From positions 2,170,001-2,234,000 of the forward strand of contig JAGPNK010000004.1 in assembly GCA_020746835.1 (NCBI GenBank): DNA of 64,000 nucleotides. Reading direction: 5' to 3'. Origin of the DNA: Stachybotrys elegans (lineage: Eukaryota > Ascomycota > Sordariomycetes > Hypocreales > Stachybotryaceae). The position numbers were made by a program, and so were the translations under genes. How positions within the stretch are numbered: position 1 is the first letter of the stretch; each line of letters starts with the position of its first letter. The notes under the pieces were generated by a model. That model did not search any database. It worked only from the letters and a program-made list of their open reading frames with translations, and was not told where the DNA came from. Shown one piece after another: positions 1 through 64,000 of the stretch.

Positions 1-681
1 ATCGCCTACATCTTCGCCCAGATATTCCAGTGTCGACCAATCAGGTTTACATGGGAAGGGTGGATGAGCGACGACCGGGAGGCGCGATGCGTCGACATTA
101 CAACACTCACCTGGTCCGCAGGGGCTTTCAACATATTCTACGATACCGTCATTCTCATTCTACCTCTGCCGCTCATTCTCGGCCTCAAAATGAAGCCAAA
201 GACGAAGATTGGCATCACATTCATGTTCAGCCTGGGAATATTCGTCCTAGTTACGTCCTGTGTTCGCCTGAGTTACGTTCTCGGCTTTGGGCATACCTTT
301 AACCCGTCCTGGGACTACGTCGATACCATCATGTGGACGGGACTCGAGGTTTCCACGTCGCTCATCGTGGCTTGTCTACCAGCCATCCGTCTCCTACTGA
401 ATCGAGTCGGCTTCTTCGGAGCCTTGTTCGGCAGTCTAGTGGGACGGACGACGGGACTTGCTAGCTCAAGCAACATCAAAACACCGCTGCATGACAGGTC
501 TACTCACAGATCTGAGTACGAGGCAATGAATGAATCCCAAATCGAGCTCGGCCCTCAGGTCCCACCCAAGGACACGGAGATTAAGGGTTATGGGCCAAGA
601 GCGGCATCTAACATGCCCTCCGGGCATCGCATTCATGTAACGACAACAACGACTGTTGAGCATCACGACGGACCACGGTAA
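1..681 (+). CDS. Fungal rhodopsin-like (PTH11-related) integral membrane protein, 3' part
   Basis: The frame is open from base 1, so the 5' end lies outside the window; the first ATG inside (position 64) is internal. The visible part starts with FAQIFQCRPIRFTWEGW, the typical loop of the fungal rhodopsin-domain family (Fung_rhodopsin/SAT4-like seven-helix proteins), followed by three hydrophobic helices (roughly bases 130-190, 215-275 and 325-395). The last ~80 residues form a hydrophilic tail rich in Ser and Thr, as is usual for cytoplasmic tails here. Family members are plasma-membrane proteins, some proposed to be G-protein-coupled receptors; no ligand can be inferred. A second family member lies at 15599-16749. 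The family assignment is firm, the function is not. Confidence 0.85.
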   Translation: MAYIFAQIFQCRPIRFTWEGWMSDDREARCVDITTLTWSAGAFNIFYDTVILILPLPLILGLKMKPKTKIGITFMFSLGIFVLVTSCVRLSYVLGFGHTFNPSWDYVDTIMWTGLEVSTSLIVACLPAIRLLLNRVGFFGALFGSLVGRTTGLASSSNIKTPLHDRSTHRSEYEAMNESQIELGPQVPPKDTEIKGYGPRAASNMPSGHRIHVTTTTTVEHHDGPR

Positions 682-770
682 CGTCGAGCCTACCATATCT
701 ACTAGATTTCTTTTTTAGCGCCGAGAAGGAAAGAATTCCTTTGATGTAGGATATTTCATGATTATGAATG

Positions 771-1376
771 TCATAACGGCATCTTATTCAAAAACTCTAT
801 CAAGCAATAATCTGCGTAAACGAGTCCGTGATCTCGGATCTTGAAGTATCTCATGTCGTTGTAAACGGTGGCATTCCTCAACGCGGCCTCGAAAGCCTTT
901 CCTTTTAGCTCATCGACGTCGGCGACATCATTGGTAGCCGAGTTTCTGATCAATATTGCGCGCTCTCGAGACAGACAGCTCGACGGTGTCTTGGACGATT
1001 TTGGTGGCTCCTTGCAACCCGCAGCGTTCCAAAGTAATCGATGAATCCACAGTTAGCATTAATGCTATCAATAACAGAGTTGGCGTAGCCGGCATACCTG
1101 GAAAACGAGTCATGGGTCTCTTGTTGGACAAAAGTGAAAGGGGGGAGGGTAGCATCACACACATTCCAGCGAGGGAGGCACCAATGCCCGTAATTTAGAG
1201 TCGCCAAACTTTCTCACACATTGCGCCTGTGTGTAGTTTGCGAAGCCGGAGGTGACGGGTGCAGAAGCAGCATCTGCAGGCGCCTTCTCGTCACCGAACT
1301 CGACGTGCGACATGCTCGCAGTGGCCTGTTCTTTAGACATGGCGGACAAGAGCTCAATAAGCAAGTGTCGTGCCAA
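771..1376 (-). pseudogene. Possible degenerate hypothetical gene
   Basis: Protein-like sequence on the minus strand is spread over all three frames: 1376-1155 (ending near NYTQAQCVRKFGDSK), 1207-950 (with FSRYAGYANSVIDSI), 1164-928 (TKIVQDTVELSVSR), then 953-771 (AALRNATVYNDMRYFKIRD), ending in a stop. The order is colinear, but I found no convincing GT/AG introns joining the pieces. Several indels in a small gene explain this best; a multi-intron gene is the alternative. I do not recognise the family. Confidence 0.3.
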
Positions 1377-2009
1377 GGTATGTCCTGTTGTCGACTTGGG
1401 AGTAGAGGTCGGTTAAGGAACATGCAGAACGGGCCAAAGCAAGATATTAAGTATTTCACGAGAAGCGTGTATCCGAGGCTCGTCGTTCCACACGACAACG
1501 ATGGCGTTATTGGAGTGGCATATGGGGCATTAGTTGTTCCCCAGATGCCCCAGCTGCCCCATACTCCCCCAAGTTTATGGGGAAATTGGCGTCACCTGTC
1601 CGTCCAAACGGCTACGCTAACATGGCTTCACCCTCGGCCTCGGACGAGGTGCCGGCCATGGAATGCCCGAGGGTACTCGCTGGCCCTCTGAGCTGTTGAC
1701 AAATCGTACGGCCGGCCTTGTCATCTCGGAACTACGGCTAGCAGTCTTTGCTCCAGGGTGCGTGGCTTGAGCCACAACTGAGTCTTTTGCTGTTCAGCAT
1801 CCGATTCATTACGCCCTTTGCGGGGCCTTGGTCGGAGCGGCATTCATTCCTAGTTATCGTGACAGGACATCCAGGGCCATGTTATGAACAGCATTGGTCG
1901 ATGGTTCGATGCCATATTTTGCTCATCTCTTCTATCAAGAGTCATGGTTCAACATTTGCTTAACAACCCGCTTCTGGGTTCACTGATAATGATAGTGTTC
2001 GAAGTACTT
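1377..2009. other. Intergenic region, no gene seen
   Basis: About 630 bases between the degenerate gene and the F-box pseudogene. Around 1525-1580 there is a run of GCCCCA/TGGGGC-type motifs that can pair with each other. No coding frame has protein-like composition. Confidence 0.4.
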
Positions 2010-3430
2010 TTATCGAGCCAACGGATTCGCTCCTTTCCTAATCCCAAGTGCCGCCCTGTGGCTGTTCACCAACGCCTGTAGCTCGTCCCACTTGCCCAGT
2101 AACTTGTCATCCATCTCTTTCGCTTCATAATAACGCATGCGGCCATCCTCACCAGCCCTTAGGCGTACCAATGCGCCGTATCTGCTGCATGTTGTTCCTA
2201 CCACGAAGCATCTTTCTCGCAATGACTTGATCGCCTCTAGCCGATAACGGGATTCATCAAGGCGGTCTGTAACAGTATTCCACTCAAGCGTGGCTCCATA
2301 GAGGTCCTCTGATCCCCCCTTGAGAGCCACAATGCGAAACTCTACCAGGTGTGGGGGACGCTTCTCGAGAAAGTCACTGATCAACTGCAGCCACTCTCTT
2401 CGGCACGATGTCATACAGTGTCCAAGAAAGACTCGCTCCAGGCTTTCTGCGTGACTGATGAGGAATTTGGAAATCTCTGTATCGATCATGGCATAGGTTA
2501 TCTCAAACTGCTTGAGTCTAGGCATATGAAGGCTTGACCACGGTATGGGCTCTCGCCCTAGGTCCCCGTGGCCAATGGCGCAATCATCTTGGCCCTCGAC
2601 TCGCAGTGCTCAACAGACTTGAGATGGTTGAGAAATAGATCTAGAAAGCTCCGAAGAAGAGGTTGATACACTTTTGTCAGATGTGCGCCGATGCTCTCAA
2701 ACTCCCGCAACGTGGGAAGTTCAATAATGAGTGTTTGTAGCTGCGATAAAAGTGTCCTCCATTTCTCTGTCCGCAGAGCTGAATAGCCATCTGCGGGCGC
2801 CAGGGGTAGGCCTGTGATCTCAAGCCGCTGAAACGCACCAGTGCTCTCTGACAGCGCAGCCAGACTCTGGGTGACCAGAACACGCCACGGTTCTTTATCT
2901 TCAGAGCAGTAGAACTCATCAAAATGCCGGAACGCATATTGCGTGTTTGGCCATAGCTCAAGCTCCCAGAGATCAAGCCTGAAACGGAACGTGTTCAGGT
3001 TTGGAAACATGTTGAGCGAGCTAAGGGCCGTCTGCGCCGCCTGGCTGAGCGCAACAGGAGGGTCATGTTCTGGGTTGACCGTGTCGGATGAATCTTCGAG
3101 GAAGGGGTTTGGGTCTCGCGGAATGTACTCCAAAACGCGAACACGCGGCGCTCATGGACTGGCGGCGATAGCTAAGATGCTCGATGCGGGCCTCTCATCC
3201 TCTCTGAAAACAAGGTAGCAGTAGGTTTTGCTTTGGCACAGTTGCAGGGCGGCGTGACAAGTCTGGGACAGCCGGCGGAGATCCGGGATAGACGAGTGAC
3301 GCACGATCCCTACGATAAGCTCATTGGGAAGATCAATTAAGCCCATGACGAGAGGGGAGACAATGTGGTGTTTCGAACGCTGCCTTGACAAGACAACTAA
3401 AATGAAATGGTTCAGTGTTGGCAAAGTCAT
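2010..3430 (-). pseudogene. Broken F-box / leucine-rich-repeat-type protein
   Basis: The N-terminal part begins MTLPTLNHF (3430) or, more likely, MGLIDLPNELIVGIV (3346). It carries an F-box: LPNEL, then DLRRLSQTCHAAL and a Tyr-rich end. F-box proteins recruit substrates to SCF ubiquitin ligases. The same frame is interrupted by TGA at 3152-3154 and continues directly as RVRVLEYIPRDPNPF. A second break, a frame change near 2545-2570, separates the middle part (ending around ESRAKMIAP) from the C-terminal part (IPWSSLHMPRLKQFEI to the stop at 2010). The region between is too short for an intron. The body is of the variable LRR-like kind common in fungal F-box families. The stop is one C-to-T change away from CGA (Arg). 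Two independent lesions make a pseudogene likely; annotation or assembly error is possible for one of them. Confidence 0.7.
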
Positions 3431-3617
3431 GTCTAGAGACTCGAGGATGGGTTGTCTTTAAATTGTGGATAAACAACATATGGCCTCGTCATTTTCGCAT
3501 TCGCATTCCCACCAAGGATCGAGATGCCTGATTTACGTCTGTACCCATAAAACGTCAATCTGTCAGGCACCAGGCTCGACAAAATTCTCTCTCGAAGGCA
3601 GCAGCAACTTTGATCCA

Positions 3618-3900
3618 GTCACCCGCCGAAGCCATCAAGCCAGCGGCAGATCGAGTCACCAGAAGCCATTTGCAGTCATCAAAAACCTTGATATCGCATC
3701 ATCAACAGCAATCTCAACCAAGCCCCCCGGAACAAGCCGTCTCGCAGCAGACCTGACTGTGTCACTCGCCAAAGCCTCATCACCCAACTGTATCACTGGT
3801 CAAAGCCACATCATAGACCCTACGGCAGATGCTATCTCTTTGCATTATGTATGCTAATACAGAAAGGCAGCAGCTCTAATCAAGTCACTAGACAGAAGCC
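3618..3900 (+). repeat. Degenerate interspersed motif TCACYNG..AAAGCC
   Basis: Five copies of a motif TCAC(C/T)-N-G-N(1-4)-(A)AAGCC occur at about 3618, 3656, 3764, 3793 and 3886, with uneven spacing. They resemble a decayed minisatellite. The rest of the 3431-4188 gap is AT-rich with no gene. Confidence 0.35.
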
Positions 3901-4188
3901 TTCTTGTATATTGCGCCCAACGCCACGGTAGCATCACAATAGAAGCTTCTGATCAATTGCAGTGGTGGAAAACTTTAACATTAGCTGCAGCAACAAGCTT
4001 TTCTCAATTAAATCTAATCAATTGTTATCTATTGATCTGATATTGTCTTTATCATTAGAGGGGGCCTCCTTGAAGTCACTGGTCTGTATCCCATTGGGGC
4101 ACACGAACGGGAAATCCCACATCATCTGAAACTTCGTGATAATAATGCTCTCCGGAGGTGGATGATTAGATTCATCTAAGATGACAGT

Positions 4189-6253
4189 CTATGTCGTATT
4201 CTCCTTCGAAGTGCGGTTGGATATGTCAACTCGTACTTCACAAGACATGGTCTCCCCCCCTTCGCTCGATACTCTCACCACTTCTGCCAGCATTCGAAAG
4301 CCAGTATCTCCAAACGAGAGAGTTCCCTTTGACCAGTCAGTCGTTTGGTAAGAGCTGAACTCCGTGGGAAAGATGTCGTGTTCCTCATCGAGTTTCTTTG
4401 CCAGCTTCTGACGGTAGTCGCTCCAGCGAAGATCATGGCGATGCTTGAGCCTCACATTGGCAGAATCAAGCGCCAATGCCTCCCCCCCTGGTGGTTGTAT
4501 GGCTTGATATGCTTCCAAGTATTTCCTACCGCCGTATATACGACACCACGTTGTTGCTTGGATCTCGACACCGTCATCTACCAGCGTGAAATGGCCCCAG
4601 AGCAACATTATTCGTGGGTTAAAGAACCTCGTCTCCGTTTCAAACGAAACACTGAATAAGTGTATTCCGCAGAGGTCTGCGTTACCGTACGAATGCTCGT
4701 ACTTTATCGGGCTCCAGGGTTCTGGGAGCTCCTTCATTGTCTCTTTGTAATAAATCTTTGGGTATCCAAACCAGACAGTATAGGTTCTTGGCGGGTCTGA
4801 GGTGTCAGGCCTTAGAATAATGGGGTGCATTTGAGTCGTGCTGCCGCTGGCTAAGGCGACGCTTGTAGATGGTTCGGCTTGGATCAAGATTCGTATATCC
4901 TTCCTCTCGCTGGTATCTAGGGATATCGTATGAGCTTCTCGCCTTTAATACTCGCTTCGGGCCTCACTCACAAAGTGGCTCGACGGGGAATCCGATCTGG
5001 GCCTCATTCACAATTCTCCAGGCCTTATCATTGTACGTCGCCTGAATGATGGCGTTGCCGCGCACTCGGGCATACAGGGAACCATCAATCAGCTCCCTGA
5101 GCAGAATGCCGCACCGGACATTGTACTCGACGTTCATGGGATAGTCGATGAGAGCCAGCCAGAATATATTTCTACGGTCGAATGGCGTCTGGTAAAGCAA
5201 GGAAGATCCGACGAGGCATTCCATTAGCCGCATTCGGGAAACTATCGTCGTTCCTGAAATGTCTATGCTTGCCGAGGATATATCTGGGCTGTATTTGAAG
5301 AATGATCCTGTTTCTGTACTCTGGAAGATGCGACGGCCGACGATGGGAACATTCTGCGCGAAGCCCGACGGCGAGGTAGCGAGACAGCCAGACTCATCCG
5401 GCCCGTCAGAACACCAGAGCAGAATAGTAGGGTCGTTACATTGTCTCACAATTGCCTCTTGCAGTCGAACAAAAGCCTTGCGCCCTTCTCCGTACAACAG
5501 CGGCATGTTTACGTTGAACAATCCCAGCAGCGAGTAGGCTTCGTCCTCTCTTCGGGTCGTACGTCGATGAGCGGCCCAGCTCATCTTTACAGCAACGGCG
5601 AAGCCATCCAGAATCTGAGGAAGTATGTCAGGGGATAGGCAGAGGAGACATTTTTCGTCGCGGACCCGTGATATCGGCACGTTGCAGCGGCAGCGTTTCA
5701 CCAGGAAGACTTCCTCCCAAATACCAGTTCTTTGGCATATATGGCGCATCAAATCGCCGTTTCTTTCGCCAAAGGAGATCCAGCTGGCATCGAAAAACAC
5801 TGCTTTTCGCGGGGCGATGAGCTCCTGCAATGTCCACCCTCTGGAGAACCAGCGCGCCTTGCAGAACTCAGCGTCTTCAACGTCCAGACAAACGGCCGCT
5901 TCGCTGACTTGTCGTCCATGCGCCACATAGTCGCTTAAATAGATGTAGCACACTGAGGACTGTTGGTACCACCGGAACATGGAGTTTATGGCCTCTGATA
6001 GCTCGGCGCTGCTGCTCTTATCGATGCAGCAGGTGTCGATCCAGATGTAGTCGTACCCATCTCCCCTGGCCTGGCGGCAGCTCCTGTCGAGTTTTTGAAA
6101 CGCGGGGTGGTCTTCCAGATGCTTGCGGTCACGGAGGTCTTGGAAGCTGATCTCAGAGTCCTGCCAGGTGTGCGAGAGAATGGCGTAAGCGGGGGTGTCT
6201 TCTTCTGAAAAGAAGGATTCGAGTTGCCTGTTGTGGACGTTGAGTAGCCACAT
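4189..6253 (-). CDS. HET-domain protein (heterokaryon-incompatibility type)
   Basis: The model is complement(4189..4916, 4972..6253), 669 residues. A 55-bp intron with GTGAGT donor at 4971 and CTAG acceptor at 4917 removes a stop and joins the two frames in phase. The N-terminus MWLLNVHNRQLESF leads into the HET domain (PF06985): AYAILSHTWQDSEISF near residue 23, then YIWIDTCCIDKSSSAELSEA and ARWFSRGWTLQELIAP. The C-terminal half is a family-typical variable region; the second exon begins near SERKDIRILIQAE. HET domains act as cell-death effectors in allorecognition and NLR-like immunity; here the domain stands alone, with no NACHT or repeat partner. Its core is closely related to that of the gene at 54543-56273. 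The roughly 990 bases upstream (6254-7243) hold no recognisable gene. Confidence 0.88.
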
Positions 6254-7243
6254 ATCCCAGGATTGTCGGTACTGAGCACTGGTTCAAGCTCTAATAATAC
6301 TTCGAGAAATGATGGTTTGTTTTCGAATGGGATCATGAGAATGGAATGCTGTCACGACGGTACCACGACTCCCAGTTGGTGTTGGGCGTGCGTAATTCAT
6401 GCCTGAGTAAGCACAGAATGCAGACATCCGGTCCGTTTCTGGACCTGGCCGACTTGGCACATGAGGCTGCCATGATACGATGTACCACGTTTTTGACGCT
6501 GGGGCTTCTTGGTGCTTAGGTTGGATTTGCTAAGGGCTTGAGAACATGCGAGACTCTGATACTGGAAGGACAAAGATTAGCACTTGCACTAACAGATTCA
6601 TGGCAACGGAATTAGGAAAGACCTGAAATAGTTTTTTATAGCTAGGCGGTCTCTTATCTTGTAAGAAGCTTGATGCATCAAGTGCACGATGGGTTACTGT
6701 ACGTTGGTATCTGCTACGGTGCAGGCCAAACCTACAGTCAATGAAGCGATATGGTTTTGAACGGCCGGATAAATTATCAGCCCCAAACGGAAATAGATCC
6801 TATATCGTCAACGAGCTCCGTTGAATCGATAGAGTCAGCTTGGCCAAGGATCAATTATTTCCACGACGTGATGCAGACGACGGGGACCAAATGATCATGC
6901 CTTGCGCTGTGCATTTGTTTAAGAATAGATGTATTTCCCTATGCGAGCGTGATGCATCAGAGAGTAAAAGGATACCTGTGCGTTGCACGAATGTTTGGTC
7001 CCATACCATTCGCAATGAAGGCTTGAATTGTGTGACTGGGGAAGCACTGGCATGTCAAGCAATAGTCCTCCAGCAGCCTGCCGCGTGCCATTGAACCTCC
7101 AGACAGAAAGTAACCCTCGGAATCAGTGAACTCGCCCTCGCATTGCATATCAGCCGTCCAATCTCATGACCAGTCCCTCGCGTCGCCAAGTACAAGATCC
7201 AATCAACGTCGATGCCGCCTTAGCTTCCTCGAACCAATGTCCC

Positions 7244-7399
7244 TCACAGAATCGTGCACGGAATGCAGCAGCACGACACCTCGCCGCAGTCTATGCAGGC
7301 GGTGCCCTCGGACGGCTTGACGATGGTGCTGGCGATGGACGAGGCGCCGCTGCCGGGGCCGTTGGCGTTGACGAGGGGAGTGGAGTGGCGCGAGCACAT
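7244..7399 (-). CDS. Small Cys-rich hypothetical protein
   Basis: A 51-residue frame starts MCSRHSTPLVNANGPG and ends with a cysteine cluster CIDCGEVSCCCIPC, six Cys in 14 residues. No signal peptide is visible. The compact Cys end resembles metal-binding or palmitoylated tails of small fungal proteins, but I do not recognise the family. GTGAGG overlaps the stop codon, so a further exon downstream is possible. The frame also stays open upstream to 7594 without an obvious better start. Confidence 0.3.
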   Translation of the reverse strand: MCSRHSTPLVNANGPGSGASSIASTIVKPSEGTACIDCGEVSCCCIPCTIL

Positions 7400-7867
7400 C
7401 TTGCTTAACCGCGGTGATACCGAAAGGCGATATTGATAGTTGTAGTAGATGGAGTTTGGCAGTGGTGTCTTGATAGAGGAGAGGGTGTTGGTGTTGCGGT
7501 CAAGATGTTGGGCTGAGATGCAAAACAGGGAAACTGGGTCTTTACACGTCACACCGCGCGCTGGTCTAAATTGGCTCGGCCTGGTTCGTTTCATCGACAG
7601 GGGCAGTGCAGCGACGGCGTTGTGGCGCCTACTGATACCTATGTGCTATAGTATACAGAAAGCAATGGCATTCACACGGCTTCACTTGCTAGGTGGAGGA
7701 TGAAATCAAGCAAAAATCTTCAATTCCCGGGGTTGCCGGTATATAGAAAGCATCGACAAAGGCGAAGCGGAACAAAAAAAGGTATCATCCATTCCTCCCG
7801 TCGTTAACATGATGAACTTGGCACACTTTCTTCCTCCCACATCCAATCCGTCAAAAACAACTACAGC

Positions 7868-10575
7868 TCAAGGCTTGGCCTCGGCGCTCTTCTTCTCCAG
7901 CAGCGAACCCAGGTACTGCAAGTCGTGCCTCGCGCGCTCGTCCTGCTCGTAGATGCCCTTGACGACCTCCCACTCGCGCCGCGACATCTGGAAGGCCTGC
8001 GGCAGCAGGAACTGCACCGTGGGGACGTTGACCAGGGGTCCCAGCACCTCCTGCGCCATCGCCTGGCCCGACTGTTGGAGCTGGAACTTCTGCGCGTCCG
8101 TCATGGGGGCGGGCGGCGGTGGCCGGTTCGTGTGCGGCGGCTGCGGGATTGGCACGGGTGTCGTCGACACGGACGGCGTGGGGAATGTGTTGCTCTGCGG
8201 CGTGGCGGGCGAAAAGGCCGGGCCGTGGGAGACGGAGTTGCTGCGCTGAGCATAGGCGGTGTTCGTGTTGAGTGAGGGTATGGCAGCGCCGCCGGGCGGC
8301 ACAGGAATAGGCACCGGCGTAACAGAAGGTGTCGTCGTAGCCGGCGCTGCTGGTGCAGCAGCAGGTTGTTGTGCCATCTGGGCTTGCTGAGGCTTCAGCT
8401 GCTCTGCCTCGTTCCGATAGACAAACACCGCCAGCAGCATGGGCTCGGCGCGCGTCTTGGGAATGAAGTTATCAACCAGATTGAGCATGAACTCGGGGTG
8501 TCCACCGTCGCCCGCAGGGACGGGAACGAGATAAGTATCGCGCACGTTGCCGGCCACCTTGTCTCCGACGACTCCGTAGCGCTTCTTGCCTACAAAGTAG
8601 TCGACCAGTGCGTTGAACTCGGCGCGCTTCTCGGGCTGCACAGGTGCGAGGCTCACCACCACGACGTCTGTCAGCGTGCTGTATCGCAGTCCACAGAGGT
8701 ACTCGATGGCGGCCTGCTGCGGGATACGACCCGCCACTGCCATGCGCTTCGGTATCAGTTTCGACCAGGGGCCAATAGAGGCAAAGTTGGCGCCACCGAT
8801 GTGTTTGGCCGTGGCGGCAAAGTCGGCGATGGAGCTCATGGCCAGCGTACCGCGCCACACGACATCGGGGTCTATGGATTCTTCGGTAGGTGAGTAGGGC
8901 GGCGAATCGTTCTCGTCTTCGTCCTGAAGCATGCGATCAACGTCCGGATCCACGCCAGCTCCAGTGGCGGCCGTCGAGGCCCGGCGCAAGTGTCCAGGTC
9001 CGGTAGGGGACGACTTGACGCTGGAAAAGACCTTGGTGATATCGAAGTTAGGGTTGCTGGGGGATCGCTGCGTGTAGCCGTCGCCTTGCAAGGGTGACTC
9101 GACGGACTCATGCTTGACCTGGTGCTGCGACTCTCTCCTGTACGGGCCTCCTCCCGGCAATGGCGGGGGGATGTCCGCCATGGTCCCAGCGGTCTCGTCC
9201 TCCACTACCTCCTCCCCCTTGTGCGTCCTCCTGACGCGCGGTCCAGTCTCTGAGGTGTAGAGAATAGACTGCTTCTCTGCTTTGGCCCTCATCTCTGCCG
9301 TCTGGCGCTGCTGCTCAGCTGAGGCCAGCTGCTCAGACGTCATGACGGCCAAGATAGGTGGTGTGTGGGTGCCGGCAAGGATGCCATGGAACAGTTCCGC
9401 GTTGTTCTTGAGGTTGAACGACAGCGACTTTATCTGCTGCGCGTACTCCTTCTGACCTTTGGTAGCGGGATGCGTATCGAGCACTGCGCGTTCGACCTGG
9501 AGCGCGTAGCTCTCGGCCATGGTGTCGACCGAGCTGTCGGGGGGACTCGGAGTTCACCGGTCTTGGCCAGGGCCGTCATGACATGGAGGAGCGATTTCTT
9601 CAAGGCTTTGGCTGGGCCCATGCGGGTGCTGGGAAGCTCTGAAATGGCGTTGGCGAGATCAGCTGGGGGGCTATATTTCGCATTCACGGGAGCGCTTTCG
9701 TTCTCCGATACGCGTCGAATCTTGGGCAGCTAATAATGTCAGTATACGAAGCCACTCCCCGATATAGAGAAACTTACCTTGCCGTCGGCATCGTGTGAAT
9801 CTTCCCGAGCCTTTCGCTTGCCTTGCTTGGGTCCTGGCTGGTCCTTCTTGGACGCAACCTCGGGTGTCGAAGCCTTGGATTTCGCAGCGCCTTCTTTGTC
9901 CGCTTCATCCTTGGTGTCGCTGACTCTCTTGCCCTTGCCTCTCCTTCCAGGCTTCTTCTTCTTCTTGCTCTCCTCCTCAAAGATCTTGCGCCGGACTTCC
10001 CAGGGCTTCTCGCCGCGGGCCATGCCCTCGAGGAGTTCCTTGTGATCCTCCGGCCGGCAGCGCTCGCAGTAGTACTTGTCTGGGATCTCGTCCTCGTACG
10101 AGCTCACGCCCACACAGACGTTGTGCTGCCAGGCGAAGCACGTCTCGCAGGAGATCCAGGCCTCGCCCGAGTCCTCATCTTGTTCGGTAGCGCCGCAGAC
10201 GCAGCGGATCACCTCCTCGGTGTCCTGCCCCTGATCCTGATCGGTCTCTGGCTCTTGTTCCTGCTCCTGCTCCTGTGCTTTCTTCGTCTTCTTGGTCTGT
10301 CGTCGTTTGGGCGCGGTCGGTTCGAGCTCGTCGAAAGACTTGGTGTGCTGGCCTTTGGTGGCCCTCACGGAGCGCCGGGGCTCTGCTTCTGCAGGTTGGG
10401 TTAGCATGCTGGACCACTGTTGCGCAAAGCAAACTGCCGCGCGACAAGCCGCTGCCGATGAGTGACGAGAACAGGGACGGGGGAGGTGCAAGACCTTGCG
10501 GGTGCGCAGGGTCCGTGGGTTGGGGCATGTGGAAGTTGCGGGAGCTGTGCTCAGGCGGAGTTGCTTACCAGACAT
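7868..10575 (-). CDS. BYE1: BYE1-like transcription factor (PHD, TFIIS central, SPOC); apparent frameshift
   Basis: Bye1 binds elongating RNA polymerase II through its TFIIS-like domain and methylated H3K4 through its PHD finger. Exon 1 is only 7 bases (10575-10569, GTAAGC donor). A 180-bp intron ends CTGCAG at 10389 and yields MSEAEPRRSVRATKGQHTK. A 48-bp intron (9777-9730) follows residue 206. Domains in order: C4HC3 PHD with Cys65, 67, 83, 86, His91, Cys94, 110, 113; a Lys-rich linker; the TFIIS central domain (TRMGPAKALKKSLLHVMTAL, then ALQVERAVLDTHPA and MTSEQLAS); a SPOC domain (from VVWRGTLAMSSIADF to MLLAVFVYRNE); and a Pro/Gln-rich tail. Inside the TFIIS domain the frame changes at a run of six G (plus strand 9539-9544). 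The two sides match the family without a gap, so a one-base homopolymer error or a recent indel is likely. The gene is divergent from PRE9. Confidence 0.85.
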
Positions 10576-11341
10576 TTCGGTCCGAGGGTGCACGAAGGAC
10601 AACAAGTACGCGCGATAGGGACCGCAGGAGGTTGGTGCTTTGGTGCTGTGGTGTTCTGGGTGGTTCTACTGATGGCCGCAGCAAAGGATGGACTGGTGGT
10701 CGCCAAGATACATATATGGAGTTTACGCAGACAGCATTAACAATCACAACTAAGCCAGCTCAGCGAGTCCAGCGAGACGCCAAGTCGGGCTGTAATCCCG
10801 CAGATGGGCACGCGACAGAGTATCCTGAGCTCTCGTCCTGCCGACAGCAGCACTGCCAAAGGTCAGGGCGGCGACAATATTGTCCGCGGGTGAATCTTCA
10901 AGCTCCTATCACGCGCGCACGCTGGCCACCTTCAAGAGCTCCAAGCCGGGAAGAAAGAAGACGGGGTGGTTGTCGTTGCGCAGCGGAGGTCTGGATGACG
11001 TGCTGGAGCTGTCGCGCGACGGAAAAATAAATGCCAAAGCTCAAGCCGCGTCAGCTTGCACCGAGGCAACGCGAGGGATGTGGAAAGGGATTCTCTCGGG
11101 CGGATGAGAGAGATGGTTGTGCGTCTCTACCGAGCACGATGTATGCGATGCACTGAACAGCGAGAGAAAAAAATAATAATAAAAAGGTGCCGGGCAGTGC
11201 GAGGTTGAGATGTTTGTGCAAAGATTGGAAAAGGAAAAGTGGGCTGGGCGGGAAATGAGGTGACGATACATGCGAAGGCGAGTCGCTGAACAAGAGGGGA
11301 AGGAGCTGCAAGGGCGGGGTACTCACGCCATATCACCTTTG

Positions 11342-11350
11342 GGTGGCAAA
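11342..11350 (+). promoter_or_regulatory. GGTGGCAAA, match to the yeast proteasome control element (PACE)
   Basis: This is an exact copy of the nonamer that Rpn4 binds upstream of yeast proteasome genes, here 555 bases before the PRE9 start, in the 1.33 kb gap shared with BYE1 (10576-11904). It sits in a partly palindromic context, CTTTGGGTGGCAAAG. Whether filamentous fungi use it is not shown by the sequence, and one nonamer may occur by chance. No gene is supported elsewhere in that gap. Confidence 0.4.
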
Positions 11351-11904
11351 GACACGTGAATATGATAGGAGCTGCGTATCTTTTGGGGAGGGGTTCCTGG
11401 TCAGCCAACGGCCCAGAGACAACTTTTATATTACCCGTGACAGACTGTAGAATAATTGGAATAATGTCGGGATTGGTATTTGGCATTCACCCGCAAGTTC
11501 AATAACTCGCTTGTTCTGATAAATCAACTTCACAACCTGAATCCATCCGCTTCCACCTGCTACCAAGCTGTAGCTGCCTAAGCCACCAGCCACACGCCAC
11601 CGCCACACCTTGCTCTCCCGGCTCAACTCCGGCAAACCACCTCGCTCAGCCTTGCTAGCTGTCCATCCATCAGTCATCCAAGCAGTCGAGCTACTACGCG
11701 GCAGCCGTGCCTAAAGCAGAGAGCTCCAGTGACGCCGAGCCCAGTACGCCCACCAGCCCGCCAATCCATCACGACCTGCCACGAATCCCCCCCAATCTCT
11801 CGATAGCGACCGTCCACCTGCTGCGTTCAAGCTGTTCTTGGCTTGCTGCTCCATCCATATCCCGGAATTCCTCGATCCCCCCGTCATAGCAAACCACCCC
11901 CGCC

Positions 11905-12805
11905 ATGTCTCGTCGTTACGATTCAAGAGTGCGTCTGTCCTCGAGCGTGCCGTGCCTGCGTCGCTAATCTCTTTAGACAACCATCTTCTCCCCCGAGGGT
12001 CGTCTGTACCAGGTCGAATATGCCCTAGAAGCCATCTCCCACGCCGGTACCGCCATCGGCATTCTCGCCAAGGATGGCATTGTCCTGGCTGCCGAGCGAA
12101 AGGTTACCTCGAAGCTGCTAGAGCAGGATACCTCAGCAGAGAAGCTGTACATCCTGAATGAGTATGCCTGCCGCCTACCTGGTCCATGCAGCAATTCGCT
12201 GACCCTCCTAGCAACATGATCTGTGCCGTCGCAGGCATGACAGCCGATGCCAACATCCTCATCAACTACGCCCGCCAGGCGGCACAGCGATACCTCCTCA
12301 CCTACAACGAAGACATTCCCTGCGAGCAGCTCGTCCGCCGCCTCTGCGATCTCAAGCAGGGCTACACCCAGCACGGTGGTCTGCGACCCTTTGGCGTGTC
12401 CTTTATCTATGCCGGCTGGGATCCCCGCAGGCAATTCCAGCTCTACCTCAGCAACCCCTCAGGCAACTACGGCGGATGGAAGGCCACGAGCGCGGGAGCC
12501 AACAATGCCAGCGCCCAGAGCCTGCTCAAGCAGGATTACAAGGAGGACTGCACGCTGAAGGAGGCCTGCGGCATGGCCGTCAAGGTGCTCAGCAAGACGA
12601 TGGACTCGACCAAGCTGAGCAGCGAGAAGAGTAAGCAGATGGCATGCACAAACATTTTCAGTACTAACAAGCCATAGTTGAGTTTGCAACCGTTGGACAG
12701 ACGCCCGAGGGCAAGATCTACCACAAGCTGTGGAGCGCCGACGAGATTACCGCCCTGCTCACGGAGCACGACTTGGCCAAGAAAGAGGATACGGAAGAGA
12801 AGTAA
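11905..12805 (+). CDS. PRE9: 20S proteasome subunit alpha-3 (Pre9 / PSMA4)
   Basis: The model is join(11905..11928, 11977..12161, 12212..12630, 12678..12805), 251 residues, the family's usual length. The introns are 48, 50 and 47 bp; the third has a perfect TACTAAC branch site at 12662. The protein starts [20 protein letters not shown], carrying the alpha-subunit signature ([21 protein letters not shown]) that gates the 20S ring, then [28 protein letters not shown] and [11 protein letters not shown]. Alpha subunits are non-catalytic; alpha-3 has a gating tail and is the one dispensable alpha subunit in yeast. The coding sequence is intact, and splice sites are inferred from phase and family alignment. 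A 46-bp dispersed repeat begins 17 bases past the stop, probably within the 3' UTR. Confidence 0.96.
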
Positions 12806-12822
12806 AGGCAAAAATAGAAGAC

Positions 12823-12868
12823 GAGCCAGCGGCGAGGACGGGCTCCCTGCCAAGGGCCGCCGGAGGCA
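12823..12868 (+). repeat. 46-bp GC-rich dispersed element, copy 1
   Basis: This is the most divergent of six copies. It begins GAGCCAGCGGCGAGGACG and ends GGGCCGCCGGAGGCA. It lies 17 bases past the PRE9 stop, probably in the 3' UTR. The remaining sequence to 13145 holds no gene. Confidence 0.85.
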
Positions 12869-13145
12869 CACCCAGCCAGCCACAAAAGCATCTGGCGAGG
12901 GCAAAGGGTAGCCATGGACCCTTGTAACACTACGACCAAATCTACATGCGTTACGAAGCTCAATGGTATAGAAAGTGTCGTAAATATGATATGCCGCATC
13001 CTCCCATGCTAGTGTACATGCTTCGTATGTGCAAGTCGTAGACTCATCAGGATCCATCCACTCAGTCATGCCTCCTTCCACAAGGTATTTGATACAGACA
13101 GGTTCAAGTCAGGATACACGGTGTCGTCATCAATCCTAAGCTCCA

Positions 13146-14209
13146 TCAGCTACGTTCATCTGCTGGTCGTCCCAGTTCGAAGCCTACATCTACACGTCCC
13201 TCCTCCTCATCGTGGACACGCTGCCATTCGAGGGAGCTGACCTCGGCGTCGGTTGGCGGCGGGTGCGGCTCGTGGCAGTTGGGGCTCGACAGGTGCGGCC
13301 AGTGTCTGCGGTAGCTCCAGTAGGCTACGGTGATGCCGAGGGCCGAGCCGGCGCACACATCGTACACGTCATGGCGGTAGTCTTGGCAGCGAGAGATGGC
13401 AATCATGGCTGCACCCAGGAGGGGGACAAGACACAGCAGCGCGCGGCTCAGGTCGCGGCCACCAGTAGCATAGCGGAAGACGTGGAGCTGGCCGGCGAAA
13501 AAGAGAGCAAAGGTCGTCAGGCCGGCAAAGGAGAAGGAGGAGTGTCCCGAGGGGAACGATCGCCAGCCGTCCTGGAGGATGTAGCCGTCGGGCGCGGTGC
13601 AGGCCTCGATGCTGACGGGGACGTTGGGCTTGATGTCGGCAGAAGGCACGCAGCGCGACAGAAAGTCCGGGCGGGGTCTCCCAACGGCGTTCTTCACAAC
13701 ATCGGTGAGGAAGGCCGTAACGACAATGGAGATGCCGTAGGTGAGATACGTCGCCTGGTGCTTGGCGGCAGAAGCACGGGTGACGACGTTGTAGGCGATG
13801 AGAATGGCCATAGGGATGTACAGGGCGTAGACAAAATTCATGCCTAGACTGTGAGTTGAATTCTGAGAGGTTGGTATAAAGACTTACTCTCGGGAACGCG
13901 CTGCTTCGTGGCAAAGGGGAATGAGATGCGCAGGTCATTGACGAAGAAGAGCTGGTGAAAGGGGTTTTGGAACTGGACAATCTGGGAGGGGGGGTCAGCA
14001 CGGGGCCACAGAGGAGAGAGACTTGAAGCATACCAATATCCATGCCACCAGGAGGATGAAGAAGCCGAGATAGTCAGGCAGATGCGTCGTCTGAGAGGGT
14101 TAGCGAGCTGATGCACACAGCCGCCCGGAGTCCCAACCTTCCATAGCCGCCCGAGGCTCGTCCTGAATGAGGCATTGCCGGACTGCGAGTTGTGCCGTAC
14201 GAGGGGCAT
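13146..14209 (-). CDS. PAP2-family lipid phosphatase (diacylglycerol pyrophosphatase type)
   Basis: The model is complement(13146..13843, 13888..13981, 14034..14090, 14138..14209), 306 residues, with introns of 44, 52 and 47 bp. The start is MPLVRHNSQSGNASF. All three PAP2 phosphatase motifs are present: KNAVGRPRP (KX6RP), PSGHSSFS (PSGH with the catalytic His) and SRCQDYRHDVYDV (SRX5HX3D). Six hydrophobic segments surround them, including PDYLGFFILLVAWIL and MNFVYALYIPMAILIAY. The family dephosphorylates diacylglycerol pyrophosphate and phosphatidate in membranes of the secretory pathway or vacuole (Dpp1/Lpp1 in yeast). The C-terminus is acidic and hydrophilic. The gene is complete. Which of the several fungal paralogues it represents cannot be decided here. 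Confidence 0.93.
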
Positions 14210-15598
14210 GGCGGATGCGTGCGATGCGTGTCTATTTCTATGCCATACAGGAGAAGGACATGAGGGATTGTGAGAGGGAGCGCAGGCGTGCAGTGAAAGC
14301 AAGAGTGAGGATGAGGTTGAGGTCGTCATGGCCACAGTAGCGCAGCAGGGATTAGGAGAGCTGGCACGTGCGCCGGGATTCCAAGCGCCAATGCTCATCG
14401 TCGCAGCGCATCTTGGCCATTGTCCGTCTTCAACTTGTCATCAGCGACACGGTTTTCAATGGCGAATATTCTTGCCCTGGGGGTTTTTTTTTTTTTTGGT
14501 TTTTTTGTTGAAGATTTCCCATGAATTTCTCCAACTCGTCTTGTCTTGTCGTCAAAGCTCTGGTCTCCCGTTCAGTCACTGCAAGCCCCAGCCCATCACC
14601 GGTAAGGCCGACACATTCAAGGGCATACAGTCTGGGTGAAATGTTGTGTATTTTCGGTTGCAGCTCGGGAGGTCTTGTATCCCAAAGAAATATCTCATGG
14701 CCAGATCAATCCGATGCATATGTCAGCCTCAGCTCAGCACCTGATTCACATTAGTGGGACTTGACGTCTGTCCTTCATCTTGTCGTTTGTGTGGTATGAC
14801 GTCCTCAAGAGCGAATGGTCAATCGGCCCGTCTTCCCAATAACATCAGTATTCACCGTAAAGGAAAGCCAGTTAATCCCTCACTCGCCCTGAAAGCTGAG
14901 GGCGATGGGGCGGCCTGGTCGACAACGGCACAGTGCAGGTGGCTGCTGGCAGCAAGCCAGGGTTGCTATTGCGGAGTTTGGCCACCTTACATGGTCTGCG
15001 GTGATATGCAATCCTGTATTTTGACTACTAAGTATGTGCCAGAAGCCAACCCAAGTTGTCTATCTCTTTATTAGACCACACCCTACTGCGTTGTTGTATG
15101 AACATTGCAGTGGCAATTTTCGTTGACATCGCTCTCGTTCTCGCTCTGCCGTGCTGTGCCGCTCACGAGCTATCTCTCCGTTACATTGGGGTCCAAGGAA
15201 CAGGATGCTAAATTTAAGCTTCATCTCCCCACCAGCCGAGTGGCTTCCCTCTTTGAGAGTACATTCTTGATTACTGATGGATCATTCATTGAATGAAACG
15301 GCACTTTAGGCTTGGGCGCCAATCAGGTGGTTGAATGCGGAATCACCATGTGGCTACGCGGCGCATCTCATCGGACAAACTAGATAAAGTCAGGTCCACG
15401 TCTTGGCAGTACAGCTCCGGCTCCTTCGATGTAACTGTAGCTCCCGAAGCAGTTCTGCTCTCATTGGCACGTGCAATCAAGCTGACCAAAGTCCCAAGTT
15501 GTCCGTTCCCGCTGATAAGGTATATGAATATCAGCAGCAGCGTGGAAGTAAGAAGCACGCCCCCAAAGGCCGACACTCACCCTCGAGCAAGCTGCATC
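14210..15598. other. Intergenic region with a T14 tract, no gene seen
   Basis: A run of 14 T at 14484-14497, followed by a second T tract, lies about 280 bases upstream of the lipid phosphatase. Frames in this stretch have no recognisable protein content. It presumably holds promoters for the two flanking, divergently transcribed genes. Confidence 0.5.
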
Positions 15599-16749
15599 AT
15601 GTCGCTTCCGCCATCGTCCGAGTATCTGGCTGAGGACATCAGCCAGCGTGTGGTGGATGTTGCCATTGCCTTTATGGTGATTATGACGGTGGTGTATATC
15701 CTCTTCAACTACTCCCGCCTGTGTCTTGTGAAGCAGAGACACTGGGAATTGTGGGCAATCTACCCCATCTCATATCTCTCATGTATCGGGTTGTGTATCA
15801 TCGCCTTTCGTCAGTGCATAACCTACTCCCATTCTGGTTGCTTGTGCTAATCCTGTCTATAGTCGGGGTTGAGATTGGAGGAGCTGGTCGGCATACTGTG
15901 TACTGGGTTTTTGAAAACTATTCAGTCATCATAGTCACGCTCAAACTCCGGACGGCGACGACATTCATGTACATGGTGGCCGTTACGGTAACGAAACTGC
16001 CTATCCTGATTCTGTACCTCAGGGTCTTCACTGGTCGCAAATCCCGGATTGCTACCTGGGTCGTTCTCGCCATGGTCATCCTCTACATGATTGGCTACGG
16101 CATCATCTACTACTTTGTGATATGCATACCATTCGAGTACAAGTGGGACAAGACGATTCCAGGCGGTCGTTGCGGTGATCTCATGGCAGCATACCGTTAT
16201 GCCAGTATACCCAACATTATCATTGACTTGGCCGTTCTGGTTCTGCCTGTTCCGACACTGTGGAATCTTCAGATCACCAAGATGCAAAAGGTCGGAATCT
16301 TCTTTACGTTCCTGCTGGGAAGTCTGTAAGTGTCCGCCCACTGTCTTTCGTCGCTTATATGTGAGGGTGCATTTGCTAATTATGTGACGTCTAGTGGAAT
16401 TGCGACCGCCATCGTTCGATTCGACATGTTTCTTCGAGTCGACCTAGACGACGACATGATGTATCTGGCGGTGGATTTCCAGACTTATACCGTCATAGAG
16501 TGCAGTGCATACTTCTTGTGCTCATGTTTCCCCCATATGCGACCACTGGCTGTTCAAATCTACCGGGTATCTGGTATGGAGACGTTAATGAGTCGCAAAG
16601 ATACGGCCATGAACTCAAGCGATATTTCGGGATTAACGTCAAAACGAAGCGAGAATAACATCCAAGCGATTGGGGTGGCCCGGTCTCACGACGGGTGGAA
16701 AAGAGAGGCTGATACCGATGGGTTTATTCAACTAAGGGAGATTGCTTGA
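15599..16749 (+). CDS. Fungal rhodopsin-like integral membrane protein
   Basis: The model is join(15599..15809, 15863..16325, 16395..16749), 342 residues. Intron 1 (53 bp, GTCAGT donor, GCTAAT branch) and intron 2 (69 bp, GTAAGT donor) restore one frame. The start is MSLPPSSEYLAEDISQRVVD. About seven hydrophobic segments run from AIAFMVIMTVVYILF to a last helix near ECSAYFLCSCF. Family landmarks are IGGAGRHTVYW, TVTKLPILILYLRVF, CIPFEYKWD...RCGD and the GSLGIATAIVRF end of a helix. The C-terminal ~60 residues are polar with many Ser and Lys. Members sit in the plasma membrane; a G-protein-coupled receptor role is proposed for some (PTH11), not shown for most. The subfamily differs from that of the partial gene at base 1. 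Confidence 0.9.
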
Positions 16750-17012
16750 AAAGGGACATTTTTATTTATTTATCTAGAATGAAATAATAATACAATAAAT
16801 TTCCCCTGCCGCTTTGTATGCGAAACGGTTCATGTGACATCACTCATGGCTAAATGATAATGGAAGATTTCATGCATCTAGGGTAGGTGACTGTCAGCCT
16901 GCTTGGCTGGCCCTACGATTGGCCCAAGCTCTCTCGTCACTTTTCCCAACTTCAGCCTTGCCAAAAGTTGAATGACGAATTAATTGCAGTAATTGCAGCC
17001 AACCTCGCCCCG

Positions 17013-18644
17013 ATGCTCAAGTCAACATACAAACCCTCGCCAGGGCTGGCACCGCTGCCGCCAGGCTGGACGGAGCATAAAGCGCCCACAGGCCACACCT
17101 ATTACTACAACGCCGAGACCAAAGTTTCTACCTACAAGCGACCGGGCGTCGAAGCCGCTCCTGCGCCAGAGCCAGCCGTCCAGAATCCCTACGCCAATCT
17201 GCCCTCGCTCGCCGATCCCCGTGCCGCGAATGCCTACATTGCGCAGTTCAACCAGCCGCCCCCCTCGTCGCATCGTGGTGGCCATGGTGCGGGTCGCGGA
17301 GGCTTCGAGGGCAGGCCGCGCCCGCAACCCACCGACAAACCGAGGCGAAAAGAGCCAATTCCTGGCTGCGAGCCGTGGATCCTGGTGTATACAAAGTACT
17401 CGCGACGCTTCGTCTACAACCCCATCAAGAACACGAGCTACTGGCGCATACCCGAGAAGCTGATGCCAGGAATCCTGGAGCTGGACAAGGCTCGCATACG
17501 CGGCAAGGCAGTGGGCGAGGATACGGCGAAAGAAGCAGAGGACGCTGAAAACCCCACGTCGGAACAGCCAGCGGGGGATGCTGCGGGGGATGCTGCGGAG
17601 GACAGCTCCGAATACGAGGAGGTAGAGGTTACGGACGACGAGGACGAAGACGACCACCCTTCGAAACGACAGCGCACCGAGGAACCAGAAGGACCGGTGG
17701 TATTTACCGAGGACGACATTGCCATGCAGCTGCAAGCCATGGGCGAAGAGTACGGCCTGGATCCGGGCGAGTACGATGACGGACACATGGAGGATTGGCC
17801 CGAAGGCGCCGAGGGCCTCGAATTCTCCAAAGAAGACGCCAAGTTTTTGTTCAAGGACCTGCTCAACGACTTCAACATCAGCCCCTACAGCCCCTGGGAC
17901 CAGCTGATTGAGGAGGGCAAGATTATTGAGGATCCACGATACACGGCGCTGACGACCATGAAAGCTCGCAAAGAGTGCTGGGACGAGTGGTCGCGCGAGC
18001 GCATCACGGAGCTCAAGGAGCAGCGGGCGCGGGAGGAGAAGAAGGACCCGCGGATCGCGTACATGGCGTTTCTACAAGAAAAGGCGACGCCCAAGCTGTA
18101 CTGGCCAGAGTTCAAACGGAAATACAAAAAGGAGGCTCCAATGAAGGACTTCAAGCTGACGGAGAAGGATCGAGAAAAGGCGTACCGCGATTACATCAAC
18201 AGGTTGAAGCTGCCTCAGTCCACGCTCAAAGCTGACCTCACCGCATTGCTGAAGTCGCAACCCCCGCACATACTACACAATCGGTCCGTGGCAGACGGAC
18301 TGCCCGCGCAAGTACTGGGCGATCTGCGATATGCATCTGTGGAGCCGAAGGAGCGGGATGCGTTGATTGAGGCCTACGTGCAAACGCTGCCTCCCCCGCC
18401 GGACAAGGATGGCGAGGCGGCGCACGAGGAGGAAGAGCGGAGGAAAAAGCGGGAGAAGGCACTGGAGCAGCGAAACAAGATGGTGGAGGAGCAGCGGCGG
18501 AAGAGGGAGAGGGAGGTGGCGGCCAGCAAAGCACGGCTGCGGGAGGGAGAGAGGGAGCTGGAGGCGGCCATGCATGTGGGCAAGCGGGGGCTGCAGGGCC
18601 AGCTGGCGGACATGAAGATGCACGATAAGCCCGAGGAAGAATAA
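17013..18644 (+). CDS. WW/FF-domain nuclear protein (URN1 / Dre4-like, CA150 family)
   Basis: A single exon encodes 543 residues from MLKSTYKPSPGLAP. The frame is open further upstream but without an ATG. A WW domain spans residues 11-44 (PPGWTEHKAPTGHTYYYN, then TYKRP). A second, WW-like unit is at 121-151 (EPWILVYTKYSRRFVYN, then SYWRIPEKL). An acidic region follows (YEEVEVTDDEDEDD), then FF-type helical repeats from about 275 (FLFKDLLNDFNISPYSPW) to about 400, and a highly charged coiled-coil-like tail. Proteins of this design (yeast Urn1, S. pombe Dre4, human TCERG1) link splicing and transcription by binding Pro-rich splicing factors and polymerase II. The family call is firm; the precise orthologue is inferred. 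Confidence 0.85.
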   Translation: MLKSTYKPSPGLAPLPPGWTEHKAPTGHTYYYNAETKVSTYKRPGVEAAPAPEPAVQNPYANLPSLADPRAANAYIAQFNQPPPSSHRGGHGAGRGGFEGRPRPQPTDKPRRKEPIPGCEPWILVYTKYSRRFVYNPIKNTSYWRIPEKLMPGILELDKARIRGKAVGEDTAKEAEDAENPTSEQPAGDAAGDAAEDSSEYEEVEVTDDEDEDDHPSKRQRTEEPEGPVVFTEDDIAMQLQAMGEEYGLDPGEYDDGHMEDWPEGAEGLEFSKEDAKFLFKDLLNDFNISPYSPWDQLIEEGKIIEDPRYTALTTMKARKECWDEWSRERITELKEQRAREEKKDPRIAYMAFLQEKATPKLYWPEFKRKYKKEAPMKDFKLTEKDREKAYRDYINRLKLPQSTLKADLTALLKSQPPHILHNRSVADGLPAQVLGDLRYASVEPKERDALIEAYVQTLPPPPDKDGEAAHEEEERRKKREKALEQRNKMVEEQRRKREREVAASKARLREGERELEAAMHVGKRGLQGQLADMKMHDKPEEE

Positions 18645-18776
18645 CTGTCGTCTGGGTCGGTGAAGTCATTGAATTATCATGAATCGTGCTGCGAATCTGT
18701 CTACTTGGCTACGCTATACCCATACCATCGGTACCATTCTCGCTAGACGGAAGGAAATGAAAGGAAATAGTAAACA

Positions 18777-20321
18777 TTACAGATCTGTAAAGAAACCATC
18801 AGCACGTTTCCTCAGATGGTCTGCCCACTGTTGGATGCCCTCAGTAGACATGACACCTTCCTCGGTGACGTAGCTGTCGACTAGGTTTTCTGGCACCCAT
18901 TCGAAATAGACGTTGCGAACAGCCACGCGGCCAGGACTATTTCGGGGCCGACCCCAGGCCTCGACAAGTTCCCGCGGGTCGTTCTCCTCAGCATGAAGCG
19001 GGGGATCAAAAGGTAAGACTTTGTCCCTGTCAGCCAGGGCGACGATGCGGGCTCGCGGGGAAACATGGCGGGCGGCGAGAACGGCAGGAAGGGAACCCGT
19101 CTTGTTGCTGACGCGGCCGTCGCGGTCGAGGAGGTCGGCGCCAATGAGGACCATGTCGACGTCGCTGGCTGCAACGGCGGCGCAGGCATCGGTATAGACG
19201 GTGACGCGGGAGGGGGAGTGAGGAGTGTTGAGAGCAATGGTATCGGCAATGGTGCGGGCGAGGGCGACGCCTTCGAATAATGGGCGGGACTCGAGGACAC
19301 GGATATCCAGGGTGAGAGTTGAAGGCTGCTGGGCCAAGTTCTGGAGGGAGGCGCTGATGGTAGAGCTGTAGGAGAGGGTGAGGATCTTGAGGGTCGTTTG
19401 GTTGGGGAATGTGTCGCGGATAAAGGCGGCAAAGGAGGACGCGACGCGGCTGCTGACGTCGTGGCGCTCCTCAGAGAAGTGCTTGATTCCGGCGAGGACG
19501 TCGTCGGAGAAGCCCTGAGGAAGGGCGTCGGAGGTTGCTGGTGGGAGACGAGCCTCGATGATGGACAGGCTGGTGAGCATGGCGCTGAGAATGGAGGCGC
19601 CCATGGCTTCGCGGCCATTCTTCCACAGATGCCAGGCGGCGAGGCGGACATTGAACCACCAGGTTTGTTGGGAGGATTGGTCGAGGCGGGCGATGACATC
19701 GATGAAGACGCGGACAGCCTTGGAAGCGAGCTGTCTCGCGCCGCTCTCATGGTCGTCCTGCAGGGCCTTAAGACCGCGCGTCAACGCAGCAGCGGCGTCA
19801 GGTCCAAGATCAAAGTCGAACCAGACGCGGCGGAGGCTCTCTCGCAGCCTGGGGACGAAGACGTCCTCGTTGTCGACAACATCCTGGGGCTGGAACCAGG
19901 TGTAGCTGTCGTGCTCCCAGTCGATGGCGATGGGGCCGGCGGCCGAGGTGAGGAGGAATGCGAAGGGATTGATTGTCCAGTGGCGGCGGACGGATGGATC
20001 GACAAAGGAGTAGGGCTTGCCGGTGCGGAAGAGGCGGACGGAGGGCGGTGCAAGGGCTGTCTCTTCATGGAGCTCCCGGAGGGCGGCGGCGAGGGGGGAG
20101 GGGTCGGAGGATTCTATGGAGCCGGAGACGAGGCTGTATTTATTGCTGTAATATTTTGTGAGTATCGAAGCATTGAAGAGCGAGGAAGGGTCGTACGGAT
20201 AGGTGCTGACTTTGTCGCTGCGACGGAAGAGGGCGATTTTGGGAGGCTGGGTAACGTCGTCGTTGGGGAAGCGGAAGAGGAACGTGCCAGCCACGGCCCG
20301 GTCTTGGATGTCGTCGGCCAT
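18777..20321 (-). CDS. Nudix hydrolase fused to an eIF2B-alpha/beta/delta-like domain
   Basis: A single exon of 514 residues starts MADDIQDRAVAGTFLFRF at 20321. The N-terminal third is a Nudix fold: FLFRFPNDD, ALFRRSDKV and a Nudix box ending AALRELHEET with the metal-binding RE..EE residues; the usual upstream Gly-Glu part is altered. Residues ~230-505 resemble the IF-2B superfamily (eIF2B regulatory subunits, ribose-1,5-bisphosphate and MTR-1-P isomerases): MVLIGADLLDRDGRVSNKTG near residue 420 matches the GAD...NK-G motif, which in the isomerases binds sugar phosphate. A sugar-phosphate or nucleotide-linked enzyme is more likely than a translation factor, because no other eIF2B features are present. 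The upstream gap (20322-20738) holds TGCATG and TTAATGGG simple repeats. Confidence 0.85.
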   Translation of the reverse strand: MADDIQDRAVAGTFLFRFPNDDVTQPPKIALFRRSDKVSTYPYDPSSLFNASILTKYYSNKYSLVSGSIESSDPSPLAAALRELHEETALAPPSVRLFRTGKPYSFVDPSVRRHWTINPFAFLLTSAAGPIAIDWEHDSYTWFQPQDVVDNEDVFVPRLRESLRRVWFDFDLGPDAAAALTRGLKALQDDHESGARQLASKAVRVFIDVIARLDQSSQQTWWFNVRLAAWHLWKNGREAMGASILSAMLTSLSIIEARLPPATSDALPQGFSDDVLAGIKHFSEERHDVSSRVASSFAAFIRDTFPNQTTLKILTLSYSSTISASLQNLAQQPSTLTLDIRVLESRPLFEGVALARTIADTIALNTPHSPSRVTVYTDACAAVAASDVDMVLIGADLLDRDGRVSNKTGSLPAVLAARHVSPRARIVALADRDKVLPFDPPLHAEENDPRELVEAWGRPRNSPGRVAVRNVYFEWVPENLVDSYVTEEGVMSTEGIQQWADHLRKRADGFFTDL

Positions 20322-20738
20322 GGCAAAATTCAAGATTGACGTGAAGGAGAGGAGAATGGGGGAGTAGAGGGGGGCGAGGGTGAGGGAGGGTGGTGAAAGA
20401 GGAGGAGGATGAAGGACGGAGGGGTTGCCGGCGATGGCGATGGTGATGTGACGCACGCCTTGTGCATGTGCATTTGCATGTGCATGTGAAATGGAGGGGT
20501 TGACAGGGGTATCTCTACACGGGAATAAGACACGATAAGACAGCAATTGGACCATGGACGGGATGGGAATTGATGGGCATTAATGGGAATTAATGGTTGA
20601 AGCTAATCCTATCAGTATATGGACAGAAGAGAGTTGACAACAAGACAACACTCAGAAGCGCCAGTCACGCTGGACGTATCAGTACAGGAAATGGACCAAA
20701 TAGAACCAAGAAGGGAAGGGAAGAAAGAAAGAAAATGA

Positions 20739-22932
20739 TTACGAAAACTCCATCTCGTCAAGACCGTAGCAGTGCATCTGCAGCGCCCATTCATCGCCCA
20801 TCATGGCCAAGATATCACCCCCAAAGGGCGCATTTACATCGTGCTGACCACTGCCGTCGAGCTCGGCCATCCTGGCACGCAGTCCTGCGACAAAGGTACG
20901 AACTCGCACAATGACAGCGGCCCAGTCGCGCGCATACTCAGTGCCTTCGTCCTGGAGCTGGCGCAGGGCGAATTCGACGTCGTCACCAACGTCCAAGGCC
21001 GAAGGGGAAAGTTGGTGCAGCAGAAGACATAGCACGGCGTCAACCATGGATTGCAGACCAAAGTGGAGGAGAACAGAGGGGGAGGAGGTGGGCGAGGGGC
21101 CGCGACGACGGGCGTCGAGAGCAGAAGCGTGACGAACGAGCACCATGATGCGCTGGGCGGCCGCGATGCAGGTATGTGCATGGCGCTGGAGGACTTGGGG
21201 ATCGTAAGACGAATCAGCATGCTCGGGGGTGAAGCGGTCGGCAAAGGAGCGCTTGACAGAGGCAAGGAAGGATGGGCGGAGGGTGAGGAAGAGGAGGTGT
21301 TGGTGCTGAAGGTGGAGGAGGCTGACGGTAGGGTCGTCAACGGATGGGTCACGAAGGGAGGGAGGAAGACCGGCCTCCCACTGACTGAGCATCCACGTGG
21401 TGCGGTTGATGTGCCCAGGCGAGGAAGAGAGGAGAAGGGAGGAGATGCGGGCGAGATCGACATGAGCAGCAAGGCCACCAGCCGGAGGCATAGACCTACA
21501 AGAGTTAGCCAACCACATAAACAAGAAACGAGCCGAAGGCGAGGACAGCCCCCCTGGCAAGGGCCGCCGGAGGCAACACAGAAAAGAAGAGAGACGTTAC
21601 TCACGGATGGTCTTCTGGAGGAGGGAGATGGATATCATCATCTGCAATGGTGGCAGGACGACCAAGAGCGCAAGCGACCCATCGATCCAGAACGTAGGCA
21701 GTCCAGAAGATTCGCTTGCCTCGTTCATCGACATAGCCTCTATGAGCACCCATCATGATGGCAGTACGAATAGCCATGGCGACATAGAAAGCAGCGCTAT
21801 CACACCGATCTGCTTGGATGAGGTATAGGCCAAGCAGAGACAAGGTGGCGACATCGTCGATGGTGCTTGTGCGAGCCATATCTAGGGGGTTATTGCCGAG
21901 GAGGCAAACAGCACGGGCGAAGAATGTTTCACTAGGGGTGGCAGCTTCGCTGGGACGTCGCTGCTGATGCTGTCTGGACCCGGTACTGCGGTAGTACAAG
22001 ACGGCGAGGGCAGCGTTGAGGAGAGCCAGATGACGGAGATCCGAGGCCGAGGACTCTGGCGTGGGGACGGGAGGGAGGACAGAGAAGTCTGCCCACCAGT
22101 AGATGCCGCCGCTGGGCCAGTCACCGTTGCCGTCGTGGACAATGTTGCGCAGCTCAGTCAGCATGGTGGACATGCTTGAAGGAGGAGGCAGCCAGACGGG
22201 ATTGATGTTTTGGACGCGCATGGGCCGCGAGTCGCGGGTGTGGTAGGCTCCGATGGTGGGGATGGGGGACTGCTGCTGGCGAAAGGAAGGGGAGGAGAAG
22301 ATGAAGCCCATGAACTCGTTGAGCTGGTCGACAAAGGCGGCGGAGCTTGTGGCGCCGAGGAAGCGTGCAGTGCCGTGGTCATCGCGGAGAAGCCTGGCCT
22401 CTGGGCGGGTGACGGGGGAAGCAGAGGAGGAAGACTCATCGTCGAGGGCGGCAGTGAAGTCGAGAGAAGCGATGGTGCCCGGGTCAGTGACCTGGAAGGC
22501 CGAGGAAGAGGCAGTGGGGGAGGCATTGGGGGAAGGGCTCGTGCCGGCAAGCTGCTGCAGGCGGACGGGATCCTCAGCCAGGGCACGGTCGTAGGCATCT
22601 GCCTTGCGACGGAGGGCGTCGAGGTCGGCGCGGGCAATGGTGACCTTCTCGACGGCGGTGGGATAGACGCACTCGCGCGAGGTGGAGGTGCACTGCGTGC
22701 AGGGCTTGTCACCGGAGCACTTGATGCGGCGGACGTTGCAGCTGTTGCATCTGCGAAGCGTGTAAGTGAAGGTATGCGGAGAGAAAGGGGGGGCAACATA
22801 CGCTGTGGCTACGCGTTTGCGTTGCTCTGGGGCAACCTTATGACGACGAGGGTTCACAGGCAGACGCTGAGAGGAAGAGGAGGAGCGGCGTTCGTTGCCA
22901 GCAACACTGCTGGGGCTATCTCCAGGCATCAT
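20739..22932 (-). CDS. Zn2Cys6 fungal transcription factor
   Basis: The model is complement(20739..21495, 21605..22750, 22802..22932), 677 residues. The start is MMPGDSPSSVAGNERR. The binuclear zinc cluster uses Cys45, 48, 55, 61, 64 and 71 (CNSCNVRRIKCSGDKPCTQC) and is split by a 51-bp intron just before the first Cys, a common position in this family. The fungal-specific factor domain follows: GGIYWWADFSVLPPV, LLGLYLIQADRCDSAAFYV, then RIFWTAYVLDRWVACALGRP. It should be a nuclear DNA-binding regulator; targets cannot be inferred. Intron 2 (109 bp, 21604-21496) contains a complete 46-bp dispersed element, yet donor (GTGAGT), branch (GGCTAAC) and acceptor (TGTAG) are all outside the element, so splicing should be preserved. 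It is transcribed on the same strand as sidA, which lies upstream of it; a role in siderophore control is untested. Confidence 0.9.
21530..21575 (+). repeat. 46-bp GC-rich dispersed element, copy 2 (inside an intron)
   Basis: It begins GAGCCGAAGGCGAGGACAG and ends GGGCCGCCGGAGGCA. It lies within intron 2 of the Zn2Cys6 gene, antisense to the transcript, and makes up 42% of the intron. Confidence 0.95.
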
Positions 22933-24377
22933 GGAGGGGTGGCTGTATGAGAGAGAGAGGAGGAGGAGGAGGAGAATGGATGACGAATGGTCCAGGCAGA
23001 AGGGAGGAAAGATGGGACGAGGCCGACATTGATGTAGTCTGACGGCTCCGGGGGCGCGGACCGGGCTGGCGGGTATCGCGACATTGTGCTCGGCGGAGAG
23101 ACAGTTTGGAGGAGGGAGGTTGACGTCGCCTGTCACGGGGGGGAGCAAGGATGAGACGATGAGCCCCAAACGCGGGAGTGGGTGGATATACGGGGGGAGA
23201 GGAAGATGTTTCCATGGAATGTGCTTTGACGTTTGGACGGTAGGGGAAACGAAAGCGAAGGGGGGGGGGGAATACTCGCATACCGAGTCAGCGGAAGCAA
23301 CCAGGAGAGGAGAGGAGAGGAGGAGAAGGCGAGGGTAAGGTGTGATGGCGTGAGCTGTGCCTCGCCAGCCTCCTTCTGACCCCGCGCGCATCTGATGTGT
23401 TGAACCAGGGCTGAGGGCGGTCAAGATGGTGATGGGTGCGATGTGGTAGAGTGTCATGGCACGTATATGCGCAATGGTGTACGCAACCCCATGTCCAAGA
23501 AGGATCGTGGGCATGGATGGATGGTGTTGACGCTGAGCGGGCCGTCTTTTTAGCGGGGGAGATATGTGATGGGTCTATTCTTGTCTTAAGGCTGGGCGAG
23601 GTCTGCATAAGATGATGTTGTGTCGAGTGAGATATACGAGGACAGGGGGAGGAGGACGAGGAGGAGGATCTACACGTGGAGAGCAAGGGAAGGGGTGGGG
23701 AAGTGAGTGTGCACCGAGGAGGAGGAGAATGATGATATTGAAGATGATAATGATGATGAAGATGACGATGAAAGAGATCCCCCCACTGGTAGGCGTGTAC
23801 AGCCACGCGTCCATTTAGACGAAGGTGGTGCTATTGGTGGAAGCGCGAGAGGGTGAGAAAAGTGCAGCCTAGTAGGCAGCCGTGATGCGGCGGCAGCGAT
23901 AGCGATAAGAACATACTACGCACATGAGGAATAAGAAGAGATGGATGGATATGGATATGACATGGGGATGGATGGAGATGGAGAGATTAGATGAGATGCG
24001 ATGGAAACGAGGAGGTGGCTAAGGCGATGACGATGACGACGGAAATCATCGAGTGTTTCATCGTCGGCCCATTTACTCGCGTTTCAACCCCCTCCCATCC
24101 GATCTATCATGGCTCTAAATTCTGTTTCTTATTTTTTTCTCTCTTCTCGTGTTCTGAACGATCCCCTGCGAGGCGCTGCTGCGGATGGATTCAGGTACCC
24201 GAGCAAAGTGCCCATGGTGCGTGATTATCCTTGCAGGCTCAGCCACGATACTACCATGTTCCCCCCTCCCCCTTCTTTATTAACCACCTAGAGAGGTCCC
24301 GTACATTGGCCAATGGAAATACAACAAAAAATGCTATCCAAAAAGTGAGGTAAAAAACAAGTTCACGCTATTGTGTG
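22933..24377. other. Intergenic region, simple repeats only
   Basis: This 1.4 kb stretch upstream of the Zn2Cys6 gene is purine-rich on the plus strand, with GGA runs, a GATGAT tract around 23729-23775 and GGATGGATGG tracts near 23940-23975. No frame looks like a protein. It is probably promoter and 5' leader for the regulator. Confidence 0.5.
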
Positions 24378-26335
24378 TCATGCTGGGGCACCGAAAATGG
24401 AGTCTACGATTTCGCCGGATCGGGTTGCGATGATGCTCAACAGGCTGTCGCTCAGCTAGAAAAAAAACAAACCGTCAGTCTTGGGTTGATAGGAAACATG
24501 CAAGCGAGCCGCAGGCGAGGCCAGCCCCCCTGGCAAGGGCCGCCGGAGGCATCACCAAACATCAATCCAGCCGCATCGTCTTACCGGAAGCACAGCCTCG
24601 CCAGGGGTTGGTTGCATGAAACAATAAAACAATATGAGAGAAATAACTTACACCGTGAGTCCCCTCGCACAGCCCCTGAAGCCAGACGCCCGCCTGGGCC
24701 TCGTCGACGGTGCCGGGCTGGAACTTGACTCGGTAGTCTCTGCCCACCGACATGTTGCGCTCGCCCTGCTCCGAGGGCACGTTCCAGCCGGCGACGGCCT
24801 TGGAGAAGACGCTGTTGGGGCCCTTGGCCTGGGGCGCCGCCTTGGGCAGCATGGGCCAGGCGTCGCGCAGCATGTCGACGTGGGCGCACCGGCTGTAGCC
24901 CGTGGCGGCGATGACAACGTCGGCGGCAATGGTGGTGTCGTCGTCGACGAGGCTGGCGGCCGAGGCGGCGCCCGAGGGCACGTGGACGTAGTCGTCGGGC
25001 GAGGCGCGCTCGGTGCGGACCTCGAGCAGGTCGTCGCCGAGGGGCTCGATGCTGCTGATCTGGCGGCCGGCGAGGATGCGGTGCGGCCACTGCGTCTCGT
25101 CGCGCCCGAGGGTGCGCAGCTGCTCGTACATGAGCTCGTAGAGCGTCTCGATGAGGTTGAGGCGCACGACGCTGTAGTTGGTGGCGCGGGCGTCGTCGAG
25201 GAAGTTCTGGCGCGAGCGCGCCGACCGGGGGAAGACGGAGTCGACAAAGTCGGGGTTGAAGATGGAGTTGACGCTGCGATTGTCAGTCAAGATACAAAAG
25301 GGGAGGAGAGGAGGAGGAGGAGGGGGGAGGAGGTTACAATGGAGAATCGTCGCTGGGGCGGAGATATTCTGGGCGCATGACGAGATACGTCTTGGAGCGC
25401 GGGTACTGCTGCTGGATGGTGTGGAAGATCTCGGCGGCGCTCTGGCCGGCGCCGACGACGACGACGCGGCAGGCGGCGGCGCGGTCGGGCAGCAGGTGCG
25501 GGATCATGTGGGCAAACTGCGACGAGTGGATGACGCGCGGGTGCTTGGCCGGGAAGCTCCGGGGCAGCGAGGGCTGGCCGCCGGTGGCGACGAGGACGTG
25601 GCGCGCGCGGAAGGACGAGACGTGGCCCGTCTTTGCGTTGCGGGCGCGCACCGAGAAGCTCCGGACGGCGGCTCCGGCACCGGCTCCGGCTCCGGCAACG
25701 GCTCCGGCGAGCTTGCCGTCGGGCGCCACCGACACGACCTCGCTGCCGTACTGGACGAGGTGGTCAAAGTGGGCGGCGCACCAGGCGAGGTAGTCCTCGT
25801 ACTCGCTGCGGGCGGGCAGGAACGTGTCCATGTTTGTGAACTCGACGAGGCGGCCGTGGGCGTGGAGGTAGTTGAGGAAGGTGAAGTGGGAGCGGGGGTC
25901 GCGCAGCGAGGCCATGTCCTTGATGAAGGAGATTTGCATGCGCGCGCCGGGCAGCAGCATGCCCGAGTGCCAGGCGAAGCGGGACTGCTTCTCGAGGAAG
26001 AGGACGCGCGGCGGGCTGCCCGAGGGGAGGAGGGCGCGGCCGGCGGCGAGGGCGTCGTGCATGGCTACCGCGACGCCGAGCGACGCCGGGCCGAAGCCGA
26101 TGCACACGAGGTCGAACTGCTCGCCGAGCGGGGAGGAGGGGAGGTGTGCCGAGGGCTTGACGGCAGGGCGCGGGCGGTGGAGAGAGTGGCCGTTGGAGAG
26201 GCTGTTGGAAACGCCATTGCCGTTGGAGAGGCCGTTGGAATGGCCGTTGGTGATGCCATTGCCGTTGGCGTGGCCGTTGGTGAGGACGGGGACGGGCTCC
26301 GCGTCGTCGTATACTTGCTCGCTATGAGGGGACAT
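24378..26335 (-). CDS. sidA: L-ornithine N5-monooxygenase, first enzyme of hydroxamate siderophore synthesis
   Basis: The model is complement(24378..24455, 24652..25273, 25338..26335), 565 residues. The enzyme uses FAD, NADPH and O2 to make N5-hydroxyornithine for ferrichrome-, coprogen- or fusarinine-type siderophores. Seen: a low-complexity Asn/Gly/His N-terminus (repeated NGHSNG units), the FAD motif IGFGPASLG at residues 79-87, [19 protein letters not shown], the NADPH motif [11 protein letters not shown] around 295, [17 protein letters not shown] across the first splice junction, the ATGYSR motif near 456 and the C-terminal [19 protein letters not shown]. Intron 1 is 64 bp; intron 2 (24651-24456, 196 bp, GTAAGT/TTCTAG) contains a full 46-bp dispersed element. 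A short Gly/Ala repeat insert (AGAGAGAG, ~214-221) is unusual. It faces away from sidC across a 3.3 kb gap containing iron-type GATA sites. Confidence 0.96.
24506..24551 (+). repeat. 46-bp GC-rich dispersed element, copy 3 (inside an intron)
   Basis: It begins GAGCCGCAGGCGAGGCCAG and ends GGGCCGCCGGAGGCA. It lies within the last intron of sidA, antisense to the transcript, in an otherwise AT-rich intron. Confidence 0.95.
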
Positions 26336-27437
26336 TTTGGCAATATCTTGTAATCGAACCCTGTAGAATGGCTATTTTTCTTTTTTTTTTCTTTTTTGTC
26401 TCTGGATATCTGAGGATGGCCGGGTATTGATATAAGTGGTCACCTCGTCATTGGTAGCCGAGTCGATGACGGAGCGATTTCCAGAAGGATGATGCTATTT
26501 AAAGCAAAAAGCAATTAGCCATGATGCCGTTCTTTGGTCCAATAAAGCAGCGGGCAATGGTCATCCGGAAAACAGGGAAAAACCAGGACAAGAGAGGGAG
26601 GGCCACGTACACGAAGGGGGGTTACTGTCGTGATGAATTGACTTTTTTCTTTCCCGAGCCCGTTGTTGAAGGGGGCGATTTCACCGTCCTGGTATAAACA
26701 CAGACGCGACAAGGAGCCAATCGAGAGACGATCCGAGGTTAGTAGATGAGTCGGGTTGCAGCACACGTGCTTATATATATAAAAAATACTATTAAAGAAA
26801 AGACGGGAGAAGGAAAAGAGAAGGACGGGGTGGATGAGGCGCGAGTTTTATGCATGTAGATAATCTACCCTTGGCGCTGGGACCTGTGTGAGCCACTCAT
26901 CCCCCCCCCTCTCTCCATCCATCCTCTCTCCATGGCGCAAGATGGTACGGGAGAAACCGTACGATGGAGCGCCGAGCACGCTCCGATGAGGAAGACGGGA
27001 TGGATGGATGGATGGAGATTTGGGGGTCCTGGTTCCCGGGGTGGTTGCGTGCGCTGCTTTGTATGTCGCCTCCACTTGGGGAGGGGGGCTTGATTCCTGC
27101 TTGAGAAGGTCTGTCTGTCTGTCTGTATCTCCGTCTACCACTCTCTCTCTTGTGCGTTTCCGTGGGCCGAGCGATGGCTTCACCTCCGCCGTCCTTGCTC
27201 TCCCCATCCTAACCCAACCTCAACGAACTACAACAACCTATTCACCCTGCAAACAGAGCAAGATACCACCATATTTACATACACGTCTACATCTCTCTCC
27301 CCTGTGACTTAGGTACTGCCGATCGCACGACGCCGCCGGAAACGGGGCCAAGGGCCGATATAAGCCGGACACTAGACAAAGGGAGGGGGGGGGGGGTAAA
27401 GGCGCCATGACGTGGGTTAAGGGCCCTAGATGAGCGA

Positions 27438-27456
27438 TTATCTCTGGATCTGATAA
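27438..27456 (+). promoter_or_regulatory. Paired GATA sites, one matching the SreA/Urbs1 consensus
   Basis: TTATCT at 27438-27443 (GATA on the minus strand) is followed by ATCTGATAA at 27448-27456, an exact fit to ATCWGATAA, the reported site of iron-regulatory GATA factors (SreA, Urbs1). It lies about 1.1 kb upstream of sidA and 2.2 kb upstream of sidC. Confidence 0.6.
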
Positions 27457-27565
27457 GATGGCCGTTTGGGCACAGGAAAACCACATCATGGTAACGCAAA
27501 TCAGCAGGGCTACCCCTGGCTGGCGCCGTTTGCTGTCCCTGCTACATGCAATTAACCCCCCCAAC

Positions 27566-27613
27566 TCGAGCCGAAGGCGAGGACAGCCTCCCTGGCAAGG
27601 GCCGCCGGAGGCA
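27566..27613 (+). repeat. 46-bp GC-rich dispersed element, copy 4 (left arm of a perfect inverted pair)
   Basis: The core is 27568-27613. With two extra matching bases (TC) it forms a 48-bp arm exactly complementary to 27647-27694, separated by 33 bases. It begins GAGCCGAAGGCGAGGACAG and ends GGGCCGCCGGAGGCA. Confidence 0.97.
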
Positions 27614-27646
27614 TCGCATTTCTCCGGGCGGACTCATTGTAGGATG

Positions 27647-27694
27647 TGCCTCCGGCGGCCCTTGCCAGGGAGGCTGTCCTCGCCTTCGGCTCGA
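27647..27694 (-). repeat. 46-bp GC-rich dispersed element, copy 5 (right arm of a perfect inverted pair)
   Basis: The core is 27647-27692 in reverse orientation, 46 of 46 identical to the reverse complement of copy 4. The two arms plus the 33-base spacer make a 129-base palindrome. Confidence 0.97.
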
Positions 27695-27915
27695 TGGGGG
27701 GAGGACGAGGAGGAGGGGAGTTCGTTATCTTGGCGCTGTAGGCTTGAATAGACGATTCAGCATCCCGGCAGGCAAAAGGGAAAAACAAAAGAAAGAGAAA
27801 AAAAAAAAAACCCTTGCCCCTCGTTTATGCGATTGGACCCTTCTGGCGCTGGTTTACGTACATACATACATACAGGGCCGGCGCGGGTGCGCGCAGTGGA
27901 TACGGATTGAGGGAA

Positions 27916-27948
27916 TTATCTGATGATCTGATAACGCGGATCTGATAA
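27916..27948 (+). promoter_or_regulatory. Triple ATCWGATAA cluster (iron-regulatory GATA sites)
   Basis: Three exact sites lie within 33 bases: ATCAGATAA on the minus strand (27916-27924), ATCTGATAA at 27926-27934 and ATCTGATAA at 27940-27948. The consensus is that of SreA/Urbs1, which repress siderophore genes when iron is sufficient. The cluster sits midway between the divergent sidA (1.6 kb) and sidC (1.7 kb) starts, so it may control both. Binding is inferred. Confidence 0.75.
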
Positions 27949-28640
27949 AAAATTTTCTCTTCTTCATCTCCTTTGCCCGCCGTTCGTGCTAGATAATATG
28001 CCGGGACCCGCCGTGCCTCCGAGGGCCATCAGCTGAAGCGTCTAGTGCCGGCGCTTGTCTGGGGGTGGTTGTATTTTATTTTACGTGTTGTTGGATGACG
28101 AGGAGAGGAGGAGGAGGGATGGGATGTTGTGGGAGGGGGGGAGGGAGATGGTAGGGCTTTATGTTGGTGACGGAGGGTGGGATGTGAGTGTGAGTTTGTG
28201 CGGCTGTTGTTATATGTAATAGCAGTATGTAAGTCCGTCCCTCTCATGCCCACTCTCCCCCTCTCTCTCTCTCTCTCTCTGCGTCTTCACGCAATACCTC
28301 TGCCTCCCCTCAACGCCAACCCGCGCATCACCTTCCAAGAAATCCCCAGCCTCACCCCATCTCCTTCCTGTTGGACACGTCACAGCGCTGCCCTCCGTCA
28401 TGCCCATCGACCGAGGCTCGTCCCACTCCCCGCCGCCGCTCTTTCTCCTCACACTAGGCCGTTCCGTACCATGACCTTTGTGCGTCTCTCCTTGATTCTC
28501 CTCGTGCCCCTGTCGGTTCTAGTTTTTTTGTCCCCACCGCATCGTGGGCCGTGGGTTGAGACGCGTGTGTGGGCACCGCGTGTTGGATCTCTACGATATC
28601 GGCGCTTGTCTTGGATTGTGTCTGTCTCTGTCTGCCCATC

Positions 28641-28686
28641 GAGCCGTAGGCGAGGACAGCCCCCCTGGCAAGGGCCGCCGGAGGCA
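28641..28686 (+). repeat. 46-bp GC-rich dispersed element, copy 6
   Basis: It begins GAGCCGTAGGCGAGGACAG and ends GGGCCGCCGGAGGCA. It lies about 1 kb upstream of the sidC start codon in otherwise unannotated DNA. Confidence 0.95.
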
Positions 28687-29650
28687 TGCCCCCCCCCCCC
28701 TCCCTCCTCCCACGTTCAAATCTGGTTCACTCGGTCTAGACGCCGTTGCTGCTTGTGATGGTGAGGGTATGCGTTCTTTTTGTTGTGTCACAGGCACAGC
28801 AAGTGGTCATATGCCGGGTCAGTGGGTATAGTACACCAACTACTACTATGTACTAACCAACAATCGCCATAGATTGACTCCCGCGACACCAAATGCCTTG
28901 GTCGTCATTTCTTCCCTCTTCCATCTTATCTTCCTAGTCCCTGGTACTGACGCCCATGTGCCTCTCTCCAAGCTGCCCACGTGAAGTCACGGTGGCTTGC
29001 CGCCTACATAGTCCAGCCCAAGAGTCGTGACGCCACCATTCTCCGCATCTCACGGCCAAGCGTGCTACATACAAGTTCCTACGCCTCAACCATAGAACAC
29101 CCGGGTCTGGTACCACGCGGCGCACCTCTCCAGACTTGCCATTTTCAGCACCTCCTCCGTCACTCACACACACACTTGTCGCACACAGCAACCAACACAC
29201 GACAAGTCGTCATCTTTCCTGGTACCGCTTAGCCCGCGCTGAGTAATTCCTCGCTTCTTACAGGTCAGCGCCTCGGAATGGGTGGGTGCCCGTCATCCAA
29301 CATACAACAACCCCCAAGCTTGACGGCCTCGCTCTCTTCAAATCCACCACTCGCCATTGGTGAATCTGCCGGCCGGCCTGAGACCCCTTCCCACTGCGGA
29401 CCGCGCCCAGAGTCCATAGTTGCTGGGGGAATCACGCACCTGCAGGGTCTCACTCGGAGTTTAACCGCCTCGTACACGGCTTATTACGGCTTGTGGGCTT
29501 GCCGCGTCGGTTACTGACTGGGGGGGTTTATGATAGCTTCCTGCAACTGCTCTCGTAGGATACAGCGGTTGACACTGTGCTCATTCATTTTTCTTACTTT
29601 CCCGCTCTTCTTCTTCGCTACGCTGTCAGACTTCTTAGACTCTCATCGCC

Positions 29651-32600
29651 ATGGATCATAATCTTTCCGTCGTGAACCCGGATCCTGTCCGGCTCCCCGG
29701 GCCCCAGCTCTTGAATGATCTTGTCAAGCCGCCGTCGGACAGTATAGCCTTGGAGTTTCTGCGCGAGAATGACATACAGGCCTTCTCGTATAGCGAGCTT
29801 CACCAGAAGGCTGACATACTCGCTCTACGGATAACACAGGCTATCGGCAACACACAAGGCGGCTTCATTGTGCCCGTCCTCATCCGACAATCCCCGCTAT
29901 TGTATATATCCCTCCTCGCTATTTTGAAAGCCGGCGGCGCCTTTTGCCCCCTCAACATCGATACCCCCCCGGAGCGAGTGCGGTTCATACTCGAGGATGT
30001 ATCAGCTCAGTTGGTGCTGGCTACCGCGGAGCTGGAGCCTTGCATCCCCTCCGGAAGCCATACCGTCGTCTTAGTTGACGCGCCAGATACCAATACACAT
30101 CACGTTTCCCATCGAAACCCCTCTCCCGAGGACCTTGCATATGTCATGTACACGTCCGGGTCGACAGGCACACCCAAGGGCGTAGCCATCTCCCACTCGG
30201 CTGCCACCCAGGCCCTCCTCGGGCACAGCCGACACATCCCTGCCTTTTCAAGGTTCCTGCAGTTTGCCGCGCCGACTTTCGACGTATCAGTTTTCGAAAT
30301 CTTCTTCCCCCTGTTCCGGGGAGCCACGCTTATCTCTGTCCATCGAGAGGAGATGCTCGATGACCTGCCCGGCGTTTTGCGCACGATGCGCGTCGATGCC
30401 TGCGAGCTGACGCCTACCGTTGCTGGGAGTCTGCTGCGCAAGAGGGAGAATGCGCCAGACCTTGGCTTGATTCTTACCATTGGAGAGATGCTCAACGCTC
30501 CCGTAGTGAGCGAATTTGGCGGTGACGACAACAAGAAGAGTATTCTCTGGGCCATGTATGGGCCGACGGAAGCAACAATTCATTGGTAGGAATTCCATTC
30601 CATTTGCTGGACTGACTAACAATAAATAGTACACTGCAGACAAGTTTCTCAACCAGCTCTTCGACTGGTAATATTGGAATACCCTTGGATACCGTATCCT
30701 GCTTCGTCATCGAGCCGGCAACACCCGAAAACAAAGACTTTCGAATCCTTCCCCGTGGAGAAGTAGGAGAGCTGGCTGTCGGAGGCCACCAACTGGCCGT
30801 CGGCTACCTCAACCGTCCCGAGCAAACATCCGCCTCCTTCATCGACTCGCCATACGGTCGGGTCTACCGAACCGGCGACAAGGCCCGGCTCCTCGCCGAC
30901 GGAACCCTTGAGTGTCTCGGTCGGCTATCCGACGGCCAGGTCAAGCTCCGCGGCCAGCGTCTCGAGCTGGGCGAGGTCGAAGCGGCAGTTTTGAGGACGC
31001 AGGGATGCCATAGCGCGGTAGCAGCGGTTATGGAATCTTCTCTGGTTGTCTTCTGTGCCGCGGAGGCTGGCGTGGGCGAGGATGACGTTCTTACCCAGTG
31101 CCGAAGGTGGCTGCCTGGGTTTATGGTGCCGAGCCAGGCAATTATCATGTGGGAGCTGCCGAGGTTGCCCAGCGGCAAGGTCGATAAGAAGAAGCTCCGT
31201 GCCGACTTTCAGGAAACAATGAAGGCAGCGACCGAAGAGGAGGCACTCACCAATGATGAGCGGGCTGTCGTGCGTGTTGTGTCTGAAGCACTTGGTTGCG
31301 AGGTCTCACTTTCGACCAACCTGGCATCAGCAGGCGTCAACTCCCTCATTGCTATCAAGCTCGCCTCCTCTCTGAGAACAGCCGGCTTCAACATCACCGC
31401 TCCGCAACTGCTCATCACCCGAACAGTCGCCGATCTGTGCAGTGTTTTAGAGGCCAGGACTGACAACGACACCTCTGTCAATGTTAGTCTGCTGGCAGAC
31501 TTGGAATTACTATCCCAGCAATACGCACATCTGTCTGGCCTGGCGGGCGAGGTGGCAGATATCTTGCCCTGCATTCCGCTGCAATCCACCATGATTGCCG
31601 AGACCATGCGGAATGAGACGAGTTACTGCAATTCTATCGAACTAGAGGTGACCGGCTTTCAAGCCTCTGAAGTGGCAGCGGCATTTTCGAGGGTAGTGTC
31701 CTCAAACGATGCGTTGAGGACAGGGTTTGCTGAGTGGCGGGACGGGTTTGTTTCTCTCCTCTTCAATGTAGCGCCCCCAGAAAAAATCTTGGTTGTTCCC
31801 GAGTTTGATACAACCTTCTCCATCTCAACCCCAGAGGAGTGGCTTCATCCGTTCCGCATTCAGATCCGACAGGATGAGGAAAGTGTTCGCGTCTTATTCC
31901 ACATCCACCACGCCATATACGACGGCTGGTCCATGGACATGATACTCTCAGACGTGTCCAGGCTGCTACTTGACGATCAAGAGATCCCTCATCGGAAGCA
32001 ATTCCGAGCCGTGGCTGAATACCATGCCAATCCACATACAAACAGCAGAAATGACGATGCGAGGGCCTTTTGGAGCGAGCATCTCCGGGGCTGGAACAAG
32101 ACTCCATTCCCCAAACTCAATGGACAAAGATTGTCGACGGGAGAGGTCCACTCTCTCGATGCAAGCTTCGACGTCACTGCGGCAGAGGTTGAGGCGCTGT
32201 CACAAGAGCTCGGAATCAGCCCCCAGGTCTTCTTCCAGGCCGGTCTCGCCCTGCTGTGGAGTGCCATCCAGGGCTCATCGGATATTGTCTTGGGATCCGT
32301 CACTTCTGGAAGAAGTATACCAGTCGTAGGAATCGAGAGCATAATCGGTCCATGCATTGCGTCGATGCCCCTGCGGGCCAACATGGCTGATATGCAGACA
32401 GCCCTCGATTTATTGAGGAGCATACATTCGAGCAACCGGCTCGCCATGAGCCATACAACACTACCGCTGGCAGAGATTGCCAAGCTTACCGAGGGACAGA
32501 CGAAAGATGGACTGTACGATGTCCTCTTCGCATACCAGGAGTCCCTCTACAGCGGTGACAAGCACGGCTTCATACGGGAGCTCCATCATCTGGACCGGCT

Positions 32601-35600
32601 GGAGACAAAGGTCCTTGTCGAAGTCGAGCCGAGAAAGGACAGCTTTTCGATCCAGTTGACATATCACTGTGATTCCTTTCCCAAGGACTTTGCCGCACAC
32701 TTCATGGATCAGCTCCAGGGCATCGTGCGCCATTTGCTACACCACTCGAGCGACTCTTTGCTCGCCGCCAAAGCACCCGCCGCAGAAGAATCAATTTACA
32801 ACCAGTCCCCTACCATACTGGTTGGTCCTTGCGATTTATCCCTATTGTTTCAACAAGCCGCCGAGAGAAGTCCTCACGCCGATGCTCTTTGTTTTGCGGA
32901 ATCCTTGTCCGACAAACCCAGCACCACCACTCTGTCCTATCAACAACTCAATGCCTCTGCCAACCAGATAGGACGGTTTCTGCAGTACAACGGAGCCGCA
33001 CCAGGGGATGTCATTGCCATCATCATGGACAAGTCGGTCAACCTCTACACCTCCATACTTGGAATCGTCAAAGCGGGATGCGGCTATCTCCCTATTCTGC
33101 CATCCACGCCCTCTGCTCGCGTCCAAGAGATATTCAGACAGGCGCAAATCACCTTCTGTCTCGTCGATCGTGAATCCTCCACCTTGCGTGAGTTGGCGCA
33201 CCAGGTTCATTTTCTCAACGTCCAAGCTGCAGCGTTGCAGCTATTTCCACCCAGCAACCTCAACATTGAACCGGATGCGTCACGACTGGCGTACGTCATA
33301 TACACGTCTGGAACGACGGGCGTGCCAAAGGGTGTGGCTGTCACGCAGCAAAACATTGTCAGCAACATCACCTATCTTCAACAGACGTATCCAAACACAC
33401 CGTCCTCCCGCCTGCTGCAGGCTTGCTCGCAAGCGTTTGACGTCTCCGTTTTTGAGATTTTCTTCACGTGGCATGCTGGAATGTGCCTCTGCACGGGCAC
33501 CAACGATGTCTTGTTTGAAGACTTGGAGCATGCCATCCGTCAGCTTGGAGTTACGCACCTGAGTCTGACCCCTACCGTGGCATCGTTGGTTGACCCGAAG
33601 AACGTGCCTGCGGTCGAGTTTCTCGTCACTGCCGGCGAGCCCATGACACAAATGGTACTCGAGCTATGGGGAGAATTGCTATGGCAGGGTTATGGTCCCT
33701 CGGAGACTACGAATATCTGCAGTGTCAAGCAGATGAAGCCCGGTGAACACATTGAGCATCTCGGGTGGGTTTTCCCAAATACGTCCATCTTCGTCATGGC
33801 CCCGGAAAGTACAGAGGTTCTACCAATCGGATGGGTCGGGGAGTTCTGTTTTGGAGGTGACCAAGTTGCTCACGGCTATTTGAATATGTCTGCCCTCACG
33901 GCGCAAAAGTTCATCGCCCATGCCCGATACGGCCGTATCTACAGATCTGGAGACATGGGAAGAATGCTTCCTGACGGTTCGCTGGTGATACTGGGTCGCA
34001 TCGACGACCAGATCAAGCTTCGCGGTCAGCGCATCGAAGCAGGCGAGGTCAACAGTCTCATCACACTAAGTAGCCTCGCCAGTTCGGCGGTGACTATGCT
34101 GGTGAGAAGGGACAAGACGGCACAGGACCAGTTGGCCTCATTTTATGTTCCTGCTCCATCTGCTAGCAAGCCAGAAGTCGAGAATGTGAACCTGGAAACT
34201 AGCAACGCCATCTTGTCGACCTTGCAAGCCAAGCTCCCCTCCTACATGGTCCCATCCTACCTCATCCCCGTGCCTCGGATACCTCTCACGTCCAGTGGTA
34301 AGGTTGATCGCCGAGAACTCCAACAGAAGTTCCAAGACCTGAGCAGGGAGGAGCTGGAAAAGTACTCGGGCGACCACCCACAACACGGCAACGGAGAATG
34401 GACTGATATTGAGTCGCGAGTGGCAGATGTGCTTGCCGAGACGATGAACGTGCCCAGATCTGACATTGGTCGTTGGACAGCCTTTGCCACGCTCGGCATT
34501 GATTCAATCTCTGCCATCAGAGCTTCAAGAGCACTTGGATCGGCGATTGGAAGAGTCCCCATATCTGCACTGTTACAGAACCCGACGGTGGCGCAACTGG
34601 CCAAGTATATCGACAATGCTTCCTCCAAGAGCACGCCGCGCATGGCGACGACACAGGTCCCGCAGGATATTGCTGACGGAATCTCGTCCGCCTTCTCTGC
34701 AGAGAACAGGGACATTGCGACAATATTACCGTGCACACCGCTCCAAGAAGCTATGCTCTCGCGTGGCCAGGGTAGCTACTACAACAAGATCCTGCTGAGA
34801 CTACGCATGGACCCGGAGCAGATCAGAGGGCATTGGAACGACATGGCAAGACGCCATGGGGTGCTGAGAACATGCTTTGTCTCTACCGATCTTCCTGACA
34901 TGGCTATTGTGCAAGTCGTCTTGAATGGATGGGAAATTCCCTGGAAGACGTTTGACGTCAGCGTGCCGTCGCTCGACGGCGCCATTCATGAACATCTCAC
35001 GACGCTCCCAGAGCCGCTCGACTCAAAGACCCCGCCGCTCTCAATGGCCATGATACGATACAGGGGATCCGTCTTCCTGTCTTTGATCATCCACCATGCC
35101 CTGTATGATGGCGTTGCCATGGAGAACCTCTGGAGGGAGGTTGAATGCCTGGCACATGGCGGCGCACTGTCATCCCCGGTGGCTTATGAGCCATTTCTCC
35201 AACAAGTCCGCACCCTTCCAGAGGATGTCGAGGACTTTTGGAAGACGAGCTTCCGCGGCTTCAGACCTTCGACGCTGTTCGTGCCGTCAAAGTCGCATCA
35301 GATTGACCAGTGCACACATACAATATCACTTGACATGGCATATTCTGGTCTGCAGACCCGACTCAGGGGTCTTGGCGTGTCACTACTATCATTATGTCAG
35401 GCGGCGTGGGCGAGTGTTGTGGCAATATCTTACAATGTCCCTGACATCTCCTTTGGAAATGTCATGAGCGGTCGAACGTTGGACATGGAAGGACTCGACA
35501 AGCTGATCGCGCCGTGCTTCAACACTATTCCCCTGCGAGTCGACGTGTCCTCCAGCTCTCAGAACCACCAACTACTCAAGCATTTCCAAGACTTCAACTC

Positions 35601-38600
35601 CAAAGTCATTCCCTATCAGTTCACACCCTTGCGTTTGGTTCAAAAGATTGTGAACAGACAACGGCGCAGCTTGTTTGACACTCTCCTGCTCCTTCAGCAA
35701 CCCCTGCAGGAGATGGATGAGAGGGTCTGGACGCTGGAGGAGGACTCTGGAGACATGGATATCCCGCTCGTCTGCGAAGTTGTTCCCTGTCCAAACCTCA
35801 ACTCCATCGTTGTCAACATTCATCACGATATGAGTGTCGTGTCAGGCGATGTTGCTAGCACGTTTGCTGAGCTGTTCAAGCATGTAATCAGACATATTCT
35901 CGGCTCGCCCTTTGCGCCGCCTTTGACACGCAATGCTCTGCCTGCATCATTGGGAACTCTGATAGAGACCCTCAAGGCCAAGCAGGACAAGATACAGGAT
36001 CCGGAGCAAACCACCCAGATGAGCGAGCAATGGACATGGAGGGAGAAGCAGATCAGGGATGCTTTCTCGGCTTTATCCAGAGTCCCTGTAGGGAGCATTC
36101 GCCGCTCGACCACCATCTTCCAACTTGGACTTGACAGCATTCATGCAGTTCAGATAGCATCCGCCCTGAGACGAAAGAACTACACAGTATCCGCGTCGGA
36201 TGTCATGGAATGCGCGACGTGCGCCAAGCTGGCATCCAGACTGAGAGAAAAGGCAGCAAGCAACACAGCTGCTCCACGCTACGATATCGACAACTTCTCG
36301 CGCCATGTCACTCCCCAGATAGAGCCCAGCCTCTTGCCTACCGTCGAGGCCATTCTTCCCTGCACACCTATCCAGTCTGCCATGCTTACGTCCTCGGCGC
36401 AGTCTGATGGTGCAAACTACCTGAACATGCTCTCCTTTGAGCTGAGTGAATCGCTCAACACATCTGTATTGGTGGACGCTTGGAGAAAGCTGCAGGCCCA
36501 GCATCCCATGTTGCGAACAGGCTTTGCACCCATCCAGCACCAGGATAGCGCGTACGCCATGCTCAGACATGCCGCAGTATCCGTAGAGCTACCCGTGGTT
36601 GTTATTGACGACTCGGAAACCCAGACCTTTGATCGCCTGCAGTGGAAGCGAGACAAGGCGTCGCAGATTCAGAAAAACATCGCCGGCCTTTGCTGGAATG
36701 TTGCGCTTGTTCAAAATGAAAAGGGTATTGTCATGCATCTACTTATCCACCACGCTCTATACGATGGGCAATCTCTCAGCGCCATGCTCGACAGCTTGGC
36801 TTTGTGTATCCAAGGCTACAATGTCAACATTCCTTCAATCGAGACTGCCCTCTCCACCGTCATGGCCGAAAGTTTGGACCACAAGGATGCTCAAGACTTC
36901 TGGCAGCAGCATGCCAAGAATGTCGTGATCAACAGATTCCCCATCATGACCCCTCTACGCGAAGACAAGAGAGTTATGCTGGTGCATGAAGACCACATGT
37001 CGATCTCGTTTTCTACCCTGCAAGAACTTGCTCAACGACAAAGTGCAACGATTCAAGCAGTCTTGCAGGCCGCCTGGACGCGTGTTCTGTCCTCCTACTT
37101 GGGAGAGACATCTGTCGTATTTGGAGTCACCATGTCGGCACGATCCACGGATGAACTTCAAGATGCTCCGTTTCCATGCCTGGCGACTCTGCCAATCATT
37201 GCATCAAATCACTCCTCAAACCGGGACCTTGTTGGAGCAGCCATGGAATACAACACAGGCCTACACAAGCATCCATATGCGCCTCTGGGTCAGATCCAGA
37301 AGTGGCTGGGACATGCAGCAAACCCAGTTTTCGATACTCTTTTGACTTACCAGAAGATGGACTCAGACTCTCACGTCGTGAGGCCGTGGAAGTTGGTGCA
37401 AGACGATGCGACCGTGGAGTATCCTGTGTCGCTGGAGATTGAACCGCTGAGCGACGGCAGGGTGCGGTTGTGCGTCACCTTCTTCAGCGATGTGTTACCC
37501 AGAGAGCAAGCAGATTTGATGGCTCGGCAGTTTGATGCCACTGTTGAGCATCTACTCCGCCATCCAACCGCCGATGAAGACGACTTGTACAAGATCAACG
37601 CGAACATGTTCTCGATAACTCCGGCGATATCGCCCATCATACCAGCACCAGTCCGTTTTCTACATGAGTTTGTGGAGGTGGAAGCAGCCAAAAACCCTCA
37701 TCGAATTGCACTGGAATTTGTCAGTGGCTTCAACGGAAATGAACCCATTCGGAAAACGTGGACCTATCAAGAACTCGACCGTGCTGGCAACAGAGTCGCC
37801 AACCTACTAAACAGACAAGCGCCCGTCGGAAGCATCGTCGCCATCCACTTCAACAAATGCCCCGAAGCCTACTTTGCGATTCTCGGAATTCTCAAAGCGG
37901 GCTGCTCGTTTGTGGCGCTGGACCCGTCGGCGCCGAAAGCGAGAAAGGAGTTTATCCTGGGAGACTCGGGGTCGCCTTGCTTGTTGATTAGATCTGGCGA
38001 TGCCCTCGACTTTGACTCTTCTGTGGAGATTATCGGCATAGACGAAGCTGCTCTTGAGCGTGAGGCGTGCACTAAGCGGGACCTGGGAGCTGATTTCGCT
38101 CCGGATGCTACTTGCTACTGTCTGTATACGTCCGGAACGACAGGAACTCCAAAGGGATGTGAGATAACTCATGACAATACTGTCCAGGCCATGATGGCCT
38201 TTCAGGAACTCTTCAAAGGGCATTGGGATGATAAATCACGATGGCTACAGTTTGCTGCTCTTCACTTTGATGTCTCTGTTCTCGAGCAGTACTGGAGCTG
38301 GTCCGTCGGCATCACCGTCGTTGCTGCACCGAAAGATCTCATCCTCGACGACCTGACTGGCACAATAAACAACCTTGAGATCACACATATCGACCTAACG
38401 CCCAGTCTGGCGCGTCTCACTCACCCGGATGAAGTGCCGAGTCTCTGCAGAGGCGTCTTTATCACCGGAGGCGAACAGCTAAAGCAGGAGATTCTCGATG
38501 CTTGGGGCCCCAAGGCCGTCATCTACAACGCTTACGGCCCGACCGAGGCAACCATTGGCGTGACGACGTACCAGCGCGTGCCAATCAATGGAAGGCCCAG

Positions 38601-41600
38601 CAACATTGGCAAGCAGTTCCTCAACGTTGGTTCCTACATCTTCCGCCAAGGAACCGAGACACCGGTTCTGCGCGGCGCCGTAGGCGAGTTGTGTGTTTCG
38701 GGAAAGCTGGTTGGAAAGGGCTATCTGAACCGACCTGAGCTGACCGAGGAGAGGTTTCCGACTCTGAAGGAGTTTGGGGAAAGAATCTATCGTACGGGTG
38801 ATTTGGTGCGCATTCTGCATGATGGATGCTTTGACTTCTTGGGTCGTGCGGATGACCAAGTCAAACTGCGTGGCCAGCGCTTGGAAATCGGCGAGATCAA
38901 CCAGGCCATCCTGTCAGGCGTGCCAGAGATCCACGACGTTGCGACTATTGTGATACGCCATGGCTCAAGCGGAAAAGATGTCTTGGTATCCTTCATTGTC
39001 ACGAGCGTTGACAAGTCCCAGGGCCTAAGTGTGCTTCCCCAGGACGGAATGGGAGTCAAGGCGAGAGCAGCTTGTCGTGCGCATTTGCCTCCATACATGG
39101 TTCCGACATATTTCCTTCGCTTGCCGCATATTCCTCTCTCGTCAAACAACAAGGCAGAAGTCAAGCAGCTCAAGGCCCTCTTCCAAGACTTGTCTCATGA
39201 GAGGCTGATGGAGATTTCCAACGACAGCACAGCATCTGTCGAGCTGGATTGGAGATTGTTTACTGCCATCAGGAGCGGTGTGGCAGAGTTCACGAGGCTG
39301 TCTCCAGAGGAAATTACAGAGAGAACCAGCGTCTTTGATCTGGACGTCGATTCAATTACCGTCATGCAACTCGCGAGGTTTTTGAAAGACAGAGGGGTAC
39401 AGACATCGCCGACACTCATCCTCAAGAATCCCATCCTGGCCGACTTGGTTGCGGCTGTGAAGGCGGAAAGTCCAGCAAACCAACATCATTTGGTGCGTGA
39501 AACGGAACAGCTCATATATGCCCATGGCCATCGGCACCGCAATCTGGTCTGCAGGGAGCTGGGGGTGAAGCCTAGTGATATTGAGTACATCGCGCCCTGC
39601 TCTCCCCTCCAACAAGGCATCGTCTCCAAGGCGACAACCGAGGGGCAGGGTGCGTACTTTAACACATTCCAACTTGTCATTGAGAATGAAGATGTCTCAA
39701 TTGAAGGGCTGCGCGAAGCCTGGGAGGCTGTGGTTACCGCTCACGCCATCCTGAGGACTGCCTTTGTCAACACTACCGATGGCTGCATCCAAGTCGCCCT
39801 CAAGTCTACCAACAAGTGGCAGGAACATGTCCTCTCTGACAAAGCTACCATTGATGGGTTTCTCCAGGACAAGAGAGCCGAGTGGATCAAGGACAATGAA
39901 AACAACATGCCGGCTCCTTTCCAGATCCTCTATGTTACCGCAGGGGATATAAAAACGCTGGTTATCCACATCTTCCATGCCCTCTACGATGGAAGCAGCT
40001 TCGATCTGATGTTGAACCAAGTTGCCTCGGCATACAGAAACAAGACTGTGCCAGGCGGGCCCTTCTTCCTAGATGCCCTCACACATGGACTCCTGTGGCA
40101 GTATGATGACTCTAAAGACTTTTGGGTCGATCACCTGCGCGGCTGGAGCCCTTGCCCGACGCCAAAATTGTCCGAGGGAGTAGCAGATACAGCTGTGTCT
40201 TCTTCTCGAACCATATCCCTTGACAAGCTGGAGTCGCTGCGCAAATCACAGAACGTGACGATGCAAGCTGTCGTGCTGTCGCTGTGGACATTGGTGCTGC
40301 AGAAACGCTTCGATAATGGCCTTGCCATCGGAGTCATTCTCTCAGGCAGGACCATCGACCTGCCTGGGGCAGAATCAATCATCGGACCACTGTTCAATAC
40401 ACTTCCATTCTTCAACCCTTCTCTGCACGGCCAGACATGGGCATCCCTGGTCCGCAAATGCCACACATTCAACACGTCAATCTCATCGTTCCAGCACACG
40501 CCGCTGAACGACATCTCAAAGTGGTGCACAGGCGGGAGGCCGTTGTTCGATAATCTCTTTGTATTCCAGATCGAGCAGACCGCCGTAGACGATGCCTTCC
40601 CCTGGAAGGTCCAAGATGGGCCATTGAATCCAGACTACCCTCTTGCTTTTGAAGCGATACAGAAAAGAGACGGAACGCTGCGGGTCAATGTTGTGGCACA
40701 TGGTCATATTGTTGACATCGATGGATTACTGAAGCTGGTCGATGAGTTTGAAGCCGCCGTGTCTTCAATGTCCGAAAACTTGGACTCCCTGGTTGACAGC
40801 TCTGCTGATCATTCAGCACCACTGAGGCCTGTCGAAACAAGCGCTGCTCACAGCCCAAGTGCCGAGTCCGACAATTTTGAATGGAGCGGTGCAGCTCAAG
40901 CCATCCGTGATGAGGTTGCTTCCATCTGTGGTCTCCCAACTGCCGACGTGCAATCCTCCTCCACGATGCTGAGTCTCGGCATCGACAGCATCGACGTGAT
41001 CAAACTGTCGGCCCGATTGAAGAAGCAGGGAATCCAAATTTCGGCATCAGAAATCATGCGAAATCAGAGAATGGACCTCATCTGCCACTCAGCATCCCGG
41101 CATCAGACGGGCAGTGGTCCTGTCGAGGTGGTCAACATGGAGAACCTCCAGGCACTCAAAGACAGGCTTTGGAAGCATGTGCAGAGCCTGGGAACTGACA
41201 TGGAAACCATCGAAGCTGTTCTGCCGCCGACACCACTCCAAGAGTCCATGGTTGCTGCCATGGTGCAGTCTGATTTCCAGTGGTACTTCAATCATGATGT
41301 CCTGGAGGTTGCCGAAGACGTACATATGGACCAGTTGAAGCTCGCATGGCAATCTGTCATTGAGCAATCCCCCATTCTGCGGACTGGGTTCTGCCAACTC
41401 AATGAGCTCGATCTTGATATGGCCTACTGTCAGGTTGTCAAGAATTCATCGCCAGCTTTGGCTAAAGATACCCTTATCAATCAAGTCTCTGATACCGAGC
41501 GTTTAGTGGAGGAAGCCATCGCCGAGGCGCGTGCTGGGGAAGCGTATGAGAATCTCTTCCAGCTACGTTTTGCAACCGACGGGCAGCGCAGGTTTGTCGT

Positions 41601-44119
41601 CGTCTCGATTGCCCACGCCTTGTATGATGGGTGGTCATTGGGGCTCACGTACGAGACGCTTCAAGCTGCTTATCAGGGCATCTCCAAGCCAAACCCAACC
41701 CCAGATCTCTTCTTATCCACCATCCTGGCGTCTACTACAGAAGCGTCAAACCAATTCTGGTCAGAGTATCTCACGGGTGTAACCCCAACGCTTCTCCCGC
41801 AAGCCGAGACCGAAAGCCCGTCAAACACCATCTCTCGAAGCGAGAGGCCTTGTATCATGCCCCTTTCACAAATCATGGACGTCTGCAAATCACAGGCTAT
41901 CAGCCTACAGACACTTTGTCACACCGCGTGGGCAGCCGTTCTCGCACGTCGTACCGGCATGCTCGATGTTGTCTTCGGCGTGGTTCTCTCCGGTCGCGAG
42001 TTTGAGAGCGCCGAGGACCTCATGTTTCCCACTATCAACACTGTTGCACTGCGCTGCATTCTCCACGGCTCTGTATCGGGATTCCTTAGTTACTTGGAGG
42101 AAAACATGACCGACATGCGAAACTTCCAGAGCTTCCCTCTCCGCAAGGCACAGCGTGCTGCCAACGTACCTGGGAGAGAGCTATTCAACTCCTTGTTCAT
42201 GCTACAGAAGGCAGCTCAACAGACACCATCACAACAGCTGCTCAAATCAGTGGAGGGGTCATCTGCACTTGACTATCCTGTCTGTATCGAGGCAGAGGTG
42301 CTGGGCGATCAGCTCATCTGGCGAGCGGCCTGCCAGGGACACTACTTCTCAGAAAGCGAAGCGGCCGCACTTGTTGCAGAGTTGGATCAGGTCATGCAAT
42401 ATCTAACTTCCTCAACGAGTGCCGAGGTGCTGTCATGGGTCGAAGATGGTGTGACGATATGTGGACTCGAGGCCATTCGCATGGGCACGGCGCAGGAAGA
42501 GACTCTGGCCAAGACTCCAGCCGTAGCTGACGAGGAATGGAATGAGAGATGCACGATTATCCGAAAGGTCCTCAGCCAGACATCACATATACCCGAAGAA
42601 TCGATCCCTGCCACGACCAGTCTCTATCACCTCGGTCTCGACTCCATCAGCGCAATCAAGGTCTCGACGATACTCCGCAAGCAAAACATTTTGCTAAAGC
42701 CGCGAGATCTCCTCATCGCCAACAGCATCCCAGAGATGGCGCGTCTCGCAGAGACAGAAAGCAGGTCCGACGACACACCGGCAACGCCCAAATGGTCACC
42801 ACCTCCAACAATTAATGTTGCCAGGATCTTAGAATCCAACCGTCTGGTCCAGGACGACGTACAAGCTGTTCTTCCCGCGCTGCCTATGCAAGTTTACATG
42901 CTCAGCGCATGGAAGAATAGCGGCGGTACAGTGTTCTTCCCGGAGTTCTGCTACCGAGTTGACGGTTCCGTCAAGGAGGATGACATTCACGAAGCATGGA
43001 GACTGTTGGTGGCTCAGACGCCTATTCTGCGAACGCGGATCCTCACCACCTCCTCCAAGGATATTCCCATGATTCAAGTTATTCTGCAACCCAATAGCCA
43101 AGCTTGTCACCACAATCCCCTACTCCATTTCACCGTCCATCGGGACTCGGAGGACTGGACCATTCGTATCCATCTACAACATGCTCTGTACGATGCCGTG
43201 AGCTTGCCAGAAATCATCCATCGCTTCGGTGAAATTCTTGGCGGTGCTCGAGGCGAAGCAGATGCGGTCTCTGCGTGGGAAGATTTTGCCATTCAACCGA
43301 GGCTCGAATCGTCTTGCACTTCGCGAAAGGAGTTTTGGACCAACTACCTCCAGGGGTGTCAATCTGTCATTCAACCATCCGCCCCGGTGCCGAGCGAACG
43401 GGTTTCGTATTTCCAAAAAGCAGCGCTCTCTGACACTGCGCGGCTCCGCGTGATGGCTTCCACACATGGCATCAGCGTTCAGTCTCTTTTCATAGCTGCG
43501 TACGCCAAGCTTCTCTCACACACAACACAGACAGCTTCCACAGTATTTGGCATCTATCTTGCGAATCGACTGGAACAAGGCCCACCGACCATCTATCCAA
43601 CTCTCAACCTGGTTCCGCTGTGTGTGCGTGACGCAGCCACAGGCAGCCTCTTGGAGATTGCAGCTCGCATACAAAACGACATTCACCAGATCAGCTCTCT
43701 CGGCAGAGAAAAGGTCGGGCTCTGGGAAATCGCCGAGTGGACAGGCGTGCAGATTTCATCCTTTGTGAACTTTCTCAGCAATGCGAGTGCGGACAACACG
43801 ACAGCTACAAATACTTTGGTGCCAGTCAGGCCGTCTGTGGGAGAGTCAGATGTTGGAATACAGACACTTCGGGCCTGGTTGGAGTACAATCCTAATATCG
43901 CTCAACCTGCGTTCCCAGTAAGTGGCCCCTGAAGCCGAGATGGCGCAGACTGACAATTTATAGATTGGTACCATGGACATTGAAGCAGCGATTGGGGAGA
44001 ATGGGGCGTTGGACATTGGGATATTTGGTTCGCGAGGCTGCGTATCGGAGGACGGGGCAGCCAGCATAGTGCGAGATATTATCACGTACCTGGGAGAACT
44101 GGGCGAGTCCCAGGGATAG
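29651..44119 (+). CDS. sidC: Ferricrocin/ferrichrome-type siderophore NRPS (SidC/NPS2)
   Basis: The model is join(29651..30585, 30630..43917, 43964..44119), 4,792 residues, close to known SidC proteins. Introns are 44 and 46 bp; the first has a CTGACTAAC branch. Domain order is A1-T1-C1-A2-T2-C2-T3-C3-A3-T4-C4-T5-C5-T6-C6. A-domain core motifs: YTSGSTGTPKG (~167), YTSGTTGVPKG (~1203), YTSGTTGTPKG (~2811). Carrier sites: AGVNSL (Ser ~550), LGIDSI (~1600), LGLDSI (~2144), LDVDSI (~3216), LGIDSI (~3761), LGLDSI (~4313). Condensation sites: HHAIYDG (~738), HHALYDG (~1800, ~2352), FHALYDG (~3427), AHALYDG (~3973), QHALYDA (~4495). T-C units lacking A domains are a hallmark of this family, which builds a cyclic hexapeptide of small amino acids and three N5-acyl-N5-hydroxyornithines; the last A domain is thought to load the hydroxamate residue repeatedly. 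There is no TE domain; release is expected by the terminal C domain. The enzyme is cytosolic and the product is usually for iron storage. The exact product (ferricrocin, ferrichrome or variant) cannot be read from the sequence. Confidence 0.96.
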
Positions 44120-44386
44120 CAAATGATGCTATAGCCCTGTGTCAGTCAGTCAATGCTATTAGAAGCTAAACAGCAAGTCCTCCTTCTTTTCTATAATAAA
44201 ATAATTACAGCCCTCACCTCGGTGAAAATTGAATCAAGAGCCTGTTCCTCATTTGAATACAAACAGACTGTCACAGGGGCTTTTCAGAGAAGGCTCTAAA
44301 CATAAATCAATTGAAAACAATAACAAATACCAAATACATATTCTCTCAGCAACACGGACCAGCCGTGTTGGGCTGTCTCTTGATTT

Positions 44387-45284
44387 TCACTTATCCTTGC
44401 ACACAAAACAACCCTTGTCCAAGACACCCTTCGCTAGAACGACTGACGAAAAACTGCTCAAGGAAACTTCTTATGAATAGTCTTACCTTGGAGCGTTTCT
44501 TTCCCATCGGGCTTGACCGAGTGCTCAGAAGGACGGCGGGCCTCAATAAAATCGGGGAAAGGCTCTCGGAGAATCTGTTCGCTAAACGCACCTCCATTCT
44601 GGCGGACGTAGTTCCTTGCGGCGGTTTTGGCCTCAGCAACCGTCAATTCCAAGGCTCTCTGCATGGTGGCCTTGACGTCAATGTTAGGGTTCGCATTCTG
44701 CGCCGCTATGATGGTTTCCCTGAATGCCCGATCGTTTGGAATGCAACGTCCATGTATCTGGAACTAGCATGGGCGACAGTGACGCGGATAGAGCCCTGCT
44801 TGAATCTCATGGTGTCGGCAAGGTTGAAAATATCTGACAACCTAGCTCCTGCTCCCAATCCAGCCAAAGACGCGGAACCAAGATGGATCAAGGCTTTGTT
44901 GGGGCCGTTGGGGGTGATAGGGGTTCCAATGATGGAGATGCTGATGCAGGTCGACAAGCCGTCAGTGATGATCTCTTGGTTGGGCAAGGCGCTCTTGGGT
45001 CGCTCATCCATCCCAACCCTGACGACGACGCCATTTTGAGGCGGAACAGTCGGCGGGTTAGGTCTGGGCGGCGTGTTGTTCGAAGGCGGGCGGTTGGGTA
45101 GAACGGGCGTAGGGGGCCGAATGGGTGAAGGAGGCCGAATGGGTGCCGGGGGTCGACTGGGCGAAGAAGGTCGACTCCGGCCAGGAGAGCCCCGTCCAGC
45201 CCGAGGCAGCAGGCCGGCCGACACAAGGCCACTGGCCAGAAGAAGGTGGATGAAGAGAGACGCGAAGATCTTGGTGAATTTCAT
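44387..45284 (-). pseudogene. Secreted Pro-rich protein with a possible CheD/CNF1-like deamidase fold; reading frame broken
   Basis: The start MKFTKIFASLFIHLLLASGLVSA is a signal peptide. A Pro-rich linker follows (RPPAPIRPPSPIRPPTP, residues ~40-82), then a globular part. ITDGLSTCISIS with Cys113 and ALIHLGS with His134 resemble the Cys/His arrangement of CheD and CNF1/YfiH-type cysteine hydrolases; this is a visual resemblance, not a confirmed hit. The frame then stops at 44706, while protein-like sequence in another frame (around ALELTVAEAKTAARNYV) runs on to a GTAAGA donor at 44486; a 53-bp intron and a short last exon ending FVCKDK follow. No plausible intron joins the two frames near 44700-44830, so an indel or sequence error is likely. 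Related bacterial domains include toxins as well as chemotaxis enzymes; no such role is shown here. Confidence 0.5.
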
Positions 45285-46060
45285 ACTGGCGATGGTATCG
45301 ATGAAGAGATGGGCTAAGTTTGGATATGTGCAACAAGGGCCAGCGTGGACAAGAGAACGAAGGAGGTCTATAAAGTCGAGAGAAAAGAGAGTGAGAAGAG
45401 AAGACTAGAGAGTGACTGAAACGAATGGAGTGAACTGGACTGAGATGGTTGAATGTAACCCGAGGGCTCGACATCTTTATAGCTTTTTCTTGTCCCAAGT
45501 CTGCTCTTTCGCCTCTGCCTCCCTCGCCAATATCCAGCTTGTCATGGTTCTACATCAATCATGTCGTACGACTTGCTCCAAAGTTCTTTGAACTAGCTTG
45601 GCAGCTCATTCCATGTTCAAAATAGATGCTCTTACGCATTTTGCAATAGTGCCAGTTACAAGTTCTCGGCTATGTGGGCGAGTCTTGGCGTGATACAAGA
45701 TGGCCCTGGCAACTGGGGCAGAAGTCTCAACATCTAACCTTTGAGCTGCCGGAACTGACCATATTGGATCATCCATACACTCTTTAGTCCCAATTTAGAG
45801 TCTTGGCTGTCTTTTTATATGTCATTTTTAGTCATGAAATTATTGGCAAGGCCGCTGCGAACAGCGCCCCAGGTGAACAACGAGTTTGGGGTTGGTTGTT
45901 ATCCACAACTACGGCACAGTCTTGAGGGGCTTGCCCCAGCTCATGCACCGATAAACAAATAAGACCCCTTCGGCTAGCACGGCTTGTCTCGCGAGTCCAG
46001 AACTTCTGCATTCCTTCTTCCTCGCTTACTCCTCTACCAATTCCACCATCTCCAGCCAGC
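45285..46060. other. Intergenic region, no gene seen
   Basis: About 780 bases between the two divergently transcribed genes at 44387-45284 and 46061-47254. It presumably contains both promoters. I see no repeat or RNA gene. Confidence 0.4.
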
Positions 46061-47254
46061 ATGGAAGAATCTGCTTCAGCGTTCAGTAGCTTCAATGAAG
46101 CCTACTTTAGCAAACAGAATCCCGGGCCTACATCTTTCGAGTTGTTCCCCATGCTCTCTGCAGAGATTCGTCTGCGTATATGGGAATTGAGCCTTGAAAG
46201 TACCCGACTGCTATCCGTCGAGATCCGCAAGTCTGAGAGCGAGAATGGCGCAGATGAGGATTTCCCTTGGCATAAGACCACAAATCATCTGGGAAACGTC
46301 ATTAGCGGCTCCCCATACGAATGGGCGTTGTCCCACGAAGCTCGACCACATGCCCTATTCAGCACATGCGCCGAGTCCCGAAGCGTTGCGCATAAGCATT
46401 TCCGTGTAGTTCTTCCAAGCCAGCAGAATTACAAGTCGGGGAGACCCATACGCTTCAACCCAGAGTACGACTTCCTTATGATCAAGATTGAGGGATATCA
46501 CTACTACTTGTTCGTCGACTTCCTTGTCGATTGCAAGGCTTACGACCCAAAGATGGTCGGAGTTCTTAACCTTGTGATGAACCGCGAAGGGTTTGAGAAG
46601 TTGGAGAATATTCGGCCACCCGACTATCCTCGGCAAGCATTGAAGTCGCTACAGGATACATTGCTTAATCTTCGCCACATCTGGGCGGCCTGTCTTATGC
46701 ACACTGAAGCAAGATCGATGTCAGGGCCCCTCAGTGGCTTCAGGAATTACGAGATTAAGTATAATCGTTCGTTGCCCATCTTCGGCTTTGCGCCTGGTTT
46801 CGAGGTGCTCGATACAGACCCACGACCAATCGAGCCCGACCTAGGACTGACAAATGTGTACGATCACCCCAGAAAAATGAAGCAGGCGTGGGAGGAGTTT
46901 GAAGGCCGCATGCTGGGAGATAGGGATAATCAGATGCCCCAAAGAACGTTTTCTTATGTGCTAGCCGAGTATAGTGCGCGCAACAAGACCATAGTTACGG
47001 ACGAGGAGACGATGAAGGAATACCTACGCGAAGAGGCAAAGTTTTGGCCAGACGGTATAGAGAAATTTTACGGCTATCCCTGCTGGGTTGAGCCAGAGGA
47101 CAGAAAGCGGATGCTTTCCGCGGCGGGCATGTGGCTGTTTCCTGAAGATACATTTGACAAGCGAGGCGGGTTAGATCTGGATGCTCCGAAGGTGGTGGCC
47201 GACTTGGGCGGACTGAAGCCGGGTCTTGTGCTCTGCAGACTTGATGGCAAGTGA
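46061..47254 (+). CDS. 2EXR-domain protein
   Basis: A single exon encodes 397 residues, starting MEESASAFSSFNEAYFS. The 2EXR domain (PF20150) is clear: FELFPMLSAEIRLRIWELSL at residues ~26-45, then HALFSTCAESRSVAHKHFRV and a motif around RPIRFNPEYDFLMI. The domain is very widespread in fungi and has no known function, though its F..LP.E.R..IW start recalls F-box-like helices. The remaining ~200 residues are soluble and not repeat-like. No signal peptide or membrane segment is visible. The gene looks intact. Confidence 0.88.
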   Translation: MEESASAFSSFNEAYFSKQNPGPTSFELFPMLSAEIRLRIWELSLESTRLLSVEIRKSESENGADEDFPWHKTTNHLGNVISGSPYEWALSHEARPHALFSTCAESRSVAHKHFRVVLPSQQNYKSGRPIRFNPEYDFLMIKIEGYHYYLFVDFLVDCKAYDPKMVGVLNLVMNREGFEKLENIRPPDYPRQALKSLQDTLLNLRHIWAACLMHTEARSMSGPLSGFRNYEIKYNRSLPIFGFAPGFEVLDTDPRPIEPDLGLTNVYDHPRKMKQAWEEFEGRMLGDRDNQMPQRTFSYVLAEYSARNKTIVTDEETMKEYLREEAKFWPDGIEKFYGYPCWVEPEDRKRMLSAAGMWLFPEDTFDKRGGLDLDAPKVVADLGGLKPGLVLCRLDGK

Positions 47255-48180
47255 GGGAACTTTGGGGAACTAGGAGATTGATTGCAAAAGCATGTGCGAT
47301 TGCCACATCAAGTTATAGTACAGCAATAATAAGTCTCGACGTTATATCACAAGATGCCACTTTGCACCAAGCTTTCCCAAACGGTCCGCTGGGCCGTCTT
47401 GCCGTTCTTCTTTCAGATACCTCAATCCCAAGATTCACACCACCAAACACTCGCATACAGACTGCAGCGTCACATTGCATCTCCCTCATACTCCTGGGCA
47501 CGTTGTCTGCGGTGTGACTGCATGTGCATCGTACGCCGCCAAGAGTGGTGCAACACACCTACCAGAGATGTCAGTTACCAATCTGCGAGATGCGTTGTTC
47601 ATCACACCCGATAGAGAAATGGGGCGTGTTCCGTGGCCGCTTTGGGATACACGCAGAGGAGATTGTGGGAGATTCTCCTCTACCATGCTGCTCTTACATG
47701 ACTCCAGCGAGCTGGAAGGATGTATAATGCATGAGCTACATTGGCACTTGACCCATATTATTTATGCAAAGTGAACTTTTGGTCAGATTAAGGTAGCATT
47801 GCAGCTGTAGCCGCCCTTTGGGTTTCCGTTCGAAGTTCTACGGCAATACGGCAAAGAAGGGGGTGCCGCAACATGTAGGGGTGAGGAAGACGGCACACGT
47901 GGACAGAGGGGCATAGATAAGGAAGTGTGCCGAAGTGCCGGTATTGATCACGATATCAAACAGAGCATAGCTGGTGCAGCCGCAGTTGTTGTTTCCTGCA
48001 CCTATGGACTGACTCCTTGTTTGAAAGACGTGCGTGGTTCTATCTTGTCCTCGTGACACAAACACGAATCAGCTAGTATTCTAGTTTTCGTAGGAGAGTG
48101 GCTAAGTTATTTGCAAGGCTAGATCACGGGTGACAGGATTCTTAGTCCTGCCTCCACCCTTCCTAGCATCGTGGCCGCGG

Positions 48181-48955
48181 CCCGTATTTGGGGTTTCCTA
48201 TCCGTGTCCCTTAATGACATGCAGACCAACGACTTCTGGGAGGTCCCCTCTGATGATAAAGACATCATTCAAGTGATCATTAAGATGAAATCAGTGTATA
48301 GTCTGAGGTAGAAGTAGTAAAGAGCAAATAAACAGTAGAGAGAAACAATAACGAGGCCATTGCCAGGCCGCCCTTGCATACAGGGTGGCCGACTGGCCAC
48401 GGCCAAGCCGCAGGTGACTACGCAGGCATGTGATGCGACGGGATGTCGGTTGGATGGAAAGCTTCGGTTGACTCATCGGATGGAAGCCTTTGATGATATT
48501 AAATTAATAGACCACAGTTGGTAAGAAAATTGGGTTGAGAAAAGCATGAGGCCTGGCTGTAGAAAGTTTTCCCAGCCACCACGATCCCACCGTGGCGTTG
48601 CGTGGAGGGACGCGGTCAAGGTTGCCGCGAGAAGGACTGTTCTGGAAGACTCGTTCCGATGATGCGATATCAAAGTTTTCGATGACTGCAATTAGCTTCC
48701 GGCGACTCGATGGACACTCGGCGGGTCACTCGATCAAAGTTACTGCTGCCTTCGAGAGAAAACTTTGTCGACAGTTGTTGAGCCTCGGCTTGTATGTGGG
48801 CTATTTTGTGTGGGATTTCCTGTTTGTGTGCCCCGATGGGATACAGACCCGCGGCTTCGAGGAGGCCCCCTCTGGTGATAAAGACGATATCAAATCAATA
48901 GATGGCAATTGGTAAGAAAATGAAGTAGGTTAGGAAAAGCTGCAGGTGGCCTATT
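48181..48955. repeat. Decayed direct-repeat fragments, probable transposon remnant
   Basis: Segment 48181-48262 resembles 48800-48886 over about 75 bases (shared core CCCCTCTG-TGATAAAGAC). The sequence after the second copy (48887-48945, with ATTGGTAAGAAAAT) resembles 48495-48555. Differences are largely C/T and G/A. The 47255-49384 gap otherwise contains no gene. Confidence 0.5.
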
Positions 48956-49384
48956 GGACAGAAGTAAATGCCACAGTGCCAGGGTTGTACCTGAAGTGCG
49001 TGATCTCAAGCCAGGCTTGCAGCTGGCTTTGCCGATGGTATCTCGGTGCCGCTTCTAAGCCAATGCCAAGAAGCGTGAGTATATCATAGAAGGCTTATAA
49101 GGGCTTACTATCATCGCCGGTGGCCATTGCATAGGTGGCCGTGGTTAATTAGAGCAAATTTCCAGCTACAACAGAACAACATCAAATGGCGCAGTTTAAC
49201 AATGTATAATCAAATTAATAAAAGTCCTCTAGGATACAAACCCCACAGGGTTTGCCATGTCTCTTGCCATGAGCATTGGATCACACCCGTCACCGGTAAA
49301 GCAATCTATATGCATAACAGTATCCTAATCGCTAATATCTACCAGTCTGTTTCCCCTCCTCTCCTTGGCTACACCTCTGTCCAA

Positions 49385-50752
49385 CTAGGTTTGGATTAGG
49401 TGTGAGTTATTTGACTGGTTGGCAGAGTCTTCCAGTTTTGGTTGGGATGCTCCGTAATCAGGCGGAGGCGTTCCAACAATCGGGTGCTCGGGTAGTTCCT
49501 CTAACGAGTGAAGGCCTTCAATTTTGCCTCCTGAGATGACAGAGTTCAGGCTCCCTCTGGGGAGAAAAAATAAAACGGGATCCCGAACACCTCGAGTTCT
49601 TTGTACTGCCTGGCAGACGTCAGAGAAAGCGGGAGCTGATGCTATGTCATGCCCAAGTTGATGAACGGAGGATAGGATGCAAGCGGAATCATAGTCGCCC
49701 CTTGGGCTAGCCATTAACCCGTCCAGAATTGCGAGAGGCGGTTCCGCACTCCAGTTTGCGTTCTCACGGCGGTCGGCAAGCTTCTGACGGGATACAAATA
49801 TCCACAGAGGGAGCTTTTCGTCTTCCACATCAACCATCACTGCCCAATCCGTACGCTCGGATTCAGGAAGCTGCTCATCCGTATCGTCGGTATCTTCGGT
49901 ATCATCTGAATCCTCACATGGTCTGAGATGGCCTCTTATCCAGAGATCCCCAATGGGGAGCAAGATCTTGGGAATAGAGTTTGTTCGGCTGCATGTCTCA
50001 GTCGAAACCTTTGAGGGGATGATTTGGACCGGACCGAAACGCCAGTCGCAGTCTTTCGCGCTGGGGCAGTAGAGCTGAGAAATGTCTGTGGAATAACTGA
50101 GCTCCAACTGATATTCATTGCCATTTTCTCCTTGGAATAGTGGAATAAGCTTGTTGTGGCGAGGTGGATCATAGAATGCTGCCAGTGTGGGGAGATTGTG
50201 CCGTGACAGAGAGGTGAGTGCCTTGAGGTACTCTTGAACCTCCATTTTTTCGTATAGCTGATCATTGCTCAGGCTGTCTCCCCTCATGAGAACCCATTCG
50301 TTGTAGAAATCGACTTGGGACTCATAACTCTCGTGGAATGTCCATTCGTTACGTGTGAGGATTTTATCTTGATGCCCATCATGTTCTACCGTGAAGCGGC
50401 GGTCTTCCCAGACCTTGATGGCCCGGGCCCTCCTCAGAGACATTCTATAATCGCTGTCGGAATCAGATGTGCTAGGAGGATCTATAGGGTCAAACAGGTC
50501 AGAATGCCATAGCGACAAGAAAGAGACTGTCGAACGTGTCGTCCGAAATGCGCAGGACCTACCCAATGCCGCCGGCGTCTCCAGATTCCGAGATGCTTCT
50601 TCGGTTGAATCCACCTGATTGTAATTTGCGCCATCCTTTGGTGAAGCCTGCAAACTGCCAGCGAGACTAGCAGTTGCCACCGAGGTAGGCGACTCGGGGG
50701 CTCCTGTAAACCCCAGGATTTTCTGCAACCGCCTTTTTAGGCGTCGGAGCAT
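49385..50752 (-). CDS. Hypothetical protein, fungal orphan type
   Basis: An open frame of 455 residues starts MLRRLKRRLQKILGFTG and ends QSNNSHLIQT. An 81-bp stretch (50562-50482) has GTAGGT at its start, a CTGAC branch and a TATAG end, and is in frame without a stop; it is probably an intron, giving complement(49385..50481, 50563..50752) and 428 residues. Visible features are a basic N-terminus, an acidic Asp/Glu/Thr run (DSDDTEDTDDTDEQLPESE) and a Pro-rich C-terminus (PEHPIVGTPPPDYG). There is no membrane segment or known motif. I do not recognise the family. Confidence 0.6.
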   Translation of the reverse strand: MLRRLKRRLQKILGFTGAPESPTSVATASLAGSLQASPKDGANYNQVDSTEEASRNLETPAALGRSCAFRTTRSTVSFLSLWHSDLFDPIDPPSTSDSDSDYRMSLRRARAIKVWEDRRFTVEHDGHQDKILTRNEWTFHESYESQVDFYNEWVLMRGDSLSNDQLYEKMEVQEYLKALTSLSRHNLPTLAAFYDPPRHNKLIPLFQGENGNEYQLELSYSTDISQLYCPSAKDCDWRFGPVQIIPSKVSTETCSRTNSIPKILLPIGDLWIRGHLRPCEDSDDTEDTDDTDEQLPESERTDWAVMVDVEDEKLPLWIFVSRQKLADRRENANWSAEPPLAILDGLMASPRGDYDSACILSSVHQLGHDIASAPAFSDVCQAVQRTRGVRDPVLFFLPRGSLNSVISGGKIEGLHSLEELPEHPIVGTPPPDYGASQPKLEDSANQSNNSHLIQT

Positions 50753-51492
50753 CTCGTAGGTATCTTTGGCGAGCTTTGGAAGATGAGAATGATGTGTCGT
50801 AGCACCTGCTGTTTAAAGAGCAGCTGAAGGATGAGATGTGTGGATGGCTGCGGAATATAAAGACGAAGAAAGTGGAATGGTCGCAGCTCAGTCAGTGGAT
50901 GAGGTCCAGGTGGTGAATTCTAAATTTCACCCGGCGCTACGACAGGCGGTGCTTCCCGCTATATTTTGTAGCTAGAATCACCAGACCACACCGTCGTAAC
51001 CATGCGTGCCCTAGGGGTAGCCGTCTCCATGAGGATATTAAGGTTTGTACATAGCCTCAGCCTTGGACAAGTGGCTGGGCACGGGTTGCAGAATGGGTCG
51101 TATCAGGTTGGAAAGGTGACGGTAGCCCACCGCTTCCATAGCCAGTAATAGCACTCCCAAGCACCACCACATCGTAGGCGCCTGCTGCATCATAAAGGCT
51201 TCCACCATTGCTTCGACTTGCCCTGAGAGAGTCCTCTTGCCAAGCCTTTACACTACTTCCTTCTTCCTCTACAAAATCGGACCTTTGCCATTGCTTACTA
51301 GTGCTGCAACATTGTCACGTTACTTCCTATTTGATCATTACCATTTCCATTACAGGATTCAACGCCGCCTGGTGATACTGGTACACCATTCTTCAAATAG
51401 ACTATTGCTGTTTTTTTCTCACTACACGTACCTCCTTAATCATACTGTGCAAGAGAGGCCTGCTACCAAAGATCACAACAATTAAATCTTTA
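50753..51492. other. Intergenic region, no gene seen
   Basis: About 740 bases upstream of the orphan gene, ending where the left minisatellite begins. No protein-like frame or repeat was found. Confidence 0.4.
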
Positions 51493-51709
51493 AAGACCAT
51501 CAAGACCACAAAGACTATAACAATCACAAAGAACATAAAGAATACAAAGAACACAAAGAACATAAAGAATACAAAGAACACAAAGAATACAAAGAATATA
51601 AAAAACACAAAGAATACAAAGAATATAAAGAATACAAATAACACAAAGAATACAAAGACTACAAAGACCACAAAGACCACAAAGACCCTAAAGACCATGA
51701 AGACCATAT
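51493..51709 (+). repeat. 9-bp minisatellite (AAGACCACA-type units), left arm
   Basis: About 24 units of nine bases, with AAGACCACA or AAGACCATA at the edges and AAGAATACA or AAGAACACA in the middle. Its inverse counterpart is at about 53080-53150. The Phe-rich reverse frame across it is not a gene. Confidence 0.9.
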
Positions 51710-51711
51710 AA

Positions 51712-51743
51712 ATACCGTTCATCGGCTCTAGCCCTTATGTGTG
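51712..51743 (+). repeat. 32-bp imperfect inverted repeat, left copy
   Basis: Matches 52881-52912 in reverse complement with two mismatches, both transitions (shared core TAGCCCTTATGTGTG / CCAGCCCTTATGTGTG). Directly beside it, 51746-51771 is a perfect 26-base inverted copy of 52113-52138, part of the broken gene in between. Confidence 0.85.
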
Positions 51744-51767
51744 TAGGCAAGGTGCGACATTTGATCC

Positions 51768-52639
51768 TCAGTGGAAGGGACTTCCCTGTCTGTGTGGTTG
51801 AGGGCGAGCAGGGCATGACTGTACCTTGAATAGTTCCGGCTGCCCGTACGAAGGAGCAGTTGGGCTCGGTATGTAGCTTGTCTTGGGCCTGGACATGCCT
51901 TCTCTTCGAGCCACAGGACGTGGAAGCGCTGGAGGTGTTGGTGCAGGGGTTGACAGGGTATGAATCCAAAACTCCCATTCCGCACACGATTCCGGTCCAT
52001 AGGTGAGCCGCTTTTTCCCCTTCTTTTTGTTCTTCTCTCTCTTCTCAGCCTCCCGCGGCTTTTCCATGACGAATCGACAGTAGTCGATCATGCATGCGGG
52101 CTTGTAGTTCCCCTGAGGATCAAATGTCGCACCTTGCCCACTCACCTGTACCCGAGATCCTTCGCGACTGAAGGGTGATGGTTGTCTGCCAGCTTCAATA
52201 TTGTCTTTATCCTCCGCCAAAGCCAAAGAGTCATTTTTCACTCGGTCAACCCAAGCCTGTATCTCTGGAGGGAAGCGAGCTCTCATAGGGTGAATGTGCT
52301 TCATCCTCACTGCTCTGCAGAACTGGGACAGACCCACAAGCTGGTGGTATCGTACTGAACTTGATGTAACAGTAAATTGGGTGTATTCCTCGTGAAACAT
52401 GAAGCATTGGACAATACCTGGAAAGAATTTCCGTTTGAGTTTGTTTGTTTGGTAGTCGACGTCGTTAGGCGAAATATTCGGCTCGACTTGGGTAATAGGG
52501 AAAAAACCCTCTTCACCTTGTCTGCCGCATCAAGAATCACGAGGAAGTTGTCTTCGGCCGCATTTGCCTCCTCGAGGGATTCCCGCACAAACAAATCGGT
52601 GCTAGCCTGGAAAGAAGCAAGCGGTAAAGTATCAGTCAT
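51768..52639 (-). pseudogene. Hypothetical gene, reading frame not closed
   Basis: It starts MTDTLPLASFQASTDLF (52639) and runs to LVILDAADK. Then a GTGAAG donor (52516) and a TTTCCAG acceptor (52418) look like a 99-bp intron, but the phase does not fit the downstream frame, which begins around IVQCFMFHEEYTQF and continues through RFPPEIQAWVDRVKND and a Lys-rich stretch (REAEKREKNKKKGKK) to a stop at 51768. Either an indel or an unseen splice variant is needed. I do not recognise the family. The gene lies inside the inverted repeats described next to it, suggesting a mobile or rearranged segment. Confidence 0.4.
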
Positions 52640-52880
52640 CTTTGCCTGGCACTTGAGGACCTGTGCGACCAGTTGACGGTGAATGTGGCAGCTATACCAA
52701 AAGTGTAGGCCCACGCTGATAGTGCGGGTAAGTGCGAACGATCTGTCGTTATATATATTGCTAAGTTACATGGTGAGTCAGCTTCTTCGTCGCCCGCGCA
52801 GTCTGAGGAATTCCGCCGGAATCGCGGTACATTACCTTTGAGGCCAGCCTTGTCAGAGCACACGGTCAGCCTTGTCAGAA

Positions 52881-52912
52881 CACACATAAGGGCTGGAGCC
52901 GACGAACGGTAT
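52881..52912 (-). repeat. 32-bp imperfect inverted repeat, right copy
   Basis: Partner of 51712-51743. Just to the left, CAGCCTTGTCAGARCACAC occurs twice in tandem (from about 52845 and 52867). Confidence 0.85.
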
Positions 52913-53079
52913 ATACACACATCCAGACCAGTCTGCTACTGCAGGTCCCCCCCTGATTATATAGGCTTGTACGTGGTTGCTGCCGCTGCCGCTGCTGCAG
53001 CCCCCTCATTGTTCTCTGGCTCCGGCCAACGGGAGATGTCATCTGACGATCCTTTCATTGTTTGACACTGTTCTTTAGA

Positions 53080-53150
53080 ATTGTTATGGTCTTTATGGTC
53101 TTTGTGGTCTTTGCGATCTTTGTGATCTTTGTGGTCTTTGTGGTCTTTGT
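53080..53150 (-). repeat. 9-bp minisatellite (GGTCTTTGT units), right arm
   Basis: About eight units such as GGTCTTTGT, GATCTTTGT and GGTCTTTAT on the plus strand, the reverse complement of the left-arm unit. Confidence 0.88.
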
Positions 53151-53247
53151 ATATATAGTTAAATGGCTGTCTTATGACCTGAAATGTGCCAGGGAAGAAC
53201 TTGATCCGTTGAGCTGGTCAGCACGCTATTGTCAATCTCCTCAGGTA

Positions 53248-53956
53248 TCAATGGTTCCCCCTTTGCGCCGTCCTCTCCGGTCTCTGCATCGGCGGCATAG
53301 GAAGATACTGAGATGGCATTGTTCCGTCAGTGGAACCAGGGCCGAAGACCTGGATAGGCGACTCGTAAGGCTGGTGCGCCAGCAATTGACGGCAGTTCAT
53401 GCAATAATATTTGTGTCCTATCCCCCATCCCGTGAAACACGGGACCAATGCTAGAGGTGGACAAAAGAGGCATAAGACTAAAACAGCAATGCTGATAGAT
53501 AATTGAGACGCGTTAGCTGTGCTCTGAATCCCTGGCCTCATGCATGGCCTTGGAAGATGAATATACCACTGATGTCCTGAGCCATCCTCCTCAACCTTTG
53601 CTCCCGTTCTTTGTTGGCAGAAAGGGCAGTCTACTATATGCCCGTTTTGGGCAGTGAGTTTGTCAAGGGGGACTACTCTCTCAGGGTCTGGGATTAGGTG
53701 TATTGGAAGAGTACCCTGCCCTACGCCGGTAATTGTCCTGTAGCGTGTAAGTGAGCATGATGCGTCGAGGGCGAAGTGGATAAGATGAGGCAACAAACTC
53801 GTCTTTGATGATGAATGCCGGGATTTCCTTCAAAGGGGCGGGACCAATTCTTGTTTCGTCTGCGGGTTCATGATTTTGTGCCGCCTTTGGCACTGCTTCA
53901 TTGCTTGATGGTGCCATCGAAACGATATTTGTTCTGCTACTTTCCAGATGAGACAT
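53248..53956 (-). CDS. LITAF-domain (SIMPLE-like) zinc-ribbon membrane protein
   Basis: The probable model is complement(53248..53491, 53567..53715, 53795..53956), 184 residues. The start is MSHLESSRTNIVSMAPSS. The LITAF zinc ribbon is visible: VDCPFCQQRTGAKVEEDG with Cys84/87, a hydrophobic hairpin IAVLVLCLFCPPLALVPC that inserts monotopically into endosomal or lysosomal membranes, and HKYYCMNCRQLL with His130, Cys134 and Cys137. Intron 1 (53794-53716) has a weak GTTGCC donor and is inferred from phase. Intron 2 (53566-53492, 75 bp, GTATAT, GCTAAC, CTATCAG) is in frame, and removing it gives normal LITAF spacing; retaining it gives 209 residues. The tail is Pro-rich (PSQYLPMPPMQRPE). Animal homologues act in endosomal sorting; fungal roles are largely unknown. 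Confidence 0.78.
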
Positions 53957-54153
53957 GGTAGGAGTGTTGCGTTGGTCAGATATCAGAAGAACAACGATGA
54001 CGCGTCCTGCAGCTCAGCCCAGATACGTTTCAATATCTACATGTTTGCTTTTTACTCATGCCGGACGCAGATAATGACGTCGCACTTCAGCTGGGGTGGA
54101 TAGGATGCACAGCTCGAATCCTTGGCGTCAGAGCCTTGCCGTTAGATAAAACG

Positions 54154-54346
54154 TGACATGCTTATTGGCTCGGACTCATGTCGGCGTCCTTTTATAGAGG
54201 AGTTCTCATTGGGTGCCTGAACAGCCGGCATGTGTACTGTTGCATTTATTTAATGCCGGTGTAGGGCGACATGCTTATTGGTTCGGGCACATGTCAGCGT
54301 CCTTTTATAGAGGAGTGCTCATTGGGTGCCTGGGCAACTGACATGC
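54154..54346 (+). repeat. Tandem direct duplication in the HET gene promoter
   Basis: About 80 bases starting GACATGCTTATTGG occur at 54154 and again at 54268, offset by 114 bases, roughly 90% identical and both containing CGTCCTTTTATAGAGGAG, a TATA-like stretch. Distances to the HET start at 54543 are about 390 and 275 bases. The rest of the 53957-54542 gap has no gene. Confidence 0.85.
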
Positions 54347-54542
54347 TTTGCCGCCCTGTTGAGATATTTAAGGAGGCTGTGTTACTCGAAGATGACGTGC
54401 TTTGCATGATGCGTATATCCTTTAGATGGCGGAAAGGGGGGTTTTCGCATATTCCTCTTCTCCCTCTCTACAATCAAGGTTGAAAGATAGCGTCGTCTAA
54501 TATCCCATTTGACCCAAACGCCGTGGTTAACTTGCTCTGGCA

Positions 54543-56273
54543 ATGCGGTTGATAAAAACATCCAGCTTGGACCGGCCAGAGGGGTTAGTCTTTGAGCAAT
54601 TCCATTCCGGAAGACTCCCGTCTTATGCTATTCTTTCTCACACCTGGGGAGATGACGAAGTGACATGGGATGATTTCCAGAAGGGCACGGCCACGCAAAA
54701 GCCCCGTTTCCGAAAAATAAGGCACTCTTGTCTGCAAGCTACGTCAGAGGGCTTCGAGTGGATATGGATTGACTCTGCGTGCATCGACAAGAGCAGCAGT
54801 GCTGAGCTATCAGAGGCCATCAACTCCATGTACCAGTGGTACCAGCAGGCCGAGATCTGCTACGCCTATCTTGAGGGTGTCTCAGCCACTGTTGACGCGA
54901 CCCTCAGTACAGGGGAGTTTGCAAAATGCAAGTGGTTCACAAGGGGTTGGACTCTACAGGAGCTGCTCGCGCCGAGGGACGTTATTTTCTATTCCGAGGA
55001 TTGGTGCAAGATAGGCACCAAGGCGGAACTTTGCGATAATCTGTCCGTCATCACTGGCATAGATCAGGACATACTTGTGGGCACGAAACCACTCAACTCC
55101 GCCAGCGTTGCCAAACGCATGTCATGGGCTGCGTACCGGGAGACGACAAGGGTCGAGGACATTGCATACTGCCTGATGGGTATTTTCGATGTCAACATGC
55201 CTATGCTATACGGGGAGGGCAGCAAGGCATTCCTTAGACTGCAGGAGGAGATCATGAAGCAATCAGACGACCAGTCGATCTTCGCGTGGGTGAACCTCGA
55301 GGTCCCTCCTGACACACTCCACGGATTACTTGCAGACTCTCCACGCGACTTTGCTCACTCCAACACCATCTTTCCCTACCCAGACTGGGAGCTACGACCG
55401 CCGTACCAGCTCACGCAAAGAGGTCTCCGAATTGAACTGCCCATGGTTCCACACGATGATGGCTCCGAAATCGTATACATTGCGGCAATCGACTGCCCCT
55501 CACCGCCAGACTACGAAGACTGGTCCTTCTTGGCCCTCTACCTAAAGAAGAATCCATATGAGAGCCATCAGTACTCCCGGGTAAGGCTCGGTCAGCTTGG
55601 CAAGGTGCGCGTGCGCGGTCAGCGGCAGGAGATCTACGTCAAGCAGAATGTAAGCGCGTTCTCATCCCTGAGCCTATTTCCCCATCACGTCTTCCAGCTG
55701 CGCAGGGGGCCTTCCGTGAAAGAATACAAAATCAGCGTGCTGTACAGAGATCCGAAGAGGAAAGGGGGGCCTCCGGATATGATGCAGAGCTCCAAGGCAG
55801 ATGTGAGGGCGTGGCTGCACCATCCCTACACGGCGACGTTCACGGCCCCCAAAACTGCGGGCGGATTCGTGTGCGGTCTCGTTTTTGAGAGGGTCGCCGA
55901 CAATGAGAGGATAGTGGTCCTGCTGGGTACCATGGATGAGATGCGCGTGGGGTATTGTGCTATTGAGCTGCCGCCCGAGTCTGACGATGATACGAAACTC
56001 ACGTTTGCGGTCTTGCAGAACAGGTTTCGGCCAGGGGAGGTTTCCGAGCTGCGGTATAACAACCTGACCGTTGATTCCGAGATGGCAATTTTCAACGGGT
56101 CAAAGTACTATCTTATTGACATCGGCTTGCGGGCTACTGGGACGCGGAATCTTCTCGATATTATCATGGGTGGGCGTGACGAGAGCCACAGGGATGGTAC
56201 AGGGACGGGGAAGAAACAAGAAAAGAATGCTCCCAGGATTAGAAAGTTTTTGAGTAGGAGCAGGCTACGGTAA
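54543..56273 (+). CDS. HET-domain protein (heterokaryon-incompatibility type)
   Basis: A single exon of 576 residues starts MRLIKTSSLDRPEGLVFEQF. The HET domain comes first: YAILSHTWGDDEVTWDDF near residue 28, WIWIDSACIDKSSSAELSEA, KWFTRGWTLQELLAPRDV, MSWAAYRETTRVEDIAYCL and NMPMLYGEGSKAFLRLQEEI. The rest is a long family-typical C-terminal region without NACHT, WD40 or ankyrin repeats; the end is basic (RIRKFLSRSRLR). HET domains trigger cell death on allorecognition. The core shares CIDKSSSAELSEAINSM with the gene at 4189-6253, so the two are paralogues. This one seems complete. Confidence 0.92.
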   Translation: MRLIKTSSLDRPEGLVFEQFHSGRLPSYAILSHTWGDDEVTWDDFQKGTATQKPRFRKIRHSCLQATSEGFEWIWIDSACIDKSSSAELSEAINSMYQWYQQAEICYAYLEGVSATVDATLSTGEFAKCKWFTRGWTLQELLAPRDVIFYSEDWCKIGTKAELCDNLSVITGIDQDILVGTKPLNSASVAKRMSWAAYRETTRVEDIAYCLMGIFDVNMPMLYGEGSKAFLRLQEEIMKQSDDQSIFAWVNLEVPPDTLHGLLADSPRDFAHSNTIFPYPDWELRPPYQLTQRGLRIELPMVPHDDGSEIVYIAAIDCPSPPDYEDWSFLALYLKKNPYESHQYSRVRLGQLGKVRVRGQRQEIYVKQNVSAFSSLSLFPHHVFQLRRGPSVKEYKISVLYRDPKRKGGPPDMMQSSKADVRAWLHHPYTATFTAPKTAGGFVCGLVFERVADNERIVVLLGTMDEMRVGYCAIELPPESDDDTKLTFAVLQNRFRPGEVSELRYNNLTVDSEMAIFNGSKYYLIDIGLRATGTRNLLDIIMGGRDESHRDGTGTGKKQEKNAPRIRKFLSRSRLR

Positions 56274-57535
56274 TTCTCATTGCATGATAGGGCAGATGTA
56301 CAGAGAGAGAGAAATAATGCAGCGGGCGAATGGTCTATATGCAGTGACGGTTATCATACTGCCTACGACCGAAAAGAAAAGTCAGACAACAAAGCGATGG
56401 ACAGATCTAGTCAGTGCCTAGAGTCTTAGAACCATGAGTTAGCATAAGAGACCAATGGCTGTCGCAAATGTGTGTGTATGCGATCATTTCCAGCTCATGC
56501 CAACTATCCAACAACCAACATCCACCAGCAGCCGCCCAGAGCTTCCGAGTTACATTAGCATACATCGTATTAGGAAATGCTGAACGTGGAGAGGCCCAAG
56601 TTCTCCACAAGATCACCCTCAGAGGGGCTTCTCGACGGCTAAGTCGTACAGCAAGCCCTTAGCACGCTCTCCAATACAGGACATTCCCACCCCCATCAGG
56701 GGTTATCCGCCCGTCTGCGTGTTGAGCCATCGCCCATGGCGGATCATACCCTACGTGGGAAGCCCAGGCCTCGCAACGCGGCCTTCCGTCCACCTCCGTT
56801 CGGGATGTGGCAGCCTCCCGCATCACACATGGAGAGGGCGATGCGGGAGCAAGATCCAACGTCTCACAGTAGATGGAGGACAGATCGAGATGCTACATGC
56901 GCACGTGCGGCATCCAAAGCGAACCTCATTATTGGGAGCTCCTGGGAACACGGCTTGTGTCATTGGACCCCCTTCTTCGACTTCATATCCAGACTATCCA
57001 CACACCCCTTTTGACCAGCATTCTCTCTGCAGACTCTTCCACTGGGTCCTCTGACCAAGCACTTGATCCCAATTCTCGTCTTCTCCTCTCCTAGGCAGCA
57101 ATAACAAGTAATACCCTCCACCCTCTCGAACAATCTATAGATATCCATCCACCGCCTGACCACACCTGACAGGAATATTGGAGCACTGCATAATCACACG
57201 CACATGACGACCAGATAACACCATCACATCATCATGGTACAGCTCGTCATTGTAATGTAGAGGGAGAGGAAGCACCCCCACGCCAATGGGCCCAAGTAAG
57301 GGCCCTCTTATATACCATGTATGTACGTGTATGCTCTTATATGTACCTATAGTCGCAAGATGGAAATCCGTCCATATGTCGCCCGGACGGCCTCCCTCCG
57401 AGGCTCCCCATCCGGTCCTTGTATCGCTTCCCCCCTTGGCTTCCGGTGTATATCCACCAGTTGTTTTCGTCTTCCCCTCATCGTATCAGACAGGCCATCT
57501 CCACACATAGAGTGGTTTGGGTGGCACCTCGTGAT
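56274..57535. other. Intergenic region, no gene seen
   Basis: About 1.26 kb between the convergent HET and DUF1479 genes. No frame has protein-like composition. It should hold the 3' ends of both transcripts. Confidence 0.4.
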
Positions 57536-60409
57536 CTACACCGAATATCCCAGCATGCTCCGGTCTGGGAAGAGGATAATGTTGGAGAGGCGTATGACCT
57601 CGGCTTCTGCGTGGGAACCCGACGCAGAACTCGTCAGGCTCTTGGTCTCTACCTCGGCAGCACCAGCCATGTCTGTGTCTCCGTCCCGCGTGGCTGGGCG
57701 CGGCGGCGGCGTGCCTGCTCGCGTGGCAGCTGCCTCCCATGGTGCAAGACCCATGGCCTGCAGCGCTGAGGGTCCACCAACGTCGGCAATGTACTTCTCG
57801 CCTGGGCGAATGTCTGGGTCCTCGATGACGACGGCGCGGCCCGACGAATCAAAGTCTGGGCCTGGCAGACCTCTCTGGAAGGCTTTTCGCTGGCGAGCCA
57901 GGTAGAGAGCGTTGGTCTGCGTCAGGGGCGAGGCGGGGATGTAGACGAGCATACTGATGTCATCTGGGCGACGGGCGGTGCTGGGAGTGCGGAAGCCCGT
58001 GTTGTTACTCGAGATGTGGTAGGGCAAGTCCGGGTGCCAGAAAATGTAGTCGCCGGGCTGGAGTGTGGGCAGCGTAATCATGCTGCTGCGGAGGTGCAGG
58101 TGAGGGTGCCAATGCTCCGTAATGCGCTGGGCGTGACCGGGGACGGCACCGTGGATGATGGTGTCAGGGTTGCGCTCGAGCTTCCAGTTGTTGGGGTGCA
58201 GGTAAGCGTCCCACTCAGGGCCAGAACGCACTGTGGGAGCAGGAGTCCGCGAGCTAAAGAATGGCCTCAGGAGGTAGTAGGCCGTGGCTAGCTTGGGCGA
58301 GGGCAGCAGGCGAATCATGCCAGGCTCAATGGTGGAGAGGGCGAGGACACCCTGGAACATGCGGAAGATGGTGCATGCGCCGTAGCCGTTGTACAGATCC
58401 ATGGTGGCGGAAACACGGCTGGCGCACTCCCAGGGATCGTAGTCCTCCCAGTGGCCATGGAAAACATGGTCGTAGGTGCCGCCACGCTCGCGCTGGTAGC
58501 CATCGGGTTCCCAGCGCTCGAGGGAGCCGTTATCAACCTGAGCGATGACACCGGCTGATGACTGCAGAGCCTCGATCCAGTCATCCGCCGACTGGGGATC
58601 CGTGTTGAGCTTGGAGCTATCGAGGGCTGAGGAGGCCTGCGGCTGTTGAAGACTTCGCAGGGCGGCGGCTGTCGTGTCAGACATCTGGCGGTCCTTGGCA
58701 GCACCGCTGGGTGTCGCAACAGTTGGAGAAGCGGACGCAGCCTTGGCGGCGGCGGCGGCAGAGGCTGCTGCTGCCACAACATCGCCGTGAATACGGATAC
58801 GGTCCACGTAGGTAATGGGAAGACGGGTAGCCAGGCGGTCATCAGGCGTAGAGTCCCATAGGCCCATCATGAAGCGCTGCGCTCGCAGGACGCTAGGGTG
58901 AGCGCGTGAACGAACCTGCGCAGGAGTCCAGAAGAGGTCGAAGCAGGTGGGATCCTGGGGCACGACGTGGGGACGGGAGGCCGTGTTGCGCTCGGCCACG
59001 AGACTGAGGTAGTTAACAGTATCACGAACAATTGAGTCGGCATCGGGCTTGGGGACAACCTTGCGGATGACACCAACACCGTAGCGACGTAGGTCATGTC
59101 CGAAGCGCGCAGCCTGTGCGGGATCGTCGACGTCCGAGTACTCAATCGAAGGGATGAGATGGGCGCCGAGACCCTCAATGTGCTCGACCTCGGCCTGCAG
59201 AGCAGTAATAAGACGAGCCCAGCAGGCCTCGAGCGCAGCCTCGTGGCCCTTGATCAGATTGCGCTTTATGCGGGAGAAGCGCGAGGGCAGCGGGACGGGA
59301 TCGGGGCCCCAGAAGGAGAGAACAGGGCCGTCAAGGGCCATGGCGGAGGCGGAGGAGGTGGAGGAGGAGGGGTGGTGGGTAGTGGTGGTGGTAGTAGTGG
59401 CAGCCATTGAAGCAGAGGAGGCGGAGGAGGCGTTGGAAGAGATGGAGATGGAGGGCTGGCGGTTGGCGGAGGAGGAGACGGGAGAGGAGGAGGCGTAGGC
59501 GGGCAGAGCGTCGGGACCAGAAGGCGGACCGGCACTGGCGCCGGCGCCGGGCAGGGAGTTTCCGCTGTTGGACCTGCTGACGCGAGCGCTGGAGAGGGTG
59601 GTGGAGGAAGCGGCGGGGGTGTCGAGGGGCGAGTGGTCGGCGCTGGCGGTGGGGGAGGCGGACGACGGGGTGTTTACGGTGTTTGTGGTGGCGGTCGAGG
59701 TGGCGGCCGAGGACGTGGGCGTCGTCGAGGCGAGGGATGCGACGACGGCGGCGACGGCAGCTGCGGCGGCGGCCTGCGAGGTTGTGCGCTGCGGACGGAC
59801 TCTGGCTATGCGGCCGGACTGGGCGCGGCGGATGGGGTCGCGCGAGGAGGCGGTTGCTGCGTCTGGGGTGGTTGTTGTGGGAGTGGGAGTGGGAGAGGAC
59901 GAGGACGACGAGGTTGATGACGGGCGGAAGCTGTGGTGGATATTGGCGGCGGCGGCAGCGGCAGCTTGGTGGCGGTGGTACCCCAGAGAAGCAGCAGCAC
60001 CAGCGCCAGCAGCAGCTCCAGCGTCCCGCGGGCGTTGGCCTCGCTGGCTCAGAGCCCCGCTGCCCGCCCCAGTAGAGGAGGAGGAGGAGGGTGGGAGAGA
60101 TCCCTGCCTAGCATGGCCAGCTGCCCTCCTCCTCTCGACACCACCACCACCACCACCGAATCCCGATGAAGCATGGCGATGGTGGTGGTGGTGCTGGCTG
60201 CTGCGCGTTCTCGGCGAGGACGGCTCCGACAGCGTGCCGCCCATGACGAGGTCCTCGGAGGAGGCGACGGCGGCGGCCATAGCGGCTGTTGCGGCCGTCG
60301 TGGCTGCGATGCCGGCGACGAGGCCGCGCGCGCGGTCCAGCATGGGCGGCGGGGGGTCTGCCTCGTCTGCGCCGGCGGCCGGTTGGGCCACGGCGAGCGA
60401 GGACGCCAT
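57536..60409 (-). CDS. DUF1479 protein with a long low-complexity N-terminus
   Basis: An open frame of 957 residues starts MASSLAVAQPAAGADEADP. Residues ~1-360 are Ser/Ala/Thr-rich, with His and Thr runs. The conserved part begins near MALDGPVLSFWGPDPVPLPSR, then RIKRNLIKGHEAALEACWARL. The DUF1479 (YbiU-like) signature follows: RRYGVGVIRKVVP, YDPWECASRVSATMDLY, LLRPFFSSRTPAPTV, EHWHPHLHLRSSMITLPT, GDYIFWHPDLPYHISSNNTG, and MLVYIPASPLTQTNALYLARQ. DUF1479 proteins share a double-stranded beta-helix with 2-oxoglutarate/Fe(II) oxygenases; HP-L and WHPD could bind metal. Typical members have about 450-500 residues, so the N-terminal third is an extension or partly untranslated leader. A Ser/Ala insertion also lies within the conserved part (GDVVAAAASAAAAAKAA). 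Confidence 0.8.
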   Translation of the reverse strand: MASSLAVAQPAAGADEADPPPPMLDRARGLVAGIAATTAATAAMAAAVASSEDLVMGGTLSEPSSPRTRSSQHHHHHRHASSGFGGGGGGVERRRAAGHARQGSLPPSSSSSTGAGSGALSQRGQRPRDAGAAAGAGAAASLGYHRHQAAAAAAANIHHSFRPSSTSSSSSSPTPTPTTTTPDAATASSRDPIRRAQSGRIARVRPQRTTSQAAAAAAVAAVVASLASTTPTSSAATSTATTNTVNTPSSASPTASADHSPLDTPAASSTTLSSARVSRSNSGNSLPGAGASAGPPSGPDALPAYASSSPVSSSANRQPSISISSNASSASSASMAATTTTTTTHHPSSSTSSASAMALDGPVLSFWGPDPVPLPSRFSRIKRNLIKGHEAALEACWARLITALQAEVEHIEGLGAHLIPSIEYSDVDDPAQAARFGHDLRRYGVGVIRKVVPKPDADSIVRDTVNYLSLVAERNTASRPHVVPQDPTCFDLFWTPAQVRSRAHPSVLRAQRFMMGLWDSTPDDRLATRLPITYVDRIRIHGDVVAAAASAAAAAKAASASPTVATPSGAAKDRQMSDTTAAALRSLQQPQASSALDSSKLNTDPQSADDWIEALQSSAGVIAQVDNGSLERWEPDGYQRERGGTYDHVFHGHWEDYDPWECASRVSATMDLYNGYGACTIFRMFQGVLALSTIEPGMIRLLPSPKLATAYYLLRPFFSSRTPAPTVRSGPEWDAYLHPNNWKLERNPDTIIHGAVPGHAQRITEHWHPHLHLRSSMITLPTLQPGDYIFWHPDLPYHISSNNTGFRTPSTARRPDDISMLVYIPASPLTQTNALYLARQRKAFQRGLPGPDFDSSGRAVVIEDPDIRPGEKYIADVGGPSALQAMGLAPWEAAATRAGTPPPRPATRDGDTDMAGAAEVETKSLTSSASGSHAEAEVIRLSNIILFPDRSMLGYSV

Positions 60410-63400
60410 GGTTCGTTTTGCTCCTCCCGTTGTTGGATTGGGTAATGTGATGATGGCGTTGTGCGGGCGTGTGTGTGTGTGTGTGTATGTATGTGTATAA
60501 GTGAGCTGTGTTATTCTCCCCCAATTATTTTAGCCCTGCAGATCAGACGGATTCCCTTGCTCCTCTGTTTTTTTTTGTCTTTTTTTTTCAATGTCCCCTC
60601 CTTTGCAATAAGAAAGCCCCGTGTCTCCTTTCGTCGTGTCAATCTGACATGGAGGAAGAGAATTGGAGGAGGGGGGAGGATCGCGTGCTGCCCGGGTCTT
60701 GACCGAACTTCCTGGGGTGCCCCCTCCCTTGCTAAACCTTAGGATCCTTGCCGAGTAGCCCCGAGACGTATGTACGTCTGTTTTTCTTGCTCTCTCTTGC
60801 TCTTTCCGGGGGAGGAGATGCGTGGGCTGACTGGGCGTGGCGCGTCCTTGCTTATTGGTTTGGCGGTCCCTTGGTTGTTGGTGTCTCGAATGATGCTTAG
60901 CGTGCGTGTGTCTCACTGCTTGCGGCGATGCATCGATGCTGGTTGGTCGTGTCGTCGCGATGGCGAGAGAAAGGGAGGAGGAGGATGGAGATGTAGGTAT
61001 AGGAGCGTGAAGGTGAAGAAGAAGAGCAGAGCGTGACCGTCCACGTGAGAGGGACAGATCAAGGGGATGGGCAACTTACATACCCAGCCAGAGGAGAGAT
61101 GGTGGATGACAGTTGGTTGGCTGGAAGGATGGTGGTGGTGGTGGTGGTGATGGTCTTGGTACATATAGGTTCCGCTATAACCAGCGTCCGGAAGGGAAAA
61201 GGGGAAAAAAAAGCCAAAAGGCCAAAAGCAAAGGTGGTGTGTGTTTGCAAGAAGGGGAAGAAGAAAGAAGAAAACAGAGAAACCCATGATGGAGTGACAT
61301 GCGCAGCGTCTTAATACCCTCGGGCGCCGCCAAAACTCCACCTAGACACTTGTACATTTATTGCGCCTACAAGGTACCGTCCGTACCGGGCCTACCTACT
61401 TGGCTTTTCGTCGTGCAATAAAAGTGAGCTGCTAGAGAGTTGCCCGCGCGCGCGTGTGTGTGCATACCTGTTGTGTGTGTGTGTGTATGAGTTGGTGGTG
61501 TGTGAGTGTGAGTGTGTTTCTTCTCGACTTGGCATCAAGGTCCTGCATCTTCCGGTGGGGGGGGCGAGACGGAGCGTCGGAAAGCGAGCAGAGGTGTGCG
61601 GGTAGAGGGGTGTGTCGAGATTTTAATTTGCCATCTCCCAATACATTGTCGTGTTTGTTTCAAGCTCAGATCATACTCTTGGTCTGTTATTTATTCATTT
61701 ATTTATTTTCTTTATATCCTTTTCTCTCTCTCTTCCTCTTCTTCTTCTTCTTCTTCTTCTTGTTAAGCATCAAAGTGCAGTGGCAGGTACAGTGGTACGG
61801 GTATGTAGGTACAGTGGTAGGTACAGTATAGAGGGGTGTCTTCTAGCCGCCAACTCTCTTCTCGTCCTTATATGGCTCTGTCGGCCCTGAATCCCGCCAA
61901 GCTATTCCTCGGCTCTTGTCCTTCCGCCCCGACTTCCCGGGAGACGCCTAATAATTCCCCACACAATTTCTCTCCTCCATCCAGTCTCTTCTATCCATCG
62001 TCAGCCCGTGGCTTTTCCCATGACCGCTCACCTCATTCCCATCATCCCATATCGTCATTCTTTGCTTTGTAATTTTTATTTTTTATTATTTTTTATTATT
62101 TTATTTTTACTTCCCCTTTCAGCTCTATACCATCCCTCCTATCGCCCATATCACCCGTCATTATAACCTCCAACGTCGCCATATTTCCCAGCAATCAGCC
62201 TTCACCACCGGCAGAATCCGACGCATGCTACTATTGATTCCCGCATGTCGGTCCCTTCCAGCCGTAGATGAGCTAGCCCTCCTCGCCCGGAAATCCAGAT
62301 CCCTTAGCGGCGGCGGGCTGACGATCCCACGCCCGTTCGTCTCGAGATGCCTTTCCAGGTCTTTGGTTGTACATACTACATAGGTATGTATTAATTATTA
62401 TGTGTTCTCTGGTAGAGCATACCGAACTTCCATCCCGGTTCCGTGATTCCTCTTCACCGCGCCCTCGTCCCTCATCCCCCTGCCCTCGTCTCGGTCAAGA
62501 CGCTCAAGACGGCCTCGATCCACCTCGTCCTCCTTGGCCCTTCTTCCTCCTCCTCTCCCTTATCACGCCAACTCCGGGGATTCTCCAAGCCCATCTCTCT
62601 CGCCGGCTGCCCCCCTCTTTTCTTCCTCTTTCGCATTCGTGCTTCTGCAAATACCTCCGATGCGCGACCACCTGCCCGACCCCCCTGCTTCGCCCAATCA
62701 CCTCGCCAGACACCATGCGGAGATTTTTGCCTCGTGGCCAAAACTGCTCCCTCGTCCAGCACCGAATGCCCCAAATCGCCTGCCAGCCCTGTCCTGCCCA
62801 GCAACCAAGCCTTGCTCCTCTGTGCCTTTATTGCCTTTATCATGCCATCCTCGCCACCACGACATATAGCAGACCTGTGTTAATATTCCTCATTTCTCCT
62901 TTCGTCCCGAGCCCCGATCTATTGCATCTTACTGCTGTATTGTCTTGACTCGGAACAGACGGGCCAGTCTCTCATCCAATCCCCCTCCGTCCCGTCCACT
63001 CTTCCAGCGGTCCTACGGCTGTACCACAACTTGCTCACACTGGATACTGGTTGCATTTCCCCCACCAACATCCTGACAGCCTGGCGCCGGACCCCCGCAT
63101 AATCCAAACCCCAGACATCCCAGACATCCATATCAGCCCCAAGCCTCTATCCAACCATCCTTCTTCCCAGACCTCCCCTCTTGCTCCCCGGCATTCCCAC
63201 CCGCCAGAGCCGTCCCGAGCCAATCCCGAACCTCCCATCCACGCGCCCATCCAGCTGCCCCATTCATCCTCGCCAAATCCCTTATCCTCCTCACTCTCCC
63301 TCCTCTTGACTCGTTTCACGCAGCTCGCCAGCCTCCCGCCTCCTCCGAAAGTGCTCAACCAAACCATGGATGCATTCTCGCTGCTCTTTGCCACTCCCCG

Positions 63401-64000
63401 TGCTCCTGGGCCTAGACCGCCCCTTCTTCCAGCTTGAGCCTCACCAAACATTTCTCTTACATTCGTCAGCCCTTCTGTTACCTTTCTCCTTCGGCTGCCC
63501 ATCCCGCATCTCAATCTCACTCCCGGCTCTCTCTGCCCGCCTGCTGATCGATCGGCAAGCCCGTGCCCGCCTCCCTGCCACCCTGTCCCTTCCAGCCGGC
63601 CCAGCGCATGTATAGTCATGCCACTATTCCCATGGGCTTCAATGGTACCTACCGAAACCGTCCACTCCTCTGCCTCTCCTCATCTACTGCCATCCCTACG
63701 GAGTAGTGTGCACAACGTTGCACCTCCTTCCGCCCTCTTCCTTTCTCTTTGCTTTTCCAACATTGGGTTCAAGCATGCATGCAGTACCATTTTCTCTCTC
63801 CACATGGTCGGCCGTCTCATCTCCTCTCACTCCACTCTCGCCCACCTGATGCTCCGAATGAGCCCAATATTGAATCATGCCTTGCCAAACGCTTTGCCCA
63901 GAGCTCAACCGAACTTTCATCTAGCCCATCCACTCATTTACGTGCTATACGTGCTATACGTGTATCCAGAGATCAGCTACATGTCCCTGCCCATTCGTGA
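60410..64000. other. 3.6 kb without a supported gene; simple-sequence rich
   Basis: Seen: GT tracts at 60465-60488 and 61456-61512, GGT repeats at 61127-61150, a CTT repeat at 61735-61762, AT-rich DNA near 62065-62110, and strongly pyrimidine-rich DNA from about 62400 to 63900. Near the right edge TGCTATACG is repeated. Frames here have no recognisable protein features. The pyrimidine-rich part may be the leader or promoter of a gene beyond the window. Confidence 0.5.

What the first reader, a model, noticed from the sequence alone, without database searches (positions are those of the whole stretch)
12823..28686. Six copies of a 46-bp element that can form three hairpins
Seen: copies at 12823, 21530, 24506, 27568, 27647 (reverse) and 28641, all exactly 46 bases with sharp borders, from GAGCC to GGAGGCA. 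Five of six lie within 7.2 kb around sidA and the regulator. Each contains GCC-GAA-GGC, CCCTGGCAAGGG and GCC-GCCGGA-GGC, that is, three small stems in a row. Constant length and borders with scattered substitutions suggest a mobile or copied unit, but it is too short for a usual MITE and has no obvious target-site duplication. I know of no described fungal family with this form.
Basis: partly seen in the sequence, partly recalled or inferred. Interest (0 to 1): 0.8.

Follow-up and report, generated by a model that had tools for sequence, protein, structure and literature searches.

The report
Tiny self-folding mobile DNA element
A fungal nucleus carries about 28 scattered copies of a 47-letter DNA element whose copies keep the same knotted fold even where paired letters changed, which suggests that folding is needed for it to spread or work.

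Summary
The six copies are real. They belong to a family of 28 clear copies (a lower bound) in a 43.4 Mb nuclear genome, Stachybotrys elegans by annotated proteins and contig lengths. The unit is 47 bp: an invariant C precedes the 46-mer. No target-site duplication was found; flank matches were only neighbouring copies or element copies lying in the flanks.

The fold is not three hairpins in a row. Two 3-bp hairpins with mostly GNA triloops (4-12, 38-46) flank a core where GCC/GGC (20-22/28-30) crosses CCCT/AGGG (24-27/32-35), an H-type pseudoknot. Among 20 variable columns only four pairs show two or more Watson-Crick types in at least 27 of 28 copies; all lie in these helices; shuffles gave at most 2.

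Copies cluster, near copies are more alike, border flanks are A/C-rich on one strand, five of seven inspected copies lie in introns, one in an annotated coding sequence. Best reading: a non-autonomous nuclear mobile element that must fold as a single strand, working like organelle hairpin elements or bacterial REPs; no enzyme identified. Other fungi and empty sites could not be tested.

The parts
12822..12868 (+). Element copy; first loop AGC, core helix S1 in the swapped form GGC/GCC
21529..21575 (+). Element copy inside the intron (about 21495-21603) of the Zn2Cys6 regulator gene, antisense to that gene
   Evidence: tblastn of annotated protein P0001 ends at 21604 and resumes at 21494
24505..24551 (+). 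Element copy between the 3' end of the sidA-like gene and the regulator (both on the - strand)
27567..27613 (+). Element copy, first arm of a tail-to-tail inverted pair with a 33-nt spacer
27647..27693 (-). Element copy, second arm of the pair, identical to the first arm
28640..28686 (+). Element copy in the divergent intergenic region between the sidA-like gene (-) and a putative NRPS gene (+)

Best explanation
It is a family of very short (47 bp) non-autonomous mobile elements of the nuclear genome. Shown: fixed borders, unrelated flanks, 28 clear copies, local clustering with near copies more alike, and conservation of a fold with compensatory changes: hairpin 1 (GCC-GNA-GGC), a core of two crossing helices (an H-type pseudoknot or two alternating hairpins), and hairpin 3 (GCC-GGA-GGC). 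Inferred: the element is copied or moved as a folded single strand of the CGAGCC strand (single-stranded DNA at a replication fork or R-loop, or an RNA). A host or transposon enzyme reads the fold and joins both ends to a G-poor, A/C-rich target without target duplication, often near the donor and sometimes in inverted orientation. The enzyme is not identified.
For: Copy number and borders: 25 gapped-pattern matches, control 0; 27 exact-border copies plus L062. A 5' pattern gives 29 exact matches, 26 of them in this set (with one mismatch allowed 77 matches, control 25); a 3' pattern gives 24 exact matches, all in this set (with one mismatch 34, control 4). In 1-kb flanks of 27 copies the matches were neighbouring copies or element copies lying in the flanks. 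No target-site duplication: best 6 of 27 at 2 nt, 2 of 27 at 3 nt over all border shifts. Covariation: of the pairs among 20 variable columns exactly four pass 27/28 Watson-Crick with at least 2 types; 3000 shuffles gave at most 2; three types at 21-29 (23 CG, 3 GC, 2 TA). By parsimony 30 paired columns carry 14 changes and 17 unpaired columns 26, 10 of them at the N of the first triloop. Clustering: 17 pairs within 10 kb against 0.17 expected; pairs within 10 kb differ by 2.35 against 4.63 (p 0.003), within 2 kb 2.0 against 4.64 (p 0.002). Flank bias: A+C 350 of 540 in the 10 nt on each side; no C at -1 in 27. Introns in both orientations and one annotated CDS.
Against: No empty site or presence/absence polymorphism was shown. 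No partner enzyme was found: no Y1 transposase match; Helitron Rep domains over the cut-off exist but on contigs other than those holding the copies. Covariation rests on about five events and shuffles ignore relatedness; two of five measures do not exceed shuffles. Nested folding shows no excess stability over shuffles, and a wobble-tolerant covariation count does not discriminate. With 1-nt loops the full pseudoknot is geometrically tight (recalled geometry), so the two core helices may alternate instead. Two copies, both in L017, break helix pairs (20-30 in both, 40-44 in one), and the excluded decayed copy L059 breaks several. Likeness of near copies is not significant at 50 kb (p 0.08).
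Confidence: 0.6

Rival explanations
1. A structured cis-acting RNA or DNA element (protein-binding or transcript-level) that is functional at each site and spread by ordinary local duplication and conversion; the fold is kept because every copy works.
For: Structure is kept in nearly all 28 copies; uncompensated breaks of a helix pair are few. Copies lie in noncoding stretches beside genes by a home-made coding score and in introns.
Against: Orientation to genes is mixed (introns: 2 sense, 3 antisense). Pfam neighbours show no theme. Flanks were not duplicated with the copies. One copy sits in a coding sequence.
Confidence: 0.2
2. Nuclear stragglers of a mitochondrial hairpin element (double-hairpin type), delivered as organelle DNA fragments and inert in the nucleus, as proposed for Volvox nuclear copies.
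For: Hairpin-forming repeats occur regularly in fungal mitochondrial DNA (PMC2800124, passages). Volvox nuclear copies are read as transferred and inert (PMC2670323, passages).
Against: Copies end at the same bases with no shared attached sequence; flanks near the borders are A/C-rich rather than A/T-rich. Local clusters of similar copies suggest nuclear copying. No COX1 match in the assembly, so the mitochondrial genome could not be searched.
Confidence: 0.1
3. Terminal remnants (solo inverted repeats) of a larger transposon or MITE.
For: Two tail-to-tail pairs with 33- and 19-nt spacers look like a MITE with 47-bp inverted repeats.
Against: Only 2 such pairs among 28 copies, spacers unrelated by eye; both ends of single copies are fixed; no target-site duplication. 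No longer element with these ends was seen, but the gapped pattern allowed at most 30 nt between ends and lone 5' or 3' matches were viewed only in short stretches.
Confidence: 0.07

Closest known systems
Mitochondrial repetitive hairpin-forming / double-hairpin elements (RHE, DHE) and yeast mitochondrial GC clusters
   Same: Short dispersed hairpin units, mostly intergenic, sometimes inside genes, thought to be mobile, no adaptive function known (PMC2800124, passages).
   Different: Here nuclear, with a crossing-helix core showing compensatory changes in both helices, and GNA triloops. No sequence relationship was tested, because no mitochondrial sequence was held.
Bacterial REP / REPIN elements with RAYT (Y1 HUH) transposases
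   Same: Short hairpin units, inverted pairs with short spacers, a single-stranded form proposed (PMC3116915, passages).
   Different: No Y1_Tnp match in this genome; pairs are the exception (2 within 200 bp), whereas that study found 61% of REPs in doublets. The GTAG or CGTC tag of REPs (title and start of abstract of PMC3733652) is not at this element's borders.
Volvox carteri short palindromic repeats
   Same: Hairpin repeats averaging 50 nt, also present in the nucleus (PMC2670323, passages).
   Different: Volvox nuclear copies match organelle DNA, many have stem mismatches and they are read as inert; here nearly all nuclear copies keep the stems.
Helitrons and their non-autonomous forms
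   Same: Single-strand mechanism and no target-site duplication (recalled); Helitron Rep domains occur in this genome.
   Different: The 3' end is GGAGGCA in 21 of 27 copies, not CTRR; only 2 of 27 fit A|TC...|T (Helitron rules recalled).
Fungal introner-like elements and sister stwintrons
   Same: Repeated units in fungal introns with internal symmetry (PMC9024468, passages).
   Different: In the five introns read here the splice sites lie outside the 47-mer, which sits in either orientation; other copies are outside introns.

Membership tests
Mitochondrial RHE/DHE | Resides in mitochondrial DNA | not testable with these tools
   Copies found lie on contigs of 159 kb to 6.0 Mb; no COX1 match in the assembly, so the mitochondrial genome is probably not held
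Mitochondrial RHE/DHE | Dispersed short unit able to form hairpins | tested here: met
REP/REPIN with RAYT | Y1 transposase gene in the genome | tested here: not met
   PF01797: 0 matches; the control search rings in 6 of 14 genomes
REP/REPIN with RAYT | Units mostly in inverted doublets | tested here: not met
   2 pairs within 200 bp among 28 copies
Helitron-derived element | 3' terminal CTRR and insertion between A and T (recalled) | tested here: not met
   Ends in GGAGGCA in 21 of 27; A|TC...|T in 2 of 27
MITE (DNA transposon derived) | Target-site duplication | tested here: not met
   Best 2-nt flank match 6 of 27, 3-nt 2 of 27 over all border shifts
SINE | tRNA- or other RNA-derived head and A-rich tail | tested here: not met
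   0 tRNA genes by ARAGORN and 0 Rfam matches at gathering in the window; no shared tail after column 47
Known structured RNA family or ribozyme | Match to an Rfam model at its gathering score | tested here: not met
   0 in 64 kb. In 27500-28750 at E<=10 the best are miRNA models over the inverted pair, e.g. MIR5534 52.1 bits, E 5e-9, gathering 79: read as a long-hairpin effect of the pair; none reaches its threshold
H-type pseudoknot | Two crossing helices both supported by covariation | tested here: met
   21-29 crosses 25-34 and 27-32; 28 of 28 Watson-Crick in each
H-type pseudoknot | Both helices formed in the same molecule at once | not testable with these tools
   Loops of 1 nt (2 in three copies) are tight; alternating hairpins are not excluded

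The most novel reading that the evidence does not exclude
A eukaryotic nuclear mobile element of only 47 bp that is recognised and moved as a folded single strand, with a pseudoknot core and two GNA-triloop hairpins as recognition structure: a fungal counterpart of REP/IS200-type single-strand mobility run by an unknown enzyme.
Probability: 0.35. Interest if true: 0.88.

Novelty: new variant of a known kind. Interest (0 to 1): 0.72.

Why it matters
Mobile units this short are known from bacteria and organelles; I found no nuclear one with evidence that its fold is under selection (searches: open-licence library only). Crossing helices kept by double changes, including a CG to GC swap, indicate that folding matters in a repeat of 47 bases. 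That makes a concrete question testable: which nuclear enzyme, if any, reads such folded strands and pastes them without target duplication. It also bears on how small a mobile element can be, and one copy is part of an annotated protein-coding sequence.

Tried and rejected
Siderophore-specific regulation: rejected. Elsewhere copies lie by GH43, GH16, TrkH, sulfatase, ankyrin, NACHT, Vma12, polyprenyl synthetase, peptidase, Ctr and other genes. One other cluster (L023) also has an ornithine-monooxygenase-family match nearby (L023:7273-8910, 31 bits, E 1.5e-7), which I take as coincidence.

Three simple hairpins: rejected for the middle and for the register of the third.

Long-range rod fold (4-6/44-46 and 10-13/37-40): the three copies folded on the forward strand take it with both DNA and RNA parameters, the one complementary strand takes it as DNA but not as RNA, and the RNA energies prefer it. 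But its pairs 12-38 and 4-46 break in all four T38 copies, while 38-46 is kept (27 of 28 Watson-Crick, one T-G). The DNA energies are not used as evidence for single-stranded DNA, since the minimum-energy DNA fold is also the rod.

Prokaryote relatives: 11 genome contigs stretches match the loose pattern but share no core and are read as chance. The strict pattern gave 0 in genome contigs; two patterns gave 0 in viral contigs.

Coding copies in other fungi: a peptide search with the three-frame translation had 51 candidates and no match at E<=10, a weak negative restricted by length.

Empty site at protein level for the CDS copy L033: the peptide is not seen in the nine relatives aligned (of 18 found besides itself), but the region is too variable for a clean empty site; inconclusive.

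Wobble-permissive covariation count: not discriminating (8 pairs observed; shuffles mean 5.6, max 10), so strict Watson-Crick was used.

Rows dropped or edited before counting: A3 holds 24 copies without insertions (18 distinct). For the 28-row analysis one linker base was dropped from each of L021 (two copies) and L023:5864, and one inserted base from L062. L062 is not in the 27-copy flank statistics. Decayed or partial relatives L059, L060, L061 and L079 were left out; L059 aligns over 47 nt and breaks several pairs.

Full report
Where it is. The window is part of a 2,728,842-base contig (C34) of a 43.4 Mb, 61-contig genome. The regulator protein next to the copies is found as B0I35DRAFT_407495 of Stachybotrys elegans on a contig of the same length, and a second protein (B0I35DRAFT_446919) on a contig of 159,456 bases, the length of C30. 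So the host is that fungus or a record of it. The neighbouring genes are a Zn2Cys6 regulator, an ornithine-monooxygenase (sidA-like) gene and a large gene beginning with an AMP-binding domain, read here as an NRPS (the 4415-aa frame itself was not scanned).

The observation. All six copies are present. Genome-wide, a gapped pattern gives 25 exact matches and none for the reversed control. A 5' pattern gives 29 exact matches, 26 of them in the final set; a 3' pattern gives 24, all in the set. With one mismatch allowed the controls give 25 against 77 and 4 against 34, so one-mismatch hits were not counted unless both ends and a core were present. I have 27 exact-border copies plus L062, which has one extra base in hairpin 1. 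Queries with divergent copies added no further clear member, but the tool scores only the best candidates, so 28 is a lower bound. Decayed relatives exist, such as L059. The unit is 47 bp, because C precedes GAGCC in 27 of 27 copies.

The fold. In 28 aligned copies (edits under Tried and rejected) 20 columns vary. Column pairs with two or more Watson-Crick types in at least 27 copies are 21-29, 25-34, 27-32 and 38-46, and no others; 3000 column shuffles gave at most 2 such pairs. Types are 21-29: 23 CG, 3 GC, 2 TA; 27-32: 18 TA, 10 CG; 25-34: 27 CG, 1 TA; 38-46: 24 GC, 3 TA, 1 TG. Columns 21-29 cross 25-34 and 27-32, so no nested fold holds both. On the 24 gap-free copies (18 distinct) the full structure has 98.9% standard cells and 12 cells with changes on both sides, both reached by 0 of 500 shuffles, and sliding the partner by 1 to 3 columns drops pairing to at most 49.6%; but 'pairs changed on both sides' and 'further pair types' do not exceed shuffles (106 and 117 of 500). 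On a tree built from the same columns the counts fit about five double changes, with 14 changes in 30 paired columns and 26 in 17 unpaired columns. Shuffles ignore relatedness and the tree is small, so this is strong but not final.

Loops. Hairpin 1 has stem GCC-GGC in 28 of 28 copies and loop GAA 16, GCA 6, GGA 3, GTA 2, AGC 1 (with L062 counted after its extra base was dropped); the middle position has 10 parsimony changes. Hairpin 3 has loop GGA in 27 of 28, GGG in L047. GAA triloops are called the most stable loop known in DNA, through a sheared G-A pair (PMC9828363, passages); GNA minihairpins are listed as extraordinarily stable in the reference list of PMC11101458 (passages). That two loops fit GNA on the CGAGCC strand favours that strand as the folded one and agrees with single-stranded DNA, but RNA is not excluded.

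Insertion pattern. Flanks of different clusters are unrelated apart from element copies lying in them. No target-site duplication appears at any border shift: at most 6 of 27 for 2 nt, 2 of 27 for 3 nt. The 10 nt on each side are A/C-rich on the element strand (350 of 540, p 5e-12) and -1 is never C in 27; the skew fades within about 20-40 nt. Copies cluster: 17 pairs within 10 kb against 0.17 expected for a uniform spread, and 12 of 28 on C34 against 1.8 expected. Near copies are more alike (within 10 kb mean difference 2.35 against 4.63, p 0.003), though within 50 kb this is not significant (p 0.08). Two tail-to-tail inverted pairs, each of identical arms, have different spacers of 33 and 19 nt.

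Sites. Of seven copies inspected for splice signals, five lie in introns: the regulator (by its annotated protein), and by eye the TrkH gene (L012), L018, L016 and L023:5864; I saw none at L010 and L020. In the TrkH gene the intron is 82 nt, 35 without the element. L033 lies in frame inside the annotated protein B0I35DRAFT_446919 and encodes about PPEAPAGEAVLACGSK. The other copies were placed only by a home-made coding score.

How it may work. Fixed ends, no duplication, a strand-biased target, local spread and selection on a single-strand fold together resemble single-strand mobility as in REP and IS200-type systems. No Y1 transposase was found; Helitron Rep domains are present on other contigs, but only 2 of 27 copies fit Helitron borders (rules recalled). 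The enzyme step is inference.

Comparison. Mitochondrial hairpin elements, REPINs and Volvox palindromes are the closest kinds (passages only). Nothing seen in these papers or listings describes a nuclear fungal family of this form; the literature searches were in an open-licence library, so a description elsewhere is possible.

Noticed in passing
window 51455-51724 and 53069-53160: A 9-bp tandem minisatellite (AAAGACCAC-like) and its inverted counterpart flank about 1.4 kb, with further inverted repeats at 51709-51776; may mark a separate mobile element.
   Followed up: no
window 54155-54345: Two 78-nt direct repeats at 87% identity just upstream of a HET-domain gene.
   Followed up: no
window 3576-4122 and 48186-48917: Several inverted repeat arms of 54-109 nt at 78-91% complementarity, perhaps two copies of a diverged transposon.
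   Followed up: no
L012:4947-5028: TrkH gene intron of 82 nt of which 47 are the element; 35 nt without it would be unusually short for a fungal intron (recalled norm).
   Followed up: partly
L033:1499-1545: An element copy lies in frame inside the annotated protein B0I35DRAFT_446919 and supplies about 16 residues not seen in the nine aligned relatives.
   Followed up: partly
window 27571-27689: The inverted pair gives sub-threshold hits to miRNA precursor models (MIR5534 52.1 bits, E 5e-9, gathering 79), as any long perfect hairpin may; if transcribed it could feed small-RNA pathways.
   Followed up: no
G000:C22, C43, C29, C16, C15, C40: Seven Helitron Rep-like domains over the Pfam cut-off, four in open frames of more than 700 aa without stops.
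   Followed up: no
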